From Isoetes taiwanensis (Eukaryota > Streptophyta > Lycopodiopsida > Isoetales > Isoetaceae): a stretch of DNA of 64,000 nucleotides. The DNA is taken from the NCBI GenBank assembly GCA_021234155.1, contig JAJEKV010000004.1:7072109-7136108 (forward strand), read 5' to 3'. Positions 1 to 64,000 of the stretch are shown piece after piece (the first letter of the stretch is position 1; every line of letters begins with the position of its first letter). Both the position numbers and the translations under genes were made by a program. Below the pieces are notes generated by a model that was not told where the DNA came from, did not search any database, and saw only the letters and a program-made list of their open reading frames with translations.

Positions 1-589
1 TCATCTTTAGTAATGAACCTTAATTTATCTCCCAATGATTACATAGTGTTTGCCATTATAAGTTTTCTTTCTATTCCTCTTAAAAATAAGAGCTGTGAGA
101 AATGCTATGCGTAAATTTTGTAGTCCAAATTATTATACAAGAAATTTATCGCGGCGACCAAGGCTGCCACGAACATTTCTCTTCCCCGAATTACTCCTGC
201 AAAAAGGGATTTGTATGTCTGCGGAATGGTGTGAAAGATGTTCTTGAAATGCAAGAGAGTTTTATATCTTTGAAATGATGTGAAAGATGTTCTTGAAATG
301 CAAAGGGGGATTTTTATATCTTTGGAATGGTGTGAAAGATGTTCTTGAAATACAGCTTAATATTAAAGTATTTATGTAAAAGACATTCCTTTCTACGTAA
401 ATTGGATTTGTTTGGCTATGAATTTGAGAACTATGAGACTTGATGAATGATTTGGGTTTCCCAACTATTTCATATTGCACGATTTAGGTTGCTTAGCATT
501 TCAAACATTGTTATGGCTTATTGACATTGCTCCATTGATATGAATTTCTAGCCTTTTTCTAGCCTTTTTTCAATTTATCAGAAGTTTTG
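1..589. repeat. AT-rich flank with a degenerate ~50-bp tandem repeat
   Basis: No gene is recognised here. Between about 220 and 355 a unit of roughly 50 bases occurs three times. Each copy contains the core GGTGTGAAAGATGTTCTTGA or a one-base variant, followed by a T-rich stretch. The copies differ by small indels, so the array is old. The segment lies just upstream of gypsy gag debris and may be the decayed leader of that element, but nothing proves this. Confidence 0.5.
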
Positions 590-1275
590 AACTGGAGCAA
601 ATGAACAAGTTTCAAAATCTTGTCCAAGAGGACACTGTGGAAGGATATGCCAATAAGTTTAGGGCATTATAGCCATATAGACCAACTACGACAGTGGCAC
701 AGTTAGCCGATAAGTCTATTCATGGGTTGAAGCGCGAGATGATTCTGTTAGTAGGGGGAGTGACATATCCTAGCTTGGAAGAAGCTATAAACTAAATTTA
801 AAGAGCAAGTCCAAGATAGGATTAAGCAAAGTCGGAAAAAAGCAGCCAAACACTGGAAGCTTGCAAGGAAAATCTTCATAAGCAGAGAAAAAAGGGTTTT
901 GTTGCTCCTAGTGGTCCTGGAGGAAATGTATGTCCTATGCCTGCAAGGCAGATAAATGCACCAGCTCAGATGAGCCAGGAGGAACGAGAATGATGTCATA
1001 GGGCTATGTATCTTCTGCAAAGAGGTTAGGCATAATGCGGCACGTTGTCTTCGCAGATGGAGAAACGTGAATAATGCAAGGCAATAGGTTGCTGAAACTG
1101 CTGAGTATGACAGAAATGCTGCTTATGGGAACCAGGGTAATCAACCTCAGGCTAGTGGTGGGACTCCAGGAAATAAGATTAGACGAGCAACGAGTACCCA
1201 AAGTGTTGCTGGTCCACGAAACGCTCTTACTGAGGAGAGGCCTGCATGGGCCCAAGCCGTTACACTGAAAGATCA
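590..1275 (+). pseudogene. Ty3/gypsy gag relic with a zinc knuckle (element A)
   Basis: Translated pieces read like the tail of a Ty3/gypsy Gag, including a stretch resembling QEDTVEGYANKFRAL and, near 1006-1050, a CCHC zinc knuckle with the pattern CxxCxxxxHxxxxC (CIFCKEVRHNAARC). Several in-frame stops and frame changes interrupt it. Gag packages element RNA, and this copy cannot make a full protein. It is collinear with the protease and RT pieces that follow, so the three are remains of one insertion. Confidence 0.6.
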
Positions 1276-1370
1276 AAAGCAGAACCAGACATGCGCGCTT
1301 ATGCTATTGATGATGATCCTCTAGAATATCTTGCTACTGACGTTATCCATCTTCCAGGTAGCATTCAAAT

Positions 1371-1922
1371 TTGAATGACAGTAGTAGTACGTATAATTTT
1401 ATTTCACCTAGACTTGTTGATCAGTTGGGTTTGCATATGACTGCACGGCACCCAAGATCTGTAGAATTAGCATATGGTGTGATAAAGATGTCAAATGGTT
1501 GTATTCCTCAGTTGGAATTTAAACTCTGTGGATTAGTATTTCGTGCTAATTTTGAAGTACTTGATCTGGAGAAGTATGATTTAATTCTGGGAATGTCATG
1601 GTTGAGAGCCGTAGACGCCTATATAGATTGTAAGAAGAGTGCTATCCTCTGTATGTTGTCAGATAGTTCATTTAAGAGACTGGGTAGTTGCCCTATGATT
1701 TTTGGTCCTCTTGTATTATCGTGTAAGCAGGCTAAGCGCTATTTGCACCGGGGGGAGGGGGGGGGGTATATGCATGTCATAATGCTAATTAAAGCTGCGG
1801 AGGTGCAAAAAACCGTCGTTCCTCAGCTTATTCAGACTGTGTTAGAGGAATCCAAAGATGTGTTAGAGGAATCCAAAGATGTGTTCCCTGATAAACTCAA
1901 TAGAATTACCTCCCTTTTGTGA
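1371..1922 (+). pseudogene. Ty3/gypsy retropepsin-like protease relic (element A)
   Basis: The frame resembles the retropepsin region of chromoviruses: a segment ending in NFISPRLVDQLGL is followed about 60 residues later by the hallmark YDLILGMSWL. The expected catalytic D(T/S)G motif is not intact; the sequence there reads DSSST. The reading frame lacks its upstream Gag part and ends at a stop. A 21-base tandem duplication (1839-1859 and 1860-1880) and an impure G-run (1749-1767) lie within it. It is a non-functional remnant. Confidence 0.6.
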
Positions 1923-2090
1923 GGCGAACCATGAAATCGAATTGTTCCCTGAATCTGCACCACCTTCACGACCTCCTTACCGTTTTAATGCTGTGGAGAT
2001 GGTGGAATTAAAGAAGCAACTGGAAGAATCAGTAGAGCAAGGATTTATTAATCCTAGCACATCTCCATTTAGAGCTCATGTCCTATTTGT
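1879..2090 (+). pseudogene. Ty3/gypsy reverse transcriptase, N-terminal stub (element A)
   Basis: This piece carries the conserved lead-in to a Ty3/gypsy reverse transcriptase: an I(E/D)L motif, then RPPYRFNAVEMVELKKQLEE and GFINPSTSPF. It breaks off before the VKKKDG motif, at the junction with LTR-like sequence near 2091. None of the RT palm survives here. The break marks where a later insertion or recombination removed the rest of the element. Confidence 0.7.
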
Positions 2091-2766
2091 AGTATGGGTC
2101 TGACACCTCCTGGGTTGCAGGGCAGGCCCCGAAAGGACGGCCTCGGATCGATAGGTGTAGTGATCCGACCTATGGATTTTGGAGGGTTTAAGTCGGGTAC
2201 GGATGCATGGGCACTGACATGGCACGATCCTCTAGCAGATCCAGGGAACCATTGTGCCCAGGGAAGGGACGCCTCCCTGACCTGCCTCATCGCACCGGGG
2301 AGATGTAACTCGGAGTAGTCTCATAGGGTGAATCCATGAGATTGCGTCTCCAGAAGGCTACAATCACGCTATGGCATGTTTCAGCCTATCTGCAAAGTGG
2401 ACTACCTAACCGTTGTTCTATGTCAGCCAATGCCATTGACATGATTCCGTCTGTTGTTATCTGGAGGCCTTGACCATCAGTTGATCCCCTTGGAGTCTGA
2501 GCCCGGGGTAGGACCCTCTTTTGTGATGCATTTCATATGTTATATTGGTATTATGTTGAGGATTGCATTGATGATGGATGGACCACCTCTTGAGGTTGTA
2601 TATTATTATGTGTATCGTTAGGTGCTAACTTGTATGTACGCTTCCGCTATATAGTATTCCCCATGGAAGGCATGGGACGAATGACACCTCCATGTCCTTC
2701 ACCCGCATTACTTGCCCATCATAAGTGGTCCGAGTCGACGGAGGGCCTTTCCGTGGTGATGGAGTT
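2091..2766 (+). mobile_element. LTR fragment related to the LTR of element C
   Basis: The order of conserved blocks matches the 5' LTR of element C at about 24190-24930. Shared pieces include GGGTCTGACAC versus GGGTCCGACAC, CACGATCCTCTAG, CATCG.ACCGGGGAGATG, CGGAGTAGTCTC, GAGTCTGAGCCC.GGGTAGGA and GCTTCCGCT followed by GGGACG.AATGACACCTC. Similarity is moderate, so this is another subfamily. It has no matching second LTR here and abuts the short LTR remnant of element B. Confidence 0.6.
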
Positions 2767-2892
2767 GGGCAGTCCAATATTGATCAACGAGGGAGGATCT
2801 GGGATCCGTGGTGTGGTTGGCGGTTGATCAGGGTATCCCAAACGGGCGAAATTTGCTTAGTGAATTTAATGATGTAACAAAGGTATCGAGCA
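2767..2892 (+). repeat. 5' LTR remnant and primer binding site of element B
   Basis: The LTR tail ends TGTAACA at about 2879 and is followed by AAGGTATCGAGC. That resembles the usual plant primer binding site TGGTATC.GAGC, complementary to initiator tRNA-Met, with a changed first base. Only about 110 bases of LTR remain, against about 1.1 kb at the right end. Confidence 0.5.
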
Positions 2893-4250
2893 AAGATGAT
2901 CAACATGTGCCGATTTGCCGCCAAGACCCCGCTGATGGATTGCCTAAAGTGTATCCGCCTGAAGAGGGCATAATACCCGCCCTCGAGGACATTCATCTGG
3001 ATGATGAATTGCCCGAGTTCGAGCTGGATGGGGGAGCACCCTCAGAAGCTGCTCCTGAAGCAGCTATTCCTGTAGGTGCTGATCATGTAATTGACCGCAA
3101 GTCGCGACTAATACCGGTAATGAAAATGCCGGAACGCTTCGAGAGCAAGTATCGAAAGGGGTCCGGTGGAGGTGGAAACTTACCCGACGAGAATGTAGGT
3201 CATGTCAACCGCCTGACTGAGAACTGAACGAGATAAAAGCTGAATAAGCTAAGTTCCGAAACACCCTAGGGTTGATACAGGAAAACCTGCAGAAGTGGGC
3301 CTTTGAAGGGAAGGCCCGGGAACTTCGTTTAAGTAATGTAGTAGAAAAGTTTTTACAGTGTGGTCGGGCAGTTCCATCGCCTCGTGGACAAACCATGGTG
3401 TTCCTCACGAGGTTGCACAACCGACCTAGTGCACCATCGAGAGTAAACACGGGGTTGGCCAAGAACCAACCGAGCTTCGGGGTGTCATGGAAGGTGTCGC
3501 TCAGCCAGAAGATCTCTGGGGGAGCTTTCTGGTGAAGAGATTAAGTCTCTGGAGCGTGTAAAGATGCCCGATTTCTATGGCAAGAATGTTAGGCCTGAGC
3601 AGGCTATATGATAGTTCAATCAAATGAAGCTGTATTTTGCAGCTACAAAGAAAGGTGAGAATGCCCGACTGATGTATGCCACCCTGAAGTTGAAGGGACC
3701 GACAACTGCATGGTGGGACATCCACACCGATAATGGTCGAACCGCATACTTGAGGGATTTTTGTCACCGTTCGGCAGGGAGTATGCACCTCACCATGACA
3801 GCGCGACATGCGCTCATACAGCGGAAGGATCTCACTCAAACAAGGTCTCTATGGGATTATGTGACAGAGCTGAGGGCGCTCTTTTCACGATTACCCGAGA
3901 TTACTACCAGGATGCGCGTGGATCATTTTATAAATGGTCTACTGGGATGCTAGCATTCGCATTTCATTTGCCGCAGTGAACCTGGCCGACTTTGAGTCGG
4001 CTGTTGAGATTGCCAGGAAACTGGTAGGTAGGGAAGAGTCCAAGAAGGCACAAAATTTTGCTAATTGGAAGGCAAAAGGGCCGGAAACTTTCAAGGATCT
4101 GCTCCCTCTAAGAAGCGTAAGAATGATTTCAAGGATAAGCCCACCGGGGGCAAGGCCAAGGAAGGTGATACTAAAACAGATAAACCCAAGGGGTGTTATC
4201 GTTGCGGGGTTGTAGGGCACTTTGCCCGAGAATGTACAAAGCCTCGCAAG
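2880..4250 (+). pseudogene. gag of element B, broken
   Basis: Gag pieces lie in several frames. Around 3560-3720 the sequence reads like a Gag capsid (KMPDFYGKNV, LKLKGPTTAWW). At 4194-4235 there is a clean CCHC zinc knuckle, CYRCGVVGHFAREC, preceded by a lysine-rich stretch. Stops fall at about 3608 and elsewhere. The part at 2880-3227 is acidic and proline-rich and its role is unclear. Gag would bind and package RNA; this copy cannot. Confidence 0.65.
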
Positions 4251-4259
4251 AAAGTTTTG

Positions 4260-4766
4260 GCCAGTACTGCAAAGGTAAATGATAAGCCAGAGGTAAAGGC
4301 GTTATCAGTTATTGCTCGAGAAGAGATGGTAAGCCCTACTTCACGCTCTTATGCAGATAAAGTTATAAGATTGTTAGGTAGAATCAATAGTAGAAACACT
4401 CATAACTTTATTTCTGCAGATCTAGTACATGATCTAGGGCTGGAATTGAACGAGGTGGCTCCGTATGTGATTGAGTCTGAGGCTGGACCACAAACTCAGT
4501 ATCACAGTGAGCAAGCACGGGGTGTTTGCTTGTAGTTGTTGGACAAAGAATCATGGGTTGTAACATCTATGTCCATAGATTTAGACATCGCTCAGCTAAA
4601 GCGATATGATGTCATTCTAGGCATGAAATGGTTACAACATGTTGAGCCACAAATTCTCTGGCCAACACACACCTTGATTTTCAATTTGCCGTCAAGTGAA
4701 GTAGTTAGTGGTCAAGGTTTACCACATGTAGAGCCTAGTAAGCTCATGCCAGCCATTCAGGCCTAA
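4260..4766 (+). pseudogene. Retropepsin-like protease region of element B
   Basis: After the zinc knuckle, the frame shows HNFISADLVHDLGLELNEV and, about 60 codons later, YDVILGMKWL. These are the flanks of the chromovirus protease. The catalytic DTG is replaced by sequence reading INSRNTHNF, and a stop interrupts the frame at about 4534. The protease would cut Gag-Pol into mature proteins. It is inactive here on both counts. Confidence 0.6.
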
Positions 4767-4799
4767 AAAATTTTCAAAGTTAATACAAATGCTTTTTCT

Positions 4800-5640
4800 T
4801 TGATGTACTTGAGAAAAGATGACTTGATTATCAAATCATATAACTCGTTGGTGGTTAACACCGGAGTAAACTCTGCGGTAGATCAAAGATTAAAAGATCT
4901 TTTGAATACCTTCAGGGACGTCTTTCCAGAAGAGTTATCCGAGGGACCACCACCCTCACGGGGTGTCGAACGCGACATTGAGCTTGAACCTGGGGTTAAG
5001 CCCATGGCACGTGCGCCCTATCGTTTAAGTCCTCTAGAGCTTGAAGAGGTTAAAAAGCAAGTGAAAGAATTTTACGACCAAGTAAATCACCTTTTGCGAG
5101 TCCCGTGTTGCTCGTTAAGAAAAAAGACGGTACTATGCGGATGTGCATCGATTACAAAACAACTATAAAAGATCGATATCCTTTACCTCGGGTCGATGAT
5201 ATTCTAGATCATCTTGGGGGTGCCAACTGGTTTACCAAGATAGAACTCCGAAGTGGATATCATCAGATTACGATTCGGGAAGGGGACGAAGCTAAAACTG
5301 CATTCAAAACTCATCAAGGCCATTATGAGTTTCTGGTTATGCCGTTTGGGCTTACAAATGCTCCTGCAACCTTTATGCGATTAATGAATCGGTATTCTCT
5401 GAGCATTTGGACAAGTTTGTAGAGGTATTTTTAGATGATATTCTCATCTACTCCCAAATTATCAAAGAACATTTTGCTCACTTGGAGCAAGTTCTTCGAA
5501 TTTTGCAAGAGCACAAACTCTATGCAAAGATCTCCAAATGTGACTTCTTTAGACAACAGGTGGCCTATTTGGGACACATCCTTTCTGACAAAGGTGTATC
5601 ACCCGATCCCGCCAAGGTACAAGTGGTACAACAATGACTC
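4800..5640 (+). pseudogene. Reverse transcriptase of element B
   Basis: The RT is readable through three frames. Its motifs appear in order: [30 protein letters not shown], a degraded [23 protein letters not shown], and the catalytic box FLDDILIYS near 5430. Frameshifts near 5100 and 5390 and a stop at 5635 break it. The polymerase active site aspartates are still encoded, but the chain is not continuous. Confidence 0.8.
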
Positions 5641-6245
5641 CCACCAGAGAACGTTTCGGAGTTACGAAGTTTTCTAGGGTTAGCCACATACTACCGTAAA
5701 TTCGTACCCAAGTTCTCTAAAGTTGTCGCTCCTCTCACTGATCTTTTAAAAAAAGATCACGATTTTGTGTGGGGGAGAGAGCAGCAACAGGCATTCCGGC
5801 GCATTAAGGACTTGTTAGTGAGCAGTCCTGTGTTAAAGGTGCCGGATTTAAATCAAGCATTCGAGGTCTATACTGACGCTTGCGGCCAAGCGTTAGGGGC
5901 GGTATTAATGCAGCAGGGTCATGTGGTAGCTTATGAAAGCCGAAAACTAAGTCCTGCTGAAAGAAATTATGCAATCTATGAGCAAGAAGTGTTAGCCATT
6001 GTGCATGCATTAAAGACTTGGAGGCAGTACTTGTGTAGTGGGACGAACAAAGAGCCGCACAAGTTTATCGTCTATACAGACCATAAACCGTCGAGATTAG
6101 CCCGAGGACAAAGCTAGGTAGCTAGACTTCCTCCATGAGTTCCATTTCTCCATTGAGCATATGCCTGGCAAGAATAATCCAGTTGCCGATGCATTATCAA
6201 GGGTTAAGCATATAAATATCTTAACAACCTTGGCAAGTAATCTTA
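5641..6245 (+). pseudogene. RT connection and RNase H of element B
   Basis: The RT-RNaseH linker (around 5650-5760) continues into an RNase H with [36 protein letters not shown] and VYTDHKP. The domain degrades the RNA strand during reverse transcription. A stop at 6115 ends the continuous frame, and the usual tail reading ADALSR survives as DALSRV near 6190. The element is dead but the domain is recognisable. Confidence 0.75.
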
Positions 6246-6327
6246 TATAAAGGATCAAAGATGCATATCCTGAGGATCAGCAAGATCTGGCGATGGTCAA
6301 GGGGAGCTGTGGACTGAGCAAGAGGGT

Positions 6328-7386
6328 TTGCATTTCTATAAGGGAAGGATTTATATTCCTTCAAGTGGGGACCTTAGGGAGTCGATTCTACGTGAGCATC
6401 ATGACACTCCGCAAGCTGGACATGGAGGTGAATGGAAGACGCATGAGTTGGTAAAAAGGTTCTACTACTGGCCAGAATTGCAAGATCAAATCAGGAACTT
6501 GGTAAGTCACTGCTTGGTGTGTTAAGCAGTAAAGACGGATCATGGGAAAACCCCAGGATTGTTACAGCCCTCCCTATACCAAATGAAAGCCGAGTATGGA
6601 CTTTATAGTCGCATTACCTAGAACCGCTAGGCAACATGCTCAAATTTTGGTCGGTGGGTGGATCGGCTAACCAAGTATGCTAAGTTTATAGCATTAAAAG
6701 GGGAGGCTACGGGACATGACGTAGCAGTTGCCTATATGCAACATATATTTCCAACCTTCGGACTTCCCTTGTCCATTGTAAGTGATCGGGATACTAAGTT
6801 CACGGGCCACTTCTGGAGAGATCTCATGAAAGGATTGAGTATTCGATTATACATGAGTAGTGGAAATCATCCACAGACGGATGGGCAAACCGAGCGCATA
6901 AACATGATCCTAGAGGATATGTTGCGAAGTTTTGTCCACGAGAAGCAATCTAGGTGGGAGGATTATCTATCCGATCTAGAGTTCGCCTACAATAATAGCC
7001 ATCGTACTGGAATTCAGATGACTCCCTTTATGGCTATGATGGGTCAGAATCCAAGGGCTTATTCTAGTATGCATAAGTACCTTAGAACTGAAGTTGCAGT
7101 ACATATGCTCCATGATATGGATGCAATCTTGCGGCAATGCAAGCAAGCTTTGCGAAAAGCTCAAGATAGAGCACGAACGTCTGCTAATCAGCATAGACGT
7201 GGTATCTCTTATGCGGAAGGTGATTATGTTTTCCTACGGGTTGTTTATCCTTCGGCATTAAGAATGAACACTTTACGGCCTTTAACTAAGGGCCGGGTGC
7301 CCAAACTTACTCCGCGGTATGTTGGACCTTTTAGGGTTACTAAAAGGATCGGGGAAACAACGTCTGAAGTTGAACTTACCACGTGA
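6328..7386 (+). pseudogene. Integrase zinc finger and catalytic core of element B
   Basis: An HHCC zinc finger occupies about 6370-6525 (HHDTPQAGHGGEWKTHELV, then HCLVC). The core follows with VDRLTKYAKF, SDRDTKF (second catalytic Asp) and [13 protein letters not shown] (with the catalytic Glu) at about 6655-6900. The stretch at 6658-7386 is open for 242 codons. A stop lies just after the zinc finger at 6524-6526, and the first catalytic Asp region is degraded. Integrase would insert the element DNA into chromosomes. Confidence 0.8.
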
Positions 7387-7645
7387 AGTAGGGATCCATC
7401 CTATATTTCATGTAAGTCGGCTAAAAAGGGCTATACCGATATCTCGTGGTTAGTCCGCAAAGTATACCAATTGTCTTAAACTCCTCTGTAATGCCAAACG
7501 TCTTTTGGATAAAAGGGTTCGGCAACTGCGCAATAGAGATGTGGTAGAACATCTGGTTCAGTGGCAGGACCAGTCTCCTGAGGATGCCACCTGGGAGAGG
7601 GAGGAATTTGTGCAGCAGTTCGCTCATCTAAAGGATCAATCTTGA
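7387..7645 (+). pseudogene. Integrase tail with chromodomain (element B)
   Basis: Past a frameshift near 7383, the sequence reads LLDKRVRQLRNRDVVEHLVQ, then DATWEREEFVQQF, ending at a stop near 7645. This is the C-terminal chromodomain that defines chromoviruses, with the W of the aromatic cage region and the EDATWE motif present. Chromodomains in this position guide integration to particular chromatin. The fold is intact but it is cut off from its integrase by stops. Confidence 0.75.
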
Positions 7646-7656
7646 GGACAAGGTCC

Positions 7657-7673
7657 AAAAGGAGGGGGAGGAA
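7657..7673 (+). other. Polypurine tract of element B
   Basis: The 17-base purine run AAAAGGAGGGGGAGGAA lies directly before the LTR start TGTTACA. This is the position and composition expected for the plus-strand primer of a Ty3/gypsy element. Confidence 0.85.
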
Positions 7674-8791
7674 TGTTACAGGTGCTCCCAAGGGTATAGC
7701 CGGAATCGGACCCTTGACGGGCATCCATGATGGGGTAATTGTTAGTATGCAAATTGCCGTGCGCTTGGAATTAATGGGCCATGTTGGACGTGAATCACCT
7801 ATGGGTGACGAAGCGGAATAAGTGGTAATAATTACTAGCGACGGATAATGGTTAAGCTAGGGGCACTAATATTATCAAGTATTAGTCTTGCAGGGAGCTT
7901 GCAAGGGTTGTAGACACAGAAGACCTTTATTAATGTATGGCTAACTAAGTTGTTAGTAGAACTAGTATTGGTACTAGGGGTAAAAACATTAATAAAGGGA
8001 AATGAAAGGTTAGCTATGTTAAATATTAAAGTTTTAAATGGACATGTGGCGTTAATACGTTGAATGGGTTGAAAAACCTGTTATAAAGAAGAGATGGACG
8101 AATTTGTATCGCACCAAGAGAGACCCGGCCGCCGGAGGCTGATAGTGGTGGCATGGAGCTATGATTCGGATCGAATCAAAGCATGGGCAGGTCGGTTTCG
8201 ACTAGAGTGGATCAGTAGTGAACTCCGGGGGCTTGATTATAAAGCCCGGAGAAGGAATTTGTTGGGGCAGCGGGAATTGGGTGCGAAGGACTTGATTACG
8301 CAAGCTAGAAAGATCCGGGGACACTTCTAGTTTACGGCCCCCCTATCCTATCGGACGGTGGATCCGGCTTCAAAAAGGCCATCAACGGTGGAGATGTCAT
8401 CATCCGCCAGGGGCCGCAAAAGTAGAAACTACCCAAGATCCGCTCGAGTTGAAACTTGGAAGACATCTTCGATTGGGCAAGCGCCGATTCTGGCTGTGGT
8501 AATCTCGGTAAAAGGCCAAGGCCTCCGGAGGTCTGGACTATGCTCTTTGTCTGCGGTAGCCGGGTTGGTTGCTCGGAGGAGTCTTTGGGCAGATGCTTGT
8601 GATTCACTCGGGGGAACTTACCGAGGGATTCAATCATCCGTGTGGTGTAAGAACACCGGTTGGAGCAATCCAATATTGATCAAGGATGGAGGATCCGGGA
8701 TCCGTGGTGAGGGAGGATCCGGGATCCGTGGGTGTGGGTGGCGGTTGATCGGGGTATCCCAAGCGGGCGAAATTTGCTTAGTGAATTTACA
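7674..8791 (+). repeat. 3' LTR of element B
   Basis: It starts TGTTACAGG right after the polypurine tract. The right end is uncertain. The terminal block at 8665-8787 matches 2767-2868, then the two copies diverge, so the last bases were probably lost. Inside, GGATCCGGGATCCGTGG is duplicated in tandem at 8690-8730. The open frame at 8094-8330 lies in the LTR and shows no protein signature. Confidence 0.65.
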
Positions 8792-10810
8792 GAATGTTTG
8801 CCTTTTAAATAATTATTTCTGGAAAGTTAAACCTTAGAAAGTTAATGAACTTCTAAAGAAACAAGGTGCTACGCACGGAGGGTTGCCCTCCATGGCCGGA
8901 GGGTGAAGTGGCTTAAATCATACTTGAAAGTCATGTCTTTACAATCAATCAAAATTGCTATTTCAAAGCAATAAAGTACTTGATACTTGACTTTATGATG
9001 ATTGGCCCGAAGAGATCTTTAACTGCCAGCATGGAACAACGATGGTATAAGCATAAGGACAAGTGTAATAGAGGAGATAATAAAAATACATGTTTTGTTA
9101 GCATAGAAATGAGAGAACTCCTTGAAGACATCTGATCGATTTTTTTGTCACAGAGGGCTTCAAACATCTGAGGAGCAAGTTTTGTAGAGGAATAAAGCAT
9201 TGACGCATAGCCTAACTCCAAACCTCGCAAGAGAAAGTAAAACCCAATGATTGCGGACTCGAAATGCAAGATCTAGAGCAACTTCATTGTCTACATCGTT
9301 CAATTTTTGTTGATCCAATTATTTTGCAAATAAATCATGGCTACGGGCTTGTGAAAAAGCAATGCTTTTATTCTGCTTCTTTGCCATGCCTATGTGTGTT
9401 ATAGTTCGAAACAAAGAATTGACCAAGTAATTTAATGATATATTAAATTCTTTGCTAAAAACAACAAAGCAACTATTTGAAAGTGACATAGCACATTTAG
9501 ATAGAACTCTAACCCAACCATCGGACTTACACTTGGCAGCGTGTTACTAAGCAGAAGAGGGAGTAAAAAAGATAATTTAAAATAGCTCAAGAAAGTAGGT
9601 TCCATGAAGCTAATAAAATTTGGCAACCCAACTAAGATCTGTTCATCATTGCAAAGCAAACTGCTTTTGTGATTCCTGCATGCCCAAATATAACAGAAAA
9701 TGAAATGAGCTAAAAGATAGATAGTAGTTTTAACGTCACGAAAGGAAGTTGTGACAAAGGTAGCGCCCAGATACAAGCAAACTTGGGTGCTTCATACCTG
9801 GAGTCTTAAGCAGTTATAGGCCTGCATCCTAAAGATCTCCATCAGCTGTATGAAACGAGAAGAAGTATAAAAATGATAAATACAACATAAGGATCCGAGA
9901 AGCTCCAAAACACTTGAACTCTGCAGCCACAAAATTTTACAGGCTGCATTAGCTCATTCTCATGTTGAAAGCTTACAATATGATTACCCATGATATGAAT
10001 CAGAAGAGTGAAACAGGAATCTCTACAATGGTTACTAACATTCTAGATTCTAGAGGTACATCGTCCATTTTTTGTGCCTCTGCTGTTGAGTGTGAATAGG
10101 AGGTGTTTCAACAAAGTTCCAATTGTTTAAGGACTGCGCTATAGGCAAGGTGGTAAATGTAAGCAGAAATCACTCTAGTCATTCACTAAAATTTTTTTGT
10201 CCTACAAATACAGCTTCCATACATGTCGATTAGAGATTTGGTACCATTACGCACATGCTTGTGTACATGCTTACGGCACATGCTTCTCAGACAAGCATTT
10301 TGATCTCCGTTATGGTGCCAATGAGCAACTATAGGATGCTAGCTTTGAAAACATGCTATAAAAGATTAGGTTCAGCAAATTTTGGCATCCTTTTGGTTCT
10401 TGATTCAGCAAATTTTGGCATCCTTCTCGTTCAGAATTCTTGAAATGCATCCTCTAGTGATCTCATTTAAAATGACAGAAATCAGAATGCAGCACAGAAT
10501 ATATTTGAGCCAATATAAGACTCATTGGCTCCTAGCAAATTTTTTGCAGCTAATATATAGGCTTGGCTGCAGTAAAGGTGCATCATTTAAAAAGGCCTCT
10601 GATAGCTGGTTTTCACAATTGGGCAAAAAATATCTCATCCCACAATTAGAATGTTATATTATGTAACAATCTCATAAACAGTTCCTGATTAAAGGCTTGT
10701 GTTATTCTGATAAACATTTAAGTGCTATGTGCAATGGACAGATCTAAACAAGCAGTTTCAATGAAGAAAAAAAGAAAAACTACTGAGTACCAGATTCAGA
10801 ATATACCTAT

Positions 10811-10881
10811 GGGGATTTTCTTTTTCTTGAGCCATCCTTGTCCATATGTCCGAGTTTCATCTTAGCAAGCTCCGTCTGAGT
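10811..10881 (-). other. Possible small exon of an unidentified minus-strand gene
   Basis: Read on the minus strand, a T-rich tract ending ACAG precedes a segment reading TQTELAKMKLGHMDKDGSRK, followed by AGGTATAT, a fair 5' splice site. The basic, hydrophilic peptide differs from the surrounding AT-rich noise. In this phase a stop falls at the exon end, so the exon may be terminal. I cannot name the protein or tie it to other exons. Confidence 0.3.
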
Positions 10882-10995
10882 CTGTAAAACATGCCACGTA
10901 AAACGCATGCGCATATTTCATGCCGAATATGCCTTGTAGACAGCTTAAACATGTTGTTGTAGGACCAATAAAGTCTTAAAGTTTATTTGAATTGG

Positions 10996-11039
10996 CTCTC
11001 TCTCTCTCCCTCCCTCCCTCCCTCCCTCCCTCCCTCTCT
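10996..11039. repeat. (CT)n/(CCCT)n microsatellite
   Basis: A run of CT dinucleotides passes into seven or more CCCT tetranucleotides. It is a simple sequence repeat with no other content. Confidence 0.95.
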
Positions 11040-11993
11040 GCTCATATCCTTGCATTAGACGCTAGAGCGATGGTAAAATTGAGTTAAAACCAAATAATAT
11101 TAATATTGCCATGAAACCAATGTGCAAGCTAACTAAACAAAGACCAATAGATACAACATTTGAAAAAATTTGCACAAGGCCAATGCTATGCAAATATTGA
11201 TGATGAAATATTCATGTAAAAACTCTAATCTTGTTTTGAGTCCATGGCATTTATTACTGATGTGATCTTGTTCATCTCATCTGTCATGTTTTCATTCAAA
11301 TAAGGTGGTTCATATGCCATCCATATGTTAGAAAGTTGTTCCAAAGTTGTACAAGACATTAGATAAATAAGAATGATGGTACTACATATGTTGCTCAAAT
11401 ATGACAAAAGCAAGGAATCAAATATACCTTGATTGCAAGATACTCTACCAAGGAGGTCCAAACAAAGTTGAAACATAGCCAACAATTTTAAGAGTTGGAA
11501 CAACCAACAATCTTCAAATACTTTTATAATGTTTAAAGATCCAATTAGTAATTCCAAGCCATAAAATCTTTTAACAAACCTTACAAATACCCGTAATTCA
11601 AAGGCTAAAAAAACCAAATTTAGCAAAGTCAGTCAATAACTTGGTATTACACATTCCAAGAACATGATATCTACAAAAGACGGAAGATATTCATGTAACA
11701 CTTGTATGGCATCTACAGAAGATAGAACTCCAATGTCTTCGTATTACACTAGATAATAAATCCAACATACAACAAATCCAGCATCTCATATTTTAAAGAG
11801 TGTAAAGCAATCACAATTGCCAACCTGTACAACTTGAAAGAATGATCACAATAAAAATGCACATACAGCCCACATATTTCCCAATAAAGACTAAGGCAAG
11901 AGTTGCATATATCTGCTTCAAACGTGAGATTTCAAAACTACAACTATTTACTTACAACAATAGATGAAAGCCATGAAGATAGATGGTCTAAGG

Positions 11994-12000
11994 ATGGATG

Positions 12001-12048
<48 letters not shown>

Positions 12049-12077
12049 TATAGATAGATAGATAGATAGATAGATAG
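11994..12077. repeat. (GATA)n microsatellite
   Basis: About 20 GATA units form a nearly perfect array with one TATA interruption near 12048. Confidence 0.95.
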
Positions 12078-12579
12078 TATTTTTTACAATCTTCAACAGA
12101 ACCTACTCGTATATAAATATATATGCGGGCACAGAAAAAGTGTACTACAAACGGAATTGAACACCTAGTTATACCTGGTTTCATAGAATGAAATGCTTCC
12201 TTTGACGATTCCCACCCACATAAACCTCCAAGAGAAGAGCCATGCTACTAATAAAGTAAGCTGATCAAAGCTTCTGGTGCTTCTGCTGCTGTATTGAGGC
12301 CTAGATGATTTGACATCTAGTCAGAAATGATGGCATCAAGGCATAGTATTAGAGCTGCTACAGTTCTGGGTTCTCTACATTAAGTGGCAATATATAACAC
12401 GATCCTTGCAGCTTAATTGAAAGCAGTGAATATAAAATAAATACTACAAAGAACTTACTATATATGCATAGATACATACTGCAAAGGACTTACCACATCT
12501 ATATAGAGAGTAGAGCTGCTAAACTGTCTAGACGCGCAAAGGTGTGTGCCCACCTGTTGCATCAGAGTGAAAGACAAGA

Positions 12580-12850
12580 GAGCTTCTGAAAGTCAAGAGA
12601 GCTTCTGCTTCATGACCATGTTGGGCATATGCTGCAATGATAGCAGTCCAAGATACTACATTTCTTTGCTGCATGTTATCGAGCAATGTAAGGCTTCCAA
12701 TCTTTCCATACATGTTGACAAGTGCAGTCTGCATAAAACTATCTGTTCCAAAACCATAATCCACAAGAAAAGCATGAAATAATCTACCTTCTGCTAGACT
12801 TTCTGAAGTGGTGCAAGTTTCGCGCATATTTGTAAGGACAATAGCATCTG
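12580..12850 (-). pseudogene. PPR-repeat coding fragment, downstream part
   Basis: The minus strand reads ISLEPDAIVLTNMRETCTTS, then FMQTALVNMYGKIGSL and QQRNVVSWTAIIAAYAQHGH. These are consecutive pentatricopeptide repeats of the PLS type, which bind organellar RNA in land plants. Some repeat positions are missing (for example the usual DARRVFD between MYGKIGSL and MQQRN), so it is decayed. Its upstream continuation is at 14480-14630. The plus-strand transposase-like gene sits between the two parts, so the PPR sequence seems to have been split by an insertion. Confidence 0.65.
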
Positions 12851-12861
12851 GCTCAAGGCTG

Positions 12862-14480
12862 ATCCTTATGGTGTGCACAAAGATTGCAAATGCGCATGCA
12901 GGGTATGTGATCCAGGTCCAACATGCAATGCTAAGGACAATATTTTCAAATCTACAAGTGAGTATTGGAGAAATGTGGTATGCCCCAAAGTAGAAGCAGA
13001 TGAATGGCACAAACATGCATGTTTGATGCAGACCTGCAAGAAATGCGGTCTCAAGAGGTAAGTTATTAACATAGCTCATATTGTTTAAGTTTTCATTTCT
13101 ATGATATAACATATCTCATATATTGTTTAACTTTTCATTTCTATGATATCTAGCTTCAATATTCTCTTACAGTACTTTCTCTAATCCACTTTATACAGGA
13201 TTCTAAAGTGTCCAAGGGAAACAAGTAAATCATTAGAACACCTGGTAGATTGGAAAGTTTTTGAAAAAGTTAGTGTTGAGTTTGTGTTAGAAGGATCACG
13301 TCATTTATACTAATTTGTTGATTCTACTACTTGCAGCAGGAAGCTGTTTCTAAGAGAAACCCTAAGAAGAAACCAACTAAAGTTACAAGATTGGCCTACA
13401 AGACTGGTACCCCTTTTGAATTTCAGGAACATGCAAGAAAAACAATGGCAGCATTTGTGCCACACAACTACAAGGCTCATTGGCAAGCAAAACAATTCAG
13501 ACAATGTTTGGCAAGTTTTGGAGAAGACACAATAGTTTCTGTAATTGACTTTGTAGAAAACTATGGTTTCAAAGTTCAGCAGGAAGCGCAATCATGTCAT
13601 TGGCACACTGACCAGGTATCCATTTTAGCTCATATCACTTACAGGTTTGGAAGGAAACAAGAGGTGGATGGCAATGACATCAAGAAGAAAAGAAAAGATA
13701 TGAAGCAAAAAGATGATAACAGAGAAATTATAAAAGAGTGTCACTTCTATATTTCAGATGAGAAGTCTCATGACACTGAATTTGTACAGCATTGCCTCTT
13801 AAAACATGCCACTTGGTTGGAGTCAAATGGTATTCAATATTCCAAGCATTACGTATGGTCAGATGGTTGTTCATCTCAATTTAAGTCTTCAAGACCATTC
13901 TATTTCTTGGGTAGATGGTACAGAGATCTTGGGAAGGAGATTATTTGGAATTTCTTTGCCAGCTCGCATGGAAAAGGTGAGCATGATGGCCAAGGAGCAG
14001 TGGTAAAAAGATTTCTCACAAAGGAACAACTGAAGTATAATGGGAGAAAACTCCAGTGTGCTACAGATGTCGTTCGATTTTTAAATGAATTCTTTACCAA
14101 CAGCTCATCTGATTCCGATATACACAGGTAAGTACTGCACTTGTAGCACTTGAAGCACTTGAAACACTTAGACCTGTATTTTATAATAATTATTGTGCGT
14201 GATTTTTATGTATGTTTGGTGATACTTTACTAGTTTTGTACATGTTGAAGGCCATTTATGTACAAATATAACATTTTGAACTTTTTTTTTTTGTTATTGG
14301 AATGTTTACTTACCTGTATAACACTTACAGTACTTGCAGCAGTTAAGCACTTACAGCACTTGATTAATTGTTGCCTGCAGGTACTTTTGGGAAATTGATC
14401 CTCATAGTATAGATAGATCAGAAAGGTATGATGCTCAGACTCTCAAAGGGACAACTAAAATTCATTGCATCAGGCCTTTC
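12862..14480 (+). CDS. Transposase-like protein with RNase H-type core, spliced
   Basis: Four exons can be proposed. About 12862-13059 gives a Cys/His-rich stretch (HKDCKCACRVCDPG, CLMQTCKKCG) ending at AG|GTAAGT. 13199-about 13275 follows a TATACAG acceptor. About 13337-14129 is the main exon, with FVENY, the hallmark YVWSDGCSSQFKS and FFASSHGKGEHDGQGAVVKR, ending at AG|GTAAGT. About 14381-14480 follows a CCTGCAG acceptor (YFWEIDPHSIDRSERYDAQT). The HGKGE.DG.GAVVKR pattern is known from uncharacterised transposase-like proteins of animals and plants with an RNase H-like core. The family name and activity are inferred. It lies between two PPR fragments of the opposite strand. The first exon start and the exact exon 2/3 junctions are uncertain. 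Confidence 0.55.
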
Positions 14481-14630
14481 TGTGAACAGCCTGTCCATGA
14501 AGATCATGTTGGACACATGCTGTTATAATGGCAGTCCAGGAATACACATCATTTCTAGAGTTGGATCGTCTTCAAGAATAAGTCGCACTATTTGTGGTAT
14601 ATTAAAATGACTTAATGGCAGCAAATCAGG
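14480..14630 (-). pseudogene. PPR-repeat coding fragment, upstream part
   Basis: On the minus strand the segment reads RNDVYSWTAIITACVQHDLH followed by GQAV, a PPR repeat. Its order and orientation fit the fragment at 12580-12850, which would follow it directly if the 1.6-kb plus-strand gene were removed. A stop occurs shortly after. The preceding peptide (LPLSHFNIPQIVRLILEDDP) may be further PPR sequence but is less clear. Confidence 0.5.
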
Positions 14631-14701
14631 TATCCGACTGATAATTTCACTTCTTTGTTCTTTAGCATCTGATGAAACCGAGATTATTTAATCTAACAAG
14701 A

Positions 14702-15160
14702 TCAGGGAAAGAAAATATTAGAAACGAGCTTACTTGCAGCTGCAAGATTGGAATCAAGCATTGGGAAATTATCCAAAAGAACAGTGGTTGTGGTCGAGAA
14801 AGTAGAGCATAGCACAAGGGATTTTAAAATTTTCTGCCATACCTGGTATCCAAGAAACGCCACCGTTGTCAAAGAGAATGCAAGAAACTTCCCATTTTCC
14901 CCCTGAACGGAGCAATCTTTCCACTGGGTCGCCTGTCGCGAATGCAAATACATGAGAAGATCCATGCCGGATTTTGGTAGCTAGGGTACTGTAAAAGTGG
15001 AGGTCCAGAAGGCGGGATGCAAGATGAAGCATATGCTTTACATACCTCTTCTGTGTTGGAAAGGTTACAACAAGCAAGGCTTCTTTGTCCGCCCTAGCCA
15101 AAGCTTCAAATTCAAAAGCTTCAAATCGAGGATGGCATTTGTATAATAATTGGGCTATGC
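14702..15160 (-). other. Unidentified coding-like segment, possibly two exons
   Basis: The minus strand holds a frame open from beyond 15160 to about 14845. It contains ALLVVTFPTQKRYVKHMLHL, SHVFAFATGDPVERLL and WEVSCILFDNGGVSWIPG. A second frame at about 14720-14840 contains VLLDNFPMLDSNLAAA and ends at AA|GTAAGC. A GTATGG lies between the frames, so a splice is possible. I do not recognise the protein. Composition is typical of coding DNA. Without a start codon or a recognised family it stays a hypothetical gene fragment. Confidence 0.3.
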
Positions 15161-15289
15161 TTGGAAGAAGAAGAAGGGTCGAGCTGCGCCACAGCCACGC
15201 CTGCGAAGGAATGGGACTGGATAACCGAGAGTTTACAGGCAGCAGCCAGTTTGGAGCAGTGACCGACTATAATCCTAGCACACTGTAGG

Positions 15290-16026
15290 AGCCCCAGTAG
15301 TCGTGCTCAGCAAGGCTCCACCCCCGCTTCACCACGGTACCCGTTGTCTGGTGCTCAATCACATCATAGCCTCCACAGCTAGGTGGGCTCTTGTGCACAG
15401 GCCGCATTTAATGGGATTTAAGGGATTCTAGTAGGAGCATGTCTACTACGCAATGGCCTTTAGCCCCCGCCCCCTCCCCTTCCCCCCCAACCCCAATCCA
15501 TACAACACAAGAGGAACAGAAGAGAACATCTACTATACATACATCAATTCATCCATAATTTGATCAGAGCATAAAATAGAGACTAATCACCCATCTACTT
15601 ATACAAGGGTTAGTAGAAGGTCAATCTATCTAGGAACTAACCGGTATCTTGGCTTGATCCGTTATCTCTGAGGGGTTCCATGGTTGGCTAGCTGGGCAGG
15701 TACAAACAAGCAGTTGCTCCTCCTCCAAATCTCCCATGTCGAATTGGGGTAGAATTGAGCTGGAGGACCACTTTAATACCTCCCAAATGGGTAAGTACCC
15801 TGGGCCAATCGAGTTGGCCTAGGTGGCTTTATTCCATGGGCCAATTTATCCCAATTACCACTAATTAACTAGGCATTTAGTCACTAAATAATTGAATGAA
15901 CTAATTCCTTAGGATACCTTAACCTCATTAGTTTACTCCACAATGGTCCCAAAATACCTAGTGACGTGACATGATATTTATACATATACCATATAAATAC
16001 GTGGAATGCCACATTCTCCCCCCTCA
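15290..16026 (-). mobile_element. Inverted LTR fragment with polypurine tract
   Basis: On the minus strand a purine tract (GAGGGGGGAGAA, 16014-16025) is followed by TGTGGCATTCCACG, a typical LTR start. Further in, minus-strand blocks (TGCGGCCTGTGCACA, AGCCCACCTAGCTGTGGAGG, GAGCACCAGACAACGGG) match the middle of the element C LTR at about 24036-24100. This is the 3' end of a related element in opposite orientation, truncated near 15290. Stretches at 15470-15490 are C-rich. Confidence 0.6.
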
Positions 16027-16109
16027 GAAAAATGTTGTCCTCCCCTATTATACGATGCTCCCATCGTATAAATACGGAAAATTCCCCTTCCATGACGATT
16101 CCTTCACCA

Positions 16110-17230
16110 CAGAAAGTTGCTGAATCTGATTACTATCAAGAATGGTTATGCTTTGCCCAGAGTAGTAGATGATCTGTTTAATCAATTACGTGGTAGCAAA
16201 TTCTTTTCTACGATTGATTTGCGCTCCGACTAACCAAAGAATGAGGGAAGAAGACATTCTTAAAACTGCTTTCCATACAAGATATGGACATTATGAATTT
16301 GTGGTAATGCCATTTGGGCTTACCAACACGCCAGCCACTTTTATGAGGCTTATGGACGATGTTTTTCAGGCTCAGCTTGATCAATTCATGCTCGTTTTCT
16401 TCGATGACATTTTGATTTACTCTGAAACGCTAGAAGAGCATGTGGAACACTTAAGTGCAGTTTTAAATCTCTTGAGACAGTATAAGCTCTACGATAAACT
16501 TTCCAAATGCAGTTTTGCCCACGAGCAATTGATTTATTTAGGTCATGTTGTCTCCAGCGGAGAATTGAACCGAATTCTAAAAAGATGAAAGCTATATAGG
16601 AATGGCCTCAACCTCAATCTGTAAGAGAAATCAGCGCATTTCTGGGTTTAGCTGGGTATTATCGCAAGTTTATTAAGCAATTTTCTAATAAGGCAGCTCC
16701 TCTGACCACCCTGCTTCAAAAAGATTTAGCTTTTCAATGGTCTGAAGCATGCCAGGATGCTTTGACGCATGCACCTATTCTAAAGATTCCTTGCCTAGAG
16801 CGAGAATTTTGTGTAGTAACTGATGCCTCGGGCATTGGTATTGGGGGCGCTTTACTGTAAGATGGCTATGTGTGTGCTTATGGATCTAAAAAGCTCAGTC
16901 CAGCTGAACAGAATTATCCAGCACATGATTTGGAGATGCTTGCAATTGTTCATGCTTTGAAATTATGGAGACATTACCTCTTAGGTAAGAAATTCCTCCT
17001 TAAGACAGATCATCAAAGTCTTAAGTACTTTGTAACGCAGCCATAGCTGAATAATCGCCAAAAAAGATGGATGCAATTGCTACAAGAATATGATTTTACT
17101 ATAATGTATTAGCGTAAAGATAACGTAATCGCGAATGCACTGTCCTTACAGTCATATTGTGTCGCAATTAGTATTGCTATTAATCAGTGGGATAGCAACT
17201 TAAGTCAGTTTATCTAGAAAGATCCTCATT
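16110..17230 (+). pseudogene. Ty3/gypsy pol fragment (RT and RNase H)
   Basis: The fragment starts within the RT ([17 protein letters not shown] near 16150) and includes [17 protein letters not shown], the catalytic FFDDILIYS, and YLGHVVSSG. It then shows RT-connection and RNase H motifs ([37 protein letters not shown]). Stops interrupt it at about 16232, 16586, 16857 and 17044. No LTR, gag or integrase accompanies it. Its opposite orientation to the adjacent LTR shows they are separate insertions. Confidence 0.75.
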
Positions 17231-18712
17231 ACCGACCTTTCTGCTGATCCTCTTTACCGACCTTTCTGTTTTAGTAGTTCTAGTGTCGTTTAAGTCAAGC
17301 TTCCTGAGCTTCCTGCTTGCTCAAAATGCCTCCACTCCGTTCTTATCCTTCTGTAACCTTTCAATACTATGCTCCTTTCCTTATATACTTTCGCCCACAT
17401 GGGCACGGCCACTTGGCATCATCCCTATGGCCTGCATTTATCTAGTGGACAGGTCTTGTTGTCTGTTGCAATCAAATATAATCCATGGATGGTTTCAATG
17501 GTTTAAAATCAGTGCTTTACCATTACTTGACTTCTTTATATTTTTGGGATGACCCATTAATACGACCATGTCTCATTTGAACCTTGCAATTACGTTACTG
17601 CCCACACGCCCAGCTATGTCCCTAGCCTAGCCCACCGCTTCGAATTATTATACTACATCAATTAGAAGCATGCAAGCGAACACGGTTATTAAATGCCCTA
17701 TTAATTCTCGTTTGCCAACCTAAGAAACACCACCAATAGAAGGGTCGTTACAGCCAGCACTGATGTATTTGAAAATTTCTCACTCTTTTTCTGACAGCTG
17801 TGCAAAGGATTTAGCCATGTACTTAGACATAAACTTGCTCTAAATCCTGATGCAGTGGTCTGCTTATGATTCAAAAGAAAAACAATTCGAAAAACAGAGT
17901 TTTCAAACAAGAAAGGGTCATAAACCAGTTAAAACACATGGTACCACCAATGAATATTCAAAAGTAAGTTGGGATTTCTCCCAGGAACAGCTAGATGTTT
18001 CCTTCAACACGTGTAACGGCCAATGGTCTCTGCCCAATATCTGCAGGTGAGCAGCCTACAATCTTTCTTTGATTTTCCTTTTGATTCACCTTTTAATCAT
18101 CAAAAGTTGTGTTTGACACTTTCTTTTCTGTCTTGACGATGGTTGTCTGCCCCTATATTGAGGAAAGACCCATTGAATAACAAGTTCCATCTCATTAATC
18201 CCCAAATTCTTGCCTGCTCCATTCGACTTGCTCTTACATGACCATCTGGCTGCCAAGACCTGTAGGAGAGGCAAACTCTTCAAGGTTCCACACTTCCTGG
18301 AAAGCTTTATAAGATTGAGATGCCCTCTTGATTCAATCAACAAATGTTCTGAGATGATCCAAAGCTTTCTCATCCTTGTCTTGGATCACCTTCTCTTTTC
18401 CATCCCTTCTTCAAAAAACGATTCAAATTTACCAACTCAAGAGAGACTTCAAAGATGATTCTCCCCTCCTCCTAGACACGCTTCAGATCAATTCCAGATA
18501 TACTACAAGGAAGTACCCCTATGTTTGATAAGTAGTGCCATCTAGCACACAGTTTTTTAGCAGAAAACTCACCCCATAATAAAAAGATTCAAATGACTCA
18601 GCACCAACTATATTAAGATTATTAATTAAAACTAATATACATAGTAATAACCTAATTTGTTTGAGACAAGAACAGCTGAAAATTTATGTCCTTCCTAATG
18701 TCAAATAATCAT
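17231..18712. other. Region without a recognised gene
   Basis: No family is recognised. A short minus-strand frame at about 18226-18370 contains GTLKSLPLLQVLAARW, which faintly resembles a leucine-rich repeat, but the pattern is too short to call. The rest is AT-rich with frequent stops in all frames. Confidence 0.5.
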
Positions 18713-19132
18713 GGGAAAATTACCAAAATACCATTAAAATTTGCCAAAATTACAAAAATGCCACTAAACCCAGTGGTATTTTGAGAAAATTGGCAATAAC
18801 GTTTTTCTAATGATCTGAATGCAAATGTGCCCTTTAGACGAATTGTAAATTAAGCTGAGATCTTTCCAACAAGCATAAGATCGTCTTGTTTCAAGCTATA
18901 AGCTCTTGAGTTCTTCAGAATTTGAGAAATGAAAAATCTCATAACTTGAGATTGTGGTCTTAAAATTGAATGATCTTATGCTTGTTAAAAAGATCTCCGC
19001 TTAATCTACAATTCTTCTGAAAGGCACATTTGTATTCAGATCATTGGAAAAACGTTATTGCCAATTTCCCACTGGGTTTAGTGGCATTTTGGTAACTTTG
19101 GCAAACTTTAATGATATTTTGATAATTTTCCC
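18713..19132. mobile_element. Mutator-type MITE, 420 bp
   Basis: The element begins GGGAAAATTACCAAAAT and ends with the inverted form ATTTTGATAATTTTCCC. Long imperfect terminal inverted repeats of 150 bases or more reach almost to the centre. It is flanked by a perfect 9-bp duplication AATAATCAT (18704-18712 and 19133-19141). A 9-bp duplication and long inverted repeats are typical of Mutator-like elements. It has no coding capacity. Confidence 0.9.
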
Positions 19133-19141
19133 AATAATCAT

Positions 19142-19879
19142 CCTATCTTAACAATTCGAATATTGACTTTGTCGAATATTGACTCTGTCGCAACACCTGG
19201 CCTTGAAATTCTCTCAACAGCAATGAGTGGAAGTAATTTTCCTGACCTGGCCCACCTAGTTCTTTCCCTAAAAAAGTATCTCCAAAAGTTCAAAGAAACA
19301 GTCGTTTATGAGAGAATACAAGACCGACATCAACTCATTCTTTGCACCAGCTGGTAATTTAGTTTTCAACGTTTCAGTTAGTATCTCTTCCATCCACATC
19401 TCTAGCCCTAGAATGCGCCCTTAACTGCACATGATCTGATGTAATAATTGGTCTCATAGACCCACGTGAGCTACTGCAGGAGTTAACATAATCTTTCTTT
19501 TCTTCTTTCTTTCTCCGCCTGAATCTCAGATCTCAAAAAACAGTTATCTTCAATTAGTACAGTGATCCTTCACATGAAAATTGAATCTTTTGAAAGAATC
19601 AATCTCGAAAATCTATTATCGTATCTCTTAGTCTGCCATGATAAAAAGATGGAATGGAACACAAAACATAAGAAAAAATTGCTAGGGGGCTTACAAAACC
19701 CTAGAAAGATGATGGGCACCCCCCATGATAAGTGTACAATGTATGACAAGTCGCAGTATATTTGTACTTAGCATCCCTCCTAAAATGATATCTAGCTCAA
19801 ATGAACTGCAACATAATCACCCACTCACCCTGCATGTTCATTAGGACTAAGCCAAGCTGATCAATCATTATGAGCGGAC
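19142..19879. other. Intergenic sequence, nothing recognised
   Basis: AT-rich DNA with no protein family, RNA gene or clear repeat. A short polypyrimidine run (TCTTTCTTTTCTTCTTTCTTTC) lies near 19490-19512. Confidence 0.5.
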
Positions 19880-20453
19880 TTAGGCCCAAAAGTGGCTTAC
19901 TGCTAACTGCTCCTTTGAGAGGAGAGCACAGCAGTGTGCCATACCTATTCATAGACAAAGTCACTTGTGATATCCAAATGCTTAATGTGGATGGTACCTG
20001 AAATCTTTAGCATTATCACAAAACAGTTTGGTAGGTTGCATATCTAAAGTTCTAAATCCATCATGCCAGCTTTACTATTTTTCACTGTTGTTTTTAACAA
20101 ATGGCAAAGGCAGGTTTGAGGTTTGTAACGTCAATTGTAATATGAGATCAATTGGCACTAGGCCTACTTAGGCCCAAAAGTGGCTTAGTTTGCTAACTGC
20201 TCCTTTGAGAGGAGAGCACAGCAGTGTGCCATACCTATTCATAGACAAAGACACTTGTGTATCCAAATGCTTAATGTGGATGGTACCTGAAATCTTTAGC
20301 ATTATCACAAAACAGTTTGGTAGGTTGCATATCTAAAGTTCTACATCCATCATGCCTGCTTTACTATTTTTCACTGTTGTTTTTAACAAATGGCAAAGGC
20401 AGGTTTGAGGTTTGTAACGTCAATTGTAATATGAGATCAATTGGCACTAGCCC
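19880..20453. repeat. Tandem duplication, about 288-bp unit, two copies
   Basis: The first unit (19880-20167) and the second (20168-about 20453) are nearly identical, both starting TTAGGCCCAAAAGTGGCTTA and ending GATCAATTGGCACTAG. The few differences (for example TTACTG versus TTAGTTTG) indicate a recent duplication. It lies downstream of the RPB7 stop codon, close enough to affect its 3' UTR or terminator region. Confidence 0.9.
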
Positions 20454-20584
20454 TCAGAGATACATTTGGCCATCTGCTAGAGCTCAAGCTGAAAATGCCA
20501 CATCATCTACGAGAAAATATATATTACAAAAAGACTATTTGGAGAAGCACACTTCCTGATTTGTTCCATAGATTATCAAACCCA

Positions 20585-22573
20585 TTATGATGCCGCTCCT
20601 GGATCACCAATAAGGCCCAAGAAATCATCTTTGATTGTTCCAATGCAGAACTGTAGCAGAACATCCCAGTTAGCCATTCAAGCCCTATGCTTACATAGCT
20701 CAGAAAAAAATAAAAAAACTTGCATCCAGAATCAGATAAGTCCTTATGTGCAGTTACTGCCCAAGGAAAGGCTGCAAGATCCAGGGGTCGCCTTGTTACA
20801 AAATAAATTTATTGTTTGATGATCATCTAAATAGTCCTTGGACAATGATAAATGCAAAGACAATATAGCTGTGCCCCGCAATGGACCTTTTCCATATTAG
20901 CCTATTTGCAAGCTCTGACACTATAATTTAATTCAACTATAAAACTCAAGTGGCAAGATCCTCACAATTTCTGTTGCATCAACACGAGTACCAACTATTT
21001 TCAAACGCACTTCACTATCTTTTTGTATCCTAACCTGATAGAAGAAACCAAACACATTTTAGCTCCAAGTTTCAACACATGGCATCTATAATATGTTAAA
21101 CAACAAACAAAATCAAATCTAACAACATCTCAATTTTTATCGGATATTTTTGGACTTTCATGGGATCTTCTTCCCTTCCCTGAAGGCAATTACTCGTGGT
21201 CCTGGTGTGCTGTCAACCTAATATCCTTGTTATGGCATTGAGAATCACCCCACTGAGATAGTTTCACCAAGTCTCTCCACCTACATAAACAGAGGTTGTT
21301 CTCTTTGGAATGGAAAAGAACATGTTGGTAAACAACAGACAAGTCAACCCGATGCACAGTAGGACTGCTGCATTAAATAAATATCTAGGTGGAAGACGTT
21401 ATAAGCATCTCGTGGACAAATTAGGTACTCGGTACGTATGTGTAAAAAGGATGATAATGTTGAACAGTTCAAATTCTAAAAAAAGCAAAGTGTACAGAAT
21501 TTCTGTTTATACACTATTAAAATTTTAACTAAATCAGAACTTTTAGCCCATCTCTGGACCAATCTCAAGACATTCGTTCTTGATAACTTAGCCTAATCTC
21601 TACACAATTTCATTGTTCTATCCAATAGATCCTGTTTTGCACTCCCAAGAATCAGCAATCGGATAGGGCCATCTACTTACAGGTGACTATGTCTCTGCTA
21701 CACAATTCACTTTTGTACAAAGAATATGCATGTAAAAAGATCGTCCCTATTAACATCTAAACATGGCAAGACTTAACTCTAATGTAGTAACTAATAGCAT
21801 GTATTAACTGTTTACCGATCCATCTGATGTTTGATAACAAGGTGAATCCCCAGGTTGAAATGTCATGTCATCTGGAATAAGCTGTCACAATTACAAGCAA
21901 GTCAAAACTAGAGTGATGCCAATACAATTGACAACATTCACAAAAGCCAAGAATTTTCGCAGGAACAAATCACATTACATGATTTGAAACAAATATCTGA
22001 ACTGGCCCAGCTTCTGCAAAAAAACCCATCTGCAATAAAAGAAAAAAACGGCTTAAATTCTAGATATAAAATTCTGCTTTGAAATATAAATTGAAACTTA
22101 AACCTTCGTTGGAACAAAGCTTATATTTGTTTGAACTGCTTAGAAACTTTTTCCGTACAAAGGCGTTACATAAGTTTCTCAAATTTTAGAGTAAGAAACT
22201 TCATGCAAAGCTGGAATGAAACTTACCTTATTGACCATCGTCACTACACTTTCAAGTATCTCCCCTTTGAATGGCCGGAAGACAACGCACTGGTACTTCA
22301 TAGGAAACGTAACATACCCAGTTCCATCACGGATAAGGCCTTTGCCTATTGTATCAACTGCTGTTACAGCTACTACAAAACCGTGTCGCCCACTGAAATA
22401 GAACATAATTATTTGGTTATGGCAGTAGGAGTTTTTATTTATGGTTTGAGCATTTACCTGCAAGTGCCTTCCACATCGTGAATGAGCTTCTCGAGAAGCT
22501 TGTCGTGTAGGTGAGGACCGAAATAGCGAGGGTGCAGTTGCAGGTTGCGCTCCAGAAAAACGTGAAAGAACAT
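20585..22573 (-). CDS. NRPB7: RNA polymerase II subunit RPB7, six exons
   Basis: RPB7 pairs with RPB4 as the stalk of nuclear RNA polymerase II, binding nascent RNA near the exit channel. The minus-strand exons are 22458-22573, 22227-22392, 21979-22029, 21816-21881, 20966-21034 and 20585-20650. All introns are GT-AG, and the sum is 534 bases, encoding 177 residues, the normal family length. The protein starts MFFHVFLERNLQLHPRYFG and contains GKGLIRDGTGYVTFP, VVFRPFKGEILE and FAEAGPVQIFVSNH. It ends in FCIGTIKDDFLGLIGDPGAA. The first half is the truncated RNP-like domain and the second half the S1/OB fold. Exons join in frame without a stop or frameshift. It is the only clearly intact host gene here. 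A TATA-like site lies upstream and a tandem repeat downstream. Confidence 0.96.
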
Positions 22574-22740
22574 GTTGCCACTGCTGCTTGACGAGAGAAT
22601 GAATTTATATATAGTCTATAGTCTTCCTTATGTGTCTAAGTGCTCGTTTTTTTGGGTTGCCTTGTTGGAGGGAGGAGTGACGTATAGAAGGCCTAGATTT
22701 GTTCGGAGTATAATATGCTATAGAATATTCTATATATACG

Positions 22741-22748
22741 GTTGCGAT
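22741..22748 (-). promoter_or_regulatory. TATA-like element upstream of RPB7
   Basis: TATATATA on the minus strand, about 170 bases before the RPB7 start codon, at a spacing that allows a 5' UTR of about 140 bases. A second TATA-like site at 22604-22611 is too close to the start codon to serve well. The call rests on position and sequence only. Confidence 0.35.
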
Positions 22749-22971
22749 TGCTTGGGATTAGTTAGGGTTTTTGTGATGCCCAGTGACACTTAAGACGGCA
22801 AAGATTTGTTTGGGATGTCCTGACGGTAGAGATCTCCTCCGGCGATGACAGTGGCATGGGTGAGGGCAGCGGCAGTGGCAGATTGCATGAGCCAAATTCA
22901 TTCATGATAAGAGAAAAGATGCGAGAAAAGTGTGTTTTGAATGAGCTCCTTTGTTTTCTTCCGGTTGATCC

Positions 22972-23378
22972 ATGGCAACGGAAGCAGAAGCGGAAGTAGG
23001 GTTTTCACAAAAGGGCCCAGAGCATCGTTCTTGGCGATGGCGGGATTTGCATTTTGGTCATAGGTATCCATTGGCCGGAGCTATTCTTTGCTCACAAAAC
23101 GATTTCTCTTCCTTTTCTCTTTCTATCAAATGCAACCGTGAAGAAATGAGAGGTCATTAGAGCATGCCTATGACAAGACCTTTTGCATGCCATTTTCTTG
23201 CTTATAAGACCTCTGGATTTTTCGTATTTTCGCTCCTGGAGCGCTTCTTGATGATAGCAATGACTTCACCAGAATCTTCCTGCAGCTCCAAGGTATTAGA
23301 GCTTTATCTTTTTCCCTTTTCTGTTTTGTTTCTGGCGGATTAACCTAGACAATTCTAATTTACTTGGAATGTAGGGAG
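22972..23378 (+). other. Possible 5' exons of a host gene interrupted by element C
   Basis: A short frame begins at an ATG (22972, MATEAEAEVGFSQKGP) on the strand opposite RPB7, as in a divergent gene pair. It ends at 23160, and a second coding-like stretch with a possible splice donor lies at 23240-23295. Element C starts at 23379 just after TTGGAATGTAGGGAG. If the element is removed, AATGTAG|GGAGCTTGAG could form a splice acceptor leading into 36800. No protein family is recognised, so this is tentative. Confidence 0.25.
23374..23378. repeat. Target-site duplication of element C, left copy
   Basis: GGGAG directly precedes the LTR start TGTGACG. The same five bases follow the right LTR at 36795-36799. 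A perfect 5-bp duplication is standard for Ty3/gypsy integration and fixes the element boundaries. Confidence 0.92.
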
Positions 23379-24931
23379 TGTGACGTTCCCCTAAAATATA
23401 CGGCATACGTACGTATAGTCACGTCACCATACATTTCTACATCCCTAGACATGTATACGACCAATGTGGGGGTAATGACTAAGTTATCTATAACTTAGCC
23501 AACCTAAGGTAAGAAGCCATTTCCACATGGCCTCACCTCATAGGCATACCACCACATAGACTCATCTATAGGAGCCAAGTGGCACTCATGTAAACCCTAA
23601 CATATAAAAAGGCTAAACCCTAAACCCTAGCCACTTTTGGCTCCACCAACCTCAGACCCACCAGTTCGTGATCAGAGCTCCGACTCGAAGACCGTCTTCG
23701 ACAGCCTGGGTTGCAGCAGCAGTTGCCAGAGATGGAGAACCAGGGAATTAGCGGTAGCGCGTCAGGGGCAGGTATTTCGAATAGATTCCAGTATTGCAGT
23801 AGAGCCATTCTAGAACCTATTGTTCTGAACATGAACCCTAATCAATGAACCCTAACTATAGGTTAGATGTATGTGATTAGGATTAGTTGTTATTCTCTGT
23901 TATTATCAAGATTATGTTGATATGATGTTGGTTGATCTCATTTTTGCACCTCTTGTGTATTGGGAAGGGGGGTAGAGACCTAGTAGCCACTAGTAGAAGA
24001 TGCTCCTAGTTTAGACCCACTAGTTCCCATTATTATGCGGCCTGTGCATAGAGCCCACCTGGCTACGGAGGCTATGGAATGACTGAGCACCACACAACGG
24101 GTCGTGGCAAAGTGGAGGGAGGACCTGGCGAGCGCCAACTCTTTGGGGTCTCATAGCGGGCTAGACTCATAGTCGGTCACTTCGCGTGGGCTGGGTATGG
24201 GTCCGACACTTCCTGGGTCAATGGTGTCGCCCTGACTCTCAAGAGTTGCAAGTGTCGGCTTGGCTCTTGTTTTGGGGAGTTCAGTCGGGTATGGACGTGT
24301 GTCGCCACGATCCTCTAGCCGCCCATGGAGCCACTGCACTCCGGGAGGGGGAGATGCAACCCTTCCTACCTCATCGGACCGGGGAGATGCAACCCGGAGT
24401 AGTCTCGTTGGGTGATACCATGGGATTACGTCTCCGGCAGGTTACAGTCACGTCAGAGCCTGATTTAGCCTATCTGCAAAGTATGCACAGGAGGGGCGGA
24501 TGGAGTGGTCAACCCTAGCCATTGTCTATTGCCAGCCCAAGTCATTGCCATAACTTCGGTTACTGTTTCTATCCGAGGCCCCGGTAGTCGGTCGACTCCC
24601 CCTTGAGTCTGAGCCCTGGGTAGGAGCCTCTATTTGATGTATTTGATGCATTCATTGTATTGTTGTATTTGATGACATGGTTAGATGGATTATCACTACC
24701 CTTCGAGGTAGTCTATTGTTATTGTTGCTAGTGCTTATGTGTATATTTTGCTTCCGCTGACATAGGGACCCCATAGAGGACGGGACGGAATGACACCTCT
24801 GTGTCCTCTACTCGATCGTCTGGACCCCAGACGCGAGTTAGACAGAGGGCCCATACGACGGGTGCCGTTGGATGGGGAAGGTCCTTCGATGTATACGGCG
24901 GGCTGTCGTATATAGCGCAAGGAGCGTCACA
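23379..24931 (+). repeat. 5' LTR of element C
   Basis: Starts TGTGACGTTCCCC and ends GGAGCGTCACA, so its ends form the inverted repeat TGTGACG/CGTCACA. A TATA box (TATAAAAA, 23603-23610) is followed by CTAAACCCTAAACCCTAG, a telomere-like motif common in plant promoters. The first 270 bases differ from the 3' LTR at only about one position, while GC-rich stretches around 23660-23770 and 24050-24620 differ much more. Confidence 0.95.
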
Positions 24932-24932
24932 A

Positions 24933-24944
24933 TGGTATCAGAGC
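24933..24944 (+). other. Primer binding site, initiator tRNA-Met
   Basis: TGGTATCAGAGC begins two bases after the LTR. It is the standard plant site complementary to the 3' end of initiator methionine tRNA, where minus-strand synthesis starts. Confidence 0.95.
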
Positions 24945-25146
24945 AATGATCTTGGTTGACCAAGATCAAGCACTGGCCATCACCTTATGATAGAAAACTA
25001 ACTGGCCTAGTAAAAATTGGGGTGCGAATCCCAATATTGAACCTCGAGTGGAAAAAAAAAAAAAATTCATGGATAAGGTCATCCTTAAAATAAAGTCTAA
25101 CTTAGAAAATAATAGTAATAGAATCCATGAATTCTAGAGCTTGATG

Positions 25147-25190
<44 letters not shown>

Positions 25191-25198
25191 ATTGGCCA
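25147..25198 (+). repeat. (A)52 tract in the element C leader
   Basis: An uninterrupted run of about 52 adenines lies between the primer site and the H3-like gene. A shorter A14 run occurs at about 25051-25065. The long run may be a retroposition scar or a slippage product, and its length in the assembly may be inexact. Confidence 0.9.
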
Positions 25199-25332
25199 AA
25201 ATAGACTTCCCGGTGGAATGTGGTGTAAATCCACAATAAATAACCTAGGGACCATTAGAGAATTTAGGGTTCTAAAATTATAGGGTCAATGTAAATAAAG
25301 GTGGTAGGAATAAATAACCGTAAATACCCCCA

Positions 25333-25338
25333 TATATA
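25333..25338 (+). promoter_or_regulatory. Possible internal TATA box for the H3-like gene
   Basis: TATATA in the context CCCCATATATACCC lies 118 bases before the H3-like start codon and well downstream of the LTR. This spacing suits an independent promoter with a short 5' UTR. It would let the gene be expressed separately from the genomic RNA. No experimental support is visible. Confidence 0.35.
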
Positions 25339-25455
25339 CCCTAATTTGGCCACAATAAATTTTGCCTTGATCTGTTCCTTAAATTCCTTCTGAGTTACCT
25401 TCTCTCCAAAAAGGAGATCTCTAAGAATTTCCGTCCAACTCCAGAGCAGTTTCAT

Positions 25456-26472
25456 ATGGCACGTACGAAATCCACCGCCAGGAAATACCAAGCTCGTGAA
25501 GGTGTTCGACACGTAAGCATAGGCAAGCAGATTTACCCTGAGAAACATCCAAGAAGCGAGGGCGAAGAATCATCCGACGAACGGAGTTCACAGGAAGACG
25601 AGACGGTGGTATTAGTAGATTATGCGGAGTCGTCGTCAGAAGAACAGCAGTCAGAATCACAAGAACAAGAAGAATCGCAGCAGGGAGAGGACTCAGAATC
25701 GCGAAAAAGGAGGGAAGTACGCCAGGGTAAGCGAAAAGTAACACACGTGGCCACAGAGGACTCGGAAGAACAAGAGGAGTCAATTGCACGGGAGAGACGA
25801 TCTAAACGCCGCCTTGATAGGTATGGTAACTCGAGTCTAGTAATTCGTGATCAAGGACATCAGGAGCAAACAGAGCAAAATCTCCCGGAGCAAGCGATAG
25901 CACCGCCACCACCGTATCCGAAATGGCCTACCCATGGGAAATCAGATAAGAAGTGCAGAGCAGGGGAGAGACCATTAAGTCTCCAGAAGGATCGGGAATA
26001 CCGGAGGAAGTTGCAAGATTACCGTGCATATATGGAACAATGGGTTGCGTATAATCATTGGTATAGCACATTGAAGATTCCCAGATTTGTAAAAGGAGGA
26101 AGACCTCGAACGGATGTTCGGAGACCCCCACCTCGACCGGAGGAGCCGAAGAAACCGGCAAAGCATGGGCCAAACTCGAAGCACTCCAGGGCCCTAAGAG
26201 AAATTAGGCATTTTCAACAATGCGTAAATCTCTTGATTCGAAGAGCCCCCTTCGAGAGGCTAGTGCGAGAAATTATGCAGGAATTTACGACCCAGTATAG
26301 GGTTACCCCTATGATGCTCAGGGTTTGCCAAGAAGCAGCTGAGGCAGAGTTGTGTCAGTTGTTTGAGGAGTCAAATCTCTGCGCTATTCACGCAAAACGA
26401 GTCACTATTATGCCGAAGGACATGAATTTGGCAAAACGAATACGAAGGGAAAAGATATTGGGTTATTTTTGA
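25456..26472 (+). CDS. Histone H3-like protein carried by a retrotransposon
   Basis: The 338-residue uninterrupted frame starts [10 protein letters not shown], matching the first nine residues of mature histone H3 except Q5S, so lysines 4 and 9 are kept. Residues 20-245 are a long, highly charged tail rich in Glu, Ser, Lys and Arg (for example [18 protein letters not shown]). Residues 246-338 are an H3 histone fold: [20 protein letters not shown] for the alphaN region, loop 1 of the same length as canonical H3, and [20 protein letters not shown] for loop 2 to alphaC. The last is almost identical to H3. H3 is normally 135 residues, so the tail is about 200 residues longer. The gene lies between the LTR and gag, on the element's coding strand, and has its own TATA-like site. 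The natural reading is a captured, diverged H3 variant that could enter nucleosomes or recruit H3-tail readers. Deposition in chromatin is inference. A CENH3 identity is unlikely because loop 1 is not lengthened. Confidence 0.88.
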
Positions 26473-27975
26473 CGGATTACAGAATCTTGAAATCTTGTCA
26501 TAATTATTAGTAAATGTGTATGTTCAAAGATATTCGTTCTATATGTTTAAACTATGTATTAAAATTTGCTATAATCTTGTCGTAATTATTGTTTAAAATA
26601 AACTATGTGTTCCTAGTTAGTGAATTCCTATGTATTAAACTATGATTTTAATCTTGTGTGAGTGATTCCTATTTTTCTTAATTGTTGAATCATTGTGAAC
26701 ATAAAATAGAACGAGTTCATCACATTAAGCCAGTATTCCAGTATTTGATATGAATAGAAATTAATATAAGCTAGCCCTCTGACACTGTGAATAGATATAC
26801 TTTCTATGCTATAGTAATCAGATATACTTTCTATGAATCAGATATACTTTCTGATATAGCTAACAGTGCGCATATAGCCTGTTACATAGTTATTCTGTAA
26901 TTAATCTTTCAGCAATATGGATACTCATTAACAGCCGGTACTTAAATAAACTTATTCGAAACTGTCATGGCAGCTTCAAATCTGTGGCAAGCAGATCCTT
27001 ACCAGGCCGAAATTGAAAGAAAAGCTGGAAGATATTTAGTCACAAGCCCATAGCTTGAAAAAAAAAAAAGCATACCCAAGCCGGAAATAGGACGTTTCTT
27101 ACCCAAGTTCTGATCTTTACTGTAAAAATAGAGCTGTAGCAGAAGTATACTTGCATCAAATATAGATGGGAAGGACAGAATAAGCCCAAATATGGCACAG
27201 GGCGACGCATGCCGCGCCCTGGCCTCAAACAAAACTCTAGAAGACGTCCCAGGCGCGGGATGAGTCGCACCTGCACGAGAAACATGGTTTTTTTTTCGCC
27301 TCCTCTGCCAAAACTTGCAACTCGACAAAAATCACTGCAAGACTTGACCAAAACCTCAACAGCAGCCGAACCACCTGAACAAGGGGCCAAGGCGACGCAT
27401 GCCGCGCCCCTGGGCCATGCCAGAACCTCGCCGCAGCTCCTAGCGCGGGATCCGTCGCCTTCTCTATATCTCTGCTGAACCCTTGCCCTAAATCGATTTC
27501 GTAGATAGCTTATAAGCCTTTTTCCTTTTTTTCCACATGTCTCTTAACTTTTTAAAAGCTCCTTGAACTCCATTGGTTTGGTTTTCATTTGTTTCGACAT
27601 GTACTAAGGACCACAAAGTTCTTACGCCTCCTTTTGCCCACAATTCCTTATTTGCTTTGCTTTTTAAGCAATCCTTGTTTGCCAAGTCCCATTGTGCTAG
27701 GTGCTCCTTGTTTGAAATATTTAGTGCTATTATAATAGTGTCTAGCCTTGTCCACATATGCTTAGCCTTATTCATTAATGCCTTACGTCTACACCAACTT
27801 GCCATGAATTTTTTTTCCTTGCCTAGACCAACTTGCCATACCATATTAATGACAAACAAGTGAAAAAGGGGCACTAAGGGATTATTTGAATTCTAAGCCC
27901 CCAAGAGCCACCCAGCCTACCCAAACATAAACATTAGAAAAATTAGGGTTTAGAATGAAACCCTAAATGCCCTTT
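26473..27975. other. Spacer inside element C between its two extra genes
   Basis: About 1.5 kb with no recognised coding sequence. The first 500 bases are AT-rich and could be 3' UTR. A GC-rich part repeats GGCGACGCATGCCGCGCCC at about 27202 and 27391. A minus-strand frame at 27488-27874 shows no motif. The spacer is longer than the 350 bases between the equivalent genes of cassette 2, so part of it may be an insertion. Confidence 0.5.
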
Positions 27976-27979
27976 TGAG

Positions 27980-27987
27980 TATATATA
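27980..27987 (+). promoter_or_regulatory. Possible TATA box for the acidic partner gene of element C
   Basis: TATATATA in GAGTATATATATCC lies about 100 bases before the likely start of the partner gene near 28088. It is the third such site in the element after the LTR and the H3-like gene, consistent with separately transcribed genes. Confidence 0.35.
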
Positions 27988-28087
27988 TCCTTCACCTCCT
28001 ACTTGAAGCCACAAGAAGCTCACTTAGGCGATTTTTCATACTCCTCATCCTATTACCACGCCTTTTACTCAATCTTGCATCAGTTCC

Positions 28088-29597
28088 ATGGCCTAGAGAA
28101 TTTGTGCAATGGTACCGCAACTTCGAGCATATCACGGAAGCACCAATGGACGAGGTATTTCAAGTATTTCAAAGATACCTTTGATTTGGGTGAGACAATA
28201 TCCAGGACGCCTTATTATCAAGATATTCTTGCTCGATACAATCAAGAGCTCCAGAGCCAAGAAGTAAGACTTCAAGGACAAATTGGAACGTGGATCTCTC
28301 TGAAAGCTATCACGGCAGCACTGAGCCATATAACAGGGAAAACAATTAGAAAAAGGACTGAAAGAATGCCCGCATACATGACATGCAAGGTTCAAGGGCA
28401 CAAATACTTATCAACACAAGCACCTTAGCAACCTTTTTGCATTATCGTGCAATAAAAGCGGGATTGGGGAACCGTCCGGTCACCCCCTTGATCTCGCACC
28501 ATTGAATATGAGGGCAGATAGGCCATATTTAGAAGAACTGGACCTCAAGTCCAACCTTCTAGAGGGGCCATCAGCGGAACATCAGCAGGAAGAAGAGGAT
28601 TATGAGGAAGAAGTCTATGACTTCGAAAATGAACCCAGATTAGCCAAGCAGTTGGAGAAGTACATCGAGACCACAGAAGACCTCCCAAGAAAGGCAACAG
28701 CTCCCCCAGTTGGAATCACATCTCTTACACCAATTATTATCGAAGGGGAGGAGTACCTTTTTGCAGATGATATCTTACACCTACCGTACTTCGCATTGAT
28801 CAAGGTCTCCGCTTGGATGAACTCCCCGGCTATCATCATCGATGCTTATAACGATGACTTCATCGATTATTCGAGCGTGAGAGCTTCCAAGAGAGATAGC
28901 TGAAAAGGAGACCTATACCACACAGAACATCACCGACATACAAGCATATGATTTTATCAAGCATCGGATGCAGCACCAAGATCTTCCAGATGAGGACGAG
29001 TTTCAGGCAATTCAAGCAAGATTGTTTAAGAGTGGGAGCACAGCCAAACCTAAGCAAGCCACATCATCATGGGGCCAAACTCTGAGGGGCAGTCACATTA
29101 ACCTTGATAGTGCCATATCCATGAAGAAGGATCATGATGACTTGATGGCCATAGAAATACAGGGTCGGGCAGCCATGAGGAAAGGGTCGGGATCTGCAGC
29201 CGGCATGGGAAAAGCCTTACGCTACTATCTTCCTTCGCTCACTAAAGGCCAAATAGTAGTTTTTCACAAGCAGTTTAGCCACAGAGGAGAAGAGGCAGTT
29301 TACTTCCTATCAGCACTCTCCGGCTTTGCGACTCATTCTAAACTTCGCGACAACATTGACCATATAATTCTAATTAGGAGATCTGTGGCCTTGCATTACC
29401 TTGATTTTGCTCGGGGATACCTTCGAGATGGACCCTTAGCGGTAATGGCCGCACGGACACATGACTTGCCCCGAGAAAAGGTAGCTCCAGCACTTGAAGG
29501 ACACTCGACATGGAACATGCTACGAAACGTCGGCCATGGCCTCAAACTCAAGGACATTAAGGAGCACTTCAAACCCAAACGTCGGCGTCAGCACTAG
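28088..29597 (+). pseudogene. Acidic partner protein of the H3-like gene (element C copy)
   Basis: Coding sequence is spread over four frame segments. These are about 28100-28184 (FVQWYRNFEHITEAPMDEVF), about 28150-28428 (GTWISLKAITAALSHITGKT), 28502-28903 (acidic EEEDYEEEVYDFENEP, then LTPIIIEGEEYLFADDIL) and about 28890-29597 (LPDEDEFQAIQARLFKSGST, KGQIVVFHKQFSHRGEEAVY). Every block has a counterpart in the same order in the cassette 2 gene at 40938-42330. The shared order proves a real protein family. Frame changes could be introns at 28428-28502 or damage elsewhere, and a frameshift near 28880 looks like damage. The C-terminal half ends in a basic tail (FKPKRRRQH). The family is unknown to me. 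Acid-rich tracts beside a histone gene suggest a histone-chaperone role, which is inference. Confidence 0.6.
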
Positions 29598-29781
29598 AGC
29601 CCAAGACCTCAGAATTTAGATATATCTTAAAATAGTATTCTTGAACTCAAATTTTGAGATCAAATATGTAATTTTCTTGTTGTGAATATAAGTGTTTTGC
29701 TATAAGTTCTTCATCGAGTAAGATAAATACCATAGCAATAACATCTTAGTAACCATAGTACATAACAGACATCCTTGATTA
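29598..29781. other. Short spacer before gag
   Basis: AT-rich, 184 bases, no coding content. It separates the partner gene from gag and could hold the partner's 3' end signals. Confidence 0.5.
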
Positions 29782-31551
29782 ATGTTTGCAGCCAGGAACT
29801 TCACAACCACTCCACAGAATCAAGGAAGTCAAGGCCAAGCCTCTAATTGGGCACCAAGAAACTTATTCGGCCGAGAAGCACAGGAGGTCGAGATGACACC
29901 AGCAGAGATAAACAGGCGCCTGGTAGAAATGGGCAGGCAAATGCGCGAGTTGGTGCAGATTGTCACCCCACTCATTCGAGGGGAGGAATATGGACCACAA
30001 CAACCACCTCTTCAGGAAGAGGAACATCAACTCAACAGTCAGCCAGAACCACAACCTGCTCCACAGTCGTCCGGACACAACAAGAGAAAGAAAAGGACCA
30101 GAAGATACCAAAACTCTTCGAGTTCAGGCTCAGACGACAGCTCGAATGATAGCTCAGATAGTGACTCTGACAGCAGTTCAGACAGCTCACATAGCAGGCA
30201 CAAGCACCGCAGAGCAGAGGATTATCAAAAGAAAATAGACAGTGCAATGAGCAATGTCTGGAAAACACGCAAGCTGGGACAGTTTTCAGGGAAAGACAGA
30301 TCAGGAATGGAAGCTGAAGCCTGGCTAGATGAGATGGAAGAATTCGGGAATTCATATGGCATGAAGGACAAAGATATTGGCAAGGTAGCAACTGCCAACT
30401 TGATAGGACCAGCGCGCATATGGTGGAAGGGGTATGCAAAGTCAAATAGGCTGAGGAGAAACAATTGTCGATTCAAAACCTTCAGCAAGGCTTTCCGTAA
30501 GCATTACGTGCCACGCTCACATACTAGCCGTCAGATACAGCAGTTCTACCGCCTGGACCAAGGGAATCTGTCTGTAGCCAAATACACAGAGGAGTTTATG
30601 AGGCTAAGGTTAAATGTTCCCAGGATAACAGAAAGGCAGGCAGTTGATGGTTATATAGAGGGGCTTAATAGCAACATCAAAAGATTAGTCCGTGCAATAA
30701 ACCCCAGGACAGTAGGGGAAGCAGAAGATAAGGCTTTGAGTCTGGAGGAGACACCGCAAAACCCAGCGCAGAGACAGTCGTATTACGACAAGGGGAAATC
30801 AACAGGTAGCTTCAACCAAAAAGCGCCAACCCCTGCACAGGGAAGAGCACAACAGTACCAGGGTAAAAATGACAAAAAGACATCCTTTAAGGAACCTTAT
30901 ACAGCAGCTTCCTCGGCGGGAAAGTCTGTGAAGCAATTTTTGAACAGCATACCTAAGGAAAAAAGGGACGAATGTATAAGGAAAAAGTTGTGCTTCAGGT
31001 GCTTCCAACCAGGACATCGCACTCACGAGTGCCCTTTTGTCATGCAAGCAGCTATGGCAGATCTTGAAGGATGGGATTCCCCAACAGACATTGACGTCGA
31101 CGAGGAGGAGGCCCAAGACTTCATCGAAGGTGAGTGTAGAATTTGTGCAGCCATAGAAACCGAAAATGTGGAGAGTCAGTCCACTGTCATTTTAGCAGAG
31201 GGCATTATAGATGATAAACCATATCGAGTCCTAATAGACACAGGAAGCTCCCACAACTTCGCATCTCCTAGATTGGCAGTGCTACTCAAAACAAAGATCC
31301 TCAAGTCAAAGCCCAGACCAGTGAGCATGGCAAGTGGAGCAATACGCCATACAAAAGGAAAAAGAGTGAACTTTGATATAGCATTGAGCGGGGCAAATTT
31401 GAACATGGGGGCTGAAGTCATGGATATTGGAAAATATGATCTCATAGTCGGCATGGAAGTCTTAAAGCCCATTAAAAGCAAATCATCGATTGTGATAAAC
31501 ATGAGATATCAATCATGGCACCTAATGGCAAACGTTTTTGGTCAAAGGTAA
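29782..31551 (+). CDS. Gag-protease of element C
   Basis: The 589-residue open frame contains, in order: a coiled N-terminal part (AEINRRLVEMGRQMRELVQI), a basic stretch (NKRKKRTRRYQ) and a Ser/Asp repeat run of about 35 residues. The capsid core follows (EAWLDEMEEFGNSYGMKDKD, ARIWWKGYAK, YTEEFMRLRLNVP). Next comes a CCHC zinc knuckle CFRCFQPGHRTHEC (about residues 408-421) and a retropepsin with catalytic LIDTGSSHNF (about residue 485) and YDLIVGMEVL. Gag forms the particle and protease cuts the polyprotein. The active site is intact and the frame is unbroken. The Ser/Asp run after a basic patch is unusual for Gag. The frame ends before pol, so pol expression would need a frame change or the fusion has been broken. 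Confidence 0.9.
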   Translation: MFAARNFTTTPQNQGSQGQASNWAPRNLFGREAQEVEMTPAEINRRLVEMGRQMRELVQIVTPLIRGEEYGPQQPPLQEEEHQLNSQPEPQPAPQSSGHNKRKKRTRRYQNSSSSGSDDSSNDSSDSDSDSSSDSSHSRHKHRRAEDYQKKIDSAMSNVWKTRKLGQFSGKDRSGMEAEAWLDEMEEFGNSYGMKDKDIGKVATANLIGPARIWWKGYAKSNRLRRNNCRFKTFSKAFRKHYVPRSHTSRQIQQFYRLDQGNLSVAKYTEEFMRLRLNVPRITERQAVDGYIEGLNSNIKRLVRAINPRTVGEAEDKALSLEETPQNPAQRQSYYDKGKSTGSFNQKAPTPAQGRAQQYQGKNDKKTSFKEPYTAASSAGKSVKQFLNSIPKEKRDECIRKKLCFRCFQPGHRTHECPFVMQAAMADLEGWDSPTDIDVDEEEAQDFIEGECRICAAIETENVESQSTVILAEGIIDDKPYRVLIDTGSSHNFASPRLAVLLKTKILKSKPRPVSMASGAIRHTKGKRVNFDIALSGANLNMGAEVMDIGKYDLIVGMEVLKPIKSKSSIVINMRYQSWHLMANVFGQR

Positions 31552-31750
31552 GAAAATTGCCTCAATAATGCAGTGCATGTCATTAAAACAATTGCGTAAA
31601 TGCATCTCCAAGGATGAGGTTGATTATATCCTTAGGCTAGAAGCCATAGATCCAAACGAAAAGAATAAGAAGGAGAATGAAAATTTGAAACAATTACCTA
31701 GGGCAATTGGCAAGTTAATTAAAGAATTTCATGACCTATTTCCTGGATGA
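31552..31750 (+). pseudogene. Protease-RT linker of element C, frameshifted
   Basis: The segment after the gag-protease stop reads on in another frame (KASIMQCMSLKQLRKCISKD-like, then [15 protein letters not shown]). It ends at a stop at about 31748-31750, right where the conserved SRGVE lead-in of RT should follow. This gives at least two breaks between protease and RT in this copy. Confidence 0.65.
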
Positions 31751-33839
31751 AATCAGAAATTACCGCCTTCACGAGGTGTCGAATGTGAAATCACTCTTGC
31801 ACCGTGATGCAAAACCAATTAGCAAAGCCCCATATAGGATGAGCACACCTGAGCTAGCTGAGCTCAAGAAGCAACTGCAAGAATTATTAGAGATTGGGTT
31901 CATTAGGCCAAGTGTATCACCGTTTGGTGCACCCATCCTCTTCGTCAAGAAGAAAGACGGAAGTCTACGGATGTGCATTGATTATCGTCAGCTCAACAAG
32001 CAAACGATAAAGAACAAATATGCATTGCCAAGAGCGGATGATCTAATGGACCAGCTCCAAGGAGCAAAGCTCTTTTCAAAAATTGATTTAAGGTCTGGTT
32101 ATCACCAAATAAGAATCAAGGAGGAGGATATCCATAAGACTGCCTTCAGAACGCGGTACGGGCATTATGAGTTCACAGTCATGCCTTTTGGTCTATCAAA
32201 TGCTCCAGCAACGTTTATGCGTCTGATGAATGACATCTTCAGGGACTTTCTAGATGAATTTGTCATCATATTTTTCGATGACATTCTAATTTATAGCAAG
32301 TCTATGGAAGAACATGTCGTACATTTGAGGAGGGTATTAGAAAAGCTAAGACGACATCGTTTGTATGCTAAACTTTCCAAATGTCACTTTGCAACAACTA
32401 GAGTGGAATATTTGGGGCATGTGGTCACAGCAGAGGGAATCTCAACGGACCCAGTAAAAATAGAAGCCATAGTGGATTGGCCAGCACCAAAGAATGTCTC
32501 GGAAGTAAGAAGTTTTCTTGGCTTAGCAGGATACTACCGTAAATTTGTAAAGGACTTCGCTAAGTGGGCATCCCCTTTGTCGGACCTTACTAAGAATAAA
32601 AAGGTAAAAGATTGGGAGGCACACTGGCTAGAGAATGTTCAAGCTTCATTCGAAAAGCTCAAAGAAGCCTTAACAACAGCACCAGTGCTCACCCTACCAG
32701 ATCCAAATAAGGACAAGCTAGTAGCAACTGATGCAAGTAAGCTAGCAACTGGTGGAGTCCTCATGCAAGAAGGAAGAGTGGTAGCCTACGATTCTAAGAA
32801 GATGAATGACGCTAAACAGCGCTATCCAACCCATGATCAAGAACTTCTAGCTGTTGTGAGAGCTCTTCGTATTTGGAGGCATTATTTGCTTGGCAGGAAA
32901 TTTCAGTTAGATACTGATCACCAGAGCCTCCAATACATTTTTACACAACCACTCCTCAACTTGAGGCAAAGACGCTGGATGGAATTCCTCGAAGAATATG
33001 ACTTCGAGATAGTCTATAAGCCAGGCAAATTAAATGTGGTTGCCGACGCACTCTCTCGCCGACCATTAGAAACTCGAGTGCATTGCAATGCCATCTCCAC
33101 CTTGTCCAGTGAATTCGGGAAAAGGATTGAAGAGGTCTTGCCTTCAAGCAAGGAATTCAAGGAAATATGGGCTAGTCTTTGCAAAGAAGCAAGGACAGAC
33201 AAAGAAAGAGAAGCTTATAAAAGATATAAAAAGGAAGGTAATCTTTTATACCACAAGGACAAACTTTGCGTCCCAGAGGCATCGGGAGTAAGGAAGTTAA
33301 TTCTTCATGATACTCATAATAGCCCAATAGCCGGCCACGCGGGGTTCATGAAAACTTACTTCAAGATAAGAAGTAGTTACTTCTGGCCAGGCATGAAAAG
33401 GGACATCGCCAACTATATTCGGCACTGTCAATTGTGCCAGCAAACAAAAGCGGAGCAACTCCGCATTCCAGGAACCTTAGAACCCTTGGCAGTGCCAAAT
33501 GCTAAATGGGAGGTAGTGAGCATGGATTTTATAACCGGACTCCCAAAAACACCAAGAGGCCATGATGCCTTAATGGTGGTGGTCGACAAGCTATCAAAGA
33601 TGGCTCACTTTTTGCCGTGTCGAACCACCGATACAGCTTTGGATACCGCCTTGCTTTTTGCAAAGGAAATATTTAGATTGCATGGTATGCCAAGGGAAAT
33701 CATCTCTGATAGAGATCCTAAGTTCATAAGTGCCTTCTGGAAGGATTTCTTCAACACGATCCAGACAAAGTTGTCCATGAGTACAAAGATATCATCCCCA
33801 AACCGATGGGCAAACGGAAACGGACCAATCGAATATTAG
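31751..33839 (+). CDS. Reverse transcriptase, RNase H and integrase of element C (broken at both ends)
   Basis: The long frame holds a complete RT ([58 protein letters not shown], catalytic FFDDILIYS) and a complete RNase H ([40 protein letters not shown]). It also holds the integrase zinc finger ([17 protein letters not shown]) and most of the core ([19 protein letters not shown]). It runs out of frame near 33795, before the third catalytic residue. The upstream join to protease is also broken. Individually the RT and RNase H look intact. The enzymes copy the RNA and insert the DNA. Confidence 0.9.
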
Positions 33840-34165
33840 AAGACATGTTGAGGAACTATGTATGGAATAAACAGTCAAAATGGGGTGACTATATTTACTT
33901 GGTAGAGTTTGCATATAACAGTACCAAGCAGGAATCCTCGCAAATGTCCCCCTTCATGATAAATTATGGCTATCAATGTCTAACACCAGACCCGCATTGG
34001 CATAACCCAAAGGTGTCCAAGGTTGAAGTTTCTCAACAAATGTTGACCGATATCAAACAATTAGTCGAAGTTAGAGGCTATTTATTGGCGGCAGAAGTAG
34101 ACAAAAGAGCATAGCCAATAAGCATAGAACCGAAAGAGAATTCCAAGTAGGGGATAATGTTTGGC
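33800..34165 (+). pseudogene. Integrase C-terminal core of element C, frameshifted
   Basis: The next frame continues the integrase with [39 protein letters not shown] and NYGYQC. A further break occurs near 34110-34170, where RA is followed by a stop and the frame changes again. It is collinear with the pol frame before it. Confidence 0.8.
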
Positions 34166-34605
34166 TTAAGATAAAAAGTTAAACAAGCAAAGCTTCGAAT
34201 CGGCAATTGCAAGAAGCTTGCTCCAAGGTGGGCGGGACCATTCAAAATTGTTCAGAGAATAGGTAACCAATCCTATAAATTGGATCTCCCCACCCACTTG
34301 AAGGTTCATAAAGTCTTCCATGTAAGCCTTTTGAAAAAGCATACTCCTAATCCAGAGGAGATATTGGAGACTCCAACCTTGTTGGAAATGACCGAAGAAC
34401 AACTTGAGATCGTCCCAGAAGCTCTTCTTGACAAGGCATATAAGAAAACAAGGAGATCTCGCCTCAATATTTGGTCAAGTGGAAACACTTGCCAGTGGAA
34501 GACGCGACATGGGTACTTAAATCTGATCTTGAGAAGCAGTACCCACAGTTTATGGAGCAATGCAAAGGCCAGCTCGCCACGGACATCGTTAGCAATGATT
34601 AAGGC
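34166..34605 (+). pseudogene. Integrase tail and chromodomain of element C, frameshifted
   Basis: A GPF/Y-type module appears as APRWAGPFKIVQRIG-like sequence near 34220-34260, then LPTHLKVHKVFHVSLLKKHT. The chromodomain begins EIVPEALLDKAYKKTRR near 34410. A frame change near 34455 then exposes VEDATWVLKSDLEKQYPQF and a stop near 34600. Both halves of the chromodomain are present. It marks element C as a chromovirus, which targets integration to marked chromatin. Confidence 0.75.
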
Positions 34606-35237
34606 AAGGTGAGTGCAGGCATTAAGTAGCGACTCGACCTTGACGGGTCAAAGAGTCCACGCAATCACCTTTGCGTAGCCAAGACGCGTGTAAGTTAAGC
34701 ATGAGATCATGGGCGATGATGGGATCACCTTTAATGTTCCCTACGCCATGATGTAGGCATCAGACATGCATGCATCTTAGGCATGATAGGACACATCTCC
34801 ACGGCCACTATGGGGGAAGCATCCTCCCCTATCTTGGGAAATGTTGCATTCATGTAGGTTAAATTAAAAATAAAAGGGTGTGGACCCTTATAAAACCACA
34901 AATTACTAATTAAACTAACGTGATGTGCTCTTGCAGGCCAATAGAGGAGAGGGGATTGTCAAGAGGGAGCGCATCATGACATAAACAGGAGTTATAACAT
35001 TTCATTCAGTTATTGAACTCTATGAATGTTATAATCTATTATAATAAATAAGTCTAAATAAATAAATTGTTGGAGCTATATAATTTTCTCAGAACGAGAT
35101 TATAGCTTCACAATTATATTGCTGTAATTGGCATTAGTAGTTCATAACTATAATAATATTGAAGTGTTATGGTGCATATGTGTTGTGATATGTGATGCAG
35201 GTTCACCTTATGTAATCTTTGAGGACAAAGATAACCC
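34606..35237. other. 3' untranslated region of element C
   Basis: About 630 bases between the chromodomain and the polypurine tract. No gene is recognised. The segment is moderately AT-rich and ends with GATGCAGGTTCACC and GAGGACAAAGATAACCC just before the purine tract. Confidence 0.6.
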
Positions 35238-35247
35238 AAGGGGAGAA
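35238..35247 (+). other. Polypurine tract of element C
   Basis: AAGGGGAGAA lies directly before the 3' LTR start TGTGACG. It is the expected primer for plus-strand DNA. Confidence 0.9.
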
Positions 35248-36794
35248 TGTGACGTTCCCCTAAAATATACGGCATACGTACGTATAGTCACGTCACCATA
35301 CATTTCTACATCCCTAGACATGTATACGACCAATGTGGGGGTAATGACTAAGTTATCTATAACTTAGCCAACCTAAGGTAAGAAGCCATTTCCACATGGC
35401 CTCACCTCATAGGCATACCACCACATAGACTCACCTATAGGAGCCAAGTGGCACTCATGTAAACCCTAACATATAAAAAGGCTAAACCCTAAACCCTAGC
35501 CACTTTTGGCTCCACCAACCTCAGACCCACCGGTTAAGTGATCGAGTTTCAGGCTTCAAGACCGCCTTCGACGGGGTGGGTTGCAGCCGGTTGCCGAGAG
35601 ATGGAGAACCAGGGAATTAGCGGTAGCGTCGTCGAAGGCGGTATTTGAATAGATTCCATTGTGCAAGAGAGCCATTCTAGAACCTATTGTTCTGAACATG
35701 AACCCTAATCAATGAACCCTAACTATAGGTTAGATGTATGTGATTAGGATTAGTTGTTATTCTCTGTTATTATCAAGATTATGTTGATATGATGTTGGTT
35801 GATCTCATTTTGCACCTCTTGTGTATTGGGAAGGGGGTAGAGACCTAGTAGCCACTAGTAGAAGATGCTCCTAGTTTAGACCCACTAGTTCCCATTATTA
35901 TGCGGCTCGTGCATAGAGCCCACACGCTCACGGAGGCTATGGAATGACCGAGCACCACACAACGGGGGTCGATGGCAAAGTGGAGGGAGGACCTGGCGAG
36001 CCCCGGCTCTTGGGGTCTCATAGCGGGCTAGACTCATAGTCGGTCACTTGCGTGGGGCTGGGTATGGGTCCGACACTTCTGGGTCAATGGTGTCATACCA
36101 CGACTCTCAAGAGTTGCAAGTGTCGGCTTGGCTCTTGTTTTGGGGAGTTCGGGCCGGGTATGGGCGTGTGTCGCCACGATCCTCTAGCCGCCCATGGAGC
36201 CACCGCACTCGGGAGGGGAGATGCAACCCTTCCTACCTCATCGGACCGGGAGATGCAACCCGAGTAGTCTCGTTGGGTGATACCATGGGATTACGTCTCC
36301 GTGAGATTCTGATCCACGTCGAGCGATTTAGCCTATCCGCAAAGTATGCACGGGAGGGGCGGATGGAGTGGTCAACCCAAGCCATTGTCTATTGCCAGCC
36401 CAAGTCATTGCCATAACTTCGGTGCGTTCTATCCGGAGGCCCCTCAGCCGCCGGTCCGACTCCCCTTGAGTCCGAGCCCCGGGTAGGAGCCTCTATTTGA
36501 TGTATTTGATGCATTCATTGTATTGTTGTATTTGATGACATGGTTAGATGGATTATCACTACCCTTCGAGGTAGTCTATTGTTATTGTTGCTAGTGCTTA
36601 TGTGTATATTTTGCTTCCGCTGACATAGGGACCCCATAGAGGACGGGACGGAATGACACCTCTGTGTCCTCTACTCGATCTTCTGGACCCCAGACGCGAG
36701 TTAGACAGAGGGCCCATACGACGGGTGCCGTTGGATGGGGAAGGTCCTTCGATGTATACGGCGGGCTGTCGTATATAGCGCAAGGAGCGTCACA
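35248..36794 (+). repeat. 3' LTR of element C
   Basis: Same ends as the 5' LTR (TGTGACG and CGTCACA) and the same TATA box (35472-35479). AT-rich portions match the 5' copy almost base for base. GC-rich patches differ by clustered substitutions and small indels. Confidence 0.95.
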
Positions 36795-36799
36795 GGGAG
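36795..36799. repeat. Target-site duplication of element C, right copy
   Basis: GGGAG follows the last LTR base and matches 23374-23378 exactly. Confidence 0.92.
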
Positions 36800-38258
36800 C
36801 TTGAGCAGAGGATCGGCGATGGAGACCCATATTTCTTGCTTGTGGCTCATTGATGAGCTACGATTTGAACTATGAGGACTTCACCTTCATAAAACTTGAA
36901 GCGGCTAAGGCAGAATACAAAGCTTGGCGATGCTGCTCTCAAACATATATATGGCCTCAGAAGGTGAAGATGCTTATTCTTCAAGCATTGTAAATTTTTT
37001 ACCTCCATTTTACTGATCTATTTTAACTGCCAATGAATCATTCAACGGATTCGGATATGGTGCTTGAAAACATGTAGCACTGCTTCCAGACTTTCCAGCC
37101 TCGAGGTTTATTCTTCAAGAATCTTCAAGTCTAATCTAAAAATACTTTTAGGTTTTGCTGGAAAATGGCCTCTAGAAATTTATTCATTGCAATACTCTCT
37201 GCGGGATATATTAAAATCGGGCAAAGGAGAGGAGGCTTGTAGACACTTTGAAGAAATGTCCAGGAGGGTCAGCCCAGATGATGTCAACTGCTATGCTGTA
37301 GTTATAAATGGCCTTTTTGACAAAAGCGATACGAAAGATGATGCTTTCAGATTCTTCTGTGCATAATAAGCTCCATTTATTTTATCTCCATTTTTTAAAA
37401 TGTTTTGTCTACGTATGAACCGATCCATGGAGTTTGATTTCGTCCTTGACTTTCAATAACTCCTTTATTTCCTATCTTTTAGTAGCAGAGAAATGATCTC
37501 TGGATATGTCGCTTGCACTTCAAAGCAATGGAGTAAATAACCTTGGAAATGGTTATGCCATGGAGTTAGGCTTACCCACACTAAACAAGAGATCTGCTAT
37601 GACAGATATAAAAAAATTCTGCTATTATAGATAAGAAAGAAAAACTCTGTATTCTCTTGTTTCATTTCCTTCGCGGCTGAAACTTATGCCTAACCCTTTG
37701 ATTGTTGTATGGCCTGATATGGCCAATATGTTAGTTGGATGATTTTGATTCTTTTCATTCTGTTGGAGGATTTGGATTCTTCCCATTCTGGAAGAACCTT
37801 GGTTTTGCAGAACTTTTTTAATGGAAATTTTTATGATTCATAATCACAAAGAGTTCTATAATTTTTTAACGGAATTTCTTAGGTTTTCATTAGGGCGGAT
37901 TTGGGGTCTCAAAATGGATCATATCTTGGGTTAAAGATTTCCACGTCAGATTCGCCACGATCAATCAGGTTTGCGCCTTTTTTACGAAAGTCAGTATTAG
38001 TTGGCAGGTAGAAGGATGAGCAGGCTCACTTGGCATCCACATGGCGTATTTTCATAGGGGATACCTGCGCTTTTGTTGCAACCATTTTAATGGCCCGTAT
38101 TTTTCGGGAGTCACTTCGCCACCCAAAATAATGGTGACTTTGACCGCCTACTGTCAGCGTCACCAACTCCCTTGTCAAATTTTGGCGTCAAACTTCTGTA
38201 CTGTCACTTCGGCGCCTCTACGTGCATCCTCTCCGCCTTCACTCCTCATCTGCAATCC
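36800..38258. other. Flank between element C and cassette 2
   Basis: Before element C inserted, this DNA was continuous with 23373. A segment at about 36800-36850 could encode ELEQRIGDGDPYFLL and may be an exon of the interrupted host gene. A plus-strand frame at 37064-37366 contains GKGEEACRHFEEMSRRVSPD and CYAVVINGLFD, which resembles a degenerate PPR repeat. Neither is firm. The remainder is AT-rich and has no recognised content. The left end of cassette 2 is not marked by any repeat I can see. Confidence 0.4.
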
Positions 38259-39506
38259 ATGTCTCCTATCATTTCTGTGTTCTTGCCTCATTTACAGAAC
38301 TCCCAAGGTGAAGAAGTAGGAGGTTTTGTCTCAATAGGTTCGTGGGTGAGTATGCTGCCATCAACGAGGGGCGAGCATAGAGTTAAGCGACAAAGGCGAT
38401 CAGACGTGCGGACACATTGGATAGGTAGGATAAAAGAGTTCAAGTTGAATTCTAGCGGCCGGAAAGTGGAAAGTATAACAATACGACATGCATATACCCC
38501 TTCTGATATGGCCAAAGAGCTAATCTCCACCAAAAACAGCTTCCCAAAATTGCCCGCAAATGGTAACCACCTTAATCGGATCACACAACGCGAAGCTGTC
38601 TGTCAGCTACTTAACTGCGTAGAGATAGTTTCGTGTCGTGTGATCTCCTTGTCTTTTCATTTCTTTCGTTGACACGTGTTTACAAACAAATTTATTGTGC
38701 AGGTTTATGTTTATCAGACGTCGTGGATGTCATTCCGGCCGAAAGCATTAGTAGTGTACTTGGCGTGTATCACATAGACATCGAAATTGTTCTTTTCCAA
38801 GGTATGGATGCCGTGACCTTGCGGGGTATAGGCATCTGGTTTTACGGACATGATTACAACGTAAAGGTCAGGAAACCGAGCTTGAGGCCGATTGAAACCG
38901 AGCTTGAGGCCAATGTAATTGCAATGAAGAAATGCCTGGCTGACGAGGTACAAGCGGGAATGTCTGAAAACGGAGGCGTGAGGATGAGTTTCAAAATCTT
39001 CACACCGTTTGAGGTATTTGCTAACATATTCCAGATGGCGCAGGAAGTTCAAAAAGCTCCAAAGACATATACGTGCTTTCTCTCCCCTGCCGGTTTTGTG
39101 GATGGCTTATTTTTGGTTCCGACCTGGGATGTTCGATTCCACGAATCATCCGATCAACTAACAGAGTGCCGCGTAGTTAAGTTCTCCTTTAAGTTCAGAT
39201 ACTTTCTTCCAAAACAATATTTATACGTTAATTGTCAACTAGAATGAAGGAAACAGAAAAAGAGAGGCTGCACAACTTTTTGGGAGCCGTTTGAGGACCA
39301 TAACAGACTGGCGAGGGGAGGAAGTCATTTATACAGCCACCATGGAAATCGAATGGCCATTATCAGAGCTAAGAGTGCTAATGGAGACAGAGGAGATAGC
39401 TAACGACTTCCATTATTTCATTGATGGCATTCGGGTTGGTTACAGGCAAGAGGGAAACGTAAAGTTTAGTGAGTTCGCGATCAACAAGAAATTGTCTATC
39501 GCCTAG
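38259..39506 (+). CDS. BAH-like domain protein, three exons (cassette 2)
   Basis: The proposed exons are 38259-38562, 38703-39175 and 39243-39506, joined by two GT-AG introns (38563-38702 and 39176-39242). The total of 1041 bases gives 346 residues with no stop. Residues from about 25 read GGFVSIGSWVSM, then THWIGRIKEFKLNSSGRKVE and HAYTPSDM. After the first intron comes GLCLSDVVDVIPAESISSVL. This order and the LSD..D.IP motif fit a BAH domain, which reads nucleosomes or histone tails in chromatin regulators. The remaining residues match nothing I know. Intron 1 contains a palindromic hairpin shared by the cassette. An upstream ATG or exon is possible because a frame is open before 38259. The next gene is an H3-like protein, so a chromatin role is consistent. 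The BAH call is by eye and moderate. Confidence 0.55.
38579..38645. repeat. Cassette 2 hairpin 1 (in intron 1 of the BAH-like gene)
   Basis: GATCACACAACGCGAA (38579-38594) and TTCGTGTCGTGTGATC (38630-38645) form 16-base inverted arms with two mismatched positions around a 35-base loop. It lies wholly in the predicted intron. Confidence 0.8.
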
Positions 39507-39691
39507 CGCTTTGAATCTCGGCTTTTTATTTGTGTTTTTGTCCGATGTTTTTTTAGGGTTCCATATTTTGTCGGGTATTTTTTTAGGGTTCCGTACAATT
39601 ATTTTAAAAAGTTACCATCATATTTTACTTTAACTTCTATTTTTTACTATTTATCTCTTGCCAGTTGTCTATTTTTTGTCAGTGTTCGTAG

Positions 39692-39697
39692 TATAAA
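39692..39697 (+). promoter_or_regulatory. TATA box of the cassette 2 H3-like gene
   Basis: TATAAA lies 21 bases before the start codon at 39718. With the normal spacing of about 30 bases, transcription would begin almost at the ATG, giving a very short leader. Confidence 0.45.
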
Positions 39698-39717
39698 GCG
39701 CCATCCGCTGAGAAGCC

Positions 39718-40589
39718 ATGGCAAGAACTAAGCAAACTGCAAGGACCCATCCAGGTGGTGTAAGGCCAGGTGATTACATTAGTCCGCCTCCTTCATCCAC
39801 ATCTGAATCTGAAGTCTCTGATAGAGATTCTCCTCCTCCGACCATGCCTAACAGAAGATCCGGAAAAGAAATCCGCATGACAGACGGTGGGAGAAGCAGC
39901 TCGGGAGTAAGTAGGGAGATGCACTCCGGTTTGGAGACAGAGGATGAAAATGTGCGAGATCGCGAGCAGAATATGACATCGGATTAATTATTGGGCAGCC
40001 GCCTCTTCTTGCTCTTCCTGCTCCTCCTGTGGATGCGCCAGGACCTTCAAATCAAAGGAGGAGGCCCAACGCCAGAAAGGGGAAGGCGACCAGAAATGTG
40101 AGGAGACGGCCGGAAGAGTCGGCCGTGCAACAGCCTGCAAATGCTGGGGTGAGGAGACGGCCGGAAAAGTCGGCCGAGCAACAGCCTGCAAATGCTGGGG
40201 TGGGTGAGAGTAGTGGCCGGAAGCGGAAGACGAAGCCTGGCATTAAAGCGCTTCGCGAGATTAAGAAGTATCAGAAGAGCACTGAGATGGTCATTCCGCG
40301 TCTCCCATTTGCTAGGTTCGTGAAAGAGATTCTGCAAGAGTGTGGTGCGATACATCATACCAGTTACAGAATTCAAGCAACTGCCTTAAATGCTCTTCAA
40401 ATGGCTTCGAAAGTAGTTGGTGTCGGTCTGTTCGAGGACTCGCAGCTTGCAGCAATACATGCCAAGCGGGTGACTGTCATGCCCAAGGACATGCGCCTGG
40501 TCTTACGCATAAGGGATCCCGAGTACTATGGTCAAAATTTTATGGCTGAATACAACAAGAAGAAAGACCCCCCAGAAAAAAGGCCGTGA
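39718..40589 (+). CDS. Histone H3-like protein with lengthened loop 1 (cassette 2)
   Basis: The frame starts MARTKQTAR, identical to the first eight residues of mature H3, then departs ([10 protein letters not shown]); lysine 4 is kept but lysine 9 is a threonine. A GTAAGT at 39907 and a TTGGGCAG acceptor ending at 39998 define a 92-base intron that joins the two open frames in phase, giving 259 residues. Without splicing there is a stop at 39985-39987. The tail has a tandem 17-residue repeat ([17 protein letters not shown] and a near copy). From about residue 147 it is an H3 fold: [20 protein letters not shown], then loop 1 four residues longer than canonical H3, then GLFEDSQ and [20 protein letters not shown] lengthened loop 1 is known from CENH3, but the MARTKQTAR start is not. 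A C-terminal basic extension ([10 protein letters not shown]) follows. It is a diverged H3 variant of unknown role, and its neighbours match those in element C. Confidence 0.82.
39907..39998 (+). other. Predicted intron in the cassette 2 H3-like gene
   Basis: The 5' site GTAAGT is a perfect consensus and the 3' site is TTATTGGGCAG. The 92-base removal keeps the frame and avoids the in-frame stop. No palindrome lies in this intron. Confidence 0.6.
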
Positions 40590-40723
40590 AGTGCCTTTGT
40601 GTTTTTTTCATATGTATAATATTCTTTAATGTAATGGCTTTATAAGCTTAATCTCTTAGTCCATTTCCTTCTTAGAAGCCTAGGTTCACACTTTGTATTT
40701 TTTTTTTTTAATGTTATACGTGA

Positions 40724-40790
40724 GGATCACACGCGCAGCAAGCATTGTGCTTTTTTTTTTGCACATAGTAGTTTTCGCGTCGTGTGATCC
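40724..40790. repeat. Cassette 2 hairpin 2 (between H3-like and partner genes)
   Basis: GGATCACACGCG (40724-40735) pairs with CGCGTCGTGTGATCC (40776-40790), leaving a few unpaired bases in the right arm. The loop contains a T10 run. A telomere-like CCCTAACCCTAACCC follows directly at about 40793-40808. Confidence 0.75.
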
Positions 40791-40937
40791 AACCCTAACC
40801 CTAACCCAAAAATGTACGGACAAATCTCCCCACAACGGCAGTGTCCCCTTTCATAATCGACAACGGCTACTTGAGTTCAGAAGTGGCAGCGCCTTACCGC
40901 TCCTAAACATCATCTTGCTTTCGTCGTCTGCTTCGCC

Positions 40938-42330
40938 ATGGATTGTTATGTGAAGTTCCTGGAATGGTATGCATCTGCCCCACATGACAACGAGGAAGTT
41001 GCGCCGACTGCGATTTATCTGTTCTATTGCAAAGAGTTGGACATCATGGCAAACAGTAGCGAGCTTGGATGCTATCGCGAGGTTGCTTTAGCTTTCAGCC
41101 GGACCGCTTGGTCTCAGCACACGTCCTTTGCAGATGTCCCTGGCTCGTGGATTCCAAAACCAGCTCTAGAGGAAGCGATTTCCCATTTGCAAGCAGTGAA
41201 GACGTTTTTCAAGAATGCTGCGCAGCGGGCTCCTCCTGGCTGCGTCCTTCTACTTAAGAAGGTAACTTATTTCTCTTTGCCATTTGCATTCGCTAGTTAT
41301 TGCATTCTGCTCGGCCAAACCGAAGATACACTTGAAACAATGAAATCTTTAAGCCAAGGAGGGTCAATTATGTGTGATGATGCTGACTATGACGTAGAAA
41401 TGGAGATAGATCTACAAGAAGAAGAGCAAGAATGTAAGAATTTTGGCATCGACGCACTGGCCTTGGGTGAACCAGAGGAGGAAGATGATTCTGAAGGTGA
41501 TGAGGATGAGGATGAGGATGAGGATGAGGATGAAAAGAAGTTGTCTGATATAACGCCAATTTTAGTGGAAGGCAAAGAATACTTATTGCTAAGTGATATA
41601 CTGAGGAACCCGTCTTTGTTACAAATGTGTGCTAAGGAAGACGAGCTTATCAGTACCTTGGCCGAATGGGTAAACCTAGGCCTAGATTTTGAAGAGGACT
41701 TGGACAAAGAGATGTTTGAAGTGTCTTCTTATACTGGCAATGCCATAAAGCTTAAAGAAGCCTATGAGAGGCTGGAGTCTCGATTTGCTCAAGAGGAGGC
41801 GAATCTGCCAACGGAAGAAGAATTCCAGCGTCTCCGTGCAAAGCTGCCAACAGGATCTACAGGTTTGGCAGGCCCTTCAGTCAATCGCGGCAGCATAAGC
41901 CTCATGGATGAGGAGAAATGTGAAGAAGATAAACTTGAGGGTTCTTACTTGTGGGAAGTAGATGATTTTTCTTGCCGACATGCACGCGGGGGACAGCCCT
42001 CAAGATTCGTTAATGGGGAGATAATCGTCTTCAGCAGAACTTTCAGTCCAAAAGGTGCAGAGTTTGTCTATTACATCCGTGCATTATGCATGTTCGGGAA
42101 CCATTCCCAATTGGCATCAAACACTGAAAGGGTGATAGCAATTTGGCGGGATATAGTTACAATATTTTGACGACCAAGCCAGTCTGCGGGCGAGCAATAT
42201 GTTAAATTTTTTAGATGCTGGTTTGACTCACCCAAGGTTGGAAGCTGGGGTCGATAACATGGAAGTCATTGCCTTGTTGGATCAGTGCGGCAGGGAATTG
42301 AAAGAGCATGAAATTGACGACGAAGCTTGA
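40938..42330 (+). CDS. Acidic partner protein of the H3-like gene (cassette 2 copy)
   Basis: The main frame is open for 410 codons to 42170. A change of frame near 42155 then continues the homology to a stop at 42330 (LRASNMLNFLDAG, then ELKEHEIDDEA). Blocks in order are KFLEWYASAP, GSWIPKPALEEAISHLQAVK, a strongly acidic tract with EEEDDSEGDEDEDEDEDEDE, DITPILVEGKEYLLLSDIL, LPTEEEFQRLRAKLPTGST, and NGEIIVFSRTFSPKGAEFVY. Each has a counterpart in the element C copy at 28088-29597. The family is not one I recognise. Acid-rich tracts are usual in histone chaperones, so a chaperone for the adjacent H3-like protein is a reasonable hypothesis. The late frameshift may be damage or an unrecognised intron. 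An AATAAA at 42406-42411 is a possible polyadenylation signal. Confidence 0.68.
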
Positions 42331-42432
42331 AAAATTGGAAGTTATATATTTTCCAACTTGTATCTGTAAAATTATTTATGTATAGATTGTATTACCGAAA
42401 TTATTAATAAAAATTATTTTATTTGTATTTAT

Positions 42433-42494
42433 TCACACCACGCGAAATACATCAGTCTGATTTTCTGTCATATCTAGGTTTTCGCGTCGTGTGA
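42433..42494. repeat. Cassette 2 hairpin 3
   Basis: TCACACCACGCGAAA (42433-42447) and TTTCGCGTCGTGTGA (42480-42494) are inverted arms with one mismatch, around a 32-base loop. It lies just after the polyadenylation signal of the partner gene. Confidence 0.85.
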
Positions 42495-42554
42495 TATTTC
42501 TCTCGAAGAAATGAAATATTATTGGAAAAAAAAACAATTAATTTATTTATTCCT

Positions 42555-42614
42555 CACACGACGCGAGAAGCAACGGTCCATTTTCCTGACCGACGGCATC
42601 CTTCGCGTCGTGTG
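42555..42614. repeat. Cassette 2 hairpin 4
   Basis: CACACGACGCGA (42555-42566) and TCGCGTCGTGTG (42603-42614) are perfect 12-base inverted arms around a 36-base loop. It sits about 25 bases before the TATA box of the next open frame. Confidence 0.9.
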
Positions 42615-42639
42615 GCTCAAGCTACTACGAAATCTATGT

Positions 42640-42647
42640 TATAAATA
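42640..42647 (+). promoter_or_regulatory. TATA box before the small cassette 2 gene
   Basis: TATAAATA lies 89 bases before the ATG at 42736, a good spacing for a leader of about 60 bases. Hairpin 4 is immediately upstream. Confidence 0.5.
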
Positions 42648-42735
42648 GAAGACCTATCTTGCCTTCGACCTCCGATCGCCTTCCGCCTTCTGCTCATCTT
42701 CTACTTCCGGCTTCCGCCTTCTGCCTTCTTCTCCG

Positions 42736-42966
42736 ATGGCATCTTCATCTTCCTCTAGCAAGCAACCACGCCAAGATAGCACTCCCCAGCGCCCAGAGCT
42801 GCCCGTGGACATCACCCTTGCAGTGCTGATGAAGAGATTCAAGGAGATCCACGATGAAAACAGCCGTCTCATCTCCGAGAATATGGAGGCGGTCGACAGA
42901 TTAGCCTTCACGAGGGCGCTGCTGCATGAGCGAGACATTGAGCTCGCGGAAACATTTGCCATTTGA
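42736..42966 (+). CDS. Small Ser-rich coiled-coil protein, probably truncated (cassette 2)
   Basis: The 76-residue frame begins MASSSSSSKQPRQDSTPQRP and continues into a likely coiled coil (MKRFKEIHDENSRLISENME, then RLAFTRALLHERDIELAE). It ends exactly at the junction with minus-strand gypsy RT sequence near 42966, so its last residues are fortuitous and the original protein was longer. A good TATA box precedes it. No family is recognised. The heptad-like region suggests dimerisation. Confidence 0.45.
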   Translation: MASSSSSSKQPRQDSTPQRPELPVDITLAVLMKRFKEIHDENSRLISENMEAVDRLAFTRALLHERDIELAETFAI

Positions 42967-43273
42967 TGTGGTCACGATAATTGGGATTGAGCCCGTACTG
43001 TCGTTGCTAGATTGGGCGTGCATCTAGTTTGGTAGGAATGGTGAGTTCCCCCAATTCTTTCTTGACACCTCTTAGGTCTTTGTAACTCCACGCAAAGATG
43101 TGTTTGAATTTCTTGAAGCGGCTGAGAGCATGAGCTTTATAAGTTTTGGGGAGATTAGCAGCCAGCCTGATGGGTAGGTTGTCTTCTAGATCAATGACTT
43201 CAACTTCTAGAGTTTGAATATGCGGAATGACCTCTGTGTCTGTGATGGTGTGTGCCGGAGGTTGAAATACCAC
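42967..43273 (-). pseudogene. RT N-terminal part of the minus-strand gypsy relic
   Basis: The minus strand reads ALSRFKKFKHIFAWSYKDLR and ELGELTIPTKLDARPI, then after a stop QRQYGLNPNYRDHIK. This is the typical lead-in to an RT of the FAWSY subgroup of plant gypsy elements. It ends at the cassette 2 junction, well before the catalytic palm. Confidence 0.7.
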
Positions 43274-43283
43274 GGGCAGTGTA

Positions 43284-45113
43284 GCACTCTGTTGCCCCCA
43301 AAGGGCAACATACTAATTGTTGGATTATGAATTGAAGTTAGGACAAGCTATTTTGCTTGGTAGTCAACATTGATGTGGAGATCAAAAAATATCTATCTTC
43401 AAGGTCAACACAAATATTCAAGGTCAACTTCCATGGGAGGTACTTCATTTGAGGTCAAGGTTAGTCAAAGATATGCTTTATAAGATTCTGGGTTAAGAAG
43501 ATTGGAAGATGCTTTTTTGAAGATTGGAAGTTAAAGTTTGGAAGACCCCATGGTACTTGGTTCCACCCCTTAGCCATTTTTATCCATCTCTATATTCATA
43601 TCCTATTCTTACCCCCTTGAAATTTTCCTAGTCATTTTTCCCTTATTTCCTCCATACCTATATTCTCTTTTGCTCACCTTTGCATACCACACTATGCTTT
43701 GCTTAATCCTTTTTTTTCTAATGCACCTTATTCCCCCATGAAATGTTCTTCCCATTGTCTTTCATATCTTTTGCCTCATTTTCACTTTTTATGCCACACT
43801 CTTGCAACACTCCTAGCCTAACTTCTTGTTTGCAATTTTCTATACCCTTATGTCTCACTTACCATTGTGCCATAAGTGCCCATGTCACACGTGTGTCCCC
43901 ATGGAATATTCCAACCATGATGCTTGAACCTAGCATGCCCCAAAGACATCAAGTTTCTACTAGATGTGAAGGTCTTCACATTGCCCAAATGATCAAATCC
44001 TCCAACTATTTTATGGGGAACATCTTAAACCATAGCCAAGATTCTCAAAATTGCAAGACCTAAAATTGGAAATCGGCTCGAATCACGCCGGAATGGAATC
44101 CTTAAGCTTTAAAAACTATCTATTATTGGATTCCCGCTCCTAAGCATCACATTAAGCCTAAATTTAAGTCCTAAGATGCCGGAACCATCAAATCTAAACC
44201 TATATACTGGGGAATCGGTTATAGAAAATTTTTGAAGGCCCAGATGCACTCAAATTCGACATTGATCAATGCTGAACATGACCTGAAGGATTCTTGAAGT
44301 CCCTGAGCATTCCTTGATTAGATTTGCAAAGATCTAGTTGATATTATCTTCTATAAATTATCTTATAACCTATGATGGATATTTTACAGTATCTGAAGCT
44401 CTGAAGCATCATTATCTATTGTCATTGTGATCTACTTACATTCATATCAATATAATTTGACTGCCAAGTTGACAAATCTGTCTCTGATATTTTTCTTAGC
44501 AATTCTTGCCTCAAAATATTTTATAGAAATATCCTGAGTGTCCCAAAGTATTATTGGCCTGCTTGCCATCCATCCTTGGGTCATTTGGAAGCTAAAGGCT
44601 TTGAAAAAACCAAAAAATATCATACCTAGCTCAAGAACACTCTGTTCTGATCATTTTTTACTGTATTTTGCCAAATCCAATCACAAAAAATACTTCCAGA
44701 CTTCCAAATGAAATTTTGACTGCATGTCTCCATTTCACCATTAGGGTATATTTGCTTTAGAATTTCTCAAAAATACGCTCAGCAACTCCAAATCTCTTTT
44801 TCTGATCACTGTTTTCATAGTTTGACCTCTATTGACCAATTTTTTACCTCACTTTGAGATCGAATATCTCTCAGATTTATCGTCTGACTTGGTCAGCGAC
44901 TTCATCATTGGTTTCCCATAACTTTTTTGTGCTAGGCTGAAGCAGTTGACTCAAAAAATCAATCCATTTTTCATCACTACAATCATTTGAGTAAAAGCTC
45001 CATTTTCTAGAAATGGGAAAGGTATAACACTTTGAGTTTTTTGAACTTTTCTCTGGATTTATCTTGTACAGACTGATCACCTTAAGTGATCTGGAGGTTC
45101 CAACCCCAATTTG
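43284..45113. mobile_element. Insertion inside the gypsy relic, type unknown
   Basis: The stretch separates two collinear parts of the minus-strand gypsy relic and has no relation to it. AGTGTA occurs on both sides (43278-43283 and 45114-45119), a possible 6-bp target duplication. Near the left end a perfect inverted repeat TGTTGCCC...GGGCAACA (43290-43310) is seen. There is no coding signature. It could be a solo LTR or a non-autonomous transposon. Confidence 0.4.
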
Positions 45114-45119
45114 AGTGTA

Positions 45120-46380
45120 AGCTCAGGTTGGTTCCTTGTGGTTGACCTTTAAAGCCAGGTTGAGGGTCAACACACTCTGGGTAGAGAAAAATAGAGGTTG
45201 TTGAGTGTCGTCAATTAAGGGTTGCTTCATGATGGCAACCACATCAACGTTGCCTTGAGGAGTGTCATCATCAAGAAAGACGTCTACACGCTGAATGTGA
45301 TGGCAAGGCGCAAGATAAGGATCCAGCAAGGTGGCCACAACATGGTCTTGATCAAGGCTCATATCGCCCCAGGGATCAACATACTCGGGATAGGATGACA
45401 AAGGCAGACCAGTTGCGGGAGCTTGGACTTGATAAGTGTTGTGAAGCTCGTCCGAATCACTATCAGAGAGCGATGGTTCCGCATGTTCAATAGAGATGAG
45501 TTTACCGATTTCAAGATCCATGGTGGCAATCAATGTTCCGTCAGTGATGACAAGTTGATCAATAGCCCAGTAGTGAATGCTTTTTGCTTGGCGGAGAAAA
45601 GGTCATCCAACCAGCATTTCATAATCGCCTGGGTCCTCGCCAGCTTTCTAAACTCCAAATTCCAAGGGGAATTTGAGATCACCAATAGTAGATTGAGTAC
45701 ATATACTAAGATGTTCAAGTGTCATATGTATAAAATTAATAGGTCTGCAGACCAAACTATTCAGTCAAAATTTCAAAACTATAAGGCCTGCAGACCAGAC
45801 AATTCAGTCAAAATTTCAAAACTACAAGGCCTGCAGACCAGAGAGTAGCGTGAACCGTGGGTGTAGAAGTGGCCACTACACCAACAAGAACCGTACGCAG
45901 TGGCAACTGTTCCTTGAGTGCAGGACACAGCTTTAGGATGGTAGAGAGAGTGAGTGGAATCTTAATTTTGGCAAGCTCCTCTTGTAGCTCCAAAGGAACG
46001 TGAGCAAAGGGATCAGCAAGATCCAACGGTGCGGGTGTCTGAGGCATCGCAGTTGAGCGCGTGAGGAGGTCTTTGACGTCGAAGGCGCATCCTGACGTTG
46101 TTGAGCGCATGTGGTGGCATGAACATTAGTAAGCGTGCGTCCTTCAGCAGTTTGCATAAGCTTGAGAATACTCTGGCGTACTTTAGGCATAACATGAGGC
46201 ATAAGCTTGTCAAGATCTAGGTCAAAATGGACCGTCTTATCTTCCTCATGAGGAATAGTGTCCACAGTGAAAGCAGGTTGCATGTCATGAGGGATGATCA
46301 TCAAGGCGCGTGTGTCTAGGTGCTGGTGTGAGACCAGAGCTACCCAGTTTGATTGTTGAATCGGAGGATTGAGGGCTTGA
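45120..46380 (-). pseudogene. Pol-leader region of the minus-strand gypsy relic
   Basis: Minus-strand frames at 45123-45533 and 45808-46304 are rich in Asp and Pro (SLSDSDSDELHNTYQV, DDDTPQGNVDVV) and lie between gag and RT where the protease leader would be. No catalytic DTG is visible. The frames are broken and partly overlap. Confidence 0.4.
45741..45842. repeat. Short tandem repeat, ~43-bp unit
   Basis: A unit containing GGCCTGCAGACCAGACAATT and CAGTCAAAATTTCAAAACTA is present about two and a half times. Confidence 0.85.
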
Positions 46381-46487
46381 TATATCGCTTCTTGAGTCTG
46401 TTGCTCAAGGGCTGCAGATGGAGTCGCTTGTTGGGATCGCTGTTGTTGAGGTGCACGAAGTGGTCTCTTTAGTACGAGCCGAGGGCC

Positions 46488-46985
46488 CTATTTATCATTG
46501 GCAACCCACAATTGATAGGCAATTAGGCGGACTGAGGCAGTTTGATTCGTGCCTGGCAGCTGGACCTGGACCTGAGGAAGTTGGGGGCACGCCATGGTGG
46601 TGCGACCCCATTCTTGACAATGATAGCATTGAGCTATGGAGGGATCAAAGGGAGGGCGTGAGTTTTGACCCCATGACTGCTGAGGTTGCTGAGATTGTGG
46701 GTATGGCTGTTGCTGATATGGCCGTTGTTGTGGATATTGTTGAGGCATGGTTTGAACCTGGAAGACCATTTTTTGTCTAAAAAGTGTAGGATGAGCACGA
46801 GTGCATTCTTCAGTGGTGTGATTGCACATGTTGCAGCGCTTGCAGTGAGGAGGACCACTGGTGGAATTGCATTCGTTGGCTAGGTGGCCTTGATACTTAC
46901 ATATGTGACACCAAATATGACTGCGCTGTGGAGGAGCAGGCTGATGAGGTTGTACCGTATTTTGGAGAACCATGACAGGGGGCAT
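46488..46985 (-). pseudogene. Gag zinc-knuckle region of the minus-strand gypsy relic
   Basis: The minus frame has three cysteine clusters: CHICKYQGHLANEC (a good CCHC), CKRCNMCNHTTEEC and CYHCQEWGRTTMAC (His lost). A Gln/Pro-rich linker lies between them (QQYPQQRPYQQQPYPQ). Multiple knuckles are found in some plant gypsy Gags. The frame is separated from the capsid part by breaks near 47000-47120. Confidence 0.6.
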
Positions 46986-47122
46986 AAAAGGAAGGTTGTG
47001 AGAGGAACACCACAGGAGGACACATTGACAGAATAGTTGACCAACTCGATCGCTTGGTCCAATGTCTTGGAGCGCAAATACTCAGTCATAAGACGAATAG
47101 CAGGAGGAAGACCTTACAGAAA

Positions 47123-47443
47123 CTAAACCAGGATCTGGCTCTGCGTGGGATATTCTTTGAGCTTGCTAACAAGAATATGTAGACGATCCACAAAATCACG
47201 TGCAGACTCCGTGGGTTGTTGGTGGAGATCATTAAGTTTCTTAAGAAGCCATTGATCGTCATCTGTGATACCGTAATGGGAGAGAAAGGCAGTCTTCATT
47301 TCTTGCCAGTTCTGTTTCCAGTGACTTTTATTGGCCATAAGGCACTGATGAGGAGCGCCACGCAGCATGGTGGAAAAAATATGGAACTTGAGTTGGGACT
47401 GAGAGTGGCCATTCAGAATAGCCAGAGCTTCAAATTCCTCCAT
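47123..47443 (-). pseudogene. Gag capsid region of the minus-strand gypsy relic
   Basis: The minus frame reads LKFHIFSTMLRGAPHQCL, WQEMKTAFLSHYGITDDD and SARDFVDRLHILVSKLKE. This is the retrotransposon Gag capsid pattern with the usual trailing heptad-like part. It ends at a stop before the knuckle region. Confidence 0.65.
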
Positions 47444-47690
47444 GTGTGCTTAAGCACTTTGATCAAGGGGCTTGCCCTTGGCAATCCCAAAAATCGGATA
47501 TGTAAGCTTGAGATTGTGGACAGTTGATGGGACAGGAACTTGTGTATAAAGTGGTGGAGCATACTGCTCAAATCCCTAAACCACCTGTGCTCCCCTGCCA
47601 CACATGTCTGTCTCAATTTCAACCATAGTGAAATCTCCAATGAGCAGCCATCCCACATTATTGCCTAGCCTGAGAACTTTCCTACGAAGA

Positions 47691-47890
47691 GAAGAAGTCG
47701 TATTTAATTAAAATGGGACAAATCTTGCATTTTGGGACTCGGACTGAAAATGGGACTCATACCCCATAAAAAAAAATTTCTGAATTGATTGCTTGAATAG
47801 AATTACACATCACACACAAAGAATTGGGTTACTTGTTTTCCTCATAAATTTTACAAACCACTAGTTGAGAAAGTTTTCAAGCTTCTCAAT
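47691..47890. other. Spacer between the gypsy relic and the DUF7869-type gene
   Basis: AT-rich and short. GTATTTAATTAAAATGGGAC near 47700 resembles an inverted form of sequence near 60093-60125 (GAGTCCCAATTTAATTAAAT), possibly ends of one repeat family. No gene is seen. Confidence 0.4.
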
Positions 47891-47929
47891 ATTATCTACC
47901 CTCATACAATGATATAGCATGGAGGTTGC

Positions 47930-50539
47930 TCATGGCTTTGTCCATCTCCCTTTTTGGGATCTTGTGTGTGTTGTCCTTTGCAATGTGAGAACTTGGATAT
48001 GACCATACCACACACTCCACCAATTCCCTCCTTTGAGGATCAGCATGATTTGCCCTCCACTTCTTCTCCCGGTGATGGTGTATTGCTCCTTCAAGTTGCC
48101 CTTCTTGTGCCTCCCAATGGGCTCCCAATATTGAATTTGGAATCCAGGGCCTAACTCCTCTCCATCGGGCATAGTGGTGGTTACATCAGAGAGTGCCACC
48201 CCTAACCATATTGGACAATCCTCATCATCAGGCCTTACTAGCACAAAGTATCCTTCCTTGATGTCCTCAAAGGGATCCCACTCAGGAAGATCAAACCACT
48301 TCGGCTTTGAGGCCTTACTTCCCACAAACCACTTGGAACCCTTGTTAGGAACATTCTTAGACATGCTTGCTCGTTGAGAACCTTCCCATCTTGACTCTGG
48401 CAAGAACCCGTCTCTCAGCTCCCTCCCACATGGTTGTTCAGTTTCTAAGCATGTCACAACTTTCTCCGAGTACTTGATTAGGGAGTCCATTTGATTTTTC
48501 TTAAGAGTGGAGGTGTGCTTTCCATTTCAAACATCATCCCAGTGCGTTATATAATCCTTGATGCCCTTCACTAGTTGGCTAGAGTCTTTGGCATCTTGAA
48601 GGGGAGGTAGTGGTTTTAGGCTGCCCTTTAGGAATGAGAACTTCACCGGCAGCACCCGTTGCCACAACTTCGATTCCTTGTGCAGGCATCCACAACTTGT
48701 CACCTGGTCTCCACTTATATTGCATGATTGGTATTCCATCCCTAACCCAAAACTTGAACTGAAGTGGCTTTGTGTGTCCTCTGTCAACCCATCCTTACCA
48801 TCTAGCAAGTATCCCTCGACAAATGATTTCCAATCGCAACCTCATCCATCAAGAAAGCCATTGGGTTGGGGTCAATCTTTGCTCTCAAACACATCCATTA
48901 GTTCGGGGAGACTAGTCCGTTTTTCTCTCTTGAGCTTGGTGGAGAAAGTTCCAAAGAATGCATCTATATCATCATGCGTATGCCCAACCATCATGAATCC
49001 CACTTTCACAACTTTGAATACTCCCACTGCTGTCAAGTATGACATTGCCCCAAACATGTTTTCTTTCCAACAGTTGTCCAATTGAACACATAGCTCCTCA
49101 GGCAGTTGTTTCTCAAGTAAGGAGAAATCATCCCAAGTCCTCCTTGATTCACTAGACACCTTGGATGTGAGGTTTTTATCGCCTTTTTGGTAACAAAGCG
49201 GTTGATCATCCATCAAAGCCTCAAAATGGGTCTTTGAAGGGAATACCTCCTCCCTTCTATCGATCCTTTTTCTAGTGTTCTCAAGCACTTGAAAATAGAG
49301 CTCACATGGAAGTTTGGATCATCCCTCCATAGATCAAGCACAAAATGACCATAGGTTCCAGTTCCATGACCATGTGTTAAGACACCCGCCAGACTTACTT
49401 TCATCTGAAAAGCGTTTTGACAACGCTTGGGTAAAGGATCTAGCTTTGGCAAGAAAGTCTTGTGTTGGTCCATCTTATCATGAATTATACACAAAAATTT
49501 GTCCGGTTGCATCTCAGAAAATATTCTCCACTGCCAATACAACTGTCTACATGATATTTGGTCCCTTTGGTGATCTGCAAATTGCTCCCTAATTGCCATT
49601 CTTTCTTTCTCTATTGCAGTTGATGCAAGTGTATCCTTGAGTTGAATGCAAGTATTGCACTTTGAGAATGGCATGTGTTGCAGGACACTCACGTGTGAGA
49701 AGTGAGTGCTCCATAACTTGTTGAAATGTGATTGAGAAAGAGGCCTACCTCCAGTAGTTTCTAGGATGGAGTTGACCTCTTTAAGGCACTCCTTTTGGAT
49801 ATAGTGTTGTGGCAACACCCTTTGCACCACTTTCGCTGCTTGTGCTCGTTCACCTTCGACTTGTGGGGCATAGATTGAGACATGTATCTCACAAAGCTCT
49901 CGAAGACCTGCAATGGCCTTGAGAGTATTTGCTCTAGGTTTCAAAGTGAGTGCATTGCCATGTTGGAACAAAGCGTGCCCTTTTCTAACTTTGCTTCCGA
50001 TTCTCGTAGAATGAAGACTTGCTCACCCCAAGAATCCATCTCAATGCTCTCATACATACCTTCATGCCCCTCAATTGATATAGTAGCCTTCCTGTGTTTT
50101 CATCATAGCTGGAATTCCTACACAAGGAGTAGATGAAATTAATCCTATCTTTATGAAGCTGTCCAATGTATTGGGACCTTATCTCGCATGAGGTCATCCA
50201 CATCATCTTGCTTTTGTGCAAATCTAGGTTGCAACACTCTTGTCCCCTAATTGCCTCTAGGTTTTCTTTGGTTGGGGCCATACTTTCCATCCTTTCTAAA
50301 TATTTGTCACTTCTAGGCCTCTTGGGTACCCTTGGCTGCCTTTTATGAAAAACATAGCGTCTCTTCCTTGTGATCAAAGGATGCTCATCGACCACCAAAT
50401 CTTCCACATGGCCTTGGGTGGGCCTTGGGGTATGTAGTTCAGTAGGGCATTCCAGACTATCTTTATTCTTGTGTGTAATATATCTAATTGGCCATCTCAA
50501 GCGAGTTTGGGACTCCAACAACCCGAGCACACAATGCAA
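47930..50539 (-). pseudogene. DUF7869-type transposase-like gene in several pieces
   Basis: Minus-strand frames line up from 50539 down to 47930. 50539-49985 includes LITRKRRYVFHKRQPRVPKR and MRALRWILGVSKSSFYENR. 49971-49290 includes MPFSKCNTCIQLKDTL, FLCIIHDKMDQHKTFLPKL and GVLTHGHGTGTYGHFVLDLW. 49288-48872 includes VGFMMVGHTHDDIDAFFGTF. 48808-48527 and 48490-47930 include GYFVLVRPDDEDCPIWLGVA. The VGHTH.DID motif and the preceding HDKMDQ fit the DUF7869 group of plant proteins, thought to be RNase H-like transposases. The segments shift frame several times, so it is a pseudogene or has unrecognised introns. No terminal repeats were found. Confidence 0.6.
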
Positions 50540-50559
50540 TCACTAGAGCTTCCACAGGA

Positions 50560-51300
50560 CATGATTGTATCAACTTGGATAAGAAGCTTCACAATGCCAA
50601 CTCCAAGTTGATCATCTCCCGACCTTTCATCATTCACACTATCAAAAGGATCAAGCTGCGGTTATGATGCCCTCTGCAAAATCTTAGTCTCGTTGCAAGG
50701 GTGCAACAACAAAGCAACCCATCTTCCTCCATTGGAGCCTAGGGCAATGTCTGTCTTTGGGCTTCCTTGGCTCCATTTTGCTCATCTCACATGCTCCACG
50801 AATGAAAGAGCACACATTAAAACCATATACAACCATATATGAAAGAGCACTATAGCCATATAACCATTAGAAACCATATAACCATTAAAACCATTGAAAT
50901 CTTGGCTAACATTAACCATTAAGAAGCATTAAAACATTATAACCTTATAACCATTAAAAACATTAAAAAATTTAACATTAACATTTAACATTAACAATTA
51001 AAAGCATTTAAACATTATAACCATTAAAACATAGGGTTCCCAATTCATGGCTGTCTTGGACGCGTGGCCCTTCGTCGGCGACATCTGAAATAGCCCGCGT
51101 CGGCAATCAGTCCGCGGATGGCATGCCACACGTGACTCTAGGAGTGTCATAAATGCCACTTTTTCGAGGTTCGAGGGTGCAACCAGAAATAACTGCACCC
51201 TCTACCTCTTCTCCCGCGACCCCTATTCCTTCTATTCCTCTTTCTCTTCCCCTGTTCCGACTCCGGCATCCGCTTCGCCTTAGCGTCGATCGACTCCCGC
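50560..51300. other. Spacer with low-complexity ACCATTAAA repeats
   Basis: From about 50820 to 51030 the motif ACCATTAAAA or AACATTAT recurs irregularly. GC-rich sequence follows (51055-51120). No gene is recognised. Confidence 0.6.
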
Positions 51301-51317
51301 ATTTTCGAAGCAATCTT

Positions 51318-51640
51318 ATGACTGCAGCGTGGTCGACGGATCGCGACGCATCCAGCGATGACGTTTTGGCTCAATTTGAGTTAGCCAGCAGAAAGTACAT
51401 CCTAAGAAGAAAGTGAGAACCCTTTTCTGTAAGTTTTTATCTTCTTATACTGCTTGTTTATAGTTTTTTGCAATTCCTTTACTCTTTGTCTTTGCTCCTA
51501 TTATTTTTTTAGAGCCTCTTCATATACCCTGATACATTTTCCAGCCCGACAAATCCTTACTCTCGCTTTGCAAACGCCTATAGCAAAATGGCATCGAACT
51601 CTGCAGCTTCCTCCTCATCCAACTTATCTCCCAGGTATTT
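51318..51640 (+). other. Possible 5' exons at the left edge of cassette 3
   Basis: A short frame starts MTAAWSTDRDASSDDVLAQF at about 51318 and stops at 51416. A second ATG at about 51591 begins MASNSAASSSSNLSPR and runs into AG|GTATTT, a possible splice donor. The Ser-rich start recalls the small gene at 42736 in cassette 2. The evidence is thin. Confidence 0.25.
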
Positions 51641-52091
51641 TTTTTCTTAATATTTTCTCATTTGTCTGCTGTTTCAAAGCTGGTTCACTGCTTTCCTTTT
51701 GATTTGCTTTCTGTTTGTGCTTTCTTGTGTTTAGTTATTGTTTACTTGAATACCTTGTACAGGCATCAGTGTTCTTAGATGCTAATAGTAGTGGCAAACA
51801 CCCGACTTAGGAATCCTGAGAGATAGGAAGAAAAGTATTGCATAACAGTAAGAGAACATCACTATAAACCATTCAGAAAAGAAAGTGCAAAACTGTCTAT
51901 GATTTATAAAAGAACATAACTATGCATGAAATTGTTTTACACAAACTTAAAATAGGAATTGCCTTCTGATTGAAAATTTCACTCCACATATCCTCCTTTG
52001 CGGGAGGTCGCGAGAGGGGAACCCGGCTTTCTCGGTGGGCGGTCGGGGAATCCCTCGACTTGCCAACAATCCAAAAAGTATAGGCCTTATT

Positions 52092-52109
52092 CTCGACTCG
52101 CGAGTCGAG
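52092..52109. repeat. Cassette 3 palindrome, first perfect copy
   Basis: CTCGACTCGCGAGTCGAG is a perfect 18-base palindrome, with flanking TT and AA extending it by two pairs. Other perfect copies lie at 52490-52507, 55916-55933, 56209-56226, 57964-57981 and 58976-58993. One-mismatch or near copies lie at 52253, 53087, 59103 and 59229. More degenerate or TTCG-spaced versions lie at 52781, 52860, 52904, 55511, 55570, 55630, 55686 and 55976. None is found outside 52-60 kb. Confidence 0.95.
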
Positions 52110-52229
52110 AATGTCTCGACTTCAGGGGCGAGCGAGGAAGTGTACACTACGGATTGTTGGTTGGTTGAGGGATTCTCGACTTCGCCGATCAAATGCACCG
52201 ATTACCAACTCCTTTCTAGCCAAAGAAAG

Positions 52230-53290
52230 TCTTCTGCATCCATTCTTGCATTCTCGACTCGCGAGTTGAGAATGTCATACCTAGCCAATGCCTCTAACCT
52301 GCCGAGAACACCCGCTAATCTTACACACACCAGTGCCGGCTCTAGTGCATTCTACAGGTGCCTGCAGACAGTCTTAGTCACTCTCCTTCAAACTATCTTG
52401 CTCGGATATTGCGAAGGGAAGTGGCTTTGACTGTCTGCAGGCCTCGGGGTTGAACCACAGGGGTATTTATTTGGCTCTCTGTCTGCATTCTCGACTCGCG
52501 AGTCGAGAATGCCTTAACCAGCCAGCACTCGATGGGTAAGGCATTCTCGACTTGCTGCGAAAGAATCTGACGAAAACTTTACTTGCATTCTCGACTTCGT
52601 AAATTCGAGAATCCCTAAACAACCAATTCTCCACGTGTATGGTCGCGATGGCCTCTACCCGGTCGAGGCCGTCTCCTTGAACCATCTTAGGTCGAGAATA
52701 TTGCGAAGGGGATGGGCTCGGACTGGGTGGAGGCCTCTACAACTAACCACAAGGAAACCACAGAGCTTGATGTCTGCATTCTCGGCTCGCGACTTGAGAA
52801 TGCCTTAACCAGCCAGCACTCCATGTGTACTATCTGGAGTTCTCGATGGCTAAGGCATTCTCGACTTCTTGAGTCGAGAATCTGAAAGAAAACAACACTT
52901 GCATTCTCGACTGCGCCGTCGAGAATCCCTTAACCGACCAATTCTCACGTGTATGGTGCAATGGCCTCCACCCGGTCGAGCCACTCTCCTTGAACCATCT
53001 TCGCCGAATATTGCGAAGGGAGGGACTCGGGCGGGTGGAAAAAACTCTAACAACCACGGGGAAACCACGAGCTTCTTTATGCATTCTCGGCTCGCGAGTC
53101 GATGATGCCTCTATCCTGTCGAGAGGACCCGCTGGCCTCACACATAGCAATGCCCGCTCCCGTGCATTCTCCAGGTGCCTGCAGACAGTCTGAGCCACTC
53201 TCCTTATCTTGCTCGAATATTGCGAAGGGAAGTGGCCCTGACTGTCTGCAGGCCTTTGGGTCTAAGCATTTGAACCGCATCTCCAGGGCC
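52230..53290. repeat. Palindrome-bearing repeat array, units A-B-B-A
   Basis: Two unit types occur. Unit A (52248-52440 and 53080-53262) holds GGTGCCTGCAGACAGTCT, then ATATTGCGAAGGGAAGTGGC. Unit B (52484-52735 and 52776-53031) holds GCCTTAACCAGCCAGCACTC and CACGTGTATGGT. Every unit begins with a copy or variant of the palindrome CTCGACTCGCGAGTCGAG. The B units are about 291 bases apart. No protein is encoded. Confidence 0.85.
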
Positions 53291-53517
53291 TTAGACCTAG
53301 CCTGATCTAAACATTCCAAGAAAAAATACACCTAAAACTGTTCGCTAGTTGCTGCCGAACATTCCATGACCAGAACACGGAATTGTTCACGTTTACCCCC
53401 GATCCATTGTTTCGGTGCCGAGCATCTCTCAACCCAGAGAGTAATTCATCTCTCGAAGCTGAGAAATGCTCGACAAGGAAACAATAAATCCGTCGAGCTT
53501 ATGAGCAGTTCCATGAT

Positions 53518-53808
53518 CTAAACACCGACGGCATGTTCTACACACAAAATAACACAGGCATCTCTCAAACTCACCTCTTCACGCAGTAATTCCTTGGGCC
53601 ATTGTATCACAGATCCTGCAGCCTCTCCGAGAGTCTTTGCTTCTTCTGTCGGTCTCATCAAGAGTGCATTCGCATATAATACTTGTATCAATGCGATTCT
53701 CGTGTATCCCCTTCCATGGCTGGCTGCGGTGTAGAGTTCCGTGTGTGGCGGCTCCTCTCCGCTTGCTACCTTAGCTCCGTGCTCATCGATCAAATCAACT
53801 ACTTGCAA
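53518..53808 (-). other. Minus-strand exon resembling plant DUF8039-type proteins
   Basis: The minus frame reads ELYTAASHGRGYTRIALIQV, then ALLMRPTEEAKTLGEAAGSV and IQWPKELL. The pattern of a beta-rich stretch, LMRP..E..TLGEA.G..I.WP..L recalls the DUF8039 domain of plant transposon-linked proteins. GAAGAG|GTGAGT follows WPKELLREE, so the frame probably splices out near 53575. An acceptor-like TTATTGCAAG lies at the other end. Its partner exons were not found. Confidence 0.35.
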
Positions 53809-54375
53809 TAAGGCGCGTTAGAAAAAACCGAGCAAAGCGTGTGATGAGCCTACAGCGTCGTGGCGCCATTCGGAAGTAAACTACGATCGATGCTGCGCCT
53901 CCCCAACTTCGAAATTAGCCAATGCCGCAGCGATGAAGATAAGCTACAACTGCGCTCACTAAGAATCCCCGGGCGGTGATTCAATTTCGAAATGGTGTTT
54001 TTTGGCGGGCTAAAGCCGGCCGTCTTTGTACCCTTAGCCCGCTTTTTTCTTAAATGAATGTATGTCCTTAAATTCAAATTTAAGAACACGCCCGAAACTT
54101 TTTACGTGCAGTCCTAAAACCTCCAAGGCGGGAAGAGGCTTAATTTACTGGGAGTTCGAAGCAGGAAGAAGATCTTGGGGGCATCTGGACATGGCGACTC
54201 CGACCAAGAAGCGGCGTCGGGCCGGATCTTGGTTCTAGCGGCAACAAGAGAAAAAAGTCAAAGCTCGGTGAGCTCGAGGTTTTCTTTGGTGAATACATTC
54301 TTGATCCATCCCTTGGTCTTGCGGCATTCACCGCGCGAATTCGCTAGTGATCACTTGCCGAACTTCCGTTCTTAG

Positions 54376-54984
54376 ATCATCGAGGGATTGGAGACAGAGA
54401 TTCTTGACACACCAGCAGATTCTTGGTGGTATGTCGAGGTATCAACAAGTGGGAAGGAGAAAGATCTGTTTTTCCACCAAAGGGATAAGAAGAGCTCCGG
54501 GGACAAGTACAAGAAGGTCGGTGTTGTGATCTCCGGCTCTGCGCCAGATTTGAAGCATCTAACAATGTATGTGGAAGACTGCCAGAAGGGTAAGTTCTAC
54601 CACACGAAGAAATTATCAGTATCAAATTATTCTCACTCTTCAATGAGCAAGTCGAAGGGCACCGACAAAAGGACGGCGCCTTTAAATTGTCAGAACCTTG
54701 GGTGGAAGGATCTGGAAGGGATGAAGGAAGCCGAAACCCTAACATCCAGGGAGCTTGGAATGGGGATTTTCAGAGTGAGAGAAAAACTCTTCAACACGGG
54801 GAGCTTCACGTCCAGTGTGCTGAAGACTCTACAACACTCATCAGTTACAAGGGAAGTTGTGCTTCAGAAAGAAAAAACTCCGGACAGGAATCCAGAGCCA
54901 GGAGATGACACGACACGGGAGGAATCAGATGATGAAGCAGAAGAAGATATGGTCGACTCCCCATTAATGGATCCAGATGAGTAG
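54376..54984 (+). CDS. Acid-tailed protein of cassette 3, possible terminal exon
   Basis: A T-rich acceptor (CTTCCGTTCTTAG) precedes an open frame of about 202 codons. It reads SWWYVEVSTSGKEKDLFFHQ, RDKKSSGDKYKK and LTMYVEDCQKGKFYHTKKLS, and ends in an acidic tail (EESDDEAEEDMVDSPLMDPD). An upstream segment at about 54215-54350 (SSGNKRKKSKLGELEVFFGE) may be an earlier exon. The spacing of aromatic and basic motifs faintly recalls a plant NAC DNA-binding domain, but the diagnostic residues are not clear. Function unknown. Confidence 0.4.
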   Translation: MIEGLETEILDTPADSWWYVEVSTSGKEKDLFFHQRDKKSSGDKYKKVGVVISGSAPDLKHLTMYVEDCQKGKFYHTKKLSVSNYSHSSMSKSKGTDKRTAPLNCQNLGWKDLEGMKEAETLTSRELGMGIFRVREKLFNTGSFTSSVLKTLQHSSVTREVVLQKEKTPDRNPEPGDDTTREESDDEAEEDMVDSPLMDPDE

Positions 54985-55460
54985 ATCAGGATTTCACAGA
55001 GAGGGGCACAGAAAATGGAGCGACTGGCTCAGTATTATCCATTGGGAATATCACACAAGCTGCTGCTGGACATCAGACGCCTGAAGGTTTGCACGGAAGA
55101 TGCCGTCTTGTTCAACCACGAGGGAATTTAATCCAACACACATCTTTGGAGATTACGAACCTGATGGTGCGACATCCTGCTGCGCATCAATGCTGCGGGA
55201 TGTCATACCTTTCGCCAGAATCGGCCGGTGAGTTGTTCAATTTGGAAGTCCGAGGAAGACACGAAGGGAAAAAAACGTCCCGGTTACTCGGGTTGTAGGC
55301 GGCCGGCATTGATGAGGGCGGCGCAAGTATTGCGAGACGGAGAAAAGGAGGTGCCGCAAAGGATCAAGGATAGATATGCCAAGCGAGTCGCGAGTTCTTT
55401 CAGCGTGGAGGCGCCCGACAACGGAGCTGGCGGCATTATGCTTGCGAGAACACAATAGCG
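54985..55460 (+). pseudogene. Coding debris downstream of the acid-tailed gene
   Basis: A frame from about 55015 reads MERLAQYYPLGISHKLLLDI and stops at 55130. Other frames at 55089-55298 and 55228-55458 contain MSYLSPESAGELFNLEV and PQRIKDRYAKRVASSFSVEA. They may be exons or frameshifted parts of one gene. No family is recognised. Confidence 0.3.
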
Positions 55461-55499
55461 GCCGAGTGCCCGCTACATAAGGTAAATAAGCGTCTACGA

Positions 55500-56240
55500 T
55501 TAAGCGGTTTCTCGACTTCGCGAGTCGAAAAGCCCTAACATCCTAACATTTCCGATTATCATGGGGTTTCTCGACTCACAAGTCGAAAAGCCGAGAATTC
55601 CTGAAAAATCAAAGGATCACGGAGCTTTCGACTTCATGAGTCGAAAAACTGAAGAAGTAAAGAAAATTAAACATTCAAGGGACTTTCTCGACTTCGCGAG
55701 TCGAAAACCCTGAACGGTACATTCGAGATTAATGGTCGGCCAGTGAAAGCATCGAGCCTTCCATCCTTTCTTCCCCCCCTCTTGGGGCAATGTAAACAGT
55801 TTCTATTCTAAGTTGCATCGTTCAAGAGGCGCGGCAAGGAAGGATTTGGGAGTGAGCGGCGCTTTCATTCTAGCCTTCACTCTCGTACTATGTTCTCTCC
55901 TCTCCCGATGGTATTCTCGACTCGCGAGTCGAGAAAGTCCCTTGAATCTTCTCCTTACTTGTGCTCCTCTCACTTTCTCGACTTCGTGAGTCGAGAAACC
56001 CAGTATCTGAGAGAACATTGGAGATTAATGGTGAGGAGCAAAAGCATCGAGCCTTCCCAATCTTTCTTTCCCCGCCTCTTGGGCAATGTAAACAGTTTAT
56101 ATCCTAAGTTGCATCGTTCGAAGAGGTGTGAAAGCAAAGATTTGGGAATGCGCGATGCTTTCTTTCTGGCATGGACTCTCCTATGTTTTCTTCTTTCTTG
56201 TGGGTATTCTCGACTCGCGAGTCGAGAAACCCCCTGCATC
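55500..56240. repeat. Palindrome-rich spacer with a ~290-bp tandem duplication
   Basis: Between about 55500 and 55705 four GACTTCGCGAGTCGAAAA-type palindromes occur, 55-65 bases apart. A unit starting near GAGATTAATGGT is then present twice (about 55727-55950 and 56018-56240). Both copies contain GCATCGAGCCTTCC, GGGCAATGTAAACAGTTT and GTTGCATCGTTC, and end with the perfect palindrome (55916 and 56209). No coding content. Confidence 0.8.
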
Positions 56241-56394
56241 CTCCTATTTAGTGTTTACTTCGGGTGTTAGTAGATACTTTCATGCTCTAACATTGGGACA
56301 TTGACTGAATGCAGCCCGTATCCTGACCAGATCATACACGCTCGGCAACAGTGGAAAGCATTGTGTTGTCCTCAGCGTCCTAAAGGAAACAGGC

Positions 56395-57018
56395 TCCCTC
56401 GGATAAGTGGAAGACCTTTGAGAAACTCTGCAGATATGTTCTGCTGGAAGGCCAGGAAGATGATGAGGGAGAGGATGAAGAGGAGAAGAAGAAGAGGACA
56501 CCAAGAAAGGGCAGGGAGTCTCTCTCAGACCAATATGACCTCATTCTTAGCACTGGGCGGTGCGGGAGAAATGGACTGAGATATGGGCTCAATGGACAAG
56601 AGGCAAGCTGAAGGACAGCAATGGAGAATTCCCATGCAGGCCGGACCCAAAGTTGTTTGACAGGCAATTTATGAAAAGGATACAGGGCCTGACCGACAAG
56701 GAAACGCTTGATCTACAGGGTAGAATCCTGGATGGAACAATCCTGCTAAGGAAGAGTAGAAGCTCAAAAATGCAGGACGCAAAGGATTATGCCACAGTCC
56801 TAAAGAGACGGCGTGCGTTGGAAGAAGGCATCACGGAGTTCTGCAATGTTGCTTCCAATGAATACCATGACTTTGATTATTACAAGGAAAAGGCTGCCCT
56901 TGATGAGGAAGACATGAAGGAGTTGAACCGTCTATGTCAACCCTACATCAACACCAAGCTAAAGCGTAACGTCAAAACCCTTCCCTTCCCTTCCCTGAAT
57001 GTGCTATGGCAATTCTGA
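56395..57018 (+). CDS. N-terminal part of the cassette 3 long gene
   Basis: A first frame (about 56400-56555) reads SDKWKTFEKLCRYVLLEGQE, then an acidic and basic run (DDEGEDEEEKKKRTPRKGR). A shift near 56550 leads into REKWTEIWAQWTRGKLKD, LFDRQFMKRIQGLTDKETLD and AALDEEDMKELNRLCQPYIN. It breaks at a stop near 57018. A TTCTTAG acceptor near 56550 could make the shift a splice. No family is recognised. It is collinear with the segments at 57028-58869 and is likely part of the same protein. Confidence 0.4.
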
Positions 57019-57027
57019 AGAGGAAGC

Positions 57028-58869
57028 TTGGATTCGGGGTCCCCTCCATTCCTGGTAACCTTGGGACACAAGGGATTTGGTGGTCTGGAACTGGCACCTG
57101 GGCCCGTGGCACTATTTGCCATCAATATGATCGAAGACCCCACCCTTTTTTATTACAAAGCTGACATAGAGCACTGGTACAAGACGTGTCTGGACATGAC
57201 CGACCTGGATTCTTTCAGTTTCCTTGTCTTTTGCATGCCGGGCAATCAGACGACTGTTGTCTCCCAATGGGCAGCTGATATTAACTTCACCAACAAGATC
57301 TTGTACTCCATATACGAACTTTAACATGAGTGTAGACTTGGCTTGCCGAAGGCACCAAGCTTTGCCAATATACTTTTGGTTTTGGTTTCAAGATCGGCTG
57401 TAGACCTGGACAAGTGGTGGTCTAGCGAACATCATTATCTCGACAAATTCATGATTTCTCAAGAGCAGATGGAACCCTGGAAGGGCGGCAGATTTATGGA
57501 GGATGTGCCATCGATGGACAAAGTCAGCAATGATGGTGCGACAGGTCCAATACATAGAATTCCTATCCGGCCAAGAGTTATCAAGTACTTCATAACCAGC
57601 TTGGTCGAGGAAGATCAAATTGTATGCGAGTGGTACATGAATGCCCTGTTCTCTCAGGGGGCTATGCTGTATGGAATGAAACCTATATCCGTGGTTGGAA
57701 ATAAGGACATGGTTGAAACCATTCGGTCATACCTGGATCTGCTTCATGAGCATTTCAAAGGGAGGAAGACAAATGGAAGCAGTAAGGACGATGATGATGA
57801 AGACAAACCTGAGAGCCAGGGAGAGAAACATGACGGAGACGAGAATGTCGAAGGTTTGGATGCGAATGCCGCGGATCAAATTCTTGAGAATCTGAGATTG
57901 AGGTGAGTCACTTTGCTCTCTCGGTGTTTCTCGAACCTTTCCGGACTTTTAACTTTTTCCATTCTCGACTCGCGAGTCGAGAAAACCAGTTTCCTATCTG
58001 ACGTCTCTCATCATTTCAGGGACATCGAAGTCAACGACTCCGGATCTTTGATAATATCTAGTGGCGGTTCACATCACGAGGAGGACACTGCATTCAACAA
58101 AGACAATCAAGAGCAAGACACTGCGGGCAGCAAGAAAGGAGCTGAAAAAATAATGATCCCGCATATGGATCCCGATCAAGGGGAAATCTGGTCAGAGCCA
58201 AACTCCAACTGGGGTCCAGATGGTCCCACCAAGCTTGTAATATTTGACGTCAATGGAGTATTAGCTGCAGTATACCACGATAAAGACGTCCCTGAGCTTA
58301 ACACCTCGCAGATCCCGACGAAAACGGACCATAAAATCGTGTATCCGAGGTCTAGAGCAAAGGAAATTGTTGAATGGTGCCTGGAACGGGGATTAGAAGT
58401 GGCCATATGGTCTTGTATGGCAAAGAAAAATATTGTCAATGTCCTGGGTGTTATCGGCCTTCCAGTTTTGAAGTTCAAGTTTGTTTGGGGAAACGAAAGG
58501 GTGGAGCATGTGTCAGACCTCGATCCAGCCATCACAAAGGGAAAGTCTATTATGGTGAAAAGGCTGGACAGGGTTTATGAACAATTCCCGGACTTTGGCA
58601 AACACAACACGCTGATTATAGACGACTCCGCCTACAAGTGCTATCATAACTCGCAAAATACAATCATTGCTAAGAGTTATCGACCAGAAGAGTATGAGAC
58701 GGATAGGTGGTTGTCTTTCAGTCTCGTTCCTGTCTTGGCGGAATCCCTGTTTGCCGTTCTTGTGGCCGATGTGATTAGGAACTATCCGAGCCTCAAGGAA
58801 CCAGATCCAGAGAGCAGGGCGATCATGAACGCTATGGACAAGAAATTTTATGGTGAACAAGACGAGTGA
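57028..58869 (+). CDS. Methyltransferase-like region joined to an FCP1/NIF phosphatase domain (cassette 3)
   Basis: Exon 1 runs to 57902 and exon 2 from 58020 to 58869. The 117-base GT-AG intron joins them in phase. Exon 1 contains PVALFAINMIEDPTLFYYKA and, much later, RPRVIKYFITSLVEEDQIV and GAMLYGMKPISVVGNKDMVE. That order and spacing recall motif IV and motif I of beta-class N6/N4 DNA methyltransferases. The catalytic DPPY and the GxG loop are not intact, so any such activity is doubtful. An in-frame TAA at 57322-57324 interrupts exon 1. An acidic linker (SSKDDDDEDKPESQGEKHDG) precedes the intron. Exon 2 has an FCP1/NIF domain: LVIFDVNGVL, VAIWSCMAKKNIVNVL and TLIIDDSAYKCY. The nucleophile Asp is kept but the second motif I Asp is Asn. 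Plant relatives with DLNG are known. The palindrome sits in the intron at 57964-57981. Confidence 0.6.
57903..58019 (+). other. Intron containing a cassette 3 palindrome
   Basis: The 5' site AG|GTGAGT and 3' site CATCATTTCAG|G fit consensus, and removal joins the flanking frames exactly. The perfect palindrome lies at 57964-57981, with T-rich sequence on its left. Confidence 0.8.
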
Positions 58870-58949
58870 CCACTGCTTTTAGATTTTCGAGTTGTGTAAA
58901 TCATGTAAAGAAATGTGAAGAAATGTACTATATTTTGTAATGAATATAC

Positions 58950-59290
58950 TTGTACATTGACTTTTCGCTGGCTTCCTCGACTCGCGAGTCGAGAAAGGCA
59001 TGCTTGTCCTATTGATGAAACCATTTGTATGTTTGTTTATGTGACTGGATGCAGCCATAATCTATAACGATAATGGTTGTACATTGGGTTTTCTGGGCCT
59101 TTCTCGACTCACGAGTCGAGAAAGGCACTGCTTGTCTCGTTGATGAAACCATTTGTATGCTTCCGTCTGTGATTGGATGCAGCCATATTCTAATGAGAAT
59201 GGTTGTACTTTTCTATTTCTGGGCCTTTCTCGACTCGCGGGTCGAGAAAGACACTACTTGCCACGTGAATGGATGCAGTTATATGGAATG
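58950..59290. repeat. Tandem ~126-bp repeat with palindromes, after the FCP1-like gene
   Basis: Three copies of a unit hold GTTGATGAAACCATTTGTAT or a variant, TGGATGCAGCC and AATGGTTGTAC. Each carries a palindrome (58976, 59103 and 59229). The first is perfect and the other two have one change. The gene stop is at 58869, so the array lies in or after the 3' UTR. Confidence 0.85.
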
Positions 59291-59339
59291 AATGTTCTCC
59301 ATTGTATTTTGAATTCACCATTCTTTCCTTCCTTTTGAC

Positions 59340-59765
59340 TAATGATACCGTAATTGTCAGATCCGCAGACCGAGATCTACCGCTCGGGCATCACGAGACC
59401 CGCTCCGGTGGCGAGATCCCGCTCAAAGCGGCGAGAGATTCCGTTAAGGAACAGATCCCGCTCACGCTACACTCTTGCGACCTTTGGGATAAGGTTGCTC
59501 GTGAATCACGAGGCGCCATGCACACGCTTTCGGGATAAAGAAAGAGGAGAAGAAATTAGAGACAGTCCGAAAGCTCAAAGCATCTTGCAAGCATTGCATA
59601 ACATCCACGGAGGTTGGGGAAGGAGCATATTCGATGAAAAGTCTGCGGGAGGAGAGTGGAGTAGTCGGGTGGGCCAGTCGGCCCGGTGGCTCGAGAGGCA
59701 CCTCCTCGTGAGGCATTCCACACTCTTGAGTTTGCCCCCAAGGCTTCAGAGGGCGGCATGAAGAA
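59340..59765 (+). other. Unassigned open frames at the right side of cassette 3
   Basis: Two overlapping frames (59269-59538 and 59354-59761) are open and Arg-rich. No motif decides between them. A partial palindrome (CTCGACTCGCTATCCGAG) lies at about 59963 and marks the right limit of the palindrome-bearing region. Confidence 0.25.
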
Positions 59766-60419
59766 GCGCCAAAGTTAATCCCCTAAGGTGGACCACCTAC
59801 CACGATGATGTAACTGTAGTGACAGCAAGACCGCCATGGTCTCTGCGTCCGATGTAAAATACATTGTACCTATTCAATTTATTAATAAAAATTCTTTTTC
59901 GACTAGAACTTTGGTTTCAATCTTTAATGAGTTTCCTTTGTTTGAATTGCATTGTTCTTGTTCTCGACTCGCTATCCGAGAAAACTGGAAGAAAGCTTGG
60001 ATGCACACTTACAGACAAAAATTCGAATTAAGGATAGTTTTCGGGTCGGGGTGCTCTTTTTTGTGTAAATTAACAGGGTTCCAAAAAAAAGTGGGAATGG
60101 AATGAGTCCCAATTTAATTAAATACGACTTGAAGTCTACAAAACTCCCACTTAACACGGATAATTATGAGCATAAACATTCACTAAACTACATTTTGCTC
60201 CTTTTTTCCATTTAACAATTATCCAACGATTAAACCTATCCATTTAGTGAAAGCAACATTCAAAAAGGTCTATCATTTAGTAAGGACACGTGCTTTAGCA
60301 AAAACAGCAGCCGTTGTAAGCACATTGTGATCACGTCCCAAAATGTTAGCTAGTCTTTGAACATCACCTTTACAACATTTGTGCTCCTAAAGACAACATA
60401 TATCCATAGAGAACTCAGA

Positions 60420-60516
60420 TAGATAGAATAGGATAGGATAGGATAGGATAGGATAGGATAGGATAGGATAGGATAGGATAGGATAGGATAGGATAGGATA
60501 GGATAGGATAGGATAG
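60420..60516. repeat. (GGATA)n microsatellite
   Basis: About 17 perfect GGATA units, flanked by single degenerate units. Confidence 0.97.
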
Positions 60517-60529
60517 AATAAAGAGAAAA

Positions 60530-62250
60530 CCTACGTCTTTTGCTTAGGGAAGAAGCCACTCCTCCAACATTCCATGTAAGAAGATTTATGTGGGCAGTTG
60601 AGGGTGCTCCACATCCATCTCAGTGGCCTCAGAATGATTAATTGCATCTGGGATATCTGCCCATTATGTGCGAGCGAATGGCAAGGGGGAGCCTCCTCTT
60701 TGTTCCACCCTTCCATTGTGACATGCAGCATTTGGCAGAGGGGAGCCACCTCTCTGCTTTGGCCGCCCACGGAATACCCCAGCCTCTGATAAGGGAATGA
60801 TGGCATGTTATTGTGCCTTTCCATGTTCATCTTCAAAGCAAACTTATTACGTGCATCTTTCTTCAAATTAAGTTTTGTCCAGCCATTCTCGCCGTTTCTG
60901 CTGCTCTTGAATCATTTGAAACTTAGCTCTAGCATCGACACTAGAAGCAGGTGCAGACTGCACATTAGAAGCAGAAGGCATATCGGCATCCTTATTAAGG
61001 GCATGGACATGAACTGAGGGGGCACTGACCTGGGAGAAGCAGAAGTGAGAGACGAATAAGAAGCAAGAATGTTGGAAGGATGATCCCACTTGGCACGAAA
61101 ATCTACAAAGAGTTCAAGTTGGGGAAATGTTAGCAAGTTGAGGACCATTCACTAGTTGCAAATCAAATTTGAGGAACATAGGGCCTCTGTTAATGATAAT
61201 TGAACCAAGACGAGCTCGACCACAAGGCAAAGAAACAAAAATCTTAGTACCATCAACAATAGAATGAGCCAAGTGAGTATCCAAACCGTTAGTCACATTC
61301 TCAAGGAAGTCCGACACAAGCAGATCGAGTGGAAGATTTAAAATAGAAAATCAACAAGACATCTTTAAAGCATTACTTATATCCGGAGAGAAGCCAAGAG
61401 AGTAAGGCTAGTATAATACATAATCACTCCACATAGGATCAATGCCTCGAGCCACCGGTTGATCAGCAAATGCAGCATCATCGAACATAACTAAAGATAT
61501 GTTTTTTCCAAGCACTTCAAGGTTGGATACGTGGAAGATCAATTCTGTGAAGATGGCTTGTCAACCAATATCTAAGATTCTTAATGTTCAAATATGCTCC
61601 AGTATAATGACCCACCGCACCAAATGACATCAAGTTATTGATACACCTCTTGTGCAAATCATGATCAATCTGGACGACATTGTAGCCCGATGCAGTAGTA
61701 TCTCTACACACCTCTGTTTGTTAGCAAACATCCACGGGATGTAATTGAAAATCTAGTTGAGCCTCCTTCTGAAGCTCTCCAAGCAAATTAACAATATCTT
61801 TCTTATTGTTATGAACCTATCAATAGCAGTAGAAATCCGAATATAAAATATTGTTGAAGACATATCTTTCCTAATTCAATCACCAAATCGCTCTCGTGTA
61901 TTTCTGTTGGCAGTGGCAACTGATCTCCAATGCAAGGCAGACGATGAACCGAAAATGGAGGAACAGGAGGTGGATGCATTACCAGAAGATAACCTGATCT
62001 GTACCAGAAACAGAAAGCACAGAACTGCTCCATAATGAATCTAGATTCCCTCCCTTCATGCGCAAGACCCTTAGGAAGAGCCAAAGGATTATTATCCACT
62101 ACTATAAACTCACCTGCTATCGACAATGAGAAAATTGAAAACTGCAGAGTCTCTTTATAAAGAGAGAAGCTCGCATCGCCATAATGGCCAAAATTTACAG
62201 CAGTGAATCTTGCAGGTCTGATGGTACAAAAGTACTTGATGCAATACACC
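60530..62250 (-). pseudogene. Minus-strand retroelement or transposon relic, probably LINE ORF1-like
   Basis: Minus frames in order from high to low coordinates are 62249-61809, 61711-61517 (CINNLMSFGAVGHYTGAYLN, LTSHLHRIDLPRIQP), 61317-61114 (SDFLENVTNGLDTHLAHSIV, TKIFVSLPCGRARLGSIIIN) and 61089-60868. The arrangement of a strand-rich part and a short basic part recalls ORF1 proteins of plant LINEs (DUF4283-like). No reverse transcriptase is present. Many stops show it is a relic. The family call is weak. Confidence 0.35.
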
Positions 62251-63105
62251 TTGGAAAGCCTCTGAAATCAGCTTGTGGGAAGTTGTGGAAAAATGATAGA
62301 TGGATTACATGGACAAGATTTAAAGTTCTAGTTCTAGATATTGGGGAAGGGATAGAAAGATCTTCAGGAAGATTATGGCAAACGTCAATACGCTTTCTGA
62401 TATTGTAGGGAAAGACAATAGATGGCTATGTGGGGATGGGGCAGAGTATAAAGTCAGGAAGTTGTATGGACTGCTAATGCCACAATCCCTATTAAAGGTT
62501 GCAGGCAGGTTGGGATTAGACCAAGTAGAAACCAAGGATCTACTGACCAAGTCTTGGTCCTCTTTATGTTCTAGAAAGATACAATTCTTTCGCTGGATCG
62601 GTCTACAAGAAGGTGTTTACACTATGACATGGTTGATGAATAAGAGAGTTGTTATTACGATCTCTGCCCTCTTGGGTGTGTCAGGAACATCATAGGAGAC
62701 TTTTGGAGATGGTTTTGTCCAATTATTGGGCTATAGGTATGTCAGCTGTCATGGCCGGCCATTCTAGCTAGTATAGGTGTAGCTATTATCCAACTCACTT
62801 TAACCAATATATCATTATGGTGCATCTAGAAATACTAATGCGGTGTAGCTCTTGGAGGGTTGTTTGCTTCAATAACAAGGAGCACCTTCAGCATGGAGGT
62901 GGCCATGGCCCACCATTGAAAGTTTGGTCGTAATTATAATAAGAACTTGGATAGAATTGGCAGTATAAGGGGATTTTATTAATTTTTCAAACGTCACTGG
63001 GAATTGGACTTAAACAGTGTGCTGCATGTTATCTATAAACTGACAAAGCAATCATATGGCACAGTCGGTGTTCCTTTTGTGACATGTAGGTCCTATGAAA
63101 AACTA
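62251..63105. other. Intergenic sequence, no gene recognised
   Basis: A plus frame at 62375-62695 and a short one at 62184-62408 lack motifs (WITWTRFKVLVLDIGEG). They may be debris. Nothing else is seen. Confidence 0.4.
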
Positions 63106-63832
63106 GGGAAAAACTACAAAATACCCTTATGTTTTGACGAATTTGATGACATACCCCTGAGTTTTCATAAATTTTGTAATGCCCTTGGTCAACGTTAGTA
63201 TTTTGTATTATTGGAAATTGTTCAAATGCCCTTAAGATGTACCTTAATTACTCAAATGCCCTTAAGATTCTACACAATTCACCAAATACCCTTAAGATGG
63301 GAGATGATACAGCCTGATAATCTGATTAGGGTTTTCTTCAAACCATCAAATCCGAAAGCCATGATCAAAATATTAGACAGTCTTACTATACTGCTTTTGG
63401 AGGGGGTGGATTCGCATTCAGTTTTGCTTTGGCAAATGCCATTGAAAAGATGCAAGATGAATATATTCAATTCAGAGATATTCATATCTATATGGCAGTG
63501 AAGAGCGGATTCAAGCACGTGAGGTTGAATTAGGTTTTCTAGCACATGAGGTCGAATTAGGTTTTCCATTGGGATTCCATCAGGTAGAACGTCTAAATCT
63601 TTGCTATGTTTTCTATTCAAAAATGAAAAACTGCCGATGTCAAATTCTTGCTCCATAAATACATTCATTCAGAAGGGCTTTATATGAAATATGTAAAATA
63701 CAAGGGCATTTAATGATATACAAAATTTTACATAGCCAAATACGTTGACCAAGGGCATTACAAAAATTTATGAAAACTCAAGGGTATGTCGTGAAATTCG
63801 TCGAAACGTAAGGGTATTTTATAGTTTTTCCC
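63106..63832. mobile_element. Mutator-type MITE, 727 bp
   Basis: Starts GGGAAAAACTACAAAATACC and ends GGTATTTTATAGTTTTTCCC. Terminal inverted repeats of about 120 bases are imperfect (CCTTATGTTTTGACGAATTT against AAATTCGTCGAAACGTAAGG). It is flanked by a perfect 9-bp duplication GAAAAACTA (63097-63105 and 63833-63841). The same terminal GGGAAAA and 9-bp duplication as the MITE at 18713 suggest one superfamily. Frames within it are incidental. Confidence 0.9.
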
Positions 63833-64000
63833 GAAAAACTAACAAGGTAGTTCCTACATAGGATGTTCTAAATACTCTACTATAGATAGACGTGGTTCCA
63901 ATAACTCTATTAAAGGTGGTCTACATGCTCATGTACTTGATATTCACACAGGCATAAGTTCTCAAATGAATCCAACCAAAATTAGAAAATCCTCCCATAA

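What the first reader, a model, noticed from the sequence alone, without database searches (positions are those of the whole stretch)
25456..26472. A histone H3-like gene carried inside an LTR retrotransposon
Seen directly: the open frame lies between the 5' LTR (with primer site) and gag of element C, whose ends are fixed by a 5-bp target duplication. Its start is [10 protein letters not shown] and its last 93 residues are an H3 fold, including [20 protein letters not shown]. Established: canonical H3 starts [10 protein letters not shown] and contains [15 protein letters not shown] in loop 2. Inference: the element captured a host H3-type gene and kept it open for 338 codons, which suggests selection. 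I know of no described retrotransposon that encodes a histone.
Basis: partly seen in the sequence, partly recalled or inferred. Interest (0 to 1): 0.94.

Follow-up and report, generated by a model that had tools for sequence, protein, structure and literature searches.

The report
Histone H3-like gene inside plant retrotransposon
A plant retrotransposon carries an intact gene for an odd, long-tailed histone H3 next to a second gene of unknown function, and a distantly related copy of the same gene pair lies just outside it, so the pair seems to be an old unit that the element picked up.

Summary
A 338-codon H3-like frame (25456-26472) lies inside a Ty3 chromovirus with paired LTRs, GGGAG target duplication, primer site, gag-pro, RT-RNaseH-integrase and a chromodomain relic. 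H3 folds are 49% identical over 90 residues (E 2e-25), X proteins 29% over 140 (E 7e-14). Silent sites are saturated while amino-acid changes are held back in both proteins. Best reading: the chromovirus took up a pre-existing two-gene cassette as genomic DNA. Whether the gene helps the element is untested: only one copy was seen, because the genome search did not complete. The open frame alone is weak evidence of selection, since gag-pro is equally open. The H3-like protein is no closer to its neighbour than to CENH3 or CENP-A, so the shared cassette rests mainly on X and gene order. Transposon-borne H3 is known in fungal hAT elements; I found no report of one in an LTR retrotransposon.

The parts
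23374..23378 (.). target site duplication GGGAG, left
23379..24931 (+). 5' LTR (TGTGACG...CGTCACA)
24933..24944 (+). primer binding site TGGTATCAGAGC (tRNA-iMet type, identification recalled)
25265..25271 (-). telo-box motif upstream of H1
25456..26472 (+). H1: intact histone H3-like gene, 338 aa, ARTKSTARK start, about 230 extra residues, H3 fold at the C end
   Evidence: low-confidence model
27201..27459 (.). two palindromes of about 69 bp (27201-27269, 27391-27459) between H1 and X1
27944..27965 (.). telo-box motifs upstream of X1 (27944 and 27959)
28088..29597 (+). X1: gene X copy in the element, with at least three frame steps; its start is not certain; longest open piece with a start codon 28968-29597 (209 aa)
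29782..31551 (+). gag-protease frame, 589 aa, open
31731..33839 (+). reverse transcriptase, RNase H, integrase frame, 702 aa
33840..34609 (+). broken end of integrase with SH3-like piece (34175-34609) and chromodomain piece (34444-34599, PF00385 E 8.4e-9)
35238..35247 (+). polypurine tract AAGGGGAGAA
   Evidence: seen in the sequence
35248..36794 (+). 3' LTR
36795..36799 (.). target site duplication GGGAG, right
39554..39590 (-). telo-box motifs upstream of H2 (39554, 39584)
39719..40589 (+). H2: second H3-like gene, outside the element; starts [10 protein letters not shown], frame step between about 39950 and 40029, H3 fold in ORF 40029-40589
40791..40803 (+). telo-box motifs upstream of X2 (40791, 40797)
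40938..42170 (+). X2: 410-aa relative of X1 with an acidic tract; a likely tail continues in another frame to about 42330

Best explanation
A plant Ty3 chromovirus took up a segment of genomic DNA holding two neighbouring genes, a divergent long-tailed histone H3 variant (H1) and gene X, between its primer site and gag. The cassette is older than the element copy: a far-diverged H3-X pair in the same order stands outside the element. Shown: the element's anatomy, both genes inside it, the second pair, and protein-level constraint on both genes in the history that separates the pairs. Inferred: the genes came with their own promoters, so uptake was of DNA or of a read-through genomic transcript, not of processed mRNAs. 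H1 keeps the loop 2 to alpha3 stretch by which H3 pairs with itself (role recalled), so if made it would probably enter nucleosomes and place a long mixed-charge tail, headed by an H3K4/K9-like motif, on chromatin. X, with an acidic tract, may handle the histone as a chaperone. In this copy X and pol are broken, so here the gene is probably a mobilised passenger, not a working part of the element.
For: LTR pair, target duplication and primer site enclose both genes. Histone fold, E 1e-28. X1/X2 29% over 140 aa, E 7e-14, with weaker matches in order over the rest of X (run without composition correction); H1/H2 49% identity over 90 aa, E 2e-25; same order and strand. Silent difference saturated (pS 0.83 and 0.78; shuffled codons about 0.77) while replacement difference is 0.39 and 0.475 against 0.73 in shuffled codons, with a third-position excess (53/41/76 of 115 codons; 77/66/102 of 151). 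Telo-box within 200 bp upstream of 4 of 4 cassette genes against 4.1% of background stretches. TATA-like words 123 and 109 bp upstream of H1 and X1. The two loci share almost no DNA-level similarity, one 80-bp match in the fold, so the split is old. No direct or inverted repeat longer than 9 bases is shared by the cassette's edges inside the element.
Against: Only one element copy was seen, so uptake before the last jump is not shown. H1 is closest to canonical H3 (53%) and no closer to H2 (47%) than to CENH3 (48%) or CENP-A (49%), the last two recalled; so the H3 sequences alone do not show that H1 and H2 form one lineage, and their constraint could date from separate descent from H3. The shared cassette rests on X and gene order. 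No H3-X pair in ordinary host DNA was seen. The telo-box pattern was noticed after the fact, and X2 shows no TATA-like word. H1 lacks significant CpG depletion at codon junctions (12 seen, 14.8 expected) where gag-pro and pol have it, which could mean a later insertion; but the X1 end piece beside it is depleted (7 of 16.2) and the X1 middle piece is not (12 of 15.7), so this is unclear.
Confidence: 0.5

Rival explanations
1. The H3-X cassette is a working part of a family of histone-coding chromoviruses: the element makes its own H3 variant and a partner to shape chromatin on its DNA or at its target sites, possibly read by its own chromodomain integrase.
For: H1 is open while X and pol in the same copy are broken. 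Both proteins show constraint between the two cassettes. Linkage of H3 and X is kept although the proteins differ at half or more of their residues, which is easiest if they travel together. The element has a chromodomain, and H1 begins with an H3K4/K9-like motif.
Against: No second element copy could be examined. X1 is broken. Openness of H1 is not special given gag-pro. No LTR pair was found around the second cassette.
Confidence: 0.2
2. The H3-X cassette is itself a mobile unit, as in the fungal hAT elements with H3L and a central ORF, and it jumped into an already integrated retrotransposon.
For: Two cassettes in different settings 14 kb apart. Fungal hAT elements carry an H3-like gene plus an ORF of unknown function. 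H1 shows less CpG decay than gag-pro and pol. Palindromes near both X genes.
Against: No transposase recognised in the frames scanned (short frames were not scanned). No terminal inverted repeats or target duplication at the cassette edges (the longest shared words are two 9-mers, about what chance gives by hand estimate). X1's end piece is CpG-depleted like gag-pro. Palindrome families differ between loci, and a third family occurs elsewhere in the window.
Confidence: 0.2
3. One-off dead passenger: a host H3 variant gene and its neighbour happened to be trapped and are decaying; the open H1 frame is luck.
For: X1 has at least three frame steps and pol at least six by my reading, up to two of which may be natural. 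With 9 steps over about 7.4 kb of once-coding sequence, a 1-kb gene stays clean with a chance of about 0.3 (hand arithmetic). H2 and X2 have frame steps too.
Against: A neutral simulation with the LTR divergence gives 0.004 for H1 staying open, but it also gives near zero for the open gag-pro frame, so it is not trustworthy. Linkage of H3 and X in two places is not explained.
Confidence: 0.08
4. Assembly or base-calling artefact joining unrelated pieces or breaking frames.
For: Several breaks are single frame steps, and the LTRs differ mostly in the middle.
Against: Matching LTRs, exact target duplication and primer site and polypurine tract at the right places; homologous frames at two loci.
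Confidence: 0.02

Closest known systems
hAT DNA transposon with histone H3-like gene (H3L), Pyrenophora tritici-repentis (PMC3538342, passages read)
   Same: A transposable element with an H3-like gene plus an ORF of unknown function between its ends, multiplied in the genome (10 long and 16 short copies in the reference genome of that paper; the central ORF is in the long form).
   Different: Class II hAT element in a fungus. Here it is a class I LTR chromovirus in a plant; the H3 has an extra stretch of over 200 residues, and its linked gene also occurs with an H3-like gene outside the element.
hAT-captured histone H3 in Pseudocercospora fijiensis and relatives (PMC6710886, abstract and outline)
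   Same: A core histone gene captured and amplified by a transposon.
   Different: DNA transposon; in P. fijiensis the captured copies are inactivated by RIP; derived from the housekeeping H3.
Genes captured by plant LTR retrotransposons, rice and sorghum (PMC3726574, passages)
   Same: Host genes inside LTR elements; captured sorghum genes enriched for chromatin organisation.
   Different: The word histone does not occur in that main text; supplements were not seen.
Plant chromoviruses (Ty3, integrase with chromodomain)
   Same: Primer site, gag-pro-RT-RNaseH-integrase order, SH3-like piece and chromodomain; the best identity at 94% coverage among the 120 pol relatives listed is 56%, and 14 of the 120 bear PITA names (Pinus taeda, reading recalled).
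   Different: About 4.85 kb with two extra genes between the primer site and gag.
Plant CENH3 (centromeric H3)
   Same: Divergent H3 with an unusual tail; H1 shares 7 of 21 jointly derived fold states with Arabidopsis CENH3 (sequence recalled).
   Different: H1 has no longer loop 1, keeps MPKD, and is closer to canonical H3 (53%) than to CENH3 (48%).

Membership tests
Ty3 chromovirus | gag, protease, RT, RNase H, integrase in Ty3 order between LTRs | tested here: met
Ty3 chromovirus | chromodomain at the integrase C end | tested here: met
   PF00385 E 8.4e-9, 35.7 bits against a cut-off of 25.1, at piece 34444-34599
histone H3 fold family | C-terminal fold matching H3 rather than other core histones | tested here: met
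canonical histone H3 | canonical tail [10 protein letters not shown]... of about 40 residues | tested here: not met
   only ARTKSTARK is kept; about 230 other residues stand before the fold
CENH3 | longer loop 1 and loss of canonical fold residues (features recalled) | tested here: inconclusive
   H1 loop 1 is canonical in length, H2 has 4 extra residues; Q68 and F84 are changed in both; shared derived states point both ways
CENH3 | location at centromeres | not testable with these tools
   needs antibody or tagged protein
hAT-H3L type element | hAT transposase and terminal inverted repeats around the H3 gene | tested here: inconclusive
   no transposase family in the frames scanned and no terminal repeats at the cassette edges in element C, but short frames and the ends of the second locus were not fully tested
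gene captured by an LTR retrotransposon | non-retroviral gene between the LTRs of an element with target duplication | tested here: met
gene captured by an LTR retrotransposon | present in more than one copy of the element | not tested
   The genome search unanswered in 20 tries

The most novel reading that the evidence does not exclude
A lineage of plant chromoviruses carries its own chromatin kit: a dedicated long-tailed H3 variant and a partner protein X, kept by selection as a linked pair, with the H3K4/K9-like tail and the element's chromodomain forming a self-recognition loop that protects, marks or targets element DNA. To my knowledge it would be the first class I element known to encode a nucleosome subunit for its own use.
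Probability: 0.17. Interest if true: 0.92.

Novelty: new variant of a known kind. Interest (0 to 1): 0.62.

Why it matters
If the cassette is a working part of the element, a transposon attacks or evades silencing at the level of the nucleosome itself, and the element's chromodomain would have a partner histone coded by the same element. Even as a captured cassette it shows a two-gene H3-X unit found twice at great divergence, with an X protein that gave no hit in the protein search, and gives a clear case for testing how LTR elements take up promoter-bearing genes.

Tried and rejected
CENH3 origin of H1: considered because of shared states ([13 protein letters not shown]); left open.

Openness as proof of selection: rejected. 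The simulation with mafft-based LTR divergence (102 differences in 1539 aligned sites, 16 indel events, K2P 0.070) gives a 0.004 chance for H1, but near zero for gag-pro and for the 702-aa pol frame, which are open. By blastn the same LTRs show 62 mismatches and 36 gap positions in 1568 columns, so the rate itself is uncertain.

Later insertion into the element: no terminal repeats or target duplication found; not excluded. CpG decay as a clock: mixed, since H1 is not depleted but the X1 end piece is. Codon usage did not separate the cassette from gag and pol.

Viral origin: no relative of H1 or of X confirmed in viral contigs (1 and 152 pattern matches); PHROGs gave nothing at E 0.1 for the X1 end piece, X2 and W.

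Protein collection: the H1 search returned 4560 proteins, 120 listed; the 9 that I read each hold two or more canonical or near-canonical H3 copies, and no listed hit covers more than 49% of H1. X2 search: 7994 candidates scored, none at E 0.01 or better; its acidic tract may have crowded the candidate list. Pol search to name the plant: only the 7977 candidates sharing most words were scored, 120 listed; no close species.

Papers: six phrases for a retrotransposon-encoded histone, 0 papers. Searches (15 of 54 listed; 20 of 33; 2 of 2; 7 of 7; 0; 12 of 19) showed no LTR element with a histone gene among the titles and abstract starts listed. A plant gene-capture review has 0 occurrences of histone (PMC13317346, passages). 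The library lacks most subscription papers and all bioRxiv preprints.

Full report

THE ELEMENT. LTRs 23379-24931 and 35248-36794 start TG and end CA, are flanked by GGGAG on both outer sides, and the 5' one is followed by TGGTATCAGAGC, the primer type matching initiator tRNA-Met (recalled). gag-pro is open at 29782-31551 and RT-RNaseH-integrase at 31731-33839. Pieces in other frames beyond that hold an SH3-like domain and a chromodomain (PF00385, E 8.4e-9). It is a plant Ty3 chromovirus; among the 120 pol relatives listed the best identity at 94% coverage is 56%, and 14 bear PITA names, which I read from recall as Pinus taeda. The species is not known to me. By my reading there are at least six frame steps from the end of gag-pro through pol (up to two, between gag-pro and pol, may be natural) and three in X1, none in H1 or gag-pro.

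Between H1 and gag lies gene X1 (about 28088-29597), and outside the element, 2.9 kb beyond its right end, stands a second pair: H2 (39719-40589, with one frame step in the tail) and X2 (40938-42170). H1 and H2 are 49% identical over 90 residues (E 2e-25). X1 (its 209-aa open piece) and X2 are 29% identical over 140 residues (E 7e-14), and weaker matches extend over the rest of X in order (without composition correction). DNA-level similarity is limited to one 80-bp match in the fold. X has no recognisable family (nothing better than E 0.2 in Pfam) and no hit at E 0.01 or better in the protein collection (with the caveat that an acidic tract may have crowded the candidates). X2 has an acidic tract of about 20 residues and X1 a shorter acidic stretch.

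HOW STRONG IS THE PAIRING. H1 is closest to canonical H3 (53%) and no closer to H2 (47%) than to recalled CENH3 (48%) or CENP-A (49%). Of fold positions changed in both proteins, H1 and H2 share the same new residue at 6 of 18, H1 and CENH3 at 7 of 21. So the H3 genes alone do not prove one H1-H2 lineage; the homology of X and the same order and strand do the work.

SELECTION. In 115 aligned codons of H1/H2 the silent difference is saturated (0.83) and the replacement difference 0.39; in 151 codons of X1/X2 they are 0.78 and 0.475. Shuffled codons give about 0.77 and 0.73. Both proteins were therefore constrained for much of the time that separates the copies. This does not show selection after H1 entered the element. 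The openness of H1 in this copy cannot show it either: gag-pro is also open, and 9 frame steps in about 7.4 kb leave a chance of about 0.3 for a clean 1-kb gene (hand arithmetic). A simulation from LTR divergence gives 0.004, but near zero for the open gag-pro frame too.

PROMOTERS. AACCCTA/TAGGGTT motifs (telo boxes; [quoted passage not shown] This was noticed after the fact. TATA-like words lie 123 bp upstream of H1 and 109 bp upstream of X1; X2 shows none within 260 bp. The genes look like ordinary plant genes that brought their promoters, not like processed copies of mRNAs; this is inference.

HOW IT MOST LIKELY AROSE AND WORKS. Most likely (0.5) the chromovirus took up an existing H3-X cassette as genomic sequence. 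If H1 is made, it would probably pair with H4 and enter nucleosomes, adding a long tail headed by an H3K4/K9-like motif; X may be a chaperone. These functions are inference. Rivals: a working part of a histone-coding element family (0.2), a separately mobile cassette that jumped in (0.2), a dead trapped passenger (0.08), an artefact (0.02).

WHAT IS KNOWN. hAT DNA transposons of fungi carry H3-like genes (Pyrenophora tritici-repentis, with an extra ORF of unknown function, PMC3538342, passages; Pseudocercospora fijiensis and relatives, PMC6710886, abstract and outline). Plant LTR elements capture many genes, and captured sorghum genes are enriched for chromatin organisation, but the word histone does not occur in that main text (PMC3726574, passages). 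My searches showed no LTR retrotransposon with a histone gene in what they listed. So this is a new variant of a known kind: a transposon-borne histone, but in a retrotransposon, with a diverged long-tailed H3 and a linked partner that recurs outside the element.

LIMITS. One window only; the genome could not be searched. CENH3 ancestry is unresolved. CpG depletion at codon junctions is weak in H1 (12 seen, 14.8 expected) and the X1 middle piece (12 of 15.7) but strong in the X1 end piece (7 of 16.2), gag-pro (19 of 41.4) and pol (26 of 44.4), so it does not date the cassette's arrival.

Noticed in passing
51900-59300: Many short palindromes of the type TTCTCGACTCGCGAGTCGAGAA scattered between unrelated open frames, one of them an NIF/FCP-like phosphatase (57913-58869, PF03031 E 3.4e-8); looks like a gene array with its own palindrome family.
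   Followed up: partly
38579-38645, 40725-40788, 42432-42495, 42553-42616: A different palindrome family (TTTCGCGTCGTGTGAT and its reverse, units of about 65 bp) lies between the genes of the second H3-X locus; 8 matches in the window, 7 of them here, against 0.58 expected. The left arm at 40725 was seen by eye only.
   Followed up: partly
38633-39505: Gene W upstream of H2, with a frame step near 39247, no known family and no counterpart found in the element.
   Followed up: partly
42736-42963: Short frame MASSSSSSKQ... with a very weak Shugoshin N-terminal match (E 0.036, below cut-off).
   Followed up: no
23379-24931 and 35248-36794: The two LTRs are nearly identical at both ends (1 difference in 200 and 1 in 161 aligned bases) but differ much more in the middle, which a single age does not explain.
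   Followed up: no
49213-49971 (minus): Frame with a weak DUF7869 match (E 2.2e-4, 21.3 bits, below the cut-off of 26), possibly a transposase-like remnant by recall.
   Followed up: no
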